NCBI RefSeq assembly: GCF_910592395.1
Contig: NC_088317.1
Span: forward strand, 3,348,001 to 3,412,000
Length of the DNA: 64,000 nt
Direction of reading: 5' to 3'
DNA from: Lineus longissimus
Lineage: Eukaryota > Nemertea > Pilidiophora > Heteronemertea > Lineidae
The translations under genes and the position numbers were made by a program. Positions 1-64,000 of this stretch are shown piece by piece. Numbering within the stretch: the stretch's first letter is position 1; the number at the start of each line of letters is the position of its first letter. The notes beneath the pieces were generated by a model, which was not told where the DNA came from, made no database searches, and was given only the letters and a program-made list of their open reading frames with translations.

Positions 1-120
1 GACTTGGAAAACAACATCCACACTCTGCCCTGTCTGCTGACCTAACCAATTAGACTTTGACTCAGCACCAACATCCCCACTCTGCCCTGTCTGCTGACCT
101 AACCAATTAGACTTTGACTA
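1..120. repeat. Tandem duplication of about 57 bp
   Basis: ACTCTGCCCTGTCTGCTGAC followed by CTAACCAATTAGACTTTGACT occurs twice in a row. Confidence 0.8.
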
Positions 121-1310
121 CGAAAACAGCATCCACACTTGCCCTTTTATCAGTCCCGATGTGGGAGTGTTTGTGACTTGGTAGATTTGCTCCTGATTTA
201 AATACCATTAGTCGACTTTGAAAAGTTTAATTAGTTTTGCTTGATTAGGTTGCTATATCGATTTGTTGATTAGCTTGGAACTGAGACGCCTTCCGGACCA
301 GTAGTGCTTTGACTGGCCCTCAGGCACGTTCCGATATCGACTTCACAGCTGACGGACGTGTCTTTTATCTGGTTAAAGGAAACCTGCAGCGAAACGTTTC
401 TAAAGAATGGTGTTTTTGGATGGCCTGTCTGCATCATGACACGACCTTCTTTAATATGTAGTGAGGCCGCTAGATATCTTTTAAAGCTGAATGATATATT
501 AGATCCCAGTAGGACCTATCAAAAATTGCAAATATATCCGATCGTGATCGATAATCGTGTACTGGTAACGAGAAAAAGCATTCATGCGCTGAAAATAATC
601 GGTTGGTCTGCGCGCGTCGCATGATTGACACCCATTATCTTGTAAGAAGTGACATGTAAGGGTACTCCAATGCCAAGAATGCCAGAGTCACTTTTTATGC
701 ATGCTGATGTCAGGCTCGCTGGTTTTGCCTGAAAGACACAGCGGGGGCTTCTAATGGGATTAATGATGATTTAGTAATGAGGCTGAGGATGTTTGTACGT
801 AGCCTGGCCATGCGTTGTTTGTTCTGCCTGGACCTGCATGTTTAACTCTGACGATCCCGGGGGGAATTCGCACGTCGTGACTTCCAGATCCCGGGCGATT
901 TACCCTAAAATTACAGGTTTAGAGAGACCAACCCGCCGTATACCCCATGATGGCTGGTACCGTTGGAAATCTTGAACTCTCAACTTCAAGATGATGTGTA
1001 GAGAATCTTTCTATCCAAAGTTTATCTCTGACGAGGTATGTGGTGTTTGATGCAGAATGTTGGAATACCAATTAGCCGAGGTGTCATATGATAATTTCAT
1101 TTCGTGCTGAAGGAATTTTGCCTCACATCTTGTGGGTGCATCGAGAGGAAAAACAAATTTCAACCTAAAGCTTCCGTTACGTTTGTAATGTAATAAACTC
1201 AGTTGGTAACGTCATCCAATCTTTCAAATAGAAAAGTAATTCGATAAAGCTGCCTGATTTGCTTTAACTTTTGAAGTGCGTACACAATACTCTTGACTTG
1301 TGAGGGTATG

Positions 1311-1499
1311 TTCGAGGGGGGGAAAGGGGGAGCTGTCTTGATGTCCCGTTACAAAAAATCCTCTTCCCGATTCCTGATAAAGCAGTTTCAGCCAAATCCC
1401 ACCTAATTCTCAACCGAACTAAACCCTGTTGAAATATTAAAGGGAGTGTAGTGCTTTTTCAGCCGATCTTGACATCCCAAGAATCACCTTCCCCCTCGA
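1311..1499. mobile_element. Possible inverted-repeat element with G-rich ends
   Basis: TCGAGGGGGGGAAAGGGGGA at the left and CTTCCCCCTCGA at the right, with GATGTC and GACATC inside them. A related block of GGGGGAAGGGGG and GATGTCCTGTTA lies at 15940-15985. Confidence 0.35.
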
Positions 1500-3028
1500 T
1501 AGATATTTTGGGGGGCAATCCCGGCACCCCAAAAAAGACCATTCTCCCTTCTGCAATGAGTAAGTAAAGAAGTCCTCGTAAATTTTGTCCTAAAGGTCAA
1601 CAAGTTTATTATGAAACATCTTACACAAATAACGTTGTGAACCTTCATAAGACGGAGTGAAAATTAATCAGAAAATCCATATTTAGGAGAAAATGTGTTC
1701 AGAGAAGTGAAATAATTCAATTCGAGCAACTTGATGCTATCATGTAGTGCAGTGGAATGAGGAAAGCTAATCGAGCGGAAGCTTGTCTCCGATCTTAACT
1801 CATGTCAGGATATTTTAATAATTTTCAGATAGTTGTTGTAGTTGGTGTGATTGGTGTAAAAACAGTTATAGTCGGCTTCAGAAGTAAATGTTCACAACAT
1901 TTTGACCGCTGTGCGAAAAATACGGGGCAGATTCACCCCTGACAATGGGGGTGGGGATTACAGAGTTCGTGTTGCCTGCTGCATAAGTGGGTAAGCTATT
2001 GATCAGTGTTTTGTGCAATCTCATTTATAGCCTTTTATGTAAGATAAACGATCTTCAACGATATTAGCGGTAGGCTGTAACATCGACCATACAAACACAT
2101 GCACACTCTAATCAATATCCAATATGATCAATTAGTTCCTCTATTGACTCTGCCTGATTTCGTTCTGATTTGGCGGGCCCATTATTGAGTTAAGCCTTCC
2201 GTTGAAGTGGCGCGCATGGCTGTGGTCAGACATCTTCAAATACAGACCTGGGAGAGGACATAATGACTGATGGGCCTGGGGGCTCATGGCAGCAACACTT
2301 CTGAGAAAGTGAATACTCAGTTCATCACGGCATGTCTTTTTTTTCAACATCAATGAACAAACAACACTCACACGAGAGTCCAGTCAGAGTTAACTCATCC
2401 ATCTTCATTCATCACACCGCTGTGATTACTTGAAATCGACTATTACAGGAAACGAGGACAGAAAATAATGGAAATCCATCCCATCATGCATGTCGTGACT
2501 GCGGACCATGAAAATTCCATTTTACAAATTTAGATTGGAATTGCGTGGACAAAGTTGGACGCGTGTGTATAAATGTATCACATGACACAAACTGGTTGAA
2601 AGACTGGTTAGTATAGACATAACTGCCCAATCTTCTTTTGGCATGAATCTATCACACATCTACCTTTCCAATACTACATCCAGTGATAAAGCAGGAATTG
2701 ATAAAGGCAATGCATAGACAAGGCATGAACCAATATCATATCTACCACTCCTACTACTTCTCGTGATAAAGCAGGAGTTTTGATTTCTCTGTAAGTGATT
2801 GCTTTCTCGTTGCTGGTGATGGTGGTCTGCCAACACAAGTTCGAGATAATTGATGAAAGCAATAAAGGAAATACCTGGCCGTCTTGTTCACATCTTGATG
2901 ATAAGAAACATCTTGTTTTATCTTTTTGTACGAGATATCAATCCATTGCTAAGAATACTGGTCTGTTTGTTGCCCTTGAGATTGGCTGGGGGCTAAAGCA
3001 TCGGTACAGATGTCTCAAATAATAGTTG

Positions 3029-3375
3029 CGTACACCACGAAATATTGGTGGACCAATTGCACGTACACCACCACATTGCCACGACAAATTTGTTCGGCAA
3101 TCCATTGCCGATGGTCCAAATTCGCCCGGCTTGTTAAAAGCTCGGCTTTGTCGTGGTTTACGCGCTAATGGATCGGCAATTAGCCAGTTAGATGGTTCGG
3201 CGACAGGCGGCGCTTTCGAAATGGCGCTTTCTGCTTATTGTTTGCGCGCCATCTGTTGCCGGATTTTATAACTAGCTGCAGCGCTGGTGTACGCGCTTGG
3301 TGGATTTTCGATGGTGCGGCATTGGTTCGCGAACCAAAATTGGTGGTCCATTTTCAGGTGGTGTACGTGCGGCTA
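3029..3375. mobile_element. Possible inverted-repeat element
   Basis: GTACACCAC at the left with a nearby CACGTACACCACC, and GGTGGTGTACGTG at the right, separated by about 300 bp that is rich in GC and GGTGG/CCACC motifs compared with its surroundings. The ends are imperfect. Confidence 0.35.
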
Positions 3376-5208
3376 ATGTTGAGCATGGTCAGCTGTGTTT
3401 GGCCAAATGAACTGATTGATATTGCAGACCTGGAGCCACTGTGGACCAGTGGCTTGGACTGATGACGAACGGCCCAGAGGTCCCTAGCTCTGACCCCTCA
3501 GTTGGCAGGAGACTTTTTTGCAGGGCTCGGTGTCGAACTTGCCTTACTCTACCCAGCTGTATAATTGGCACTGGCACTGGTCAGAAAGGCTCAGGTTGAA
3601 GCACTGATTGAACTCGTCTGAGTTCTAGCTGCGAAGATGGGTGACGACCAATTCCGTAGCTGACGTCAGACTATAAACCTAACTTTTTTGCACTTTTCGT
3701 AATTTGGGAGGCAATTGTGTGCACATGTGCCTCTCATCCCCATACATCTTGAACAAACACTGAACACTATGATATTTTTAAATGCTACCAATTCAACCGT
3801 CTCATCCATAATAATACCATTACTCATAATTGAATAGAAAAGCTGTTATCAGCTAAGGAAAGCAATTCCACTGCCTAGTCTTGCCACAAATTACCAAGAT
3901 AAGTTTGTCCTCCTTAGGTCTCTAGGGAAAATTGATTGAGAGAAGATGTCTGCCCCAAAAGTTAGCCATTCCCTGAGTATTGCATGTCAAATCCAGATAA
4001 TTGTGGTCTTGTCTGATCAAATTTGATCAGTGAAGTGCAAGGAGTGAGATATCGGCTTTTGGGAAGATTCCATGTTGACACAGCCAGCTTCCTCAGTTGA
4101 ATCTCTCTGAGAATTTACAGGAATCACCCAGATTGTTTACTTGTGTTTGCGATGGATGTCGGTAAAATGATTTTTGGAATTACCGGGTGTTGCAGGGAAG
4201 TGTCGCGACACCTGACAGTTGGGGTCGGAAATCCCTGGGTCGCACGATTGTGTCAGGACATTAGTAGCCAGGACTTTAAGACTTTGAAGTTTTCTTGTTA
4301 AGTGAAATACAGTGGGTTAAAACTGTTTAGGGAAATAAGCGTTTTACCACAACAATCTGATCTGAGACTCGCTGAATGCCAATCACTTAATACATTGTTG
4401 CAGTGAAATACCTCCATTACCCACCGCCCTCACACAATACAAACACAGATTCGATTGAGCAGTTTAGCTTTTTGCTAGATTGATGGAAGTATGAATAATG
4501 AACGTCATGAGATGATGTTGCCTTTGTTGTGAATCATCTCTCGCAAGCGTGTCTCCTGAAGCCATGTGAAGAATTTTCTGCGTTTTGACCTGCTATCAAC
4601 TGGCCATGTCTATGACATTAACTCATGAGAAAAAACCACCACCTGAGCAAATTCAGACCAAATAAAAAGATTGTCCCACTGTACAAGAGTGTCTTCATGG
4701 CCGCTAAGCAAGTTGAGATGAGCAGAGCCAAGTCACCCTGAATGCGTCAATATTGGCCAGGATAATAGTTACTGTGCAAATGGGAGATATTGAACTGTCT
4801 GGAAAAGGAACGTCTGCGGCCAGTGGAGGTTGTAATCCCAGTGGATTGCGGCGTTCTTTAGGCGAGCGAGCCGTCGTAAAACTGAACCCGAGGACAAATA
4901 TTGATAAAGGCTTGGAAGTGAGACAGGAGACATGTTAAGTTACTCGTCTTGTCTGATGTTGCCTTTGAAAGTTGGCCGCATTGGAAAACATCCCAGCAAC
5001 TTCCCAACAATTAGGGGCAACATGGGATACTCATGCCAAGGGGAATGCTTGCTCTGATTGGCTATTAATCTGAGTTTTCAATTGCATGAAGTCAGATGTA
5101 GCAAAAGTATGGGGCACCCAAATTGGGAGGAAGGGGGGGGCAAAATTACTCAAAAAGTTTGGGGTATTTTAATATATCAACCCCGTTGCTTCTCTCCCCT
5201 GTAAACTC

Positions 5209-6260
5209 CCTAAATCATCAGACCTCCCTCTTATCAGCCCACAGCATCAGCATTCCACTTAGACTGTCATTTTTAGCTAACCGGCAAAAGTAAAAAATCA
5301 GACTCGTTTTCGTCCTGCAAATGGGACTGATAGGAGTCTGGTCCATGGCTTGACTGCCAAATGACCTATTTTACCCTGTAGCGCCCCAGAGATTTGTCAT
5401 TAGCATTCTCACTCATGCCAACTTGCCTGGATGCCGCATTTATTCTGTCATCTCAAATATGCTCGTACCTCATATTCTGTTTTCTCTTGGTAAGCATAGC
5501 AGATGAGTGTTGGAAGAGGTCAGGTTCACTCCTTCTTGACTTGTTAATTGCCTGCACCTCTCCATGAGTGGCACCTAAAACATCGGTCACCCACTCATGC
5601 CTACAACATCAACATTCCAACTTATACAGACTTGTCTCACGCTGTCTTCTCAAATATTCTCATATGATACCCGATGCATAAAGAAGTCAAATAGGAATTC
5701 TGTTTTATGGTGAAATCGACAGCTCCATAGAGTTGTGTAGTTCATTGCTCCTTATCACCCTAAATCATCAGACCTCCTGCTCATGTCAACAGGAACATTC
5801 CAACTTTTGTAGACTTGCCAATCTGTCATCTCAAATATTCTCCTTCCTTGTGCCAAGAAGTAAGAAATAAAAATTCAGATTTGTTTTGTCTGCAGTGTGG
5901 TCCATGGCTTGACTTGCCATTGACCTGTTATACCCAGTCAATGCCCTGGGTGATCAGTACTTAGCATTCCTACTCACGCCAACTTGCTGGTGTGCCACAT
6001 TTATGCTATCATTAATGCGTTCCTACCTCATGAGATAAAGAAGTCAAAATTCAGATTCTACTTCATGGTTTGCAACAGCAGGTCCAGAGGGACTACATGC
6101 TGTAATGTTTTGTGGTTTTATGGTGAAGTTATTTCCTCATTTCCATACCTTGCTGTTGTAACATCCTTTGGCATCAGCATTCCAGCTCATGCAAACTCGT
6201 TTTCAAAGACGTCAGAATCATATAGTTCTGTTCCATGTTGGTTGACACTACTCTGGAGGG
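5209..6260. repeat. Two degenerate tandem copies of about 550 bp
   Basis: CCCTAAATCATCAGACCTCC occurs at about 5209 and 5758. GGTCCATGGCTTGACT, ATTCYYACTCAYGCCAACTTG and CTGTCATCTCAAATAT recur in the same order in both copies. Confidence 0.6.
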
Positions 6261-6942
6261 ACCTGGCTTCGATAGATCTAAGAAAATCGATGCTCTATTG
6301 GGAATTTGATGCAGAATTTTAATCAGCATGTCGGCATTGGATAAGACAACATAATTTTTCAGGAGAAATGGAAATTGTTTGGATTGGCTGCAGAACCTCA
6401 TTGACACTGTGTTTCTTACATTTATTTTGTGTTTGGTGTATTTTGGTTTTCATAATTTCGTTTTATGGATGGCTACTTTCGTGAAGTTAAAGTTTAAGTT
6501 TGGGGCTTATAGTCTGATATCAATGCGGAAGAGGTGTAGTGAATTTGATCTACCCAATTTCTCCAGTATATAACTATTGATTTCACCAAATATAGAATGC
6601 GAACTTCAAACTAATTAGAGTACCACCCTCACTCAATCCATCTTGACCGGAATGGGTATAAATTGGTCTATCAATATCCTCTAGCAATGCGATGTTTTCT
6701 TCTCAACGCGTTAAATTTTTATTGACAGAAAAGTAAAAATCTTCGCCGTGTAGTGATTTATTGGTTGTCAGTAGTTACGATAAATGTTAAAGGTGAGAGA
6801 TGTTGCCGCTTATGAAATGGAGTGCTGAGTTACGAAGATATGAATGGCCCGTGGTGCCTTGACCGTTGATCCGTGGTTGCTGCTGGCTACCTAGGATGGC
6901 ACGGTCGAGGTGTGCTGAGATAGACTGTGTCCCGTGGGGCGG

Positions 6943-6957
6943 GAGGGGGGGGGGGGC
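6943..6957. repeat. Poly-G tract
   Basis: A run of G interrupted once. Similar runs occur at 5137-5144 and 15919-15927. Confidence 0.6.
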
Positions 6958-8689
6958 GATGCATCTAGCCTCAGTTCTCCTTCTCCATGCGCTGATTCGA
7001 ACCATTTTTCGGAGTGGCCTACTTTGACCAGGTCCATCAATCTCATCCTCAAGTATACCTACATCTAGTTGATCAGAATGAGGGGGAGGGGGAATTGGCT
7101 GTCTGAGGGCTGTGTGCCGTAATGCCTGTAATTCCCTCTAAAATCCAATTAACTTAAGGCAACCATCAGTGGTATTACAAGCTGTCAAAATGTAAATTCG
7201 TCCTCAGTGATATGACACTTTAATCCAGCATCGAATACCGGTATTAAGTCTGTCATATGATGGTAAAAACAATGATTTATGGAGGAATATGCTTGTAATA
7301 GATCAAGGACTGCTTCATCAGAGACAGGTTATAAAAAAGTTAGGTTGAAGTGTGCTTTGTAGTCGGTAGTGCCAATTGGCTCATGAGCCTGGTGTTAATT
7401 CCTGGTTCTGTGAGGGGGTGGATGGTGATGTATCTGATCTGATTCACTGCTTGGCCACCAGGGGGCCAAACCTGAAAACCTCAACATTTTATTATCCCTT
7501 ATTAACTACATACCCGATTGCAATAATATTTATCTCAAATTTGATACACATGTACAAATTTATGATTGAAATCTTTAAGATTGTAGAATCAATTTTTCTT
7601 GGTCCCTTTTGACATCTTACCTGGTCATAGGCCACATAGGACAGCCACGCATTTAGCTTTCGCTGAGTACCCATGCAAAATGTTAAAAAACAGATTGGAT
7701 TACAATTTCCAGGAAATCTGATATCAAGATTAATTCAAGTTATTCTGTCGGTTAAGATAGCGCGAATGCGCTATGGATTAAATTTCAAAATTGAATGAAA
7801 TCTCGAGAAATTGCCGAAGAGGCAGACGAATTCAAACAAATTCTGCATTTGACATCAAATATTGATGCCGTTTCTTTACAATGGCGGCCGTCTCAATTTT
7901 CTACGATTCTGCACTCGGCTCGTAAGAGATGAGGCGGGCGCTTTGTATGGATTTAATCTCTGATCCTCATATCGACGGATTTGTTATTGACGGTACGTTG
8001 AGTCCTATGACGACATCTTAAAGAATCAATTCCATCTCATTGTGTCGGAAAACATGGCACCAAAGTCGCGCTTCCCAATTTAGAGTTTCAGCATTTCCAC
8101 AAGAGGTTAAGCGCAATTTCAGTGTCGGCAGGATACCTCTCTTATGAGGACAGCACTTGTCCTTAATAGAGAGATTCTCTGGTGAAAAAACTCTTCTTGG
8201 GACGGATTGATGCAGACATTCCGTCAGTCATCGCAATGTCAACTAATTCAAGGGATATTCTTCGAGATCAGGCGATGAATTTACTGGAAAGATCCCCATG
8301 TAATTTATCGCATGGGGATACAGACACGTTTAAGGCATAATCTAACTTTGTTGGATTAAGAAATATTTTATGGGCGTCTGGGTCTTGAGTCTAATTGAAA
8401 ACTACACCACTTCCTATTAGTTAAATCATTGGAACAATAAGCCAGTTGGCATCCTTTCAATGATGTAGCCATTTGGTGCAATAAATATTTTTTCTAAGAC
8501 TCTATGGGATTAAGTGTACATGTTGTATGGCTATTTATAGTGATTTGGTGATCTGCATTTCTTTGGGAAGATTTATTGCATAGACAGTACTTCCTCAAAG
8601 TGCTTTTTCATCCAAGAATTGTCGGGGGATGTTACCTAACTTCAAACTGTATCGGGGAAAGATTTAGATGCCTCAAACATGTCAAAAGT

Positions 8690-8757
8690 GATTCAAACCC
8701 ACAACCTCTTGTTCAGGTGGACTGCACTCTATAAACCACTATGCCACCAGATGCCCC
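8690..8757 (-). mobile_element. tRNA-derived SINE head
   Basis: On the minus strand: A-box TGGCATAGTGG at 8736-8746 and B-box GGGTTTGAATC at 8690-8700, spaced as in tRNA-derived SINEs. The SINE body would extend toward 8600. Its end is not defined. Confidence 0.55.
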
Positions 8758-9264
8758 GCATAGACCTCGTAGTTGAATTGAAGTAAAGTGACTTGCGCTA
8801 GATCACAATGGATGTGCATGTGTCCGGTGTCAAACACACAATGTTATGATCACGAGTCAGGTATTGCATCACTACTAAACTCAAGCAGAAAACCAAAAAC
8901 AGCATTTTTTTGCATTTTGCTGAATCTCTCCAGCGGCCTGCACTTTAAATCTCATTTAATTGGATCGACCCACTGTCACTATTCCCATTAAGTGAAGCCC
9001 TTTGATGAGAAATATTGATTGGAATGATTTTTAAGACAGCAGGCATCTCTAACGGGATGAATGACAATTTAAAACACAAGAGGATAATGTTGGCATCAGT
9101 TGTGGATGTCAATTACAGAAACAACTCAACTGATTCTCAAGTGCTGAGTCATTGCGCAATGCACTTTTGATTGAGATTTTTAATTGACCTGTCATTGAAC
9201 CTTTCTGAAAACCAATAAAAACTTTTCTGCAAAATTCAAAAGTGAAGTTGGAAGCAAGGACATG

Positions 9265-9438
9265 AGGCCGAAGTTACATAGACCTCATTCGTTCATTTCC
9301 CAGGACTCATTTTCCCCTTTTGCTTTCATTCCTCGGTGAATGCACGGCCTTGTGGCGTGCATTCACCGAGGAATGAAAGAAAAACCCGGAAAGTGACTCG
9401 TGGTAAATAAACGAATGAGGTCTATGTAACTTCGGCCT
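9265..9438. mobile_element. MITE, nearly perfect long hairpin
   Basis: Ends AGGCCGAAGTTACATAGACC and its complement. The inner arms CTTTCATTCCTCGGTGAATG and complement also pair, leaving a loop of about 9 nt. About 174 bp in all. No clear target duplication. Confidence 0.7.
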
Positions 9439-10504
9439 GATGTGCATAGCACTACTGTTCAGCTTTGCTGTCCACTACTGCACACGAGCTGGTGCAGTTG
9501 TGTGTCATCTGCATTAAAAGGGTTAATAATTAGAGTAAGTCAAAGACCTCAGAGTTCTGTTTTGAATGAAATGCGCAGAAACAAGCTGATTTACGCAACA
9601 AGGTATTTAAACCTTTTCAAGGACAAGACAAAAAAACACGATTTTAAAACCATGGTTTGAGAGCAAAAAACTTAAGTTCACCGTTCTTCACAATGAAACA
9701 TACCAGCTGACCGAAGTACGTGCGCAGTCAACGAGAATTATCAAAATATTTTAACGCAGAATAGGTACCTACCTATACACCTCGGCCAAATCCTCTTGTG
9801 AGTCCGTTATTCCAGTGATGTATTATCACAAACAGAAGAGAACCTGGTTCACGATATCCGATATGTTCTGTGAATTCCAATTGATCCGGTAGACTTCCCT
9901 TCCCGTAGCCAAGTTCAGAATAATTTACTACCTTGCTATTGGCAATTGAATACGTGAAACGTGGCAATCATTTACCAATTCAAAGATTCTTAATACTTGC
10001 CACCTTCAAGAAGATGAGACCTGACTATATTCCTGTTGATTTTAAGCTTTCCTCCCGTAGCTAAGTTCAGAATAATTTCCTAAGTGTTTCAAGAAACCTA
10101 TTGGTAATGGTAAGTTGGTTTTGAACCTTTGCTACATGTACTTTGGATCATATAAGATTCACTCATATTCCAATTTAACTCAACAATCAATTCAGCTTTC
10201 TCATTACCAACCTTCACAATGATTTATGATTAAAAATCGATTTCAAAACCAATTCTCAACAAACGTTTGCCAACTGGGCGTGATGATTTCAAGTGCATTT
10301 CTTCCGCTATGTATTCCAATAAGAAATATTTCATCTCTTTGTTTTGCTTAAAGGATAATCCACTATGAGTATGGGTGACCCAACACTAATTGTCAATTGC
10401 AATCGTATGTGTACATGTATAATCCTATGACAAGAAAATGGCTAATTTGTCAGCTCAAACAATCTATTTCAACAGAATTCAATTTGTATGCGTGTGGATA
10501 ATTC

Positions 10505-10645
10505 GGCATCTCATTTGAAACAGCTCTAATCCATGTTGGTAATTCCTAAACTCATTTGAAACAGCTCAATAATCCATGTCGGAAATGAAACAGCTCAATC
10601 CATGTCGGAAATTCCTTAACTCATTTGAAACAGCTCTGAGTATCA
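10505..10645. repeat. Short tandem repeat with TCATTTGAAACAGCTC
   Basis: Three to four units of 45-55 bp containing CTCATTTGAAACAGCTC and AATCCATGTYGG. Confidence 0.65.
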
Positions 10646-11191
10646 CAACGTTTGCTTTTGTGTCTCCCTTTCATGAACGAGTTTGCTATTTTATACTTGA
10701 ATCATATCCCACTGAGTGCATTTCTATAATTCCTGCAGCAGTGAAGCAGATCCTGAATGTCCACAAAGTATTGAGAAAGATTTCTTGGTCAGTCATAATC
10801 CATTTACAATACTGAAGATTCAATAACAGCAGTGAAAACGCCTGCAGAATCCTTTACTATTGCTTCAGCCTACCACCTCACAAGTACAGCATGTCTCCTG
10901 AATTGCCTGAGAAAGTATTCTTAGCCAGTCGCCCCCATTTACAATACTACGGATCTGAAGTGACAGAAACGAAAGCCCTTAATACTCGCCGAGCTGGCCT
11001 TTTGCCTTTCACTGTGATCAGGTGGTCCGCCTCAGGACGATTGTCATGTTTCAGTTGGCAAAGTGTTGCCGGAGAGCTGCCTCAAGAGAGCTTTGTGTGA
11101 GGCATGATTTGCCGACAACTTCCTCCACAGAAGTTTCCTCCTCAGAAGTTTGCTCTTCAGACGTTTCCTCCAAATTGTGCATCGTCCGACA

Positions 11192-11606
11192 ACAAGAGTT
11201 TATTTGGGATTTCTATTAAATCTTGTATTTTCAGACAAGAGTTTATTTTTGGATTCCTCTTAAATCTTGTATTTTCAGACAAGAGTTTATTTTTGGATTC
11301 CTATTAAATCTTGTATTTTCAGACAAGAGTTTATTTTTGGATTCCTATTAAATCTTGTATTTTCAGACAAGAGTTTATTTTTGGATTCCTATTAAATCTT
11401 GTATTTTCAGACAAGAGTTTATTTTTGGATTCCTATTAAATCTTGTATTTTCAGACAAGAGTTTATTTTTGGATTCCTATTAAATCTTGTATTTTCAGAC
11501 AAGAGTTTATTTTTGGATTCCTATTAAATCTTGTATTTTCATACAAAAGAGTTTATTTTTGGATTCCTATTAAATCTTGTATTTTCAGACAAGAGTTTAT
11601 TTTTGG
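11192..11606 (+). repeat. 44-bp satellite with acceptor-like core
   Basis: Nine to ten near-identical units: ACAAGAGTTTATTTTTGGAT, then TCCTATTAAATCTTGTATTT and TCAG. Each ends in a pyrimidine-rich TTGTATTTTCAG like a 3' splice site. Confidence 0.85.
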
Positions 11607-12544
11607 TGTCTAACTTTAAAAAATGTTCGGCGATCGTACTGAGTGAGATGATCTTTTCTCCATTCAAATTATACAGTTGACTTTACCTATACTTAATGAT
11701 AAATCACTTTGAGTTGTATCTCTCTAAAAGCAGGTATTGTAAAAACCTACTGTTCAAAATCAATCGTAAAAGTCTGTTTTTCATTTGGCGAGTGCACTTT
11801 TTTTACGCCATTCAGTGAAGTATCCAGTTTCCTTTACCTTCGATTCTCAATGATAATCACTATTGATATAGACTTATACCAGTCTTATCCCAAGTAATAA
11901 AATAACTTAAAAATCGGTATTTCCTTGCAAGATGGAACGGTGCATGATCACCTCTGCTCCATTCAGCCAAGGTATTGATGGGAAGTATCCAGTTGTTTTC
12001 ACTTTACCTTTCACTAAAGTAGTAATAACAATTGGAATCCCTTCTATTGGCCAACCTGTTGTAAAACTTGACACACTTCCAACAATCTTTAAATCATTGG
12101 TTTACCATTCATAAGTTACACTTTAGGGGTATGGTTAAGTACTTGGGTAGCGGTTTCTCTTGATCTAATCACCTCCAGCAGTCGTCCTTCCTGAAGAAAA
12201 TTTTGATTCAAGAAATAAGCTTTGAAATCCTCTACGCCATTTGAATCTTAAAAACTTCGAGAAAATTTGTAACTCCTTTGGAGGTCCCACCGAGCGCGTT
12301 CCTTTATCTCACTATGATCTCTGTAAAGGATTCGTCGATAGCAACTATACAACCATTTTCACCTTACCTTTTTCCGAAATGGTAATCACTGGTATTGGAA
12401 TCAATCCTCATGCCAACTTCTCGAACAGAATCTTCCTTGTTACAGGTATCGTAAAAAACTTGAAGCGTTTCCAACGATCTTTGAATTTCAAACATTTCAA
12501 ACATTTGTTGTTGGGTTCACTTTGTTTGCATACATTGTATGTCC

Positions 12545-12775
12545 AATTTGTTATAGGGTGAATGTGTATGGTTAGCTGTTTGGTTCATTTGACATGAGTA
12601 TGGTTAGCTGTTTGGTTCATTCGACATGAGTATGGTTACCTCTTGGGTTTGTTTGCTTGTATGAGTATGGTAAACTGTCCAATTTGTTTGGCTGTATGGG
12701 TATGGTTTACTCTCCAATTCGTCTGGCTACATTAGTATTCAGCCATAAGTATGGTTACCTCTCCAGATATAGGCA
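12545..12775. repeat. Degenerate tandem repeat of about 40 bp
   Basis: About six units containing GAGTATGGTTA followed by a CTGTTTGGTTCATTYGACAT-like segment; the later units have diverged. Confidence 0.6.
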
Positions 12776-13096
12776 TGAAACAAAACCAAAGTCTAATTAC
12801 TTCTGATTTGAACAAGGTACGTCATTTCTGAGGTCTGCTTTATTGGTATCGGAAATCGACAAGTGAAGCACCCTCCTTGGGGAATCGTGACATTCAAGTT
12901 GTATCCTGCCTTCTTGAAACGTGGGCTGTAATCACATCCCCGCCAATCAATGAATAAAAGCCGTAAAATTAGTCCAATAGATTTAGCGTCCAATAGCTGG
13001 ATAATCACTATGAAACATGTACCACGTTGTCCGATCCCTTAAGCCAGGACTCAGTGTCTTTTCATTTGATGAGTATTTCCTCACGCTGTTCTAACA

Positions 13097-13250
13097 GAAG
13101 CTATCAGGGGAGCAGATTGTTGGGACTGGTCTCCATGGTCAGGAGGTGGGGAGCAGTGACTCTAGGTGGTAAGGCCTGAAGCTAGCAGGGGAGCAGTTTG
13201 CTTGGACTGGTGTCCATGGCAGGCAATGGGGAGCATTGACTCTGGCCGGG
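13097..13250. repeat. Two tandem copies of about 80 bp
   Basis: Shared blocks GGGGAGCAG, GGACTGGT, TCCATGG and GGGGAGCA-TGACTCT repeat once. Confidence 0.6.
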
Positions 13251-14504
13251 TGCTGGCAAATGATGGGTTCATCTATTTAGTTCCCAGGTGTATCTGTTCT
13301 GGATATTTGAGGCGCCCAAATATCATTTACTAAGAAAGGCATCGCACCCAATCATGACTCCGAGCAGCGTACAGGGGTCAGGATGCCCTTAGGGGCAAGC
13401 TTCCATTTCTGGATGTCCTTCTGTTCTTTCTGACAAATGTTTTGAGCTTTATATTGAGCGTAAGGCAACCATGAGCCCGCTCCAACCAGCCGTGTTAGTC
13501 GGACATCACGGATAAAAGCGCTGCTGTAACATGTATTTTGGGATTATTTCCGTGAATCAATCATTGCCATGATTGGTATTGATTCGACCATTGATCCCAG
13601 TGTGCACACTATGTCCAGTCTGATGGGACCAATCAAAAGATGTGTTTGTTATAGACTAAGTAGATCGTACTTTAAGTCATTCAAAATACAGTTTACAAAT
13701 GTACTAGTGAGGCACCATCAAGAGGAGTTATTCTAGTGTTCCGCGAAGTTACTATTTATAGCTCACAAGGTCATTTGCATAAGATATTGATGACGTTTTA
13801 GTCACGTGACAGTCGGACATCGACACTTATTTCTACGCATTTGAGCTTATTTCAAAGTCAATTATCTTTGACCCTGCATTGTTTTTAGCATGAATGATAC
13901 CATAGAGTCAGAGAGAGAAATATTCAGAACAATTATGTAGTATTTCCAACACTCGGACATGTGCGAGATTGAATCTAACTGCCCTAGTTAGAAAGCCTGA
14001 ATCCATTACGAAACCGCATGTTCGTCCGACATTGCCTGTAATTCAGCGATGGGGAAATAGAGGGCAGGAGCTGCAGTGACGTCATCTTCGCGGAATGCTA
14101 TTGCTTTGAGGATTTCAAGTTCTGGCCAAAATGGTGGTGCATTTGGTCTACCCTTAACTGGAACCTACTTGAAACTGCTGAGATGCATACTCTGCTTGTG
14201 TAAGAATATTTCATCCTACCCTTCAATAAAGGCCGAGTACATATAAACCATTCCTTCATTCGTGACATCTGCATCACCATAAGAAAGCAATAACGGGACA
14301 AAATCGATCGAAAATCCTAGAAATCAAAGTCAAACATCTCGGTAATGGCATCGATGAAGAAGGCATGAAGTTGCATCGCTCCCACGGGACGGCTTATAAT
14401 GGCAGAGAAAAATTGAATTCTAAAAAGCTTCATGCATCAATTTAAAGTTTAAGTTATCCTGTGTACAGATGGTAATACATTGCTAATGCATAGGTATAAT
14501 TGAC

Positions 14505-14635
14505 ATGCATTGTAATGCATAGATCAATACTTGCCAATAGCACAGTCATGGTATCTCTGGGGTAAGCATGTTCTATTTACCCCAGAGATTACCATGTGCT
14601 ATCGGCAAATATTGATCTATGCATTACAATGCATT
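14505..14635. repeat. Long imperfect hairpin, possible MITE
   Basis: Left arm GCATTGTAATGCATAGATCA to CTCTGGGGTAA and right arm TTACCCCAGAG to GATCTATGCATTACAATGC. A loop of about 12 nt at 14566-14577. Arms of about 60 nt with few mismatches. No clear target duplication. Confidence 0.65.
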
Positions 14636-17032
14636 GCTGTGCATTATACTGCATTTGGGGGCAGGGTGTTGTATGAATGATGGAAGAGCAATTAAAGTTC
14701 AGAATTTTTGCTGATGATACACAACAGAATATTGCATGTCGAAACAACTTCAAGCTATCGGAACACGGAACACGCAATTAGATGATTAACTATCATTAGT
14801 GGAGAATCCATGGTCTTGCATTGTCTGTACTGGCCTGGTGGTGAGAGTGTTGGTGGTAACGATGTGTCCTGTGCAAGGTCCTTCCGGTCGTCACTAATGC
14901 ATAATCACCGTCATCCGAAAAAGGTGGTTCTGGGACAGGTTTTTAGGCTTGTTTGTTCTAGATGACTGATGACTGCGGAAATCAAATAGAGAGTATTTGC
15001 CGATAATCTTCAAGAACCGTTTTTGAGTTATAGCACTCTTGATTGTAATCTGGGTCTGCATTTTGGGGGAAATAGACTTTAAATACAAGTCCTTATTTGG
15101 ACAAGCTGGTCAGTAAATATTGAAATATTGAGTGGAGAGCTGAGTGTCTACCAGAACGTTGCTAGGTCTATAAACAAAATTGGGCATTATGTAATGTTAG
15201 CACAGTTTAGTGATGACTTCATTTTAACATATATGTAGTTCATTGAAAAAGGTAGAAAATTTGTGGTGTCCTGGCTAAAATAAGAATTTGTTCTTTGCTT
15301 CTGTGGAAGAGGCGCCCTGGGAAATGATTGGTCTCCGACGAAAGGGAAGGCACACGCCTAATGCGCCATCCTAAATCCACCACTGACTTACTAATACATT
15401 GCTTTCAATCCCTCATTGAATATCACTTCCATCCCAGGCAGCAAGATACGTGGATTATCTGGCTAATGAAAAGGAGGCTGGAGGTTACGGTCAACAGATC
15501 TATCAATCTTGCCGTAATACCCTGACAATCCGTCTGACAACTGGCGATCAAATCAGAAAGGTTTTGGGTCAGGTCCTCCATTGTCGGCCAAGCATCATAA
15601 TGCAGCCAGTTTTCTCTCGTTAAAGCACCCCGCGTACAAGCGATTGAAATCGCTGCTGCTCGTTGTCATAATCGCATCCAACAGAAACGCTTGTCTGCAG
15701 TGTTCATCGCAGGTGCGTGCAATAAGAATCGGTGATCGCACCTTTCAAATGTAGTCTTTTTTCATCTGGATCAAGAAGCAATCTCGACCACGAGTACCCA
15801 CCCTAGTTGCTGGAGGCAATAATAGATGATGAATTGTTACATGTAGTTTTGACTGCTTGATTAGTCCAGCTGAGTGCTCGACCAACAAGGAGTAATATCT
15901 GATTGTGGCCAGACCAGGGGGGGGGGGGATCAAGATACCACAACCTTAAAGGGGGAAGGGGGTTATCAGTTCTGATGTCCTGTTATAAAAAAGGTCCCAG
16001 CCTGAATCCTGATGGGCAACTTTTGCAATTCCCGACCGAATCTGGGATACACTTCAGGCTGATGAGTCCGGCCCAGCAGACTTTTACTCTCTCAGTCTCT
16101 ACCAGTGCCAGTCATAGTAATCTCACTAGAAATCAATGCTATAATAAAGCACAACTGATATTGATAAAGAAACCTTTATCATTCATGGTGGCAATAATCC
16201 ATGAGTTGGTTACTCGATAATCTACTTTGATTCACTCGCATTTATTGCCAGGTCTTTATTGGTATTCATTATTTCCTCGAGGTGCTGAGCTATAACCAAT
16301 ATATGCAACAACTTCAGTGCAATGGTCATCATATCATTGGTTAACCCATTGGACATGAAGGAAAACAGCTCTAAAACCCCTGTAACATCCGAGCCAGTTA
16401 CTCTTACTGCAATGCCATTTAGACATCATCCCAGCACCATGAACAATGACAACTGGTCACAATGTAGACCAAATTCTTATCCCGCCGAATGACGTCAAGT
16501 GATGACACAGGTACTTTTGCCCAACATTCAATCAGTTATGAGACCTGCCGTCATAGATTGTCCATCAAGGTCTTCAGGGAGTTGCAATTGGTCATCATGG
16601 CGTGTTGATTACAAGGCATATTAGATCGCGTTGAGTTAGTCGAGCTTCGTAAGGCATAAGCATAGAAATTTTGCAATGGAGGTAGAAATCGTTTCGACGA
16701 TCAAGAAGATGTGATTCAGAGAGGACACAGTCTAATGGTTGACCATTTACCAAGCAATCAGAGCTCATTGCCTCGCCTCTCGTGTCAGTGGGCCGGAAAG
16801 AGAAAAGCATCTCGTGGCATGACCATGTATCAAGTAGCTGAGGTTCCATGCTCGGGAATTGTTCACAACAGCCATGAGAAAAGGCCCTGTCTTCTGCTAT
16901 GAAGACTTCGGGGGTTAACCAATCAATATTTTGGTATTTATCATCTCATCTGCCACCAATTTTACTCTTCTTTTCCCCATCATGCACTAAACAAGTCACC
17001 CAACTCATTTGTCTGGTATGTAATCAGTGGGT

Positions 17033-17560
17033 GTTTTTGCAAGATTGGTCGCTCACGCTTGGGGCCAATCCAGGGACCATTATTCAAGATCTTCGGTCGG
17101 AGCTGACGATTGCTTCCGTTCAGAAGGAAGTCAGTGATTGTCTAGTCTGACTTGTTGGGTTGTTTTTTCCCTCCACTTCTTTTGTTTTTGCTCTAAGGCA
17201 TCAGTGCCGTGCATATCACTGCAGTTTTCTGGACAGTGTGTTTTTGCAAGATTGAGTGCTCTAGCTTCAGGCCAATCCATCGACCACAATTCATGATCTA
17301 ATATTACGGTAGGAGCTGATGATTGCATCCGTTCAGACGGAAGTCGGTGATTGTCGGGTCTGACTTGTGTTGTTTGCTTGGCTCTTTGTCTAGAATCGTA
17401 GCCTACGCGACTGTCGTGTCGTACTTCCTGGGCTTTTCGTCCAAAGCTATAGTCTCATGTTATCAGTCTTAAAATAAAATTGTGATTCATGGTCTAATAT
17501 TACGACTGGTGGTGACGATTGCTTCCGTTGAGAAGGAAGTCAGTGATTGTTGCCTCTGAC
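17033..17560. repeat. Three degenerate tandem repeats of about 200 bp
   Basis: Each unit includes GACGATTGCTTCCGTTCAGA (or close variants), GGAAGTCAGTGATTGT and TCTGACTTGT. Copies are centred near 17110, 17330 and 17520. Confidence 0.65.
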
Positions 17561-17691
17561 CTGTGTTGTTTAGGTGTGCTCTTATTTGTAAAGTATCATA
17601 TTCATTGCCGGTTTAGTATTACTTCAGCACTTGGTGAAAGCTGAAATTTCAGAATTCATAATAAGCCTGCTAATTTTGTTATGTTTTACAG

Positions 17692-17740
17692 GACTCTGAG
17701 GGAGTTGTCTAACCCGCCAAAAGCACCATGACTTCTATCA
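17692..17740 (+). pseudogene. Decayed duplicate of the 17866 terminal exon
   Basis: After TGTTTTACAG the sequence GACTCTGAGGGAGTTGTC aligns with GACGCCGAGGGTGACGTT of the real exon. CCCGC and ACCATGAC also keep register. The copy has an in-frame TAA after six codons. The preceding intron ends are also duplicated (CAGAATTCAT...CTGCT...TTTCGTTAT against CAGAATTCAT...CTGCT...TTTTGTTAT). Confidence 0.5.
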
Positions 17741-17865
17741 GCATAACATCCACATTTTCATCTTTTCCCTACTGGCAAAATAAGTTTTTGCACAAGTGTT
17801 TATAAGGTCATCTTCAGAATTCATCATTCATGTCATTAACCTGCTGATTTCGTTATATTTTTCAG

Positions 17866-17994
17866 GACGCCGAGGGTGACGTTTATCCCGCAGATTCAGA
17901 CCATGACCAAAACTTCTCCTATTTCATCATCGACCCCCTGAAGCGACACGTGACTGTCTTCTATCATCGATTTGGCGCCGGATTCATGGAGTGA
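17866..17994 (+). CDS. Terminal exon of an unrecognised plus-strand gene
   Basis: A strong acceptor (TTATATTTTTCAG) opens 42 codons and TGA in phase 0: starts D-A-E-G-D-V-Y-P-A-D-S-D and includes F-S-Y-F-I-I-D-P-L-K-R-H-V-T-V-F-Y-H-R-F-G. The composition, with alternating beta-like hydrophobics, looks like real protein. I do not recognise the family. Upstream exons were not found in 1-17690, so they may lie before the window or be too short to see. AATAAA at 18422-18427 could end the transcript. Confidence 0.55.
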   Translation, partial: DAEGDVYPADSDHDQNFSYFIIDPLKRHVTVFYHRFGAGFME

Positions 17995-18610
17995 TCATCC
18001 TGACATCACGGAAACATTCAAGCCATCCATCACATTAGCTGTGCTTAAAGGGACTATGAGATTTGCCAACTGTGTTTAAAGGGACATTATTATCAGTGAT
18101 TTGTTGTTGTAAAAAGGACAATGCCATCAGCTATTGCTACAGTGTGCTTCCTTGATACGTCGAGTGACCATCACTAACATAATATAAATTGTGTTGCTAC
18201 CGTCGGTTTTCAAGCTACTATTCCTTTGCATGCCTGCTCTTGGTTGAAATGTTACAAAGACAAGCAGAATTTCCTCTCCAGCAAAGAAAACGATAATGTG
18301 TTGCACTTTTCATATGAAAAAAGTAGACAGAAAAATGTGATTGATGATATTACCACCAGGGGGCCACTTGGTGTCGTCTGCAGAATTCTTTTGTCATGAT
18401 GGCAATGTTTACTGCTACTTAATAAAAGACACCCTTGGGAAGAACCGTTCATCTTCATGAAAAAAACTTATTCTTTGGTCTCCTTTACGAAGTGAATACA
18501 TGTGGATGTTACCATGATTGAGTGTCATAAATGTGGTTTCTTTGATAGCATATTTCCATCCAGTTTTCTCATTGTTGTTCTCATTATGATGAAACTTGCT
18601 CTTTTGACAA

Positions 18611-18756
18611 ATGTGACTCGCTCTACCAAAACTATTTGGTCACATTTCACAAAAGGTCTACAATAGGGAAATGAACAACAAGTCCGTATCAACCCAAGGT
18701 ATCAACCTGTCAAGTTCAGATGCGACAAGCGCCTAGTTTTGGTAGAGCGGGTCACA
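18611..18756. mobile_element. MITE family A, copy 1
   Basis: Ends ATGTGACTCGCTCTACCA and GGTAGAGCGGGTCACA. The interior matches the copy at 35625-35846 but much of one arm is missing, so only a short hairpin remains. Confidence 0.7.
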
Positions 18757-18934
18757 AATGTGGCGATCACCCGTTCCTCTGCTACTGCCATCTGTTGTCA
18801 ATAAAGTGAAACTCAACAACCTGATGGAAGATGTTTCATGAGGTGCATTCCATGACATGAAAGTACAGTTGTTTAGTGAATGCATTGGAGCCCCTGGAAC
18901 TGTAATATGCTGTCTTTGTTTGAGAGATGTCCTG

Positions 18935-19006
18935 ATCAGGGGTGAAATTCATTGGAATATCAGGGGTGAAATTCATTGGAATATCAGGGGTGAAATTCAT
19001 TGGAAT
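18935..19006. repeat. Three tandem 24-bp units
   Basis: Perfect or near-perfect copies of ATCAGGGGTGAAATTCATTG plus GAAT. Confidence 0.8.
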
Positions 19007-19314
19007 TGACCAATAGCGGACCAAATACGGTGTCCTTTAAGAGACTAAACCGCAACACTAGACCAGGTCCTTTCACCAACATATGCAACTCCCACCAACA
19101 ACAAATGTCACCTTCATTCTTGTTTTCATCAACCGTCAAACATACTGCTGTTAAATTTTATTTTCTAATAAAGTATTGATACAAAATCAGTTAATATTTT
19201 GTCTTTTTTGATCCCAGAAGGGGAGACAGGATATTGTGAAGATGAAAATGACCTGTAAATCTGCCAAGATAGGACTGTCACAACCATTCCTAGATTGAGT
19301 CTATGTCTGACCTC

Positions 19315-20410
19315 TAATAATGCCATTGCCCGTCACTGTCAAACATCTGTGACCCACCCATACCTCTGTCCCAACCTTCTCAGTGTAAAGAACACCAGCA
19401 ATCATTGCTATCACCACTCGGACTTCTACGGAGATTGGATTTGTCACAACATTCCAAGAATGCCAGACAGAAGACCATGTCATCACACCTGCATAGCCAG
19501 ACAGCAGATGAACAGATATCATTTTTTTGTCATAATGAGTGCGACATCAGTCTCTTTTTGGACTTCCTCAATTTCATTTCCCGTTTGCTGTCCATTGGTA
19601 TACAGTCCTTGGGAGTGTACCCAGTCACAGGCAGCACACGTCCCTACCAACATGGGGATGTCACAACCTTCTCAGTGTGAAGGACGACATCGAAGTTCAA
19701 TCATTGTCATTACCATCGAGACTTCTACTAAGATTGGGGTGGTCGCAACCTTTTCTAGAAATCGGGACATCATTGTCCTACAACAGTCTCATTGCCCGTC
19801 ACTGTCAAACATCTGTGTCCTACCCAAACATCTGCCAGTATAGGGATCTCATGGCATTCTTGGTATCTAGGACAACATCAAAGTCCAATCATGGCTTTCA
19901 CCACCCAGACCTCGACAAAGATCGGATCTGTCACAACAATCCAAGAATGCAGGACAGCATCCTCAAATTATCACACCTGCATAGCAAGCAGCAGACAAAA
20001 CAGATTCGGCTCACAAACAGATAGCAGACAACTAGATTCCATTCTATTCTCATCATGAGTGTGACGCTGGTCTCCTTTGGACGTCCTCAATTTTATTTCC
20101 CGTTTGCTGTCCATTGGTATGCAGTCCTTGGGAATGTGCCCAGCCACATTCAGCACACACGTCCCTACCAACATGGGGATGTCACAACCTTCTGTGTGTA
20201 GGACAACATCGAAGTCTTATGATTGCTGTTATTACCACACGGACCTCGACTTAGATTGGATCTGTCACAACCAAGAATGCTGGACGACATCCTCATGTCA
20301 TACAACCTGCATAGCCAGACTTCAGACTTCAGATTCTCACAATGCGTGCGACACTGGTCTTTTCTTTCCTCACCAGCAGTCCTTGGGAGCGTGCCTGGGT
20401 TAAAATCCAC
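19315..20410. repeat. Complex higher-order repeat between two convergent genes
   Basis: Long imperfect repeats. ATTTCCCGTTTGCTGTCCAT occurs near 19579 and again near 20095 (period about 516 bp). CACTGTCAAACATCTGTG occurs near 19335 and 19800. Blocks with GGATTTGTCACAAC and ACCTGCATAGC recur several times. Open frames up to 182 codons exist, but they shift between copies, so I do not call a gene. Confidence 0.6.
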
Positions 20411-20648
20411 AGTCCCCGAGCGGAAAATGACATAGTTTGATCACATTCAAGTAGAATCCTATGAACAATGCCACTTATTTCATCTATTGCGGAGCTTTTT
20501 TTGGCCGTGATCTGGGACTGCCAACTCGATTCTGTGCATGGTGGCATTTAGCAAACATATCCCAACCAACTCCAGCCTCATCTTTGATACCACAATGATT
20601 GGAAATCATTACAAAACACAGAAATACAATAGATTATGATATAAATCT

Positions 20649-20654
20649 TTTATT
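20649..20654 (-). promoter_or_regulatory. Candidate poly(A) signal of DHRS12
   Basis: AATAAA on the minus strand about 500 nt after the DHRS12 stop, in an AT-rich 3' flank. Confidence 0.4.
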
Positions 20655-21151
20655 TTTTTAGTATTGTACATTGAAGGCTTACGCCTCTTTTGAAATATAG
20701 GAATGAACAGCAACATAGAAAAATAACTGTCAATACAATAAAAATAATATATTAGGTTTTCATAACAATAATTCTCTCGAGTATCAAATATTAAGTATTA
20801 AATTGAGGTTAAGGTGGGATGTGCACTTGAGAAACAAGACACAGGGATATAAACACTTACATGTCTTAAGTCCTGATTTAGTTCAAAACACCCTGCAATC
20901 CTAACTTTTCTAATCTATGATTTGTATAGCAGTAGTCATTTTTTCATTTGTCGTATGAGGAAGTTATACTTGCTAAACTTACTAATAACTTAAGTTTTGT
21001 TTTGTAAGCTTGTATATCTACGTGTACAAAAATCGTGAGGAAAATACATTAATAATGACCTGAGACATCAGTACATCATTGACAAAACCAATTAAGACTT
21101 GAAAGGCACATGAAAGTCACAGTAAATCGGTTTGCGTCTGAGATATCAAAA

Positions 21152-21780
21152 CTAGGACTTAAACTGCTCCAGGAATGAATCGAGGATTTCAATTAATTTC
21201 TCACTTTCGCCAGCTTTTGATTTCGTCCAGGCCAGTGGCAGATGTTTGGGGACTGGTTTCCGATCTGAAGAATAGAAAGAGGTATTAGATATAGAAATGT
21301 TGATTTTGCCTAGGAGTTGTTCATATGGTATGTACGCACTAAGGACGAGGGAATTTTGAATTTGAGATCATTTTTGCCTACACTTGCGTACAGCTAGGGG
21401 GGGAATTGAAGTGATGACTTGAACATTTTTATTTGCCATAACATGTCACCTTATAGTACGGAATCCGGAAGGCCAATGGCCCCAGGCAGGCCCAGATCAG
21501 GAGGCTAGGGTGATAGGAATAAACTGGACCCAATGCAATTTGAGCAGGTGGTTTAGGTTCTTTACCTTGGAAGAATTCGCCTCCTTTGAGAGCTAGGGCG
21601 GCATCAGACAAACTCAACCAGGTTATAGTATCGGCTCCTTGTTCTGCTGTCTTCAACTGGCCTTTCATCGATTCGTAGAAGGAGGGCATGGAGAGCTTGA
21701 CAGCTGAAGAAAAGAGTTTGTGTGAGTTAGAACAGATGTACAAAAAGCTATTCTCCAAAGTAGACATAGTATCTGAGCAT

Positions 21781-21827
<47 letters not shown>

Positions 21828-23897
21828 TATATAGCGCAATTCCGTGACACTAGTTCTCGCTCAAAGCGCTTTTGGGATATCATATTGTTACCCCGGTCTC
21901 CACAGAAATCAATCAGGGGTTTATGATTTTTGCATTAAAAGTGACATCTTATCGTACAATGTCCTACAGGATATTGCAAACTTTGCTTTGAAATGGTTTG
22001 GTTTTCAAATTTGAGGGACAGGCAGCGATGCTGTCAGCTTCACTTCTTCAAAATTCTCTCTTTTTTAATGAATGGCTTCGAGCCTTTTGTATCTGAGCTA
22101 TTCACTTGTATATTCTAGTAAACACACCTGGTGTATCGGCCCAGCCAGGGTGCATAGATGAGAAATGGACTTTTGGGTACTTCTTCGTTAATTCCTCCAT
22201 CATCACAACTTGCTGCCGTTTGTTCTGAGCATACGCCATTGTGCCGTCAAAAGGTTTCATCTTCTCAAATTGGATATCGTCAATGTTTAGCTGCTGCACT
22301 AACATGCCTCCAGACGACACTGTGACCTGAAGGAGGAAAGGAAAATAGGTGAAAAAGGCTGAAATCCGTCTAAAAATTTTTTACTTGACAATGCTGAGGT
22401 CTGCTGCAGCATCGAAAGAGCAATGCATAATGTCACCTTTTCCTCCTCAACAAGAAGAAACTTCGACCTGTGGCTCAATGGTGGAAACATTCATCATAGC
22501 TACTGGTACGTAAAAAATGGTATACCTACCACTCTAGGTTTGTCTGCTTTGTTCAAAATTGGCATGAGACCGATCGTCAGGGCATAGGTTCCAAGGACAT
22601 TGGTGGCAAAATTCTTCTCGATTCCATCATCTGTAAGCCCTCGACTGTTCACCATGCACCCAGCATTGTTTACCTGCAGAAAGAGAGTATGGATGAATGT
22701 ACATAAGGAGGACACAGTGTACATGGTGATGTGTCCGACTCCTAAACGGAGAGAACCCAAGCTGTTTCTTTGTCAAGCCAGAGGAAGCTCATGTGATTGT
22801 GAGTAAGGTATGACTGGGTCATTCCGACCGGATAATGCTCTATCGAGATATAGCAGCACATGATCAAGTCTGAAGGGCCTGAGACGCACGATCAGGTTTT
22901 AAGAATAGAAGTTTACAATTTTTTTGGTTGGAAATTACTACTGGTAACAAGACAGAGAGTCTTCCAAGGATATTTTTTCGGAATATTTGGAAGAGAACTT
23001 CTTCTGTCAAGTCAATCAACAATCTTTCGAACAACGAATGTCAACACCTACCAGCACATTGAGCGAATTCCCAGCAGATTCAAAGTCCTTTGCAAACTTC
23101 CACACAGCTCTCGTGTTACTCATGTCAAGGAGGTGAAGGTGAACATTCTGAAAATGTGAAAGAATGAAAGACTGTCAACTATGAAGAGAAATGAGCAAGT
23201 TGTGGCTGTCTTTGAACTAACAGACGCAGCTTGAAATCCCGTGGAAAAGATGAAAACAGTAGGTAACATATTCTTGGGCAGGAGCTAATCATATTTCTTA
23301 GGACAGATAGGAGAGATAAGAAAGACCTCTATCTGTGACTTTGTGCAACTTAATTGGACCTCCCAAGCTCCCGTCTTTAGTCTCCCTTTAAATTTTACTC
23401 AAACACTTCAGTTCAATAAAAGAAACTTTATCCGATACTTACTGAACTACCCGTTTTCTCCATTATTTCATTTTTAGCCTGTTCTCCCCTCTCCTCGTTC
23501 CGACACACCATATGCACAGTCCCGCCTTTATTTGCAATATCGATGGCCGCCGCCTTGCCAATGCCGCTATTAGCACCAGTGATCATGTAGTTCTTCCCAG
23601 CTGCACTAACATTGAGGTCTCCCGCATTGAAGTGTTTAGCAGCAGCTTCATATCCTTTCCTGAAAATTTGCAATTGGTTAGTACACAAAAATAATTCAAT
23701 TTGTTCAGTTTAGTCTATGACAAAATGGGAATTAAGTTGAGAGCCATGCAGAGCTGCCTGAAGGCCATCAAGTCCTGCAATCACATTCTATTCTAAATGA
23801 AACAATTCTCTACAGCAAGTTGTAGGATCATGGATACTTACTTGGTATACTCCCCCTTGCCTTTGCAGTACCACACTACATTCCTGTACAGTGACAT
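21152..23897 (-). CDS. DHRS12: Dehydrogenase/reductase SDR family member 12 (DHRS12 orthologue)
   Basis: Short-chain dehydrogenase/reductase. Exons: 23842-23897, 23443-23659, 23052-23147, 22530-22673, 22128-22326, 21566-21703, 21152-21264. They sum to 963 nt, 320 aa plus TAG, all in frame; human DHRS12 is close to this length. It starts M-S-L-Y-R-N-V-V-W-Y-C-K-G. The Rossmann motif T-G-A-N-S-G-I-G binds NAD(P). N-N-A-G-C-M-V-N is the SDR NNAG motif. V-S-S-G-G-M carries the catalytic Ser and Y-A-Q-N-K the catalytic Tyr and Lys; H-P-G-W-A-D-T-P-G is typical of DHRS12. The substrate of this family is poorly known. All active-site residues are present. Confidence 0.95.
21783..21821. repeat. (AAT)n microsatellite with flanking interspersed-repeat end
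   Basis: About 13 AAT triplets followed by TTTTATATAGCGCAATTCC and CTCAAAGCGCTTTTGGG. This arrangement looks like an interspersed element tail common in marine invertebrate DNA. Lies in DHRS12 intron 5. Confidence 0.6.
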
Positions 23898-24732
23898 CTC
23901 TGCTCCTGTGATGTCTTAATTGTCGGCTAAATCGTCAACTCTCTCTTCTTGATTCTGTTTCCGAACTTTAAACTCCTGATGCACACTAACAAGTAAAATA
24001 AATTATCAATATATCAGCAAAACTTGCATTCATTCAATACCCTCTATCTCAGAAATGATATTATGAGCCAATAACTCTATAATTCATTAGAAAGCTTCAA
24101 AATGGGTCAGTTATAAAACTCTGACTAGAAGTGATCACATGCTGAACATTACTCTGTCTAATTCACCGACAATGACCAGGAAGGACAGGGTCACCATCGA
24201 CTCATGATCAAACTTACATAGAAATTACCATATACTTCCAACTGTGTAAATGAATGGTGTAAATAGCATCTTATGTAAGTGCAACTAAATGCCTAATGTC
24301 AAGGTCACAATGATTGGAGAATGGAAGACAGAATTTTCGATTTTCAATCAATATTTTCCGCTATTAAAAGAAACTGGCATTAATATAATACAAAAAATGA
24401 GATGCTACAGCACTAACCAATTACTTATTTACACGAAATACGACAGTCACAGTCATTAACCAACACAAAACGACCTTTATTTACACTTTCATTGAAATAT
24501 TTTGGACAATTCTGACAGCACCTGTGAAGTTCGTCATCACTTTCTGTACCGGAATTCGCCCCGGAACTGATGACGTTGTGAACAAGTACAACCTGGAGGG
24601 TGGAGATTTTTGCATAAATTTTCTTATTTTTCGCCACATTTCCCCTATTTATACGATAGTAAACGAATCGAGACCAATTTATATCTATTCACTTGATAAT
24701 TTAGTTGTGGTCGAAACAGAAGAGCTGCCAAA
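23898..24732. promoter_or_regulatory. Shared divergent promoter region DHRS12 / AP1S
   Basis: Only 835 bp separate the two start codons on opposite strands, so both promoters and 5' UTRs must lie here. No TATA box placed convincingly. One or both genes may have an upstream non-coding exon. Confidence 0.5.
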
Positions 24733-27700
24733 ATGGTGAGTAAAAGGTTTATAAAAAGGTAAAAACAAAGGTTTTGTGTGGATGCAAATAGCTAATGCAG
24801 GCTTGGCTTGACCGAGTGAGTGTGAGTGTGACTGCACTGTTGTAGTACTGTGTACTTATAGTATAGACTCACTGTTAGAAGTCTTTACGGAACGAGTTTA
24901 TAATCCCCGATCACACCCCAAAAAAAGGTCATCGGTTGACTAACGTCTAACGAAGCACCACTGTTCAATGGATTTATAGTTGAATGCGATCAAACTACGT
25001 CATTTCCGATCGGGGATTCTAAAGTTTAGCCGTCTTTACTCTTATGACTTCCCCAATCCTCTATCATATACAAGCCACTTTACGGTAAAATATGCCAGAC
25101 ATTAGTGACTCAAGAGCCGCAAGAGCAAGAGGCATTGGCATAGAAGCCCTTACACCAGGTAGAGGAGGCTGTGAGGGAGCCACTGAAGGCCAAAACAAAC
25201 AAGCAGCTAACAAAAAACCGCATGGTCGCACACCACATGATCTTTTGTTCGTTGTGCCTATATTTAGGTTTGTTTGGGCCCACAATGACTTCCTCTGCCT
25301 GGTGTAAAAAGGTCTATTACCAGCCATGTATATGCATATCAGTCACCGAAGCCAAGGGAAGGGATTGTTTTAACATATTGTTTTGTCATCAACGAGATTG
25401 TTTTAACATATTGTTTTGTCATCAACGAGATTGTTTTAACATATTGCTTGCTATTGTTAATTTCAGATGCAGTTCATGCTGTTGTTCAGTCGCCAAGGCA
25501 AGCTCCGTCTGCAGAAATGGTACAATGCTCACACGGATAAAGCCAAGAAGAAAGTCACACGTGAACTGATCACCATGATACTGGCTCGCAAACCTAAAAT
25601 GTGTAGTTTTCTAGAATGGAGAGATCTGAAAATAGTTTACAAAAGGTGAATTTTCTTGACAAGAACTATTTACTTGCATTCATAATCTGGTGAAAAGATT
25701 TCATGTTTACAATGTAGACGGTGACATTGGGTGAGGTCAAATATCAAAGTTAACCCTGACACCAAAGTTAACTCTAAGTTAACTCCAGAGATGAAGTTAA
25801 CCTGAACCCTTAACTCTGACTTCAGGTTAACTCCAAGTCAACTCAGGGTTAACTCAGAGTTAACCCTGGGGTTAAAAAAGTGTTAACTTCTGGGTTTACC
25901 CATAGTTAACTTCAAGTTAACCATGAGTTAACTATGGGTTAACTAAAGTCTCGCTGGGAGGTCAAATGCAGGGGTTATCTTGGGGTTACCATAACTATTA
26001 GTTAACCCCTGGAGTTAACTTGAGTTAACTTTGATATTTGACCTCACCCAATGAAAATGATGTTGCTAAGTCTGTCAAGTGTCCAGAGCCTGTCGAGGCT
26101 AGACGGCAAATTGGAAGAAGGCGTCATTACGTCCTTGGAATGAAAAAAAGGGGTTCCTTGTACCTTGGGACTATGCGAGGGGCTAGCAAACGACTGCAGC
26201 CAAGTTGACAGTATCTGGCGATGAACTTATTCTCAGTTGGAGACATGAGGCCAATAACTTCATTGTCTGCCTGCAGACTTTATGATACAATTCTAGTTTT
26301 CATTTCGATTTTGCTGTTAACTTAACGTTATTGACTAAGATTACAGCCAACAATTTTCCTCCTATTTTCAGATACGCCAGTTTATATTTTTGCTGTGCAA
26401 TAGAAGAGGAAGATAATGAGCTATTGACACTAGAAATCATCCATCGATATGTTGAGCTGTTAGATAAGTATTTTGGAAGTGTAAGTCTTTTGTTACTGGA
26501 AATCTATTCCCCAATCAGCACAGGTCAATCGATTAGACACTGTATTTGGTTCACAATGGGATGTCTGAGTTTCTTAAATCCTTCACATTATTCTGTATGT
26601 AGTATAAACTTACAAAAACGATAAATCTAGATTGGGGTAAATTAGGAGTACATTGTTACTATTTAGTCTTTTGAGGCATCCAAAATCTGTTGTTTCTATC
26701 CCAGGTCTCTTAGTGTAGAAGGAGATGTGTTTTATTCTCAATTTTTTTAAGGAAGGCAATGTTTTTGATATTGATGCAAAATCTCTTCTGAATCCTGTCT
26801 TTATCTTTCGTAGGTGTGCGAACTAGATATCATCTTCAACTTTGAGAAGGCGTATTTCATGTTAGATGAGTTACTCCTCGGAGGTGAAGTCCAAGAAACG
26901 AGTAAGAAGAATGTATTAAAAGCTATAGCTGCCCAGGATCTGTTACAAGAAGTAAGCTCAACTTTTTTCAATCTCGTTTCTCGCATGCAATTCGTGTCCT
27001 GTTTTATGTTGTTTTATTGGTTGAGGTGTTATTTTTGTGTCGGGTTAAAATGTCTTCAGCGAATTGTCAAATCTCAGGACACTCAATCAAGGGTCAGGGT
27101 TTAAACATAGTAGAATGACCATGAAGGGTTAACTTAGGAGGAGAAGGTCCAATTTAAGGGGCCAAAAGGTGAGAAACTTATTTATTACTTCACAAGTTTG
27201 CCCCCTGTACACAAATGCACTAAACAGTGTTCAGGGGTGAACTTTTGAAGTGAATGTTTCCTACCTTTCAAATGCAAATCCTGAATGCAAAATCCCCTGT
27301 GTCTCCCTGTGCTGTGACTAATTAAGTAAACAGAGGTTCACGGAACATCAACACAACCAATTCTTTGCCAAGTAGTTCACTTTATACACATGTACATTTA
27401 TGAATTCCCTGAAGGCATTTCCGCTCTGAAATTGTCCATCTCTTCTCTTCACTCTGCACAAATGCGGTGATTTCCATATGAAGTTCATGATATCTCCATA
27501 CATAGCCAATAAATTGAGATTGAAATCTAAGAATTCTTTAGCAATTCGAAATGGTTAAAAGGTGTGCGATAGGAATTCAGTATTTTGTATGAAGAATGGA
27601 AGGTTTGGACATAGTTCTCGTAGTCTTTAAGAGTAGATTGGAACGAGTTTGTGTTCGCATGCTTGACGACAACACATGCGGGAAAATTCGGTGACATCTT

Positions 27701-30700
27701 CCTGAAATCAAAACACGAAACTGGTCCACGATGAAGCTTGGGTTCCAAAGGTTGGGATGGGGCTGCGTCTTTCCTTCATCGTATTTCTCTTGAAATGATC
27801 ATTCCTAATTTGCATGGTGGGGTATAGAGGTGTCAGCGTAGATGGAAGTGGAAGCGCAGTGGAAGGACTGCATTAGGAATGCAGCTTTGCAACGTTTGCG
27901 CTCAGCGTTACATTTTTGATGCTCGCGGCCTCTAGCTAACAGCAAACTTGTATCCTGTGATTATCATCATAACAGAACCTAACTTCTAACAATTTAAACT
28001 CGAAACTGTAACCAGGCATTTTACAGTGTCAGATATTTTTTTGCTTCGTTATGTTTTGCACTTCAGTGTTTCTAGTTTGGCACCCTATATATTCTGTCAC
28101 TTTTGTTGTCCATGTTGTAAACCTGATTCATGATTTCATTTGCTGCATTCTGCTTTGGATTAGCTTCTATAAATGGTTTTGCAGTCGACCCCAATAGCCA
28201 GCCCCCCCCCCACACACACCCTATTTCTTTTGCTGTCAAGTCAATGCCCTCTATCCTAAACTCTCTCCTCTCCTAAGAATTTTCTCCAGTGCCCCAGGGG
28301 CATATCCTGTTATCTGAAAAAGATTGTTGGCTCAACTGATCCACTCCTGCCCAGGTTCTACCTGGCCGTATGATGTCGGTCTAATATCCCCAGATATTTT
28401 TTTATAAAATCTAAAAACTTCAGATAATTGTGCTATGTCAGGCAGAAAGGCAAAGATCCTGGACTCTTTGACGAATGTTTACCCCCAAGTTCTCAGAGCG
28501 CATGTGGTCCTTTTGGTGTCCGGGCACAGAGCATCGGGAGGCATTTGAAAAGTGAATATCGGTTGATATGTTTTGTGAAAAGGAAGGTTGCACACATTGG
28601 TGTCGGTGTAGAATTGTGCATGCACATGTGCGTAGGTGTGTATAAATCAAGAATGGCTGTTGGACTTCAAAAAGGAGCAAACGGAAACTTGGCATTGCTG
28701 ATAGGTCTGGAGTGTCTTGTATGAATTCATGACTTATGAAAGCTATTTTAAACAATGTTTTTTGACAATTTTATGTGGCATCTTCCAAGGGCATCCTTAG
28801 GTGTGCGCATGACTATCAGAAAGATCTCACATACTATCAAAAGTAAGTTTGATAGATTGGTCCAGAAACTACACCTGGGGACGCCGCATGATAGTTGTAA
28901 TAAGTTGAGAATCCATACAAGACACTCAAATCTATGCAGGAGACTTAAAATGCCACTAAAGGATGAAGTCTGAGACAAGTAGTTTTTGGTTGCTGGTCTC
29001 GCTGATTGTGGTTGCTGGTTTGCACAATGCCGAAGTCGTAGTTCATGATATTTTGAAAGATCAGCAGTTGTTGAGAGAGAAGTTTGAGTACATAAACTGC
29101 TGAGAAGAAGAGTGGGTGTTTTAAAAATGGGTCCAAGCGAATTTCAGACAGCTGTGATATATGTTAAGCATTTAAATACTTGAAGCTGAAAACATACTGT
29201 AAAATTAAAAATCCTTCTTGTGGAATTAGTTTTTAGAAATAGATCCATTGACCCTTGGTAAGTTCAGTCTCTGTCGTGACCTAGCTACTATACACTATGT
29301 GCACCAGTCTCCCTATAAAATACGGTGAGCGGTGTAAAAAAAACTTCTTGCACTATCTTTGACTGTATGAGTGAAAAATTCCTTTGGAAGTTCTTAAGGC
29401 AGACTTAATTGAAAGGGTTGACCTCAAGAAGATTGATGATGATGTATGTTTAAAAAGCTATTTCTACATAAAAATCATGTTACATTAGTAAAAGGGAGTT
29501 TACATGATTCACGCTGTCACATGTCACTTGTTGGTCATCACAAGCATGTGTGTTTACTCCGACTTGAAAACTTGACATGTCTGAGGTTGAAAAGTGACGC
29601 GTGTGACGCCTTTGTACCGCGTTCATGTGATGCCTTCATGTCACGAGCGACAAGAGAATATGTTACAAGGTGAATTCTATGTAAGCCCAGCCTTAAAGTT
29701 CAACTCTATGTAAGCACCGTCCTTTACCCATCTACTCTATCTATTACTTTAGCCCGGGTTAGACTCTCGCGTCCCGTTTTTGCATGGCAATGATGGTTTA
29801 TAGTGTGTCCAGGTAAATCTATCCAGTCAGATTTCTCAATGTTCACTGGCAAGATGTCGTTCACCCATCAAAGACTGAGTTGATGAAGAAAATATTTGAA
29901 GATTTCATTTTGTCAATATTGTTTATAAATGTATGCCAACTGTACAGCATTTACTCAGGCCCTTGAGGACGTTGGTGTATTCTAATACTCCCCAATACTG
30001 AAGGCATGGTAAGTCTGCCAAAAAGGTCTAGCTACTTATGCCATGGTTTTAAAGGTTTGTCAGTTAATTAATTTCTGAAAAATCATCAGTCAGAAGTGGG
30101 TGTAATGATATGGATATCGTACAAAAGGAAAATCACTTCTGTTGTGGGTGATTGGGATCACTGGATGTTGTGCCTCCACACACAGATTGGTAAACGTGCT
30201 GTTGATAAGATTTTGTAACTTCGTAGCATGATTATTATGTTGTCCCTGCCTGCCAATGCAGCATTGTTTAGACCCGGTCTAATGGAATAGGATCGAGTTG
30301 GCCCCTTTAGGTTAAATCTTCGATGAAAAAAGGGTTTTACACCAGGGTCTTAAAGTCACTTTACTGAGGTCCAGGAAGAAGCCAACCCAGCTGTCTCTAC
30401 ACTTGCAGTGGTTTCAGGGTGTTTCTAAAGTAATGATGAGGTCTGTGTAATGTGGTTCTTCAAATTGTACAGGATGAGCTGTGGTCAAAGACTGAGGTAC
30501 AATCATAGCAGCGGTACAGTTATACTTATAGCCCTCTAGTGTGGAAAACAGATTGGCCTTGTTGATGTTAGAAAGCTTGTTAGCTCATTTTAGCTTGTAC
30601 TTGTGAGATATTGGGTTGTTCTAATGTCCGTACATGAAATGACCATCTGACATCATGTTATGATGAGCTAACATGCTTTTTAACAACCCACAACGACAAG

Positions 30701-33700
30701 GGCTAAAACTGTACCAGAGCTATAAACATGATTTGTATTTGTACCATATTACCTTACATGTCTTATGTAGCGTGTATTACTTCTGAGAATTTGATATGAC
30801 TGATTTCCGAGATTTTTTGTTGCCCCTCTAGCAAAGCGAAACTGATCCGATTGAACCTTTCCAAGGTAAACTCTAAAGATGATTGTGTCCTACTGCTGAT
30901 GAATGCAAAATCTTGGCTAGATTCTGAATCTAACTATCATGCCTGAGATTTTATAGAAACTGTATCGCACACTTCAGTCAACTTGAGTGTAAAAGATATT
31001 TTGTTTGTTTTCAAAATGTTGGTTGTTTTCAAAATACATGAAGATCAGGATAAGACACTTTCCCATCGGAATTCATTTTGAGTGTCTGACAAAAGGAGTA
31101 AAAAAGCCCAAAAAATGCTACGGGAGTCCTAAAAAAACCCAACGGAATTCAGCAAAAGATCATCCACAGTTGGGATTTCGCAGGTGCTTATTTGGTTAAC
31201 GTAATTGCCACCCGCAGGCTGGGGAGCTCAGGTTGGTAAGTCATACTAACCAGCCGAATAGAAAGTGTCTTAAAAGTTGAAAGGGAAAGCAAAAAGAATA
31301 AAAAGATAATGATTTGTATACATTATGAAAACAATATCTTTTGCACTCCAAAGTTGGTCATGCATTGTAAAAAACCACGAGATTTGAATGCAGCCTGGGT
31401 GTAAACGGTGGTATGCATGGAGATGTGATTGTTGGGTTCTGTCGTGGTCTATCTTTGAGTTTGAAGCCAGGGATAGGAACAAGGCCCAGTTGTAACGTTC
31501 GAAACAACCTCTGTCACTAACGTTTTGGCGTTAAGTCTAAGGGCTTAACTGAAGGAAATAAATTAACGCCAGCATTAGTGACATTCACACAACTAACCAG
31601 GCCTGTGTCCGAATATTACAGTTTGATGCATGAATGATGGGTTGGAATTCTAACAAAAAAACATGAAAATCTGCTTAGATGTAAAATTTATATTGTGCCG
31701 GACATGAATATATGACATAGCTAAAACTATCCACTTCTCTCTATCAAAATTTATCAGTCAGTATAGTGATAATCTGGGCCCTAAAGGTGTTCCACAATGT
31801 CTGTCTTGGGAAACAATTTCTCGATTAACTTGGCTCCTAGGGGTCAAACAGCTGAGAATCATTCTTGCACCTCTGCTAAACCCTTAAGTCATTCACCTCA
31901 AATCCGACATAGTCTCTCAACAGGCCTACCATTGATATCCATACAACCAAGGGTTGATTTGAGATATCAGTACCTGATACAATTGTTAATATGATAATCT
32001 GATAATTTAAAAAAGTCCCCATTTCTTTTGATTGCTCAAGGCTTTTGGCTTGGCATGTAGCGATGACCATTTCCTAATGCCATGTTGATTTCTTACTTGT
32101 ATCATCCTGTGTGCATATTTATCATCATTTATTTGTGAAAATTTAAGTGTTTGTCAATGTACATAATTCTTAATTTGCCAAATTCAAATAGTTTGGTTAC
32201 ATCTTTTTGCTGATACTTTTGTGTGCTTTTGAAGCTCTCCTTGTCAATTGTTTTATGAAAGTTTGATAAAATAGTCACATTGATCAAGACAAGACTAGAT
32301 TCTCCAAAATTTTCAATAAAAAAGATTTTTAAAAAGCCAAGAATGAGTAATACTGCCGGCCATCGCTTAATATAGTTAGAGAGTTCCTGTCAGGCAACTC
32401 GGATGCATTCATCAGAAAATGCCTATTTATAAATATTTGACAATTTTTGACTAGGAGCCGTCAGATTCAAACTCTTAAATGACTATACATTGTCTGTTGA
32501 AAATATTGTTGCAACTGTATCAAGTGACATCATCAGTAAAGAATAATACTGCAGTGTTACTGTTAGAGAATGGAGTAGTTGCCAAGAAATGCTGAGCAGA
32601 CGACTTTGGGAAAGTTGGTACGAATTGATTTTTGCCATTTTGTGGGTTAATCATTGACGAAAGTCTTTCATAGCAGGGATCACAGTAATAATGCACACTT
32701 TAAGCAGTGTCCCTGTCAATAGATTGGACTTGAAAAACCTTGAACCCTGTGTTTTACGAGTCGCTTTTATCTGTACTGGATGCATACTAATTGTGCTTTC
32801 TTTTGCTTTGTTTTCTAAGGATGAGGCACTAGAAACTGCTTTGAGAGAATATGGATTAACATAGGTGCGGCTACCAAATTATCATTGGACAGGTTTTGTC
32901 AAATTATGTCGAGGTGATCTATTTGAAGCCTCTCTTGTTGTCATTCTCTGCTGGCCCCAGCTCTGGCCCCAGCTGTCTGTTCTGTGCAAACACTAGAACT
33001 GGGGAACAACCAAAAACATTACACTGGCATACAGTGTGAAATCACTTCAAATGTTTGCCACATAATTTGACAAAACATTGCACTTTGCAAAACAGCAACC
33101 CATCCATGTGTGGCATGGCTTCTGTCTTTGGATGACTTGCCGTCAACCTACGACCACCTCACTTCGCATATGTTGTACATGTTGTCGAGACCTATACCTA
33201 CACTCCTTGCAACTTTTGATGAAAAAAAACCCCGAGGTACCTTTTCAGAAAATAGCTTGTTGTTTCTACAATGCATTTGGTCAAGATGTACTGCATTTGG
33301 CTGCAGTTGGTAGTTTGCATTGATACTGGCTGTCAGTTCTGTTTTTGGAGTCACACAGGGTTGAGTTTTAAGGCCACAGTTGTTCATTGTTTTCAAGCCT
33401 GCATTCTGCATGAGCTCATTGCTTATCTTGAAATGCAGCATGATGTACTCTTGTCTGAAAGGCTGATTTTGGGGTGAACCTTGGTATTGCTTGACTTTGA
33501 TTTTGCCTGATGTGCAACTTCAGCCTGGGGATGGGGACAGGAGTCAATCTTGCAGTTTCCAAATTGTGTGACCCAAGACTCTAAGTATTCAGATCATTCT
33601 TTGAAATGTCTACTTCGTACGTCTGATCCATGGTAGTATAATCTCATACATCTCTCAACTTCTCCATACTAGTCTGGGAAATGTCAAAATATGGAAACCG

Positions 33701-36700
33701 TTTCCAAATATTTTGCCTTTCCTTGACAGATATATGTTTGTGCCATTCATCCTTAGAGAATCCACTGAGTTGTGTAAAGTGTCATTTATTTCACTCAGCT
33801 TTTAACAATGTTGTTTATTCATTCGGAGTTAAACTTGTTTGACCTACACTTCTGTCCATTTGTAACATTGCATGCCAAATGCAGCATTTGCTGGTGTATT
33901 CCACCAGACATATTGCACTTGTGACGTCTGGAATGGTGCATTCCACCAGACGTTGCAAGCAACACAGACTCTGTTGGTCCCACCTCAATCTGTCAACCTT
34001 CCTTGCGTCCATCTGTTATTAGGTTGGAAACAATTTACATGTGTCAAGTTGTGTGTGGTGTGGCCAACCCTGGTTGACAAATGGACAGAACAGTGAGGGA
34101 TTAATAAACCTTAGGTTTATCAATTTTCAACCTGCCCGCATTACGGGTAATTTGCTATTAGTCAGTATAAGTAAACTCCTCAGCCTAATTCCTGCAGTCG
34201 ATTACTTCATAATACTTCTCGCAGTGCAATCAATACGCCTTATTTCACGCGGTCCATTTCATCCGATGTCTTTATGTATGTTTCCATTCCAAAGGTTTGT
34301 ACTTGAATTGAATGCCACTTCTGTTGTGGAGATCCTTTAGCATGAAATCTTGCACACTTGGCCTGTTCAATTGCTAGTGTGGCGTTTCTCTCAGGTGAAA
34401 GTGCATGCAAACGTTTTCAGCGGTTCTCTCCTGGAAACTGCTGATGTTATTAATTGATATCATTAATTTCAATTTCCCTCTCTTTTTTGTGTGAAATTAG
34501 AATGTTGTAGCAGTTTTAATAGGTTAAGTTTTATCATTATTATGAATTTAAGTTTCCCTGCACACATTCGTTTATTTTACGTGTAGTCCTCACCAGAACT
34601 TCTGTCGCACATTTGTAACAGCCTCTGTTTAATACCTTTTATGTCATTGAAATGTTCAAAATTGGTCAAGTGAAATTTCCAATATTTTCAAGAAGCCAAG
34701 CATAAAGTAGAACACACAATAGAGAGGGTGTCCTTAATAGGGAGGTGACTGCTAAGAGAGGTTCGACTATAGTTGCTTCTCAATTATTCTCAAACTGGTC
34801 GCCATTTAAAGACTCCAGTCGCTAAGAAAAGGAGGCCGAGTATAGTTAGCCTGACATTCTCTCCTTGAGCACTGCAGGTAGAGGTTCTCATAAGTGCATC
34901 AGCCTGTGCATTATGGTATTATGCATAAGTGTGAGCTCCTTGGGTAAGTCATGTGTTGGCCACTGGCACAACACCTTGCCTTTAGGCTGCCTGTCCGTTG
35001 CTGAAGCTTACATGTATAACATATCTAACCGAATAACTGCAGACTTATCCATGGTCTCTTTTCGCCACAGACCAGTTACTTTCTGCAAGTCTGGTCCGTC
35101 GTTAGTCATAATCTGTATAACTTATTGTTGTCTTTGTTTCATTTGCTGCCACTAGGAGGAGACACCACAAGGTTTCTTTGAAGATCATGGTCTTGGTTGA
35201 TTGGTTGACTGCATGAGGCATGCACGTGTGTGCGCAAGCTATGATGAGATCTCCGTTTTTCCTGTCTTCGTTATATCCATAGATTGTCTGTCTTTCCAGT
35301 TATTTAAAGAAAAGTTGAAGTCAAGTTGAGAATTGGTTATTAAAGGAGGACCAGTATTAGTTATTCCCTCCTAATGTAGTTATGGAGTCCCGGTATTGCA
35401 TGTGTATTGTGATTGAGATTTATAAAAAACTTACAAACAGTCACTTTCGATTCCGTTCATGTACATGTTTGTTGCATCAACATGTACCCTGGAGCTTCGT
35501 AATGATGATCAGCGGTAAATTATGCTTCTCCTCCTTTAAGAACCTGTAACTGATCTTTCGTGAGGAATACTGTAACTTGGTTTAAAACTACCAAACGTCA
35601 GGTAGTGGTTCATGTCTTAAACATATGTGACTCGCTCTACCAAAACTAAGCGCTTGTTGCATCTGAACTTGACAGGTTGATACGGACTTGTTGTTCATTT
35701 CCCTATTGTAGACCTTTTGTGAAATGTGACCAAATCAGTTTGTAATAGATTTCACAAAAGGTCTACAATAGGGAAATGAACAACAAGTCCGTATCAACCT
35801 GTCAAGTTCAGATGCGACAAGCGCCTATTGGTAGAGCGAGTCACATATCTTGGCCTACCACTAGTGCCACAGACAACTGTAGAGGAGATTCTGAGGAGAT
35901 TCTGCATCACAAGTGTTTTATCACGTGGTAGGCCAGTGTTCCTTTAAAGATTCACCTCTACTTTCCTCTGTGTTCATGATTTGATGTGCTCTTTGATTAA
36001 TAATGTGCTGTAAGTTATCCCTTTTGCTGTAGGTGACGTGCACAGCACTCAAGGAACATAGTTTCATCCTAATTGTATAGATGGTAACAATTTTAAGTAG
36101 TTTTGACGGTTCAAATTAAAATACGCTTTATTGTTCAGTATTGGTATCCACTGTCAGCACAAGATGGCCGCCCCAGCAAAAGGGTTAACGTAAGATACTG
36201 ACGCATGAAGTCGCAAAGAACGCTGTCTTTCCTGTCAATTTTTGTCAAAAGGTTTTATTACAATATCATTTTCTCCACATTCAGTGAAATCACCGCAAAT
36301 TTGAAACTAAAGACGTAAGTGCTGTCACCTATATTTGAATGAATTAATCATTATTTTGCCAATTTGAAAAATTGACCTGTTCTGCATGGGTTGTCTATTG
36401 TGTGTGTGAGTCGGATATTTTAACTTGCTAGCAAGCGCTTCTTTGACACTGCATTGTGCCTTTACTGACAGTCACAGCGAATGAGAATTTGTTAGGAATT
36501 CAGTGCATTCATACGGTGATCCATCATTTCGATGTGATATAACTCGGAAATCCCTTCTTGGTGCGCCTTTGCAGATAAAAATACTAAGGCCCAAATTCAT
36601 AAAGGGCGTTTAAGGGTTAGACATGTACAACTTCTCTCTAATCAATTTCAGGGCCTATTCATATTCTCTGAAGATTTGCATGAAGGGCCAGAATCTGTCT

Positions 36701-39700
36701 ATTCAGTAGTTAAACGCTGTTTTAAGCTAAACGCCCTTTATGAATTTGGCCCTAATTGTAACCAAAATTATACTGACCAGAAATATTGCTGACCACACTC
36801 TATTGCAATCTGAGCAGCTGCCAAGCGCAGTGGTGGATTCCCCCCCAATCCATCTATGGCTGACCATAGGCATCACCATTTTGGCCAGGACTAATAGAAT
36901 TCCTTCAAAATCAAATGAAGGCCCATTCAAAACCTTAGAGACTGTTCCCAAAGAACTGACTCCCACCCTTGATATTGATATTCACTTCATTTTGAACGAG
37001 TAATAATTGCTTTAGGATGTCAAGTTCTACCCTGTCTATGGTCAAGCCTAGAAAGTCTTGTGATGGCAAGTGTGTTAATAGGCAGGATCATTTTGTGAAA
37101 TTGTATTTGCTGTTTGATAGGCATATTAGTAGGCCTTCTCACGAATATAATGTATTGGCAATTTTTCCATGACACTAAATACAGCTAGTCAATACTAAAG
37201 TGCTATTAAAAGAAAGAGTGTTGCATGTAACACTTTACATTCTCAATCCATCTTTATGACTCTGCCTTGCCTAGCTGTTTGACAGAAAATCCTGAATAAT
37301 GATTACGATATCTTTTTCCAAGATTTATGATATTATAATCCAAATACCAAAGTACTGGTGTAGTAGAGTTTTGTTCTGGTCGAATCCTACCTTCTTTTCT
37401 TTTTTCATGAGCTTTTTCGAATCTCGAAATTTCGACACTTGTGATACTATGTTCATCTGCAGCTGATCAACTCGATCTACTTTTTGAATCTGAACATTAC
37501 GGTAAACAGAGAAATATTAGCGTGCCATATATTTTCGCGATTACAGATAATTGCAAAAATATATGTCCGTGAAAAAGAAGATCTGATTGAATTAACTGTT
37601 ACAGTCGGGAAAGCAATGTTTGGCATTCCTGTGAGCGAAATCTCAGATCATTCCATGTCAATTATTATTGAAAGAATCTCATAATGTGTACTCCTGAACT
37701 AGTAGGCCCATCAACTTTTAGAAGGCCTTCATGTAGAACATTGGAGCCTTTGCTCCTCGGTTTTAGCAATACTCCAATGGCCTACAAGGTCCAAATGATA
37801 TTGTTACAAAATGATAATATGGGTTTGTAATTTAGTTGCCATGTGAGATGTTGAAACTTTTTTGTTTGTAATGATGTGTATATTTCTGGATGAATGCTAT
37901 TTAAAGCTTGTAGCATGGAATAAGACATTTATAACAATAAAAATGGGAATCTCTTACGAAATGTTTTGTTGAATGTATGATTTGTTTATGTTCCGTTGTC
38001 TCCCTGCCTGCTCTGTGCCCCGGCTGAAATGTTCACCTCAACAAAAATGATTTTGAATATCCTGTCACTGGGGCTGATCCAGGTGTCTTGAGAGAGGATG
38101 GGTGCCTCTAAGCTCCTCCTCCGGGTCCACCTCTGTGCCTTGACTGTATTGTGTGAGGACTGATCTCCAAGGAAACTTTCCAAGATTGAGAACTAAACAA
38201 ACCAAGAACGACTTACTTTCTCTCCCAATTACGCCCCGGAGAATCTGCTCTCCAGATTACCGAGGATCTTATCTTAATCTTGGGTATCCAAGGCAGGCTT
38301 TCTAACTTACCAAGCAGCCTGCCCTGGATAGTGCTGTTTGAGCCCTGGGACACACAGGAACAACAACCAAAATGTGCTCAAACAACAAAGTTCTTTGTAC
38401 TTCACTGAATAACTTTTCTATTCCACCACAGGCCAGCTTGGCAAGTTGGAAGACTTGCCTGATTCCCCACAATCTCATTTAATCTGGGAATTTATTTTCC
38501 GGAATGAATTATCTTTTGATGAAATTGACATCTATTATCCTAATTCCCTCCTCATCCCGGCTGACATCCGTATACCATCTCCAAGGCTTGCTGCTAACTT
38601 CCTTTCTAAAACGCACTAATACTGATAATTCCAAACTTTTGTACATAATACTAACTAACATGATAAATGCATTTGAATTTTTATAAAACGAGTTCCATTG
38701 TAGAGTGGAGAACATGTTTAGACATGATTTCCACCAAAATTGAAAAAGGAGGCAGCTCAGAAGCAAGAAAGTGGTCAAGGATGTGAAGACCATCAAACTT
38801 TTCAAATAGGCCCACTCTATTCGGCTTTATTTCACATCAGCTTGTCAGGAATGAAGAAAGCTTCATGATCTTGTTGTCCTAATTGCAGGATGAAGGCTTT
38901 AGCCCATATGTCACTACTGCATATGGATGGTAATGGTACACCTGCATGGAAGGTTTGTCGGATTTCTAAATCCCAAAATATCTGCAGACTCCTCCCGAAT
39001 TCTCTCTCCTTAAAGATCCCCTGAGCTTGATCAAGGGATGCTGCATCTTATTTCCAAAAACCAGGCTTGAATGACCCCTTTAGCATTAAAAATGATTCTG
39101 TAAAATTTACCCGCTTTTATGTGTTATTCCACTTCCCCTGCAGTGTTTGCCCTTTAAGAATTGATCTCGAAATAAGTTGAAGCCTTAAACTTTAAAGGCC
39201 TACTGTGTCATTCAAAAATTTGAAAATCAATAAAGAAAATAAATATTGAATTATGTTAATTTCAACTATGCCGACAACAGTTTTAAGGCTTCAACCGATT
39301 ATGAGATGCTCCTTTACCAATGGCGAGATTCTTCACCAAATTTTTTTAAAACCTGGTGTGTGGGTAACTATTTGATATCATTGGGAGATGGTTAAAACAG
39401 TCCAGTAGCACTTTCCTGCAGCTTTCTTCATTCCTGTTACAGCTGTCTGTCTAGCCCATAGGTCATGTAGGTGAGCCCCTGGATTCCCTTTCCCTTATGC
39501 AGTGGTTGATGTTAACCTTGTACACCCCTTGTTTGGTGTTGCAACTAGTTAAGCTTTGAATACGTGTCGAATTCTGAGTGAGCAGTCTTTTCTACCCATC
39601 GACATTCTGTCGACCTCGTAGTGTCGAATACTTTGTCATCATCATTGCTAAAGGAAAATGTATACATACAATGGGTGATATGAATAAAGACTAGCAAATG

Positions 39701-40222
39701 CTTTTATCTAAAACTTTATGTACATTTACACTAGGCCTTTCTGTACAGAATTGAAGTAAAAGCATTTGCTAGTCTTTATTCATATCGCCCAATGTATAAC
39801 AGTGAAAAATTTGTGAAAAATGTGGTGAGCTTCTTATGACTTCATTTCAAGCCCTCCATGAATGAGTGTTGAATCCTGGTCAGAGATAAAAATGCCATGT
39901 GTCGACAAAGTGTGATAGCGCGACCAGGTTGACGTTGGCGACTGCATCATTCCTGGCGACGACATCTATTAAAAGCATATTAACAATGTGACTCCAAATT
40001 GATGTTTATAAAATCCCTGCACAGAAAACCTCACTTTGGACAATGTCACATTGTAAGTCCTGATTCTGCAGAACTGTTTTCTACTTTCTGCTACTATCCG
40101 CATCTGAAAGTGCTCGGCTTAATCTGTTATGAAACACGTTTTATTTTGTTCATTTCCTTCTGCTTCTCCAGGAAGATGATGAACCGAAGAGCATACTTGA
40201 AGAGATAGGATTGATTGGATAG
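24733..40222 (+). CDS. AP1S: AP-1 clathrin adaptor complex, sigma subunit (AP1S) with alternative terminal exons
   Basis: Small (sigma) subunit of the AP-1 adaptor, which sorts cargo at the trans-Golgi network and endosomes into clathrin vesicles. Common exons: 24733-24735 (ATG only), 25467-25645, 26372-26480, 26814-26951 (143 codons). A terminal exon at 32820-32864, 35156-35200 or 40172-40222 gives 157, 157 or 159 aa, matching the usual 157-158. Protein landmarks [42 protein letters not shown] and F-N-F-E-K-A-Y-F are near-identical to vertebrate AP1S1/AP1S2. C-terminus and K-I-V-Y-K-R are closest to AP1S2. Introns 1, 3 and 4 are phase 0. Exon 2 also starts with ATG. Divergent from DHRS12. 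Confidence 0.95.
24898..25026. mobile_element. Possible MITE in AP1S intron 1
   Basis: Imperfect inverted ends TTTATAATCCCCGATC and GATCGGGGATTCTAAA about 130 bp apart. Single copy in the window. Confidence 0.35.
25367..25445 (+). repeat. Short tandem repeat before AP1S exon 2
   Basis: About three copies of a 31-bp unit containing GATTGTTTTAACATATTG immediately upstream of the exon 2 acceptor. Confidence 0.7.
25728..26050. mobile_element. 323-bp inverted-repeat element in AP1S intron 2, related to the 45888 transposon
   Basis: Ends TGGGTGAGGTCAAATATCAA and its complement. The interior is full of GTTAAC and AGTTAACT motifs on both strands. Same terminal sequence as the 1057-bp element at 45888-46944 but without an ORF: a MITE of that family. 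Confidence 0.75.
26952..32819. other. AP1S intron 4 (to exon A)
   Basis: About 5.9 kb. Apart from the possible terminal exon at 30832, a C-rich/CA run at 28201-28220 and scattered AT-rich sequence, I see no gene or named element. The short open frames here lack splice context and protein-like composition. Confidence 0.5.
30832..30876 (+). CDS. Possible additional AP1S terminal exon
   Basis: A strong acceptor (GATTTTTTGTTGCCCCTCTAG) precedes 14 codons [14 protein letters not shown] and TAA. Phase and length match exons A and B, and the start is acidic. It lacks the G-L ending, so it may be chance. Confidence 0.25.
   Translation, partial: QSETDPIEPFQGKL
32820..32864 (+). CDS. AP1S: AP1S terminal exon A (proximal)
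   Basis: Acceptor TTTTCTAAG, phase 0 after the Q-E end of exon 4. Encodes [14 protein letters not shown] and TAG. It matches the acidic start and G-L-T end of vertebrate AP1S2 C-termini. Confidence 0.8.
   Translation, partial: DEALETALREYGLT
35156..35200 (+). CDS. AP1S: AP1S terminal exon B (middle)
   Basis: Acceptor GCCACTAG with a T-rich tract (TTGTTTCATTTGCTG). Phase 0. Encodes [14 protein letters not shown] and TGA: same length as exon A, acidic with an ending G-L. It would be used instead of A or C. Confidence 0.6.
   Translation, partial: EETPQGFFEDHGLG
35625..35846. mobile_element. MITE family A, copy 2
   Basis: A 222-bp long hairpin: ATGTGACTCGCTCTACCA at the left and its complement at the right. 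Arms of nearly 100 bp include GTCCGTATCAACCTGTCAAG. Shares its whole sequence with 18611-18756. Confidence 0.75.
36598..36751. mobile_element. MITE with GGCCCAAATTCATAAAGGGC ends
   Basis: About 154 bp. Left end GGCCCAAATTCATAAAGGGC and right end the complement of GGGCCAAATTCATAAAGGGC, arms of about 28 bp. Flanked on both sides by CTAA, so a 3-4 bp target duplication (TAA) is possible, as in PIF/Harbinger-type elements. Confidence 0.6.
39661..39798. mobile_element. MITE family B, copy 1
   Basis: Inverted repeats ATGGGTGATATGAATAAAGA and its complement, arms extending to GCAAATGCTTTTA. Flanks TATACAT and ATGTATA are themselves complementary. Lies in the last AP1S intron. A single decayed end of the same family may sit at 61023-61048 in the giant gene. 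Confidence 0.7.
40172..40222 (+). CDS. AP1S: AP1S terminal exon C (distal)
   Basis: Acceptor TTCTGCTTCTCCAG, phase 0. Encodes [16 protein letters not shown] and TAG. This is the closest of the three to the vertebrate ending (E-x-P-R-S-V-L-E-E-I/M-G-L). Followed by a 3' UTR with a 42-bp minisatellite and AATAAA at 41063-41068 and 41212-41217. Confidence 0.8.
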   Translation, partial: EDDEPKSILEEIGLIG

Positions 40223-40433
40223 CTCGGGTCATGTGACAAATTGCTGTATTCTGACTGGACCAATGTAAACCATCGGTTGCATTCTGATTGGCCCAATGAG
40301 GATCATGTGACCATCGTATGTCTTCCTGTGTCGTGAAGGTCAGGTGACCATCTTTCACAAGTGCCTAAACATGTAAAATGTAGATCGTGTGGCCATCAAA
40401 ATATATGTAACTGCTGATTTCTTTTTATGAAAG

Positions 40434-40975
40434 GATCCCAAGCACAAAGCGAACTGGACAATCTGATATTAGTTAAAGGTACATCACAAAGCGAGCTCAG
40501 CAATCTTATATTAGTTAAAGGTACATCACAAAGCGAGCTCAGCAATCTTATATTAGTTAAAGGTACATCACAAAGCGAGCTCAGCAATCTTATATTAGTT
40601 AAAGGTACAGCACAAAGCGAGCTGGACAATCTGATATTAGTTAAAGGTACATCACAAAGCGAGCTCAGCAATCTTATATTAGTTAAAGGTACAGCACAAA
40701 GCGAGCTGGACAATCTGATATTAGTTAAAGGTACATCACAAAGCGAGCTCAGCAATCTTATATTAGTTAAAGGTACATCACAAAGCGAGCTCGGCAAACT
40801 GATATTAGTCAAAGGTACATCACAAAGCGAGCTCAGCAAACTGATATTAGTCAAAGGTACATCACAAAGCGAGCTCGGCAAACTGATATTAGTCAAAGGT
40901 ACATCACAAAGCGAGCTCAGCAACCTGCTATAAGTTAAGGGTACATCCCAAAGCAAGCTCAACAAACTGCTATAA
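40434..40975. repeat. 42-bp minisatellite in the AP1S 3' UTR
   Basis: About 13 near-identical 42-bp units containing CACAAAGCGAGCTCAGCAAT and CTTATATTAGTTAAAGGTA. It begins about 210 bp after the stop of the distal AP1S terminal exon. Because the unit is 14 codons long, both strands show long open frames. These are not evidence for a protein. Confidence 0.85.
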
Positions 40976-41211
40976 GTTAAAACAGGTGAAATCACTTTCT
41001 ACAGCTGTTACTAAATGAAAAATTTGAAAGGGTGTTGACACGAAAATATAGTGCCCTGCTTAAATAAAGGGGTGTACAGTTAATAGGCCTACCTAGTTAA
41101 TAATCAAAATATTGTTAGAAACTCCATGTGAGTATGATGTGTAATCAATCATACAAGTTCACTTCTATTTTTCTATGCATCATAATGTAACAAACTCTGT
41201 ATAATTAATTC

Positions 41212-41217
41212 AATAAA
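41212..41217 (+). promoter_or_regulatory. Candidate poly(A) signal, distal AP1S transcript
   Basis: AATAAA about 1 kb after the exon C stop. Another copy lies at 41063-41068. Either could end the long transcript. Confidence 0.4.
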
Positions 41218-41482
41218 AAGATATGAAAAGTATAACTATTTCATCTTTCTCTATTCCTATGTGCATTACCGGCGCAAATAGTTTTGAAATATGTTTAAGA
41301 CCCAGAGACGATGATGCTCTTTGTGACCAAAACCTGGTGACCACTCATACTCCTCTCTATATGTCAATGACTGGGGCACAACCTGGTTGGAGGGTCTCAA
41401 TACAAAGCCAAAGACAATGCTTATGTACACACACAACCCTGATTGTGTGTCTCTATATATATGACAAAGGGGCAACCCAGGG

Positions 41483-41610
41483 ACAATGGGCGATATGAAT
41501 AAAGACAAGTAAATGCTTTTACTACAATTTTGTACAGAAAGGCCAAGTGTGAATGTACATGGAGTTTTAGATAAAAGCATTTACTGGTCTTTATTCATAT
41601 CACCCAATGT
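41483..41610. mobile_element. MITE family B, copy 2
   Basis: Inverted repeats CAATGGGCGATATGAATAAA on the left and the complement of CATTGGGTGATATGAATAAA on the right. Arms continue to AAATGCTTTTA. Same family as 39661-39798, with the inner sequence in the opposite orientation. Its right end abuts the minisatellite region. Confidence 0.7.
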
Positions 41611-42764
41611 CTGATTACGTCCACAGCAGTGCATTGACACCCAATGTCTGATTACGTCCACAGCAGTGCATTGACAAAGTCTAAATACATGTAATGAACA
41701 TGCACATCCACAAGCCTATGGCGATGTCTGATTACATCCAAATCCAAGAGACAATGTCTTATAATACTTCTAAAACATAGAATCAATGTCTGAAGACATT
41801 CACAGCACAGGGACAATCTCGCAAGATGGCCACAACCAGGCAACATTGTCCAAAGACGTCCACAACCCAGAGAGAATGTCTGAAGACACCCACAAGCCCA
41901 GGACAAATCTAAATGTGGCCAGAACCAAGGGAGACAGTCACAACCTGTCAAGAAACAAGTAAAAACGTCTATAAACACTGTGCAACAAGGGACACTGTCA
42001 AAATGTGCATGTACACATGCCAAAAACCTATCCAAAAAGACAATCGACCCAGGAAGATCAGGTAGTCACAGCCTGTTCAAAAGCTAGGAGCAACTAGTCT
42101 TCATAAACTAGGAGTTGCGTCTTGATACACAAGGAACCCGGGTCGTATCTGAGCACCTTTTCAACCCGGTGTAATGTTTTTGAGTGTTTTTGTTTTTGAG
42201 TGTTTCCCCTCATTGTTTGGGAACGCTCAAAAATAGATTGACAAGTTTTTCTGTGTATCCCCCCTATTGAAAAGTCGTGGTCTCTCTAGCTGCCTATTGT
42301 TTGGAAACACTGACACATGGGAAACAACCACAGATGTTACACCGGCAGCAACGTCACAAGACGTCCATATCCAACCTACAATGTCTAGAGATGCCCATAA
42401 CCCATAGACAGAGTCACAATCCCTCCAGAACTAAGAAACTGTGTCTCTATATACACTAAGCAACCAGGGACACTTCACACGCCAAATTACCCAGCAAACA
42501 AAGACATTCAAGCCAGGGGGATGTCTGAATACGTCCGTGTCGCAGGGACAAAGTAGTAAGTCAACACAAGCTCAGGAGCCTTAGTCACAATCTGTTGAGC
42601 AATCAGGAACAGTGTCCTGATACACAAGGAACCCGGGACGATGTCTTTACATATCTGACCACCTTTTAAACCCGGTGGAGACGTTTGAAATGTCCGCGGA
42701 ACAAAGGATTGGCCTCCATAGAACCATATACCATAACCCTTCAGAATCTGGTAGGGCCATACAC
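41604..42764. repeat. Degenerate minisatellite region left of the 45-bp array
   Basis: Starts with two near-perfect copies of a unit of about 37 bp containing AATGTCTGATTACGTCCACA. Looser units with ATGTCTGAAGAC and CCACAACCCAG follow. A block CACAAGGAACCCGGG...AACCCGGTG occurs at about 42129-42172 and again at 42621-42678. No gene seen. Confidence 0.6.
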
Positions 42765-45700
42765 GTCCCCTGTCTTTCACAACCTGTGGCTGATGTAGCA
42801 GAAGGGATAGACCATAGTCTTAAAAAACACTTCTGGCTGGTGTCACAGGAGCAAGGTCCCCTGTCTTTCACAACCTGCGGCGGTGTAGCAGGAGGAATAG
42901 TCCCATGTCTCTGACAACTTGCGGCTGATATAGCAAAAGTCTTCAACAACCTGTCGCCAATATAACAAGAGGATAGTCACTTGTCTTATACAACCTGCGA
43001 CTGGTGTAGCAAGAGGAAAGTCCCCTATCTTTCACAATCTGCGTCAGGTTCAGCAGGAAGAATACTCTATCTCGTGTCTTTCCCAACCTGTGGCTGGTGA
43101 AGCCGGGAAAAAAGTCCCCTGTCTTTTACAACTTGCGACAGGATGATGATTAGTCCCCTGTCTTTCACAACATGCAGCTGTTGTAGCAAGAATACTAGTA
43201 CTAGCTGGTGTAGCAGGAGGAAGTCCCCTGATAGGACCTACGCCTGGTGTAGGAAGAATAGTATCCTGTCTTTCACAACCTGCGGCTGGTGTAATAGGAG
43301 GAATAGTCTCCTGTCTTTCACAACCTGCGGCTGGTGTAGCAGAAGGAATAGTCCCCTGGCTTTCACGACTTGCGGCTGGAGTAGAGCGAGGAATCGTCTC
43401 CTGCATGTTTTTGACAACATGCTGATGGTGTAGCAGGACTGGTGGCCTGTTTTTTAACTACCGTGGCTGTTGAGGCAGGAATTGTCCCTGTCTCAGGCTT
43501 TTACAACAGGCGGCTGGTGTGGGTGGAGAGATTTTACCCTGTCTTTCAAAACCGGCGGCTGGTGTAGCCGTGTCTTTTAGGATATGCGGCTGGTGTAGCA
43601 GCAGACCTAGTACACTGTCTTTCACAACGTGTGGCTGGTATAGATGGAGGACTAGTATCCTGTCTTTTACAATTTGCGGCTGGTGTAGCATGAGGAATAG
43701 TCCCCTGGGTTTCACAACAAGCGGCTGGTGTAGCAAGCGGACTTGTCTCCTGCCTTTTCCAACCTGAGGCAGGAGTAGCAGGAGGACTAGTCCCCTGTCT
43801 TTCACAACCTGTAGCTGGTGTAACTGAAGGAATCGTCTCCTGACTCTCACAACTGGCGACTGGTCTAGCAGGAGGAATAGTACCCTGTCGTCACAATTTG
43901 TGGTTAGTGTAACGGGATGAATATACCCAGCCTGTTGCTGGTGTAGCCGGAGGACTAGTCCCCTGTCTCTAAATACTTGCAGCTGGTGTAGCAGGAGAAA
44001 TAGTATCCTGTCTTTCACAGCGTGTGGCTGGTGTAGAAGAAGGAATAGTACCCTGTCTTTCACAACCTGAGGCTGGTGTAATAGGATGACTAGTACCCTT
44101 GCTTTCACCACAGGTGGATGGTGTAGCAGGAGTAGTAGTACCCTGTCTTTCATAGCTTGTGGCTGGTGTAGCAGGAGAACTAGTCTCCTGTCTTTCACGA
44201 CAAGCGGCTGGTGTAGCAGGAAGAACAGCCCTCTGTGTTTCACAACTTGCAGCTGGTGTAGCAGGAGGACTAGTCTCCTGTCTTTCACGACAAGCGGTTG
44301 GTGTAGCAGGAGGACTAGTCTCCTGTCTTTCACGACAAGCGGCTGATGTAGCAGGAGGAATAGCCCCTGTCTTTCACAACTTGCAGCTGGTGTAGTAGAA
44401 GGACTAGCCCCCTGTCTTTCACAAGCGGCGGCAAGTTTAGCAGGAGGAATAGTACACTGTATTTCACAACTTGCGTCTAGTGTAGCAATAGGAATAGTAC
44501 CCTATCCTTCGGAACAGGCGGCTGGTGTAGCAGGAGGAGTAGTCTTCTGTCTTTCACAACTTGCGGCTTGTGTACCAGGAGGACTGGCCCCCTTATTTTC
44601 ACAGCCGGCGGCTGGTGCAGTAGTAGGAAGAATAATCTATCGTTGTTCACAACCTGTGGCTGACGAAGCAGAAGGAATTGTCCCCGTCTTTCACAGCCGG
44701 TGGCTCGTGTAGCAGGAGAAGAAGTCCCTTGTCTTACACAATACGCGGCTGGTGTAGCAGGAGGACTAGTCCAGGTAACCCCAATCCTATCCGCCGCGCA
44801 GCAGAGACTGGTCTGTCGCTGGTGTAGCAGGAGGATTGGTCCCCTGTCTTTCATAGTCTGTTGCTGGTGCAGCAGGAGGACTAGTCCCTAGTCTTTTACA
44901 ACCGGCTGTAGTAGCAGAACTTGTACACCCTGTCTTTCACAACGTGTGGCTGGTATAGATAGAGGACTAGTCCCCTGTCTTTCACAATTTGCGGTTGGTG
45001 TAGCAGAAGGAATAGTCCCCTGGCTTTCATAACAGGCGGCTGGTGTTACAAGCGGACTTGTTTCCTGTCTTCAACAACCTGAGGCAGGTGTAACAGGAGG
45101 ACCAGTCTCCTGTCTTTCACAACATGTAGCTGGTGTATTAACTGAAGGAATAGTCCCCCGTCTCTCACAACCGGCGACTGGTGTAGCAGGAGGAATAGTA
45201 CCCCGTCTTCTATACCTTGTGGCTATTGAAACAGGAGGACTAGTCCCCGTCTTTCACGACATTCGGCTGTTGAGCAGGAGAAGTAGTCAATAGATCGACA
45301 AGTCCATCCCATCCGCATATTTCAGTGGACTAGAGTAGTCCTCTGTCTATCACAACCGGCCGCTGGTGTAGCAAGAGGACGAGTCCCCAGTCGTTGACAA
45401 CTTTGTCTATCACAACCTGTTCCTGGTGTAGCCGGAGGACTAGTCCCATGTCTTTCACAGCTTGTGGCTGGTGTAAATGGAGGAATAACACCCTGTCTTT
45501 CACAACCTGAGGCTGGTGTAGCAGGAGGATTAGCCCGTCTTTCACAACTTGCGGCTGGTGTAGTAGAAGGACTAGCCCCCTGTCTTTCACAACCGGTGGC
45601 TCGTGTAACAGGAGGACTAGTACCCTGTATTTCACAACTTGCGTCTAATAGTACGTACCCTGTCCTTCGGAACAGGCGGCTGGTGTAGCAGGAGGAGTAG

Positions 45701-45887
45701 TCTTCTGTCTTCCACAACCTGAGGCTGGTGGAGCAGAAGGAGGACTAGCCCCCTATTTTTCACAGCCGGCGGCTGGTGTAGCAGGAAGAATAATCTACCG
45801 TTTTTCACAACCTGAGGCTGGTGAAGCAGAAGGAATAGTCCCGGTCTTTCACAACTTCTGGCTTGTGTAGCAGGAGGAATAGTACTC
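42765..45887. repeat. 45-bp minisatellite array, left part
   Basis: About 65-70 degenerate units; the plus-strand unit contains CTTTCACAACCTGCGGCTGG followed by TGTAGCAGGAGGAATAGTCC. Indels break any single frame, although minus-strand stretches stay open up to 291 codons (43458-44333). A non-repeat insert at 44769-44816 (AGGTAACCCCAATCCTATCC...) recurs at 46982-47030, so blocks were duplicated over long distance. Confidence 0.85.
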
Positions 45888-46944
45888 TGGGTGAGGTCAA
45901 ATCTCAGAGTTTACTAAGTGTTAACACCAGGTGTTAAGAAAGTGTTCCAAAACCCCGAGATTTGACCTCCTCACTTGACTCCTAGTTAACACTTTCTTAA
46001 CACCGAGTTGACACTAAGTTAACACTTGGTAGACACCTAGGGAACACTTTGATCGCTCAGGTGTTCCCTTAATCTGAGGAAGTGGCCAAGTGTTAAGAAA
46101 ATGCATTACAGATCGTGTACATCAGGTGTTAACCTCCTGGAGGTTAACACCAGTGAGAGGTCAATTCTCAGAGTTACAAAGGCAGCCATGTTTGCGATTC
46201 CTATGTTTCAAGTTGTTGCCCTAAGACATAATAGAAGAGCAGAGAACTTTCGGATAATAAAGTCGATGGAAAGAGTCAAAAAGTTCAAATAATTCACGAG
46301 AGTCCTTGAGTTTTAAACCAGGGTGCATATCATCTGTTGCAGCCCCTGAAGCCTGCTGTGTCTTGATGGCATCTCGATATTCCTTCCCTAGGTTCTTAAG
46401 CATATTTTCAACCACTTCGGCGTGGGTACCAACGTGGTTCCCTACTGCTGCATAAAATTCCTGGACCAGAGCATTCTTCTTGGCACGACGAAATGCCTCA
46501 TGGTGATCAATCACGTACTCAAGAGTTTGCATCCTCTTCTCGAGTGTCCACTGGAAGCGTTTCTTCCCCTTTCCGTCCATGATGACTGTTCAGATGACAG
46601 ACTTACACTAAAGATCTACGCATAGTCCAATTCAACCTCTCTTCAACATGGGCAAAGTGCCAGACCTGTGCAACCAGGAAACCAAGTGAAACTAACATCA
46701 TTATGTAACTGTGGCATGGATTATTTACCACTGACATGTGCCAGGCTTGGCACCTTGCCCATGTAGAAGTAAAGTATCTAGAAGGTGTTAGGAAAGTATT
46801 ATTCAAGTGTAATCTTGGTGTAACCCAGGTGTCACCAAGGTGTTAACCTGAACTTGGTGTCTAGGGTTCAGGTTAACACTTTTCACAGAGATTACACTTG
46901 GATAATCTAGGTGTAGAGTTAACTCTGAGATTTGACCTCACCCA
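45888..46944. mobile_element. 1057-bp DNA transposon inserted in the 45-bp array
   Basis: Ends are inverted repeats: TGGGTGAGGTCAAATCTCAG on the left and its complement on the right. Rows of GTTAAC-like motifs sit inside both ends. It cleanly interrupts the minisatellite (AGTACTC before, CTGTCTTTC after). A related 323-bp element occupies 25728-26050. One ORF of 119 codons lies inside. The duplicated target site is too short to define, so the superfamily is unknown. Confidence 0.75.
46221..46580 (-). CDS. Myb/SANT-like ORF inside the transposon
   Basis: 119 codons from ATG. The N-terminal part K-R-F-Q-W-T-L-E-K-R-M-Q-T-L followed by a helix with F-R-R-A-K-K-N-A-L-V-Q-E-F resembles the Myb/SANT-like DNA-binding modules carried by Harbinger-type and other DNA transposons. 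The remainder is charged and helical. No catalytic transposase is visible in the element, so it may be a non-autonomous element carrying only a DNA-binding accessory protein, or a decayed one. Codon spacing and the lack of stops support real coding. The family call is by eye. Confidence 0.5.
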   Translation of the reverse strand: MDGKGKKRFQWTLEKRMQTLEYVIDHHEAFRRAKKNALVQEFYAAVGNHVGTHAEVVENMLKNLGKEYRDAIKTQQASGAATDDMHPGLKLKDSRELFELFDSFHRLYYPKVLCSSIMS

Positions 46945-47875
46945 CTGTCTTTCACAACCGGCGGCTGGTGTAGCAGGCGGACTAGTCCAGGTAACCCCGA
47001 TCCTATTCGCCGCGCAGCGGAGACTGTTGAAAGAGTCTACAGGAGGACTAGTACTAGTCCCCTGTCTTTCACAGTCTGTTGCTGGTGTAGCAGGAGGAAT
47101 GGTCCCCTTGTCTTTATAGTCCATTGCTGGTGTAGCAGGAGGAATGGTCCCCTGTCTTTCATAGTCTGTTGCCGTTGTAGCAGGAGGAATGGCCCCGTCT
47201 TTCATAGTCTGTTGCTGGTGTAGCAGGAGGAATGGTCCCCTGTCTTTCACAGTCTGTTGCTGGTGTAGCAGGAGGAATGGTCCCCTGTCTTTCACAGTCT
47301 GTTGCTGGTGTAGCAGGAGGAATTGTCCCCTGTCTTTCATAGTCTGCTGCTGGTGTAGCAGGAGGAATTGTCCCCTGTCGTTCACAGTCTGTTGCTGGTG
47401 TAGCAGGAGGACTAGTCTCCTGTCTTTCACAGTCTGTTGCTGGTGTAGCAGGAGGACTAGTCTCCTGTCTTTCACAGTCTGTTGTTGGTGTAGCAGGAGG
47501 AATGGTCCCCTGTCTTTCATAGTCTGCTGCTGGTGTAGCAGGAGGAATTGTCCTCTATCTTTCACAGTCTGTTTCTGGTGTAGCAGGAGGACTAGTCTCC
47601 CGTCTTTCACAGTCTGTTGTTGGTGTAGCAGGAGGAATTTCCCCCTGTCTTTCACAGTCTGTTGTTGGTGTAGTAGGAGGAATGGTCCCCTGTCTTTCAT
47701 AGTCTGCTGCTGGTGTAGCAGGAGGAATTGTCCCCTGTCTTTCACAGTCTGTTGTTGGTGTAGTAGGAGGAATTGTCCTAGGTCTTTAACAATTTGTTGC
47801 TGGTGTAGCAGGAGGAATTGTTACATTATCTTTCACAACTTGCGGCTGGTGTAGAAGAAGGAATAGTCCCAAGGG
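46945..47875. repeat. 45-bp minisatellite array, right part
   Basis: About 20 tandem units of the same 45-bp family as 42765-45887, here more uniform. Plus-strand consensus includes TTTCACAGTCTGTTGCTGG and TGTAGCAGGAGGAATGGTCC. Because 45 is a multiple of three, several frames on both strands stay open for 200-290 codons. The minus frames read K-D-R-G-x-F-L-L-L-H-Q-Q-Q-T-V or G-T-I-P-P-A-T-P-A-T-D-C-E-R-Q. No flanking splice sites or start context single out one as a gene. Confidence 0.8.
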
Positions 47876-48238
47876 CAGGACGGAGCAGTCAAGTCAGGAC
47901 AGAGTCACAATCTGTTCAGAAGCCAGGAGGAACGTTTTCATATGCCAGGAAGCCGATAGACCCCCAGGAATATTTTCAGCACTCCTTCTCAACCTGGAAG
48001 CAATGTCCCAAACTGTCTCTCAAGTAGTATACAGCGATTAAATTGCAATGGTCTTACACAATTCTCTCGAAATGGGTGTATCTATGGCTATCAAAGACAC
48101 TGGCAGGTTGTCAAGAGAAGCAACATGTGTTGTCTAAAGGTGCATGTCATGGTCAAAATGTGGTTCATTCCAGATCATTCCAACCATTCCAGGTCTGAAA
48201 AAACAAACTCTGCAGACAGGTCTTCACCGAAAACCAGT
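47876..48238. other. Spacer between the 45-bp array and the giant gene 3' end
   Basis: About 360 bp of sequence with no frame or clear repeat. The left edge shows decayed array units (AGAAGGAATAGTCCC) before repeat identity is lost. Confidence 0.5.
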
Positions 48239-48244
48239 TTTAAT
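48239..48244 (-). promoter_or_regulatory. Possible poly(A) signal of the giant gene (ATTAAA)
   Basis: ATTAAA on the minus strand about 47 nt after the stop codon of the giant gene, the nearest hexamer variant. It would give a very short 3' UTR. No transcript data are available to confirm it. Confidence 0.35.
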
Positions 48245-48290
48245 GACTACAGGGCCAGAAATTTGCACTAAATACGGAACCAAACAAGGC

Positions 48291-49270
48291 TCAATAATTC
48301 GGGCGCTCAGACTCTTCGTACCGTTCCCCTCGCATACTGCTACTCCTGCGGGGCATCTCTCCGTAACGCCGTCTGTGCGAACTCTGTTCGGTTCCCGAAC
48401 GACCCTTCTCAGCACCGCTACTTGATTGTGTCTCAGCCTCTTCGTTTTCTCCAGACGAAGACCCTCCTCTCTTCCTTCCATATGTTGTTTTAATTCCATG
48501 CGAGTTCGTTTGAACTCCATAAGACTTCGGCTTGTATGTTCTCTTGTTTTCACTTCCTCGTTTCTTTTTGGTTGCTGTTTTGGACATGTTCGTGTTGATT
48601 CCTTCTTTGGACATGTTCGTGTTGATTCCTTCTTTGGACATGTTCGCCTTGATTCCTTCTTTGGACATGTTCGTCTTGATTCCTTCTTTGGACATGTTCG
48701 CTCTGGTTGCTGTTTTGGACATGTTCGCTCTGGCTGCTGTTTTGGACATGTTCGCCTTGGTGGCTGTTTTGGACATGTTCGCCTTGGTGGCTGTTTTGGA
48801 CATGTCCGCCTTGGCTGCTGTTTTGGACATGTTCACTCTGGCTGCTGTTTTGGACATGTTCGCTCTGGCTGCTGTTTTGGACATGTTCGCTCTGGCTGCT
48901 GTTTTGGACATGTTCGTATTGGTTGCTTTTTTTGGTGTGTTCCCATTGGCTGCTGTTTTGGACACATGCTTCTCCAATGGGGTAGCTTTCGGCTCTTTTT
49001 TCTTAGTACCAATTGCGGACTTCTTATTTTTATTTGATTTGAGGTTCGACTTCTGTTTTGATGAAATAAACAATACTAATGGTTTGGGTACATTATTGTG
49101 TCCGATTTTGGATTTCGCAATTTTAGTCTTGTGAATTTTCTGAGCGACAGGTTTCGCCTGGTGGGATTTCTCGGTTGAAGACTTTGGTTTGGGTTTTGTT
49201 GCTTGTGCAGTCATTGGCAGGCATTTCATTAGTTTCGCATCCCACTCCTGTTTCGGTGGACACCTTGGCA
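48291..49270 (-). CDS. Giant gene terminal exon: Cys module, Met-Ser-Lys repeats, basic tail, stop
   Basis: Starts with R-C-P-P-K-Q-E-W-D-A-K-L-M-K-C, then a Lys-rich spacer. About 13 tandem 27-bp units follow (N-M-S-K-T-A-A-R-A, with later variants N-M-S-K-E-G-I-K). The tail is rich in Arg, Ser and Glu, contains short Y-G-R-K-R and R-R-R-Y-G stretches, and ends P-N-Y before TGA at 48291-48293. Acceptor CTCTTCAG, phase 1 in. Confidence 0.85.
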
Positions 49271-52200
49271 CTGAAGAGAGAGAAAGAGACAGCTAGAATG
49301 TAGCACACTGTAGTGGTGGTGGTGAGGCCGGGGGTGGGATATAGGAGATGAATAAGTTATGAAGACAACGTTTGTAGGAAGTACAGTGAGTGGTGGTGGT
49401 GGCGGTGGTGGTGTTGGCCAGTGGTGATGATGATGCTCCTGGTAGAGTGTGTGCGTATGTGTGTGTGCGTGTGGGGGTAGGGGGGGGGGGGGGGTAGGGT
49501 GGAGGGGGGGGGTTAGAGGAGACACTGGAGTGTTTACGTATACATGAATTGAGAAGAAAACAGGAAAGATGGTCTCTCACTAGTCATGATACGGATGGGA
49601 TGCCTTTGCCCCAAGTTGTCAAAACATGAAAAAGGGGGACGGACGATCTTCACAACTTACTCTCACAGATCTGTTTTGATCTGTTCCACACCATAGGCAG
49701 CATGCAATGCACTGAAATGCGATTGAAAGCGATATTCAAATGAGGGACATCCAAACTGTACACCTCCACTAGGTTTTTTCATTGGCTCAGAGTGATTTGC
49801 CGTTTTGGTCCAGGGTTCAGTTCAGAAGACAAATGCGTGCTTATCCCAGTCACGCAAGCGGTGCTTCTTTGACGAATTTTCCGTGACATCTTTGCAGTGA
49901 ATTACACCTAAATCGCAAGATATTTTCGCTAAATCTCACGTCGACAGATATAGTTGTTTGAGGAGTGCTGTTGGCTTTCAGTCACACCTCAACGGTTTGA
50001 GAAACAATTTCCCCCGAAGTGATAACGAGATTCTTCATCTTTCCTGTAATAGAGATTCATGAAATATTCATTTGAACTTACGTTTTACACAGCGACCAAG
50101 CTTGTCATTCCAAGTATTCATCGGAGGACACTTCTTCTCGGCAGCGGGTTTATGCTTCACTCCATGCGTCCCCTTATGTGTCAATTTGTTCTTATGCTTT
50201 ACTCCGGGTTTCGCTCTATGTTTGAAAACATCTTCATGTTTGACTGTGTGTGTTAAAAGGTGATTAGCTTTTGCATCATGATTTAACACAGGTGGTTTAT
50301 GTTTCAATCCATGTTTCCCTTTATGTTTGTGGCTCACTCCTTGATTCCCCTTTTTCGATGTGTGTTTGTGGTTATGCTTCAATCCATGGTTCAACCCGTG
50401 TTTACGTTTATGTCCATGTTTCCCTTGATGTTTCGATCCGGGTTTATGTTTATGTCCATGTTTCCCTTGATGTTTCGATCCGGGTTTATGTTTATGTCCA
50501 TGTATCCCTTGATGTTTCGATGCGTGCTTGTGCTTATGTCCATGTTTCCCTTGATGTTTCGATCCGGGTTTATGTTTATGCCCATGTTTCCCTTGATGTT
50601 TCGATCCGGGTTTATGTTTATGTCCATGTTTCCCTTGATGTTTCGATGGGTGTTTATGTTTATGTCCATGTTTCCCTTGATGTTTCGATCCGGGTTTATG
50701 TTTATGTCCATGTTTTCCTTGATGTTTTGATCCGGGTTTATGTTTATGTCCATGTTTCCCTTGATGTTTCAGTGCGTGTTTATGTTTATGTTTATGTTTC
50801 CCTTGATGTTTCGATCCGGGTTTATGTTTATGTCCATGTTTCCCTTGATGTTTCAGTGCGTGTTTATGTTTATGTCCATGTTTCCCTTGATGTTTCGATG
50901 CCTGTTTATGTTTATGTCCATGTTTCCCTTGATGTTTCGATCCGGGTTTATGTTTATGTCCATGTATCCCTTGATGTTTCGATCCGGGTTTATGTTTATG
51001 TCCATGTTTCCCTTGATGTTTCAGTGCGTGTTTATGTTTATGTTCATGTTTCCCTTGATGTTTCGATCCGGGTTTATGTTTATGTCCATGTTTCCCTTGA
51101 TGTTTCGATCCGGGTTTATGTTTATGTCCATGTTTCTCTTGATGTTTCGATGCGTGTTTATGTTTATGTCCATGTTTCCCTTGATGTTTCGATGAGTGTT
51201 TATGTTTATGTCCATGTTTCCCTTGATGTTTCGATCCGGGTTTATGTTTATGTCCATGTATCCCTTGATGTTTCAAAGCGAGCTTGTCTTTATGTCCATG
51301 TTTCCCTTGATGTTTCGATCCGGGTTTATGTTTATGTCCATGTTTCCCTTGATGTTTCGATCCGGGTTTATGTTTATGTTCATGTTTCCCGTGATGTTTC
51401 AAAGCGAGCTTGTCTTTATGTCCATGTTTCCCTTGATGTTTCAAACCGTGTTTATGTCCATGTTTCCCTTTTTGTTTCAATGCATGTTTATGCTCAAGTT
51501 TCAACCCATGTTTCCCTTGATGTTTTAATGAGTGAATACCTTTATGTCTTAAAGCGTATTGTCTCAGCTTTTGTCTTAGTAAATGCTTTATATGCGCCAA
51601 CCCGTGGTTTATCAACTCTATATGACTTTTTGCTTGATTGTGTAATGAAGGTTTGAGCTTCTGCTTCATCGCCATAGTCAACATTTTCTTATGTATCACC
51701 CCGTGTTTCAACAGTTTCTTCTGTTCATGTATGACAACAGAGCCTATTTTTTTAGACTTTTTCTTCTTCGATTTGCCGGATTTAAGATTCGTCTCAAGGC
51801 TACCGGTAATTTTCTTTTTCCCGGTCTTCCTCTTCCCTGAATGCTTCTTCCCAGCAAGCTTCTTCTTCTTTACTGAAAAGTAAAAATATCAGAATAGAGT
51901 ATTCCAACAAAATATCATCTGAATCTTTTACAGCACAGGGTGATTAAAAAATTCCAGACGGATCATCTCAGATCATACAAAACGTCCACATGTATTCTGG
52001 CGCTTACAGGCCTCCAGTGATGCTGAAAGGGTGGATGTCGTCCTGGGTACCGATAAATGGTACCCAGGTTCGAGATCGACTGGACAATAAGCACCCTGGG
52101 TGCCATTACACTAGACAAACAGCACCCAGCTTCTTTTTGCCTGGCCTGGCTCTAAGGGACGAGGACGTTTCTTGCAATCTCCTTCTCGCGCCGTGGTACT

Positions 52201-55200
52201 TGCGGCATTAGCAGTGCTCGAAATAAAAAGAACAGATGAGATAAACAGAAAAAAAGCGTTTAGGCCTATAGGTCTTTGAAAGCACATTTCGGATATATCC
52301 CTCCTATACCTTTCGGATATATCCCTCCTATATACCTTTTCTGAATAAATCATCCGAAATGTGCTTTCAAAGACCTTTAGGCCTAAACGCGTTTTTTTCT
52401 GTTTCTGTGTTCTTTTTATTTCGAGCACTGCTAATGCCACAAGTACCACGGCGCGAGATAAAACGAGATTGCAAGAAACGTCCTCGTTCCTAAGATCCGT
52501 AAGCCAGGCAAAAAGAAGCTGGGTGCTGTTTGTCTAGTGTAATGGCACCCAGGGTGCTTATTGTCCAGTCGATCTCGAACCTGGGTACCATTTGTCGGCA
52601 CCCAGGACGAGATCCACACTTTCAGCTCCAGTGATCAAGACATTTCCGTGGCCTTATGGTAATGGCAATGACCTTCGACGTCAGCGTCCCCGGTTCGAAT
52701 CACGCTACGGTCACTTTTTTAATTTTTTCCCGTGATTTTATTTTAATACCATTTTGTGTGTGAATACATTTATTTACTTATCATCATTTCAAAATAACTG
52801 ACGATATCATTTATTAGTTTTTTACCCTTGTTCTTGACACATTTTCTTGACTTTGTGTCCCATGTCTCGTCGGGTCGACACAGATCCTGCGGCTTTGGCT
52901 CACAGCGCTTTGTCTTGTCATTCCAGGCCTCCATTGGCTTACACCCTGGAAGCAAGAAATATAGAACAGGAATCTGTGAAGATAACAGAATAGAATACGA
53001 CCCCGACTAAAATAGAAAAGAATAGGTAGGATAATGCCTTGTTAGTTAAAATTGAAGCTAGGATTTTCATTTACCTCCATTTGCACACTCGAGAATTGCG
53101 ACCAAAAAACTACAATTTGCGACAAATATCATTTCGTTACCTTTGACACAGGCCCGTTTGTTTACATCCCATCTATCACCAGTTTTGCACAGACCAGTAG
53201 GCGGCTTCACACAGATCTTCTCCAAGTAGTTCCACACCATCGGGAAGTGGCATTGCGCTGAAAAAAATCATAAAGTCTATTTTATGACATTTGGACTTGG
53301 CATTGGGCAAACGCACCGGGAGATTAGTAATTTCAGTTACCACACATGAAATCAACGTTAAGGAAACAGGTCGCTTACCTCTTGATTTGGCAGCATGTTT
53401 GCCCTTAATTCCAACCTTGTTTACACCATTCTTAGTTTTGGCTTTAGTACCCTTCGAGCTCTTGCTAGGTTTCGCCCCAGGTTTCTTGCTCTTCCCATGT
53501 TTTTTCCCGACCTTCTTGCTCTTGCCGTGTTTGGCCCCAGGTTTCTTGCTCTTCCCATGTTTTGTCCCGACCTTCTTGCTCTTGCCGTGTTTCGCCCCAG
53601 GTTTCTTGCTCTTCCCATGTTTTGTCCCGACCTTCTTGCTCTTGCCGTGTTTCGCCCCAGGTTTCTTACTCTTCCCATGTTTTTTCCCGACCTTCTTGCT
53701 CTTGCCGTGTTTCGCCCCAGGTTTCTTGCTCTTCCCATGTTTTTTCCCGACCTTCTTGCTCTTGCCGTGTTTCGCCCCAGCTTTCTTGTTCTTCCCATGT
53801 TTTTTCCCGACCTTCTTGCTCTTGCCGTGTTTCGCCCCAGCTTTCTTGTTCTTCCCATGTTTTTTCCCGACCTTCTTGCTCTTGCCGTGTTTCGCCCCAG
53901 CTTTCTTGCTCTTCCCATGTTTTTTCCCGACCTTCTTGCTCTTGCCGTGTTTCGCCCCAGCTTTCTTGCTCTTCCCATGTTTTGTCCCGGCCTTCTTGCT
54001 CTTGCCGTGTTTGGCCCCAGCTTTCTTGCAGGACCCCTTCTTTGCATACTGTACCACACTCTCCGGATGATGAGCAGAAGCCCTTGTTGCCTTTATTCTC
54101 GTGTATGACGATTCGTGCAACTTGCATTTCTTCTCAGCGCCATGCCAGTCAACGGCAGTGCATTTCTTCCTCTTTTTACAATAGTCCCGACAGAAAGCGG
54201 AGCTCCAGGTGCGGCCATTTTGTTTAGATATCAAAATGCCTCCAAGAGCGTGAGAGTGATCGTAGAGCTTCATGCATCCAGATGACGGTGCAAAGGGAAT
54301 TGGTTTGGCTGAAATGATCAAACCGTGGAGCAATATAAACAATTAAATAAGTACCCGCATCAAAAAGTCCAAATTTAGCGGCAAATGTCTCTGAAGTCAA
54401 TTTTGCATCGGCGTTAATCCGCAAGGCTGGTCATAATGAGTAAAGCGGTGGATATATGTTTGGGAGGATGTCAACAGCAAAGCTCAAATAAAATGCTTTC
54501 ATGTAGCCCTTAAACTTGACGACAATTGTTACCTTTGGCGACACACCTCTCCTTCCTAGAGTGCCACTTTGCGCCTTTGTAACATCTAGGGTGACATTTG
54601 CCCCCCTCGATAATGTAATTGTCCATGCAACCTCGAGAAAACAAAATGGAAGATCATATTAGACGCTGAATGACGAAAAATTATCCTCCAACTACGGGCT
54701 ACCCTTAGGCTTCATCGTTTTTTAAAAGAACCAACTAGAAACGACAAGGTTACATGTACATTACAACTATAAGCAGTAAAAGAAGAAGAAGGAGAAGAAT
54801 AATGAAAAGAAAAAGCGGAAGGAAGCTCCAACCAGTCTCTCCGCGCCATCTCACCTCCTTTCTTCGTGCTCCTCGATATGTAACTCAGCAGCCGGTTCCA
54901 CCAAGACTCAGTCGAATGGATCCCTTTCCTGGTATAATTCTTCGGGATCAGCTTCCTCCAGAATCTGACATCATCATGCTTTCCGGACGCAATATACAAA
55001 ATATGGACCTTCTTCGCAATAATTTGCCGTAAAGTAGTCTTCATTGCCTTTCCATCGCCATTTTTGGCTTTGAATGCGCCAAAAATCAAAATGGCTGCTT
55101 TCGCCTTGGACTTGAATAAGTTTCCCTTCGAGACAACCTTCGCTGCTTTCACCAAGAGCGCTTGGTTCTGGGATTTACCAACTTCGTAAACGAGACTCAA

Positions 55201-58200
55201 GAACTTCGTGCGTTGACCGAATGCCTTGGTATCTGTGGGGAGCTTGAAGTGTTTTATTGCACCAGCCAAAGAGATTAAGATTTCTACTTTCAGTTTCTTT
55301 GGGCCAAAGGCGAAGTCTTCCAGAAGATCGCGGATGGCCTTTTGGATTTTCTTGAAGTTTTCCCTGCCCGTGTCGCTTGAGGCATCTACAACAAGCAGTA
55401 GGTTCAGCTCGATTTTTCTTCTGTGATCTGGAAGTAAGAATAACATTGAAAGATTATATTTTTGATACACGTAAATGTACCTTTTTTGAGAGAGGCGACG
55501 TGGTATAGTGCGTCGACATCCTGACTGAAAACACTACACACAGTACGCAGCCAGACTGCGCTCACTTGAACAGCCTCGGCACGTCAAGGATGTTAGCCAT
55601 CTATACGATCGTTTTCATTAGGGGATATCACTCTTGAATTTGCAAACTCTATTTCCTTACCATGACATTTCCCTTCCTTGGCGTACTGAGCAATAGATCC
55701 CGGGTGCTTTGAGTACTTCTTGGTCGCCTTCATCGGCTTGAAGGACGACGTATGCAACAGACAGGCTCGCTCAATCGCCTTCCAATCCACTGCCAGGCAC
55801 TTCGGGTTGATTTCGCAGTAGTCTCGGCACAGTTTAGACGTCCACTTCTTCCCCGAAGGGTTTGGAATCTTCTCGGAACCCTGGCCTAACTTGTGCGGGT
55901 AAAGCTTCATACAACCTGGAAAAAGTGTTAAAATAATGTACACATCCAAATTGATGTCATCAACAGTTCGGAAGAAGTAAACTACGGGACAGCAATGTCA
56001 ACTCTCACGAAGTTTTCCGAATTAGAGAAACGTGCATTACCTTTGCTTGGAGCAAGTGGTCCGTTTACATCTCCAGCTGAAAGAAAAAAGGCGAAGTGTC
56101 AGCATTCGCCACTTTCCTAACGAAAATTAACATATTGTCAATACTTTCTCGTGATTCGTCCTTCCGTAAAGGCTGCGCTGGTGAAGTCGGTTTTAGACCC
56201 TCTGATTGGCCATTACATGCATCTTGATATGACTAGAGATCTAACCAAATGTTAACCATTCTCCAATCTTCGCCATCGGTACTGTTCGATAAGAGCCTAC
56301 TTGTTCAGTTAACCGAGCACTTGAGTACTACTCGCAGATTCGGCGTGAATTAAACCAATTGAATGCTGCTGTTGGAAAGCCCTGGAGGGATTGTCGTGAA
56401 TGTTTCCCTACCTCTGACGCATCTCTTCGCCTTCTTATCGTATTCTTGTTCCTTGGCACACGTATCAGCCTTGGGGAGCTTCACCACACACATATTCTTC
56501 TTCAGCTCGTAACCGTCCATGCAGTCTAGGAGAAGGAGGACAACACGTATATACTGGTTGAATGTTACCTTTTTGCAACAGTTATAGCCGCTGGACTAAT
56601 TGTGACTTTATCATGGTCAAAGAGAGGTTGTACATGGTCACCGCATAACTAGTCAGCGACTGTCACAGCCGTTGTTGTCGTGGAGTTGAGATAAGGCCGC
56701 GAAGGAATTAATATCCCGTATGTATTTCATGGGCATACGTAAGCCAAATTACTCAAAGATTCTCCGAAATGACATCTTTGTCTGAGTAGCACTACATGTA
56801 TCACTGGAAGGCATTATCAATGATTTTGTTGAAAGAAAACGAAAACAAATGGTTTTCTCTGATGCATTCTGTCCAATGCGATATAATTCTTTAAGCGGGC
56901 AAGAAACAAACTAGCAAAGATTTCCGAATAGCGTACTCACTCCCGAGTCCCTATATAAAATACATACTGTTTTTGGCGATGACTTTCATGATCTTGTTGA
57001 GCCTACTGCGTATGCCTTGGAGAGTTAGCCGCATCCTACTGATGATGTGGTTCATATGGAGCTCTTGTCTCCAGAAAGTTCTTTCTACCTTCCTCCCGCT
57101 TATCATGTAGAAGATGAATACCCTGAAGTAGACGAATGAAAATATAAAACATTGTTTGCGCTTGATCCCATATGACCATTATCGATAGCACGGGAACGTT
57201 TATACGCGCCTAATGGTCTATCAGCGCATGAGTGCATCCCGAGTCCCCAACCTTTAAAAAGCAACACTAAATCGACGGCTATACACATTTTAAAATTATA
57301 TTACCAACGAAAAGTGAATGCTGAGATGTTTCGAATACAAACCCGTTTTAAATCGAAGAAAAATTAAAACTGAAAAGCAGCTTTACCTGTATGAGGAAAT
57401 CAACTTCAACTCTGTACTGACATCGGTCTTTGCTCTTCGTTTCGGCTTGAAGCTTCCCATTAAGAAGGCGACGCGCTTGACCCCACGCCGGACAAACAAA
57501 TCTTTGCGCCCAACAACCTGATGCAACGCCTCCATCATACTCATAACATCAGGCTTCGATCCCGTGTACTCCAAACTACTAATCTGCTTCGCAAACTCCT
57601 TGGTTCTCTTTCCTGATTGGCTGTCGAGAAATTGAAATTGATGCGTGCGCCTCCCACAAACGATGACGTATATTCGAAGTGCACTTTTACTGATGACGTA
57701 GTTCTCAAGAATCAGTGTCGTGAACCGCTTGATGTCGTTGAACTTTTCTCTACCCGTGTTGCTTGAACCATCGATGACGATGATGAGGTCTAGGACGATT
57801 CGACTTTTCTTCATGATGACACATCGCTTGCCATTCCAGACTTGGGGGTGTTTGCATTTGTTTAGGGCTCCTAGAATAAAAGAAAACACACTTTAAACTA
57901 CTAAGTGTTTCGAATGTCATTTGACTAAATACGCCTTGGTAAAATTTCAGAAACGACATGCTTCTAGCCAACCGGTGAAAGAGTTTGAATTTGACCTAGA
58001 TAGAGTATCAGAGGGCCAAAGTGTTCTATCACACGCTATTACGCTCTGAGGTACTGTCGATAATTGTCACCATAAACCGATTTTTCCTCATTTTTGCAAT
58101 ATCGAGAGAGAGGTCAAACTATTTTGAGTCCGTACCTAGACACATTCCTTTCTTCTTGTCTTTGTAGTAGCCTCGCATACAGCCTGCATGACCAGAGAAA

Positions 58201-61200
58201 GATATCGTCAATTAGTTAACTGTAAGGAAAGAATGTCAATAAAATGATGATATTTTTTCGTTTCTTTATTGCTTCTTAACATAGCAAGACGAAAAAGATT
58301 CTTTATGACTCGACGGGAACGACAGCGTGGGCTATTCACCAAGGTGATCTCTGTGCGCAATTAATGAACTGAGAGTACACAAAATGCAGAAGAGAAGAAC
58401 AATTTCGAACCTTTCTTCCTCATGACCGACATCACATCAGCCATGAATCCCTTGAACCACCTCAAACTCCCCATTGTCCGCGTCTGAATGTTGTACTTGT
58501 AAATTACTTTCGTCCAGAACGGTACATCAGTCTTTGCTCCGTACGCCAAGTAATAAACATGGGCAGTGAGACCGACCAGTTGCTTCACCCAGTTGGTGAC
58601 CAAAGTGCGCTTGTCCCTCTCAATCCGGCAGCCCCCGAGCATGAAGATGGCTGTTCCGACATCCTTTCGATGAAAGCCTTTTCTTCCGGAACGTTTCACC
58701 AGGAATTTGAAGGAATCGGACGTTTGGAGTGTGGCATCAACGTACGGGAATTTCGAGGCTATATTTGCTTTGGCTTTTTTCAGAACCTGTTAATAAAGAC
58801 ATGAAAGAAAAGACTCCGTCATCCGAATTCTTCATGTAAGATGCGCGCGCAATGAATGGTTTTTGACGGCCTCGTGCACTATCATCGTGCAGTAATCAGC
58901 CAAATACTCCGATCGATCGTAGTGCATCAAGCAGTGGTTACATAAACAAGCAGTGTCGAATTCTACAGGGAACCTAGAGGAACCAGGTACATTAATGCTA
59001 TCCTTAAGCTCATTGCTTATCAAGACGTTTGGGGTGGTAGGCTAGATGAATACTCTAATCAACTACTGTTGGTAACAATCTCTCGCATCTTTTGTTCTAC
59101 ATGTACCTGAATGCTTCTCGTGTCGTTTATCTTCAGCATCTGCACCTTCCTCCCAGCGTAGATGATCTTGAGGGTGAGGTACTCCTTGCTGATGAGGTAG
59201 TTGTCCAGGAGATAGAGAAGGAGCTGCTTCACCTTGGAGTAGTGGACCTTACCTGTGTTCACCGAGGCATCTATGATTACCACGAGGTTCAACTTCAGTT
59301 TGATTCGCTTGTTCACTGGAAGTAGTTTCTTGATATAAGAAGTCATACACGTGCAGGTTTTTTCACACATAAGAACAACATTAAAAGGTTACAGAGAGTT
59401 CATCTAATGTCCCATTTTTCACTTGTCAACAACATCATTGTTTTGTTCTTCGTGTACAATTTGATATTTTAGAAATAAGAATATGTTCCTGAATGTGGTT
59501 GCATCCGAAATGGGGAACCATGCTGCGGATGAAAGCAAACTGCGTGAAGATGAAAGCAACTTTTGGGAGACCCTATCAGTTTCATAATGATGACGATGAT
59601 GAAACTACAGATACTCTACGCAGTGGTACCTTTTCCTTTTCCAATGCACCTGTTCTTGGTCAGTTTGTATCCCTTTGCACAGCTCTTTTTTCCAGTGACC
59701 TCGTAGATGGTGTTCATGACCTTGATGAACCATATCAACTTCGGTTGGACGTTGTCGAATACGTAGCCAACTGGTAACGCCTTCTTCCAAAACACATCAT
59801 CTGTCTGCAACGGGAAATGTCGCAACGTCAAATAATGCACGATGTTGGTGTCTAAAAGTCCTAGAACGCTTCCACAATCCTTCTATACCACTTTTATAGG
59901 ATACCCGATTTGCATTGAAACACCCAGCGCAACAAAAATAGACGATCAATGGATTCTACTTCCGGGAGGTACATGCACACTTCGAGTATGAGATTGATAA
60001 AACCACGATCGTATAACGACGAAAATCAAAAGCCGAGCCAATATCAATCGGGTGACTTTGGACAGGAAAGGCCTTATTAAAGTATTTTTACCTTCTTTCC
60101 GTATGCCATATAGAACATGAAAGTCCTGTAGGACAAGATATTCTGTACTAGTGCAGTTGTCTGCTGTCCCCTTGCACCCTCCGTCTGAAGGGCCCCAAAC
60201 AGCAGTATGACCCTACTGACTCCGGGCCTCAGGAACTCCTTATCCCTGACCACCTCCAGTACCTTGCCAAGGATCAGCCCGACGTGTGATTTAGACTTGG
60301 CGTAAAGGACCTCACGCACCTCGTTGATGTATTGTGCGGTGACGACCTAAAAGGCAGAATACGTGTATCTCTCACCCACATTTTTCAACTAGATAGAACA
60401 TCACAATCACAACAAAAGAATATACGACAGCGTCTTCCATGTGTTCGGATCATTAGGGTATGTTTTGTTTCAGATCTTCCTCAAACTCATACGACAGTCT
60501 TCAGAACCGCGTGGGTAACGTACGCTGTTAAAATTGGTGTTCGAGATTGTCCAAACCTTGCTCAGCTCCATGGCCTTCAGGTAAAGTAGTTGCAACCGGA
60601 ATCTCTGATCGGAGATCGGCGAAGGGGCTCTAGTCTGGGCCGAGGGGTGTATACAGGTTGCTCAGGCTTACTGAACTGATTAGTGGCCAGCGTAGGAGGA
60701 ATTGTCTTGGATCTCCTCAGGGCCGTTCCCTTCCTCTATCAAAAACTTCTTTAACAATTTCACCAACCTGGTCGTTGCCTCCATAGAACCTATACGTATG
60801 CAACCGATGACCCCACGAGATGAGGAACACCCTCATATACTTCTGTGAGATCTGATAGTTGGTCAGGAGGTAGATGACGAACTGCTTGAGTTGGTCGAAC
60901 TTCTTCCTCCCAGTTGCCGAGGAGCCATCAAGCACTACCATCACGTCAATCACTTCCTTGATACGCTTACTCACTGAACCTGATGAGAAAAAGAATTGAG
61001 TAGTGGCAAAAAGTGATAGGGACTAGTCTTTATTAATTCACCAAATGAGGGCTAATGTCTCAGGGGTTTGTGTGCAGTGCCGGAGCGACGAAGAGTTTCC
61101 CCGATTCCTCATGGCGCCCCACTCTCTCCACACCTTGCTGTAGCAAAGGTCAATACCAGTGTTTAGATAAAGAGTCAATCGGCTGAATGATTGTGCAGAT

Positions 61201-63994
61201 GTTTTAGATCTTCAATCCAGACTACATAAACAACTCTGACATACCAGCGGTCTTCGTGGCGATGCATGCGGTTCCTCTGGGTGTTCTTCCAGGCATACAT
61301 TCTGAAAATTAGAGGGGATTCAAATCTGTTGTACATTTACATTGTGTATACATGGATTATCAATCCTTACGTAAAAATCATGCTTGATAAAATGAGAATA
61401 CAGTTTTCTATTGATGCAATGGAAATGAAAGGAAGACATCTATCCGGGATGGTGCCAAATAGCTTCGAGAAGTTCCGAAGAAGAGCAGATTTGTCATCAG
61501 AGCAGGAGTAACTGGCTACCTCGTGAAGAAGGGGAGAAAGGAGAAGGAGAAGGAGAAGGAAGAAAGAAGAAGGAAGCAACCACAAACCTTCGTTCCGAAC
61601 AAGCCCCATGATGTATTTCATCGTCTTTACGACAAACTTGGTGTCCGCTGTGACGGAGCCTTCAAGGAGGTAGGCCTCGGAGATGAACTGGTTCCAAAAA
61701 GGCACGTTGGGGTTGGAGCCCATGGGAAGATAGAACACTAGGAGTTTCTGCGTGAGGACCTCCTTGATCATCATTCCGCTGACCTTGGCTCTGTTGGTCT
61801 GATCCACGGAGACGCCGCCGAGGAAGAGAATTGCTCGCCTCACGCCAGTCCGCTTTAGCTTCTTGGACTTGAGGCTTTTGGTGAGCAGTTCTATGGCATC
61901 TACTGAGTCGTGCTTTACCCCAGAATATCTGCAATTGATAAAAAGAGGATACCGCGATAAGTACATGTATACATATTTGACAGGAATGGTAGGGCTAATA
62001 GTACCATAGCGGCGATATTTCAGCATACTCAGCTGAGAGTAAAGGTTGATGACCTATTTGGTGTCTTCTCAGAATGTGAAGGTTGCTATTCAAGGTAACC
62101 CAAGACCATGTATCTGAGGTCAAGTAAAAAGGACCGCATAGTCTCCTGCCTGTTTCTACCATTCACGGCATAACCAAAAGGTACTTCATCGCTCCAGAAT
62201 ATGCCTCCTTTTGCATGCACGTTCCCCTTTTATTGCTCCATTAACAAACAAAGCCTGTTGCTCTCGATTCGCGAACGGCAATTAAGTGATTTTAAGAGCA
62301 TCGTTCAATAAGATAAATTCTCTGCCTACATGATGGGCAGACCAAACCTATACTTACTTGATAACATGGGCCTTGGCTAAATATTTCTTCCTATCCTTCT
62401 TGGTGAATATATGATACTGCTGCGCCGCACCGGCGTTCAACACCAAGAATATCCTCAAGTGATCACGGTCAATCCTGTAATGTTCCGTCAAAACTGAGAT
62501 GAATTTAAAACATCGCTGAAAGTTTGCCTTTCCTGTATTTTTCGTTGCATCTAACACTATTATCAAATCAAGTTTTAGCCTTGCACGCTTGTGTATCCTT
62601 CCTTTCTTCCCATGCACATGTCTTTTTTTTGGCTTTCGTTTCTTTTTTCTTTTCTTCGGTTTTCGCGTTAACTTTCTCTTTTTCTTCTTAGATGTGCCTT
62701 TCTTCTTTGACCCTGTAGATTTGGAGTGACCCTTTTTCTTGTCAGCTCTACATTTGTTCAGGCTGGCGTGCCACCGCTTTCCCTTTGGACATTTATGTCC
62801 TGAAAAATGATAACACCGAATACCGTATCAGCAGATTAATAGAGGCAGCATTCATCTCCCCATACCTTGCAGTTCTTCTTCGAGCAGCACTGGCGATACG
62901 ATAAGCTACTCTCCTTACCATAGTGTGACCCCTGTTACAGTCTGACCCCTCACCATAATGTGATCCCTTACCATAGTGTAATCCCCGCCATAGTCTGATC
63001 CCTTACCATAACGCGATCCCTTGCCATAGTGTGACTACTTAACATAGTGTGAAAACTTACCACAGTGTGACCACTTACCATAATGACATAGCCTTGTCCG
63101 AAGTGTCCCAACTATTTTATCCAACTGGTTGAAATCCGCCACAGTGAGGACATGCTTGTTATCCGTGGCCATATTGGCGACCTCTGCCACATCGATCCGC
63201 CTTCCGATACCAACCGTGTAGACCACTATGCCAGAGGACTTCACTTGGTGCATGATAGACTGTAACTTGGAACGGTCCGTGGCCAGACCGTCCGACAGGA
63301 TGACTGCTATCTGTAAATAGGTTTCGGATCAAGCCGATCAGCAACCTTTTGGCCTACCCTAATGCCGTTCTGGAGAAGCACCTAAACTATGCAGACAAGG
63401 ATTTCACATTCATTCCAAGACAAATTTTACCTCCTTCGACGAGAAACTTGGTAGCATATAGAAGCATATAGAAGCCAAAGAACTTTAAAACCACCTTGCC
63501 CGTAAGAACTTTTTGAAATTTAGGTCAATTCTTTGGCTAAGTTAGTTCCCCTCAGAGACCTTTTGTCACAATGACAATTTTGATGGCAAGAAATTTCTCA
63601 GAATGCCCCAGTGTGCAGGGTCTTGGCAGAACCTTACTCTTGTGACATTGGGCCTGCCTCCAACTTGCTTTGTAAATGCTTTGTTGATGAGGATACCCAT
63701 CCCCTTCGCCAGATAGGAATCACCTTTGCTGTACTTGGTCCGCCTGATAGCTTTGATTAGGGCATCCTGGGATCCATAACTGGAAGGAACAATCGATGTG
63801 AACAATTTTGAATCAATTTCGAATAGAATAACGGTATTTCAGGCTCAATCAATAGATCAATATGTCTAAGAACGTGTTATGTCGTATGAACAACGTATGG
63901 AAGAGGATTGGTCGCGCTGATAGTCATACACAAACACTAATATGCCGTTTTTTTCTAATAGTCGTATAAAACTTACATTTTGATAAAAAATTTT
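48291..63994 (-). CDS. Giant secreted VWA/PAN-like/Cys-module protein with Lys-His repeats (5'-incomplete, 23-24 exons)
   Basis: One minus-strand gene. I chained the exons 63977-63994 (tentative), 63638-63779, 63079-63310, 62358-62799, 61588-61928, 61245-61301, 60768-60979, 60092-60346, 59630-59804, 59107-59315, 58411-58786, 58136-58183, 57387-57870, 56968-57122, 56412-56525, 56041-56076, 55661-55915, 54855-55427, 54533-54631, 53379-54308, 53141-53257, 52826-52945, 50082-51872 and 48291-49270. Every junction uses AG/GT and keeps frame, giving about 2,700 codons ending in TGA. Domain order: VWA1, then five degenerate VWA domains separated by short Cys modules, PAN-like 1 between VWA5 and VWA6, PAN-like 2 after VWA6, then three basic repeat arrays separated by more Cys modules. 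Most domain borders are phase-1 introns, typical of extracellular shuffled modules. The start, signal peptide and first half of VWA1 lie beyond the window. Family unrecognised; an extracellular structural role is inference. Confidence 0.85.
49310..49520. repeat. GGT/GT/poly-G simple sequence
   Basis: GGTGGT triplets, a GTGTGTGCG stretch and long G runs on the plus strand (C-rich on the coding strand), inside the last intron of the giant gene. G-quadruplex formation is possible on the plus strand. Confidence 0.7.
49521..50081. other. Remainder of the last giant-gene intron
   Basis: No exon, repeat or conserved element seen, apart from the donor of the 50082 exon at its right edge. Confidence 0.5.
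50082..51872 (-). CDS. Giant gene exon: His-Lys repeat array and Cys module
   Basis: A 1,791-nt exon of about 597 codons. A Lys-rich lead-in is followed by about 26 tandem 42-bp units, consensus H-Q-G-K-H-G-H-K-H-K-P-G-S-K with variants A-S-K and A-L-K. A less regular His/Lys tail and the Cys module C-P-P-M-N-T-W-N-D-K-L-G-R-C close the exon. His and Lys together make up most of the array, so metal binding or pH-dependent assembly is a reasonable inference. Acceptor TTTTCAG, donor GTAAGT, phase 1-1. The long antisense frames are by-products of the repeat. Confidence 0.85.
52022..52626. mobile_element. Foldback, Mutator-like non-autonomous DNA transposon with 9-bp target duplication
   Basis: A 605-bp element whose two arms of nearly 300 bp are inverted copies meeting near 52300-52340. 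Ends GCTGAAAG and CTTTCAGC. Flanked by identical 9-bp direct repeats TCCAGTGAT at 52013-52021 and 52627-52635. Long terminal inverted repeats plus a 9-bp duplication fit Mutator-like elements. No transposase frame. It lies in an intron of the giant gene. Confidence 0.75.
52646..52710 (+). other. tRNA-like sequence (SINE head or tRNA relic)
   Basis: Has a B-box GGTTCGAATC at 52692-52701 and an A-box-like segment after 52650. The ends CCGTGGC and GCTACGG can pair as a 7-bp acceptor stem. The T-arm does not pair well and the total is only about 65 nt, so a working tRNA is unlikely. Confidence 0.35.
52826..52945 (-). CDS. Giant gene exon: four-Cys module
   Basis: Encodes C-K-P-M-E-A-W-N-D-K-T-K-R-C and then C-R-P-D-E-T-W-D-T-K-S-R-K-C, the clearest pair of C-x5-W-x6-C modules. 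Phase 1-1, acceptor CTTCCAG, donor GTAAAA. A foldback transposon lies in the next intron. Confidence 0.85.
53141..53257 (-). CDS. Giant gene exon: four-Cys module
   Basis: Encodes A-Q-C-H-F-P-M-V-W-N-Y-L-E-K-I-C, then L-C-K-T-G-D-R-W-D-V-N-K-R-A-C. Two copies of the C-x5-W-x6-C type module. Phase 1-1, acceptor TTTTTCAG, donor GTAACG. Confidence 0.8.
53379..54308 (-). CDS. Giant gene exon: PAN/apple-like domain 2 and Lys-His-Gly repeat array
   Basis: About 310 codons. A second PAN-like domain (G-C-M-K-L-Y, C-R-D-Y-C-K-K-R-K-K-C-T-A-V-D-W) is close to the one at 55661. It runs straight into about ten copies of a 60-bp (20-residue) repeat made of two 10-residue halves, consensus K-K-x-G-x-K-H-G-K-S. 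The units are nearly identical in DNA, so the array expanded recently. The product here is extremely basic, with almost no acidic residue. Ends phase 1, donor GTAAGC. Confidence 0.85.
54533..54631 (-). CDS. Giant gene exon: four-Cys module
   Basis: Encodes C-M-D-N-Y-I-I-E-G-G-K-C-H-P-R-C then G-A-K-W-H-S-R-K-E-R-C. It combines the C-M module and the C-x5-W-x6-C module. Phase 1-1, acceptor CTCGAG, donor GTAACA. Confidence 0.8.
54855..55427 (-). CDS. Giant gene exon: complete VWA6
   Basis: A whole VWA-like domain in one exon of 190 codons: L-L-L-V-V-D-A-S-S-D-T-G (MIDAS fifth position Asp), V-E-I-L-I-S-L-A-G, A-A-I-L-I-F-G-A-F replacing T-D-G, and H-I-L-Y-I-A-S-G with V-R-F-W. All internal introns of the sister domains are absent, so it may be a processed or intron-loss copy. 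Ends phase 1 at GGAG, donor GTGAGA. Confidence 0.85.
55661..55915 (-). CDS. Giant gene exon: PAN/apple-like domain 1
   Basis: About 85 residues starting G-C-M-K-L-Y and ending G-K-C-H-G. The core C-R-D-Y-C-E-I-N-P-K-C-L-A-V-D-W followed by A-C-L-L-H resembles the Cys pattern of PAN/apple (and WSC) domains, which bind proteins or carbohydrates outside cells. Six Cys in total. Phase 1-1, acceptor TTTCCAG, donor GTAAGG. Confidence 0.8.
56041..56076 (-). CDS. Giant gene microexon (linker)
   Basis: A 36-nt phase 1-1 exon encoding A-G-D-V-N-G-P-L-A-P-S-K-G, a flexible linker before the first PAN-like domain. Acceptor TTTCTTTCAG, donor GTAATG. Being phase 1-1, it could be skipped without loss of frame. 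Confidence 0.65.
56412..56525 (-). CDS. Giant gene exon: double Cys module
   Basis: Encodes C-M-D-G-Y-E-L-K-K-N-M-C, then a linker and C-A-K-E-Q-E-Y-D-K-K-A-K-R-C-V. This is a four-Cys unit like those at 54533 and 53141. Phase 1-1, acceptor CTCCTAG, donor GTAGGG. Confidence 0.8.
56968..57122 (-). CDS. Giant gene exon: VWA5 C-terminal end
   Basis: Restores frame from phase 2: V-F-I-F-Y-M-I-S-G-R-K, then R-T-F-W-R-Q, matching the F-W segment of the sister domains, and a final helix. Ends phase 1 with donor GTATGT. Acceptor ACTTCAG. Confidence 0.8.
57387..57870 (-). CDS. Giant gene exon: Cys module and most of VWA5
   Basis: Begins with C-K-H-P-Q-V-W-N-G-K-R-C. The VWA follows with L-I-I-V-I-D-G-S-S-N-T-G (MIDAS fifth position Asn), R-I-Y-V-I-V-C-G, and R-V-A-F-L-M-G-S-F in place of T-D-G. 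The intron that splits VWA3 and VWA4 is missing here. Ends phase 2 with donor GTAAAG. Confidence 0.85.
58136..58183 (-). CDS. Giant gene exon: short Cys module
   Basis: A 48-nt phase 1-1 exon encoding G-C-M-R-G-Y-Y-K-D-K-K-K-G-M-C-L. Two Cys flank a Lys-rich loop, like C-M-D-G-Y in the exon at 56412. Acceptor ATGCAG, donor GTACGG. Confidence 0.75.
   Translation of the reverse strand, partial: AVCEATTKTRRKECV
58411..58786 (-). CDS. Giant gene exon: VWA4 C-terminal half
   Basis: 125 codons. The strand T-A-I-F-M-L-G-G-C again lacks the T-D-G motif. It is followed by H-V-Y-Y-L-A-Y-G-A-K-T-D-V-P-F-W and a closing helix ending M-R-K-K-G. The donor GTTCGA is weak; I kept it because it gives phase 1 and the C-terminal boundary seen in VWA2 and VWA6. 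Acceptor TAACAG. Confidence 0.75.
59107..59315 (-). CDS. Giant gene exon: VWA4 N-terminal half
   Basis: Encodes L-V-V-I-I-D-A-S-V-N-T-G, a VWA first strand with MIDAS DxSxS altered to D-A-S-V-N. A helix and the strand L-K-I-I-Y-A-G-R follow. Ends in phase 0 at CAG, donor GTACAT. Acceptor CTTCCAG. The intron position matches VWA3. Confidence 0.8.
59630..59804 (-). CDS. Giant gene exon: VWA3 end and Cys module
   Basis: Starts T-D-D-V-F-W-K-K, matching the V-P-F-W segment of VWA2 and VWA4. It finishes the last VWA helix and adds the Cys module C-A-K-G-Y-K-L-T-K-N-R-C. Ends phase 1 with donor GTACCA. This domain carries its Cys module in the same exon, unlike VWA2 and VWA4. Confidence 0.8.
60092..60346 (-). 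CDS. Giant gene exon: VWA3 central part
   Basis: 85 codons in phase 0-0. It aligns with VWA5 by eye: the helix before the third strand, then S-R-V-I-L-L-F-G-A-L in place of the canonical strand ending T-D-G, then F-M-F-Y-M-A-Y-G-K-K. Acceptor TTTTAG, donor GTAAAA. Confidence 0.8.
60768..60979 (-). CDS. Giant gene exon: VWA3 N-terminal half
   Basis: Encodes V-M-V-V-L-D-G-S-S-A-T-G-R-K-K-F, a VWA first strand with MIDAS DxSxS altered to D-G-S-S-A. An amphipathic helix and the strand R-V-F-L-I-S-W-G follow. Ends in phase 0 at CAG with donor GTTGGT, at the same position as the intron in VWA4. Acceptor is TCATCAG. Confidence 0.8.
61245..61301 (-). CDS. Giant gene exon: short Cys module
   Basis: A 57-nt phase 1-1 exon encoding C-M-P-G-R-T-P-R-G-T-A-C and a short tail. 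It starts with the C-M motif that also begins the modules at 58136, 56412 and 54533. Acceptor TTTTCAG, donor GTATGT. Frame was chosen by phase and by the shared C-M-x-G/N pattern. Confidence 0.65.
61588..61928 (-). CDS. Giant gene exon: VWA2 C-terminal half
   Basis: Continues VWA2: R-R-A-I-L-F-L-G-G-V replaces the MIDAS strand normally ending T-D-G. Then L-L-V-F-Y-L-P-M-G and V-P-F-W-N-Q, a strand plus a conserved F-W shared by all the degenerate VWA domains here. I end the exon at GAAG with the weak donor GTTTGT because that phase 1 fits the next Cys-module exon and the sister exons. Without splicing, the frame runs on into a Leu-rich stretch. Confidence 0.75.
62358..62799 (-). CDS. Giant gene exon: Cys module, very basic linker, VWA2 N-terminal half
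   Basis: Starts with the Cys module C-P-K-G-K-R-W-H-A-S-L-N-K-C. About 55 residues of Lys/Arg-rich linker follow, then a VWA strand with L-I-I-V-L-D-A-T-K-N-T-G. The MIDAS motif DxSxS is degenerate (D-A-T-K-N). Ends in phase 2 with donor GTAAGT. The linker resembles a nuclear-type basic tract, but the surrounding Cys modules argue for an extracellular protein. Confidence 0.85.
62915..63078 (-). repeat. Tandem array of splice-donor-like sequences in the VWA1/VWA2 intron
   Basis: About nine imperfect units of roughly 19 bp read on the minus strand as ACTATGGTAAGGGATCA and variants. The genuine donor at 63073-63078 (ATG then GTAAGT) is the first unit. Several units keep GTAAGT, GTAAGG or GTGAGG, others carry GGCAAG or GTTAAG. 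The array looks like repeated duplication of the exon-intron border. Confidence 0.7.
63079..63310 (-). CDS. Giant gene exon: VWA1, C-terminal part
   Basis: Begins I-A-V-I-L-S-D-G, the third MIDAS motif (T/S-D-G). It continues through V-V-Y-T-V-G-I-G-R-R, the typical VWA strand 'vftIGvG', and ends after a Cys with phase 1. Acceptor TTTACAG, donor GTAAGT. The donor is followed by a tandem array of similar donor-like sequences in the intron (62915-63078). Confidence 0.85.
63638..63779 (-). CDS. Giant gene exon: VWA1, middle part
   Basis: Encodes 47 codons starting Y-G-S-Q-D-A-L-I-K-A-I and including K-G-D-S-Y-L-A-K-G, the position of the MIDAS Thr/Ser loop of VWA domains (usually GGT-T-x-x-A-L). 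It ends G-G-R-P-N-V-T-R just before the central beta strand. Acceptor CAG after 63779, donor GTAAGG. This VWA keeps a plausible metal-binding layout, unlike the five downstream ones. Its DxSxS exon must lie beyond 64000. Confidence 0.8.
63977..63994 (-). CDS. Tentative 18-nt microexon of the giant gene (VWA1)
   Basis: Flanked by TTACAG and GTAAGT on the minus strand. Read in the phase required by the next exon (ending two bases into a codon) it gives K-F-F-I-K-I joined to Y-G-S-Q. That fits the usual VWA run into the segment before the Thr-containing MIDAS loop. It lies at the window edge, so its upstream context is unseen. A chance AG/GT pair is possible. Confidence 0.4.
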
Positions 63995-64000
63995 CTGTAA

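Follow-up and report, generated by a model that had tools for sequence, protein, structure and literature searches.

The right-hand end of the window, i.e. the entire analyzed stretch of 64,000 nucleotides from chromosome 10 of the nemertean Lineus longissimus (C10:3348001-3412000), is occupied by a minus-strand gene that extends beyond it (Table 1). Based on a reading of the minus strand plus the DNA beyond the window, 26 exons were joined in frame using splice sites and phase, from an ATG at 64704, which lies 704 bases past the window end (positions continue the window numbering), to a stop codon at 48291 (C10:3412704 to 3396291). The joined exons encode a predicted product of 2,821 aa (2,822 codons including the stop), with 24 exons (E3-E26) and 2,731 of the codons situated inside the window. 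An earlier note on this DNA had described an in-frame chain of 23 exons and about 2,700 codons; the frame holds at all junctions and the length agrees, while the exon count has to be raised by one. All 25 introns are of the GT-AG type with phase-consistent junctions, and 18 of them are in phase 1, the VWA and PAN modules being mostly divided by the latter. Phase-1 introns are the usual sign of exon-shuffled extracellular modules. Candidates for the missing 5' exons and signal peptide that the same note had sought lie past the window as E1 and E2, with a start that appears signal-peptide-like by eye (MTGLLLVLGILSFVAAASAG). A prokaryotic or viral origin was ruled out, as the gene is intron-rich and resides on a 19.4 Mb animal chromosome.

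Several repeats accompany the gene. An 18-bp tandem repeat in intron 4/5 (62913-63082) touches the last bases of exon 4, and intron 23 contains a long inverted repeat (52015-52633) of foldback/MITE-like appearance with 131-nt arms that are 95% complementary and further nested arms. A 45-bp minisatellite forms several arrays immediately downstream of the gene (42765-47870), and these are open in more than one minus-strand frame.

Table 1. Exons of the gene with their modules, and related loci.
Feature	Position	Strand	Basis
E1, signal-peptide-like MTGLLLVLGILSFVAAASAG	64704-64635	-	past window end
E2	64326-64125	-	past window end
E3, VWA1 middle	63638..63779	-	splice sites, phase; Pfam VWA E 1.9e-37 on aa 1-239
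E4, VWA1 end	63079..63310	-	splice sites, phase; Pfam
E5, Cys module CPKGKRWHASLNKC, Lys/Arg-rich stretch (62749-62582), VWA2 start	62358..62799	-	3' part in LOC135495038
E6, VWA2 end	61588..61928	-	splice, Pfam, LOC135495038
E7, Cys module CMPGRTPRGTAC	61245..61301	-	splice, LOC135495038
E8, VWA3 part 1	60768..60979	-	splice, Pfam, LOC135495038
E9, VWA3 part 2	60092..60346	-	splice, Pfam, LOC135495038
E10, VWA3 end, Cys module	59630..59804	-	splice, LOC135495038
E11, VWA4 part 1	59107..59315	-	splice, LOC135495038, tree kinship; no Pfam VWA match
E12, VWA4 part 2	58411..58786	-	splice, LOC135495038, tree kinship
E13, Cys module	58136..58183	-	splice, LOC135495038
E14, Cys module, VWA5 part 1	57387..57870	-	splice, Pfam, LOC135495038
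E15, VWA5 end	56968..57122	-	splice, LOC135495038
E16, two Cys modules	56412..56525	-	splice, LOC135495038
E17, 12-residue linker	56041..56076	-	splice, LOC135495038
E18, PAN1	55661..55915	-	Pfam PAN_1 E 1.1e-4, over cut-off; splice, LOC135495038
E19, VWA6 in one exon	54855..55427	-	
E20, two Cys modules, weak GAG acceptor	54533..54631	-	splice; absent from NCBI model
E21, PAN2 (54279-54028), basic array 1 (54018-53449)	53379..54308	-	Pfam PAN_1 E 6.2e-6; array
E22, two Cys modules	53141..53257	-	splice; two beta-hairpins predicted
E23, two Cys modules	52826..52945	-	splice
E24, His/Lys array 2 (51441-50434), Cys module	50082..51872	-	splice, array
E25, Cys module	49661..49711	-	splice
E26, Cys module, array 3 with N-x-S sequons (48914-48564), C-terminus, stop	48291..49270	-	splice, array
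Related loci	C4:4.74, C13:16.26, C13:1.13, C5:21.6, C10:13.95, C13:0.705, C10:1.16 Mb		Lineus longissimus genome

Support for the exon chain

The middle part of the gene is represented in NCBI by LOC135495038 (about 62570-54715), an 'uncharacterized protein' of 1,150 aa from L. longissimus that corresponds to model residues 324-1459 with 1,136 identical residues. This model from another pipeline confirms the 14 of 25 junctions from E5/E6 to E18/E19, and at the level of sequence the gene structure over E5-E19 can be regarded as demonstrated. LOC135495038 is truncated on either side, and the basis for the 11 junctions outside it is splice sites, phase and similarity between modules. An out-of-frame ATG inside exon 5 supplies the first seven residues of LOC135495038, whereas the last seven derive from an alternative acceptor (54735) that is followed by a stop. 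The public gene model is thus cut short: it has neither signal peptide nor VWA1, its VWA2 is missing the first part, and it contains none of PAN2, the three arrays and the C-terminus. As it ends after VWA6, the C-terminal half with PAN2 and the arrays belongs to our model only. When residues 300-1492 were searched against 5.8 billion proteins, LOC135495038 was the sole match at E ≤ 0.001. The locus had been called undescribed, which its presence in NCBI qualifies, although LOC135495038 is not named in the literature searched.

Conceivably, the locus yields two or more products, among them a VWA/PAN protein that terminates behind VWA6 and a basic C-terminal protein that is either separate or an alternative form. 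E19/E20 is the weakest junction, as exon 20 has an acceptor ending in GAG, and skipping of exon 20 would also preserve the frame. Moreover, LOC135495038 stops via its alternative acceptor after exon 19, and a Met-led hydrophobic open stretch (53070-52942), whose frame differs from that of exon 23, might serve as a spliced start. However, PAN1 and PAN2 (49% identical) as well as Cys modules are present on both sides of the break, and exon 5 has no in-frame Met, so that VWA2 needs an upstream exon. In addition, exons 1-5 and 18-26 as queries retrieved no separate N- or C-terminal L. longissimus model among candidates of about 199-633 and about 901-2867 residues, respectively. We consider a split locus unlikely, albeit with a small real chance. 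One giant modular, presumably secreted protein with a putative matrix role fits the evidence, the full chain of exons being a prediction with independent support over E5-E19.

Domains and basic arrays

For the Pfam scan, the product was divided into nine pieces that leave out E24-E26, array 1 and most of the E5 basic stretch. The six VWA-type domains proposed earlier were largely recovered, with five scoring over the cut-off (E 1.9e-37 for VWA1, 1.6e-7 for VWA2, 2.6e-12 for VWA3, 1.4e-11 for VWA5 and 4.3e-7 for VWA6). VWA4 is assigned by tree kinship, since Pfam gave no VWA match for it. The fold found is that of VWA domains, with collagen VI VWA domains among the fold matches. VWA2-6 have lost the metal-binding site, and none of the six copies carries an intact D-S-S-T-D motif, which is present in all six ordinary VWAs from the same genome that were picked by their D.S.S pattern. 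Both PAN domains, likewise anticipated, exceed the PAN_1 cut-off (22.4 and 26.4 versus 21.4 bits) and contain six Cys each. Small Cys modules of the kind C-x(10-12)-C, each with two Cys, number 16 rather than the dozen or so initially estimated; four exons hold two each, and exon 22 is predicted to form two beta-hairpins (pLDDT 81, pTM 0.42).

Cleavage of the putative signal peptide would leave a mature protein of 2,801 aa (315 kDa, pI 10.5) with 19.1% K, 7.6% H, 4.8% R, 5.5% D+E and 49 Cys, which, leaving His aside, gives a net charge of about +514. Twelve of its 16 N-glycosylation sequons are situated in array 3. The three basic arrays are indeed of different kinds, being built from a 20-aa K/H/G repeat (array 1, E21), a 14-aa H/K repeat (array 2, E24) and a 9-aa NMSKTAARA-type repeat (array 3, E26). 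In array 1, 41 of 65 codon differences are synonymous versus about 20% expected, mostly at third codon positions, and this excess indicates that the array is coding and constrained. Arrays 2 and 3 exhibit no such excess (8 of 43 versus 19% and 7 of 37 versus 22% expected, respectively), and sequence constraint therefore lacks support for them; both exons are nevertheless long and open, with in-frame ends of unique sequence. As a query, array 2 retrieved, apart from its own gene, only a weaker match in a 542-residue open frame (C8:8.762 Mb), which contains a further His/Lys-rich array (C8:8761624-8763114) that is 46-49% like array 2.

A family of related loci

The earlier statement that no named family has this domain order still stands, yet the gene is not alone in its genome. 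With VWA6 and its Cys modules as query, at least 13 matches were obtained, four of them in this gene, while the PAN1 query gave at least 31 up to E 0.1, including two from this gene. Pooled, the matches listed amount to 12 VWA loci and 19 PAN loci; this count takes the best candidates listed, i.e. 12 of 13 matches of the VWA6 query (the gene's own Cys-module match being dropped), all 18 of a further search and all 31 of the PAN1 query, and includes several single weak VWA matches. A PAN of the same kind is located within 10 kb at six of the 12 listed VWA loci, namely this gene and five relatives (C4, C13:16.26, C13:1.13, C5:21.6 and C10:13.95), whereas uniform placement predicts 0.013 PAN loci within 10 kb of VWA loci.

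In a maximum-likelihood tree of 22 VWAs, VWA2-6 and the domains of C10:1.16, C4:4.739, C13:16.26 and C13:0.705 are separated from the other 13 sequences (100/100), in a tree that is unrooted in substance, has long end branches and includes C4 and C13 sequences flagged for odd composition. The domains of these four loci also have no metal site. VWA1 groups with ordinary VWAs at 93/86, under the tool's own mark. Six of 13 ordinary VWAs were kept for the tree, with five duplicates, one truncated sequence and one further copy omitted. Since the sister VWAs of C4 and C13 gave no Pfam match over the cut-off, their kinship rests on the own-genome searches and the tree.

The C4 gene displays, in this order, a start that is signal-peptide-like by eye, four PANs, two VWAs and an Ala-Pro-Thr-Glu (APTE) array; the C4 PAN that was tested remained under the Pfam cut-off (19.7 versus 21.4 bits). 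At both C13:0.705 and C13:16.26, Gly/Ser-rich stretches adjoin the VWAs, with a presumed reading frame at the latter, where all three frames are open. C10:1.15-1.19 Mb, which, if a single gene, may be larger than the window gene, harbors VWAs, two fn2 domains over the cut-off, weak PANs below it, Lys/Ala/Pro arrays and long arrays of about 49 CKKGETMVKGKCEK-type Cys hairpins, one stretch of which scores as TIL. Where the DNA is readable, the arrays of these sister loci thus differ from those of the gene described here. A cluster at C10:3.827-3.847 Mb was rejected as a tandem copy, as its VWAs alternate with EGF domains and the two domains tested fall outside the VWA2-6 group. It comprises one or more such VWA/EGF genes, including a 1,036-residue open frame that consists mostly of near-identical EGF repeats.

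With its VWA2-6-like domains and PANs of the same kind, the gene belongs to the family as defined here. It would thus be a giant representative of this unnamed family, in which VWAs without a metal site and PANs occur together with low-complexity arrays that differ from gene to gene. Outside its own genome, protein searches retrieved, besides LOC135495038, only one VWA protein of the snail Bulinus truncatus (26% identity, E 4.5e-24). The absence of further animal homologues is weak evidence, because these searches reach only proteins that have short words in common with the query and 0.55-1.75 times its length. The literature on nemertean VWA, PAN, mucus and pseudocnida structural proteins held nothing on this protein among the matches listed, and the words 'VWA', 'von Willebrand' and 'lysine' are absent from the main texts of two toxin-focused nemertean mucus papers. 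Judged by its predicted modules, we rate the gene as encoding a VWA matrix protein whose domain group is distinct and whose architecture is new.

Possible function

Taken together, these features point toward a single gene for a secreted, non-enzymatic, polycationic scaffold of about 315 kDa that would cross-link anionic mucus or adhesive polymers, a reading to which we assign a probability of roughly 0.5. Its most likely function would be to tie anionic glycans in mucus or a gland secretion. The whole chain would be secreted as one product, in which VWA and PAN modules may fold into nodes that bind proteins or glycans with no need for a bridging metal ion, while the Cys hairpins might provide rigid spacers. 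The Lys/His arrays would bind sulfated or acidic glycans electrostatically, as predicted from charge alone, and their His residues may add pH- or metal-dependent binding. One close fold match is VWF A1, which binds anionic glycans although it has no working metal site. For the Lys-rich repeat proteins of flatworm glue, the presumed target is a cell surface that is anionic or Kringle-bearing, and attachment was abolished by heparin (cited sections of PMC9229212). By analogy with these two precedents, cross-linking of anionic glycans in slime or proboscis secretion would be favored. The flatworm adhesive proteins ap1 and ap3 resemble the present product in being large and repetitive with Lys-rich repeats. 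According to the same sections (PMC9229212), however, ap3 has Gly-Arg-Lys repeats and ap1 carries C-lectin, EGF, VWD, C8, TIL and VWC domains, and none of these domains was matched in the nine Pfam pieces.

The repeated VWAs would also suit a protein of the internal extracellular matrix resembling collagen VI or matrilins, which would belong to the body wall or basement membrane instead of a gland. Besides the fold matches to collagen VI, its alpha 3 chain was the only PDB sequence match up to E 1 (E 0.24). Yet, neither collagen nor EGF matched in the nine Pfam pieces, the metal sites of VWA2-6 are lost, and matrilins are unlike a protein with a charge of +514 and low-complexity arrays, which renders this assignment rather improbable. 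The earlier note had guessed at a load-bearing, mineral-associated or adhesive matrix; for a nemertean, shell, chaeta, jaw and byssus become less plausible, whereas mucus, proboscis secretion and adhesive remain. Kinship with mollusc Pif/BMSP, i.e. a biomineral- or chitin-associated matrix protein, is very unlikely. To our knowledge, nemerteans have no shell. Exons 22-23 gave a weak CBM_14 match (E 0.0013), but with 19.2 bits it remains under the cut-off of 22.1 (11.0 bits in another of the nine pieces, which exclude E24-E26), and the modules have two Cys each, whereas CBM_14 has six. Shell-matrix membership is not supported, because no chitin-binding domain passes the cut-off; laminin G had no match in the same nine pieces. 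VWA plus chitin-binding proteins are known across lophotrochozoans, nemerteans included, and likewise combine an extracellular location and VWAs with low-complexity stretches that contain basic residues in some cases (cited sections of PMC11291548). The present gene differs from them by its PANs and lost metal sites, and by having no chitin-binding or laminin G domain over the cut-off in the pieces scanned.

A structural role in pseudocnidae, the extrusible proboscis organelles of many palaeo- and pilidiophoran nemerteans, is a fringe option. The structural compounds of these organelles are described as uncharacterised and an adhesive role as likely (cited sections of PMC7897414), and a family with disulfides, Gly/Ser and basic arrays in a pilidiophoran genome would be a fair candidate; however, no sequence feature favors capsules over slime.

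The preferred polycationic scaffold may have partners. The Gly/Ser, Ala-Pro-Thr-Glu and Cys-hairpin arrays of the sister loci would represent other components of the same kind of secretion. As a bolder and quite doubtful extension, the family might constitute a toolkit of nemertean matrix proteins that share metal-free VWA/PAN nodes but bear oppositely charged or silk-like arrays (polycationic Lys/His here, Ala-Pro-Thr-Glu on C4, Gly/Ser on C13). On secretion, complementary members would then meet and set by polyelectrolyte complexation, building slime or the pseudocnida body.

The locus thereby offers a concrete gene family for the little-known structural proteins of nemertean slime and pseudocnidae. 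Furthermore, its VWA domains are another example in which the metal site was lost as the domains multiplied within repeat-rich and probably secreted proteins.
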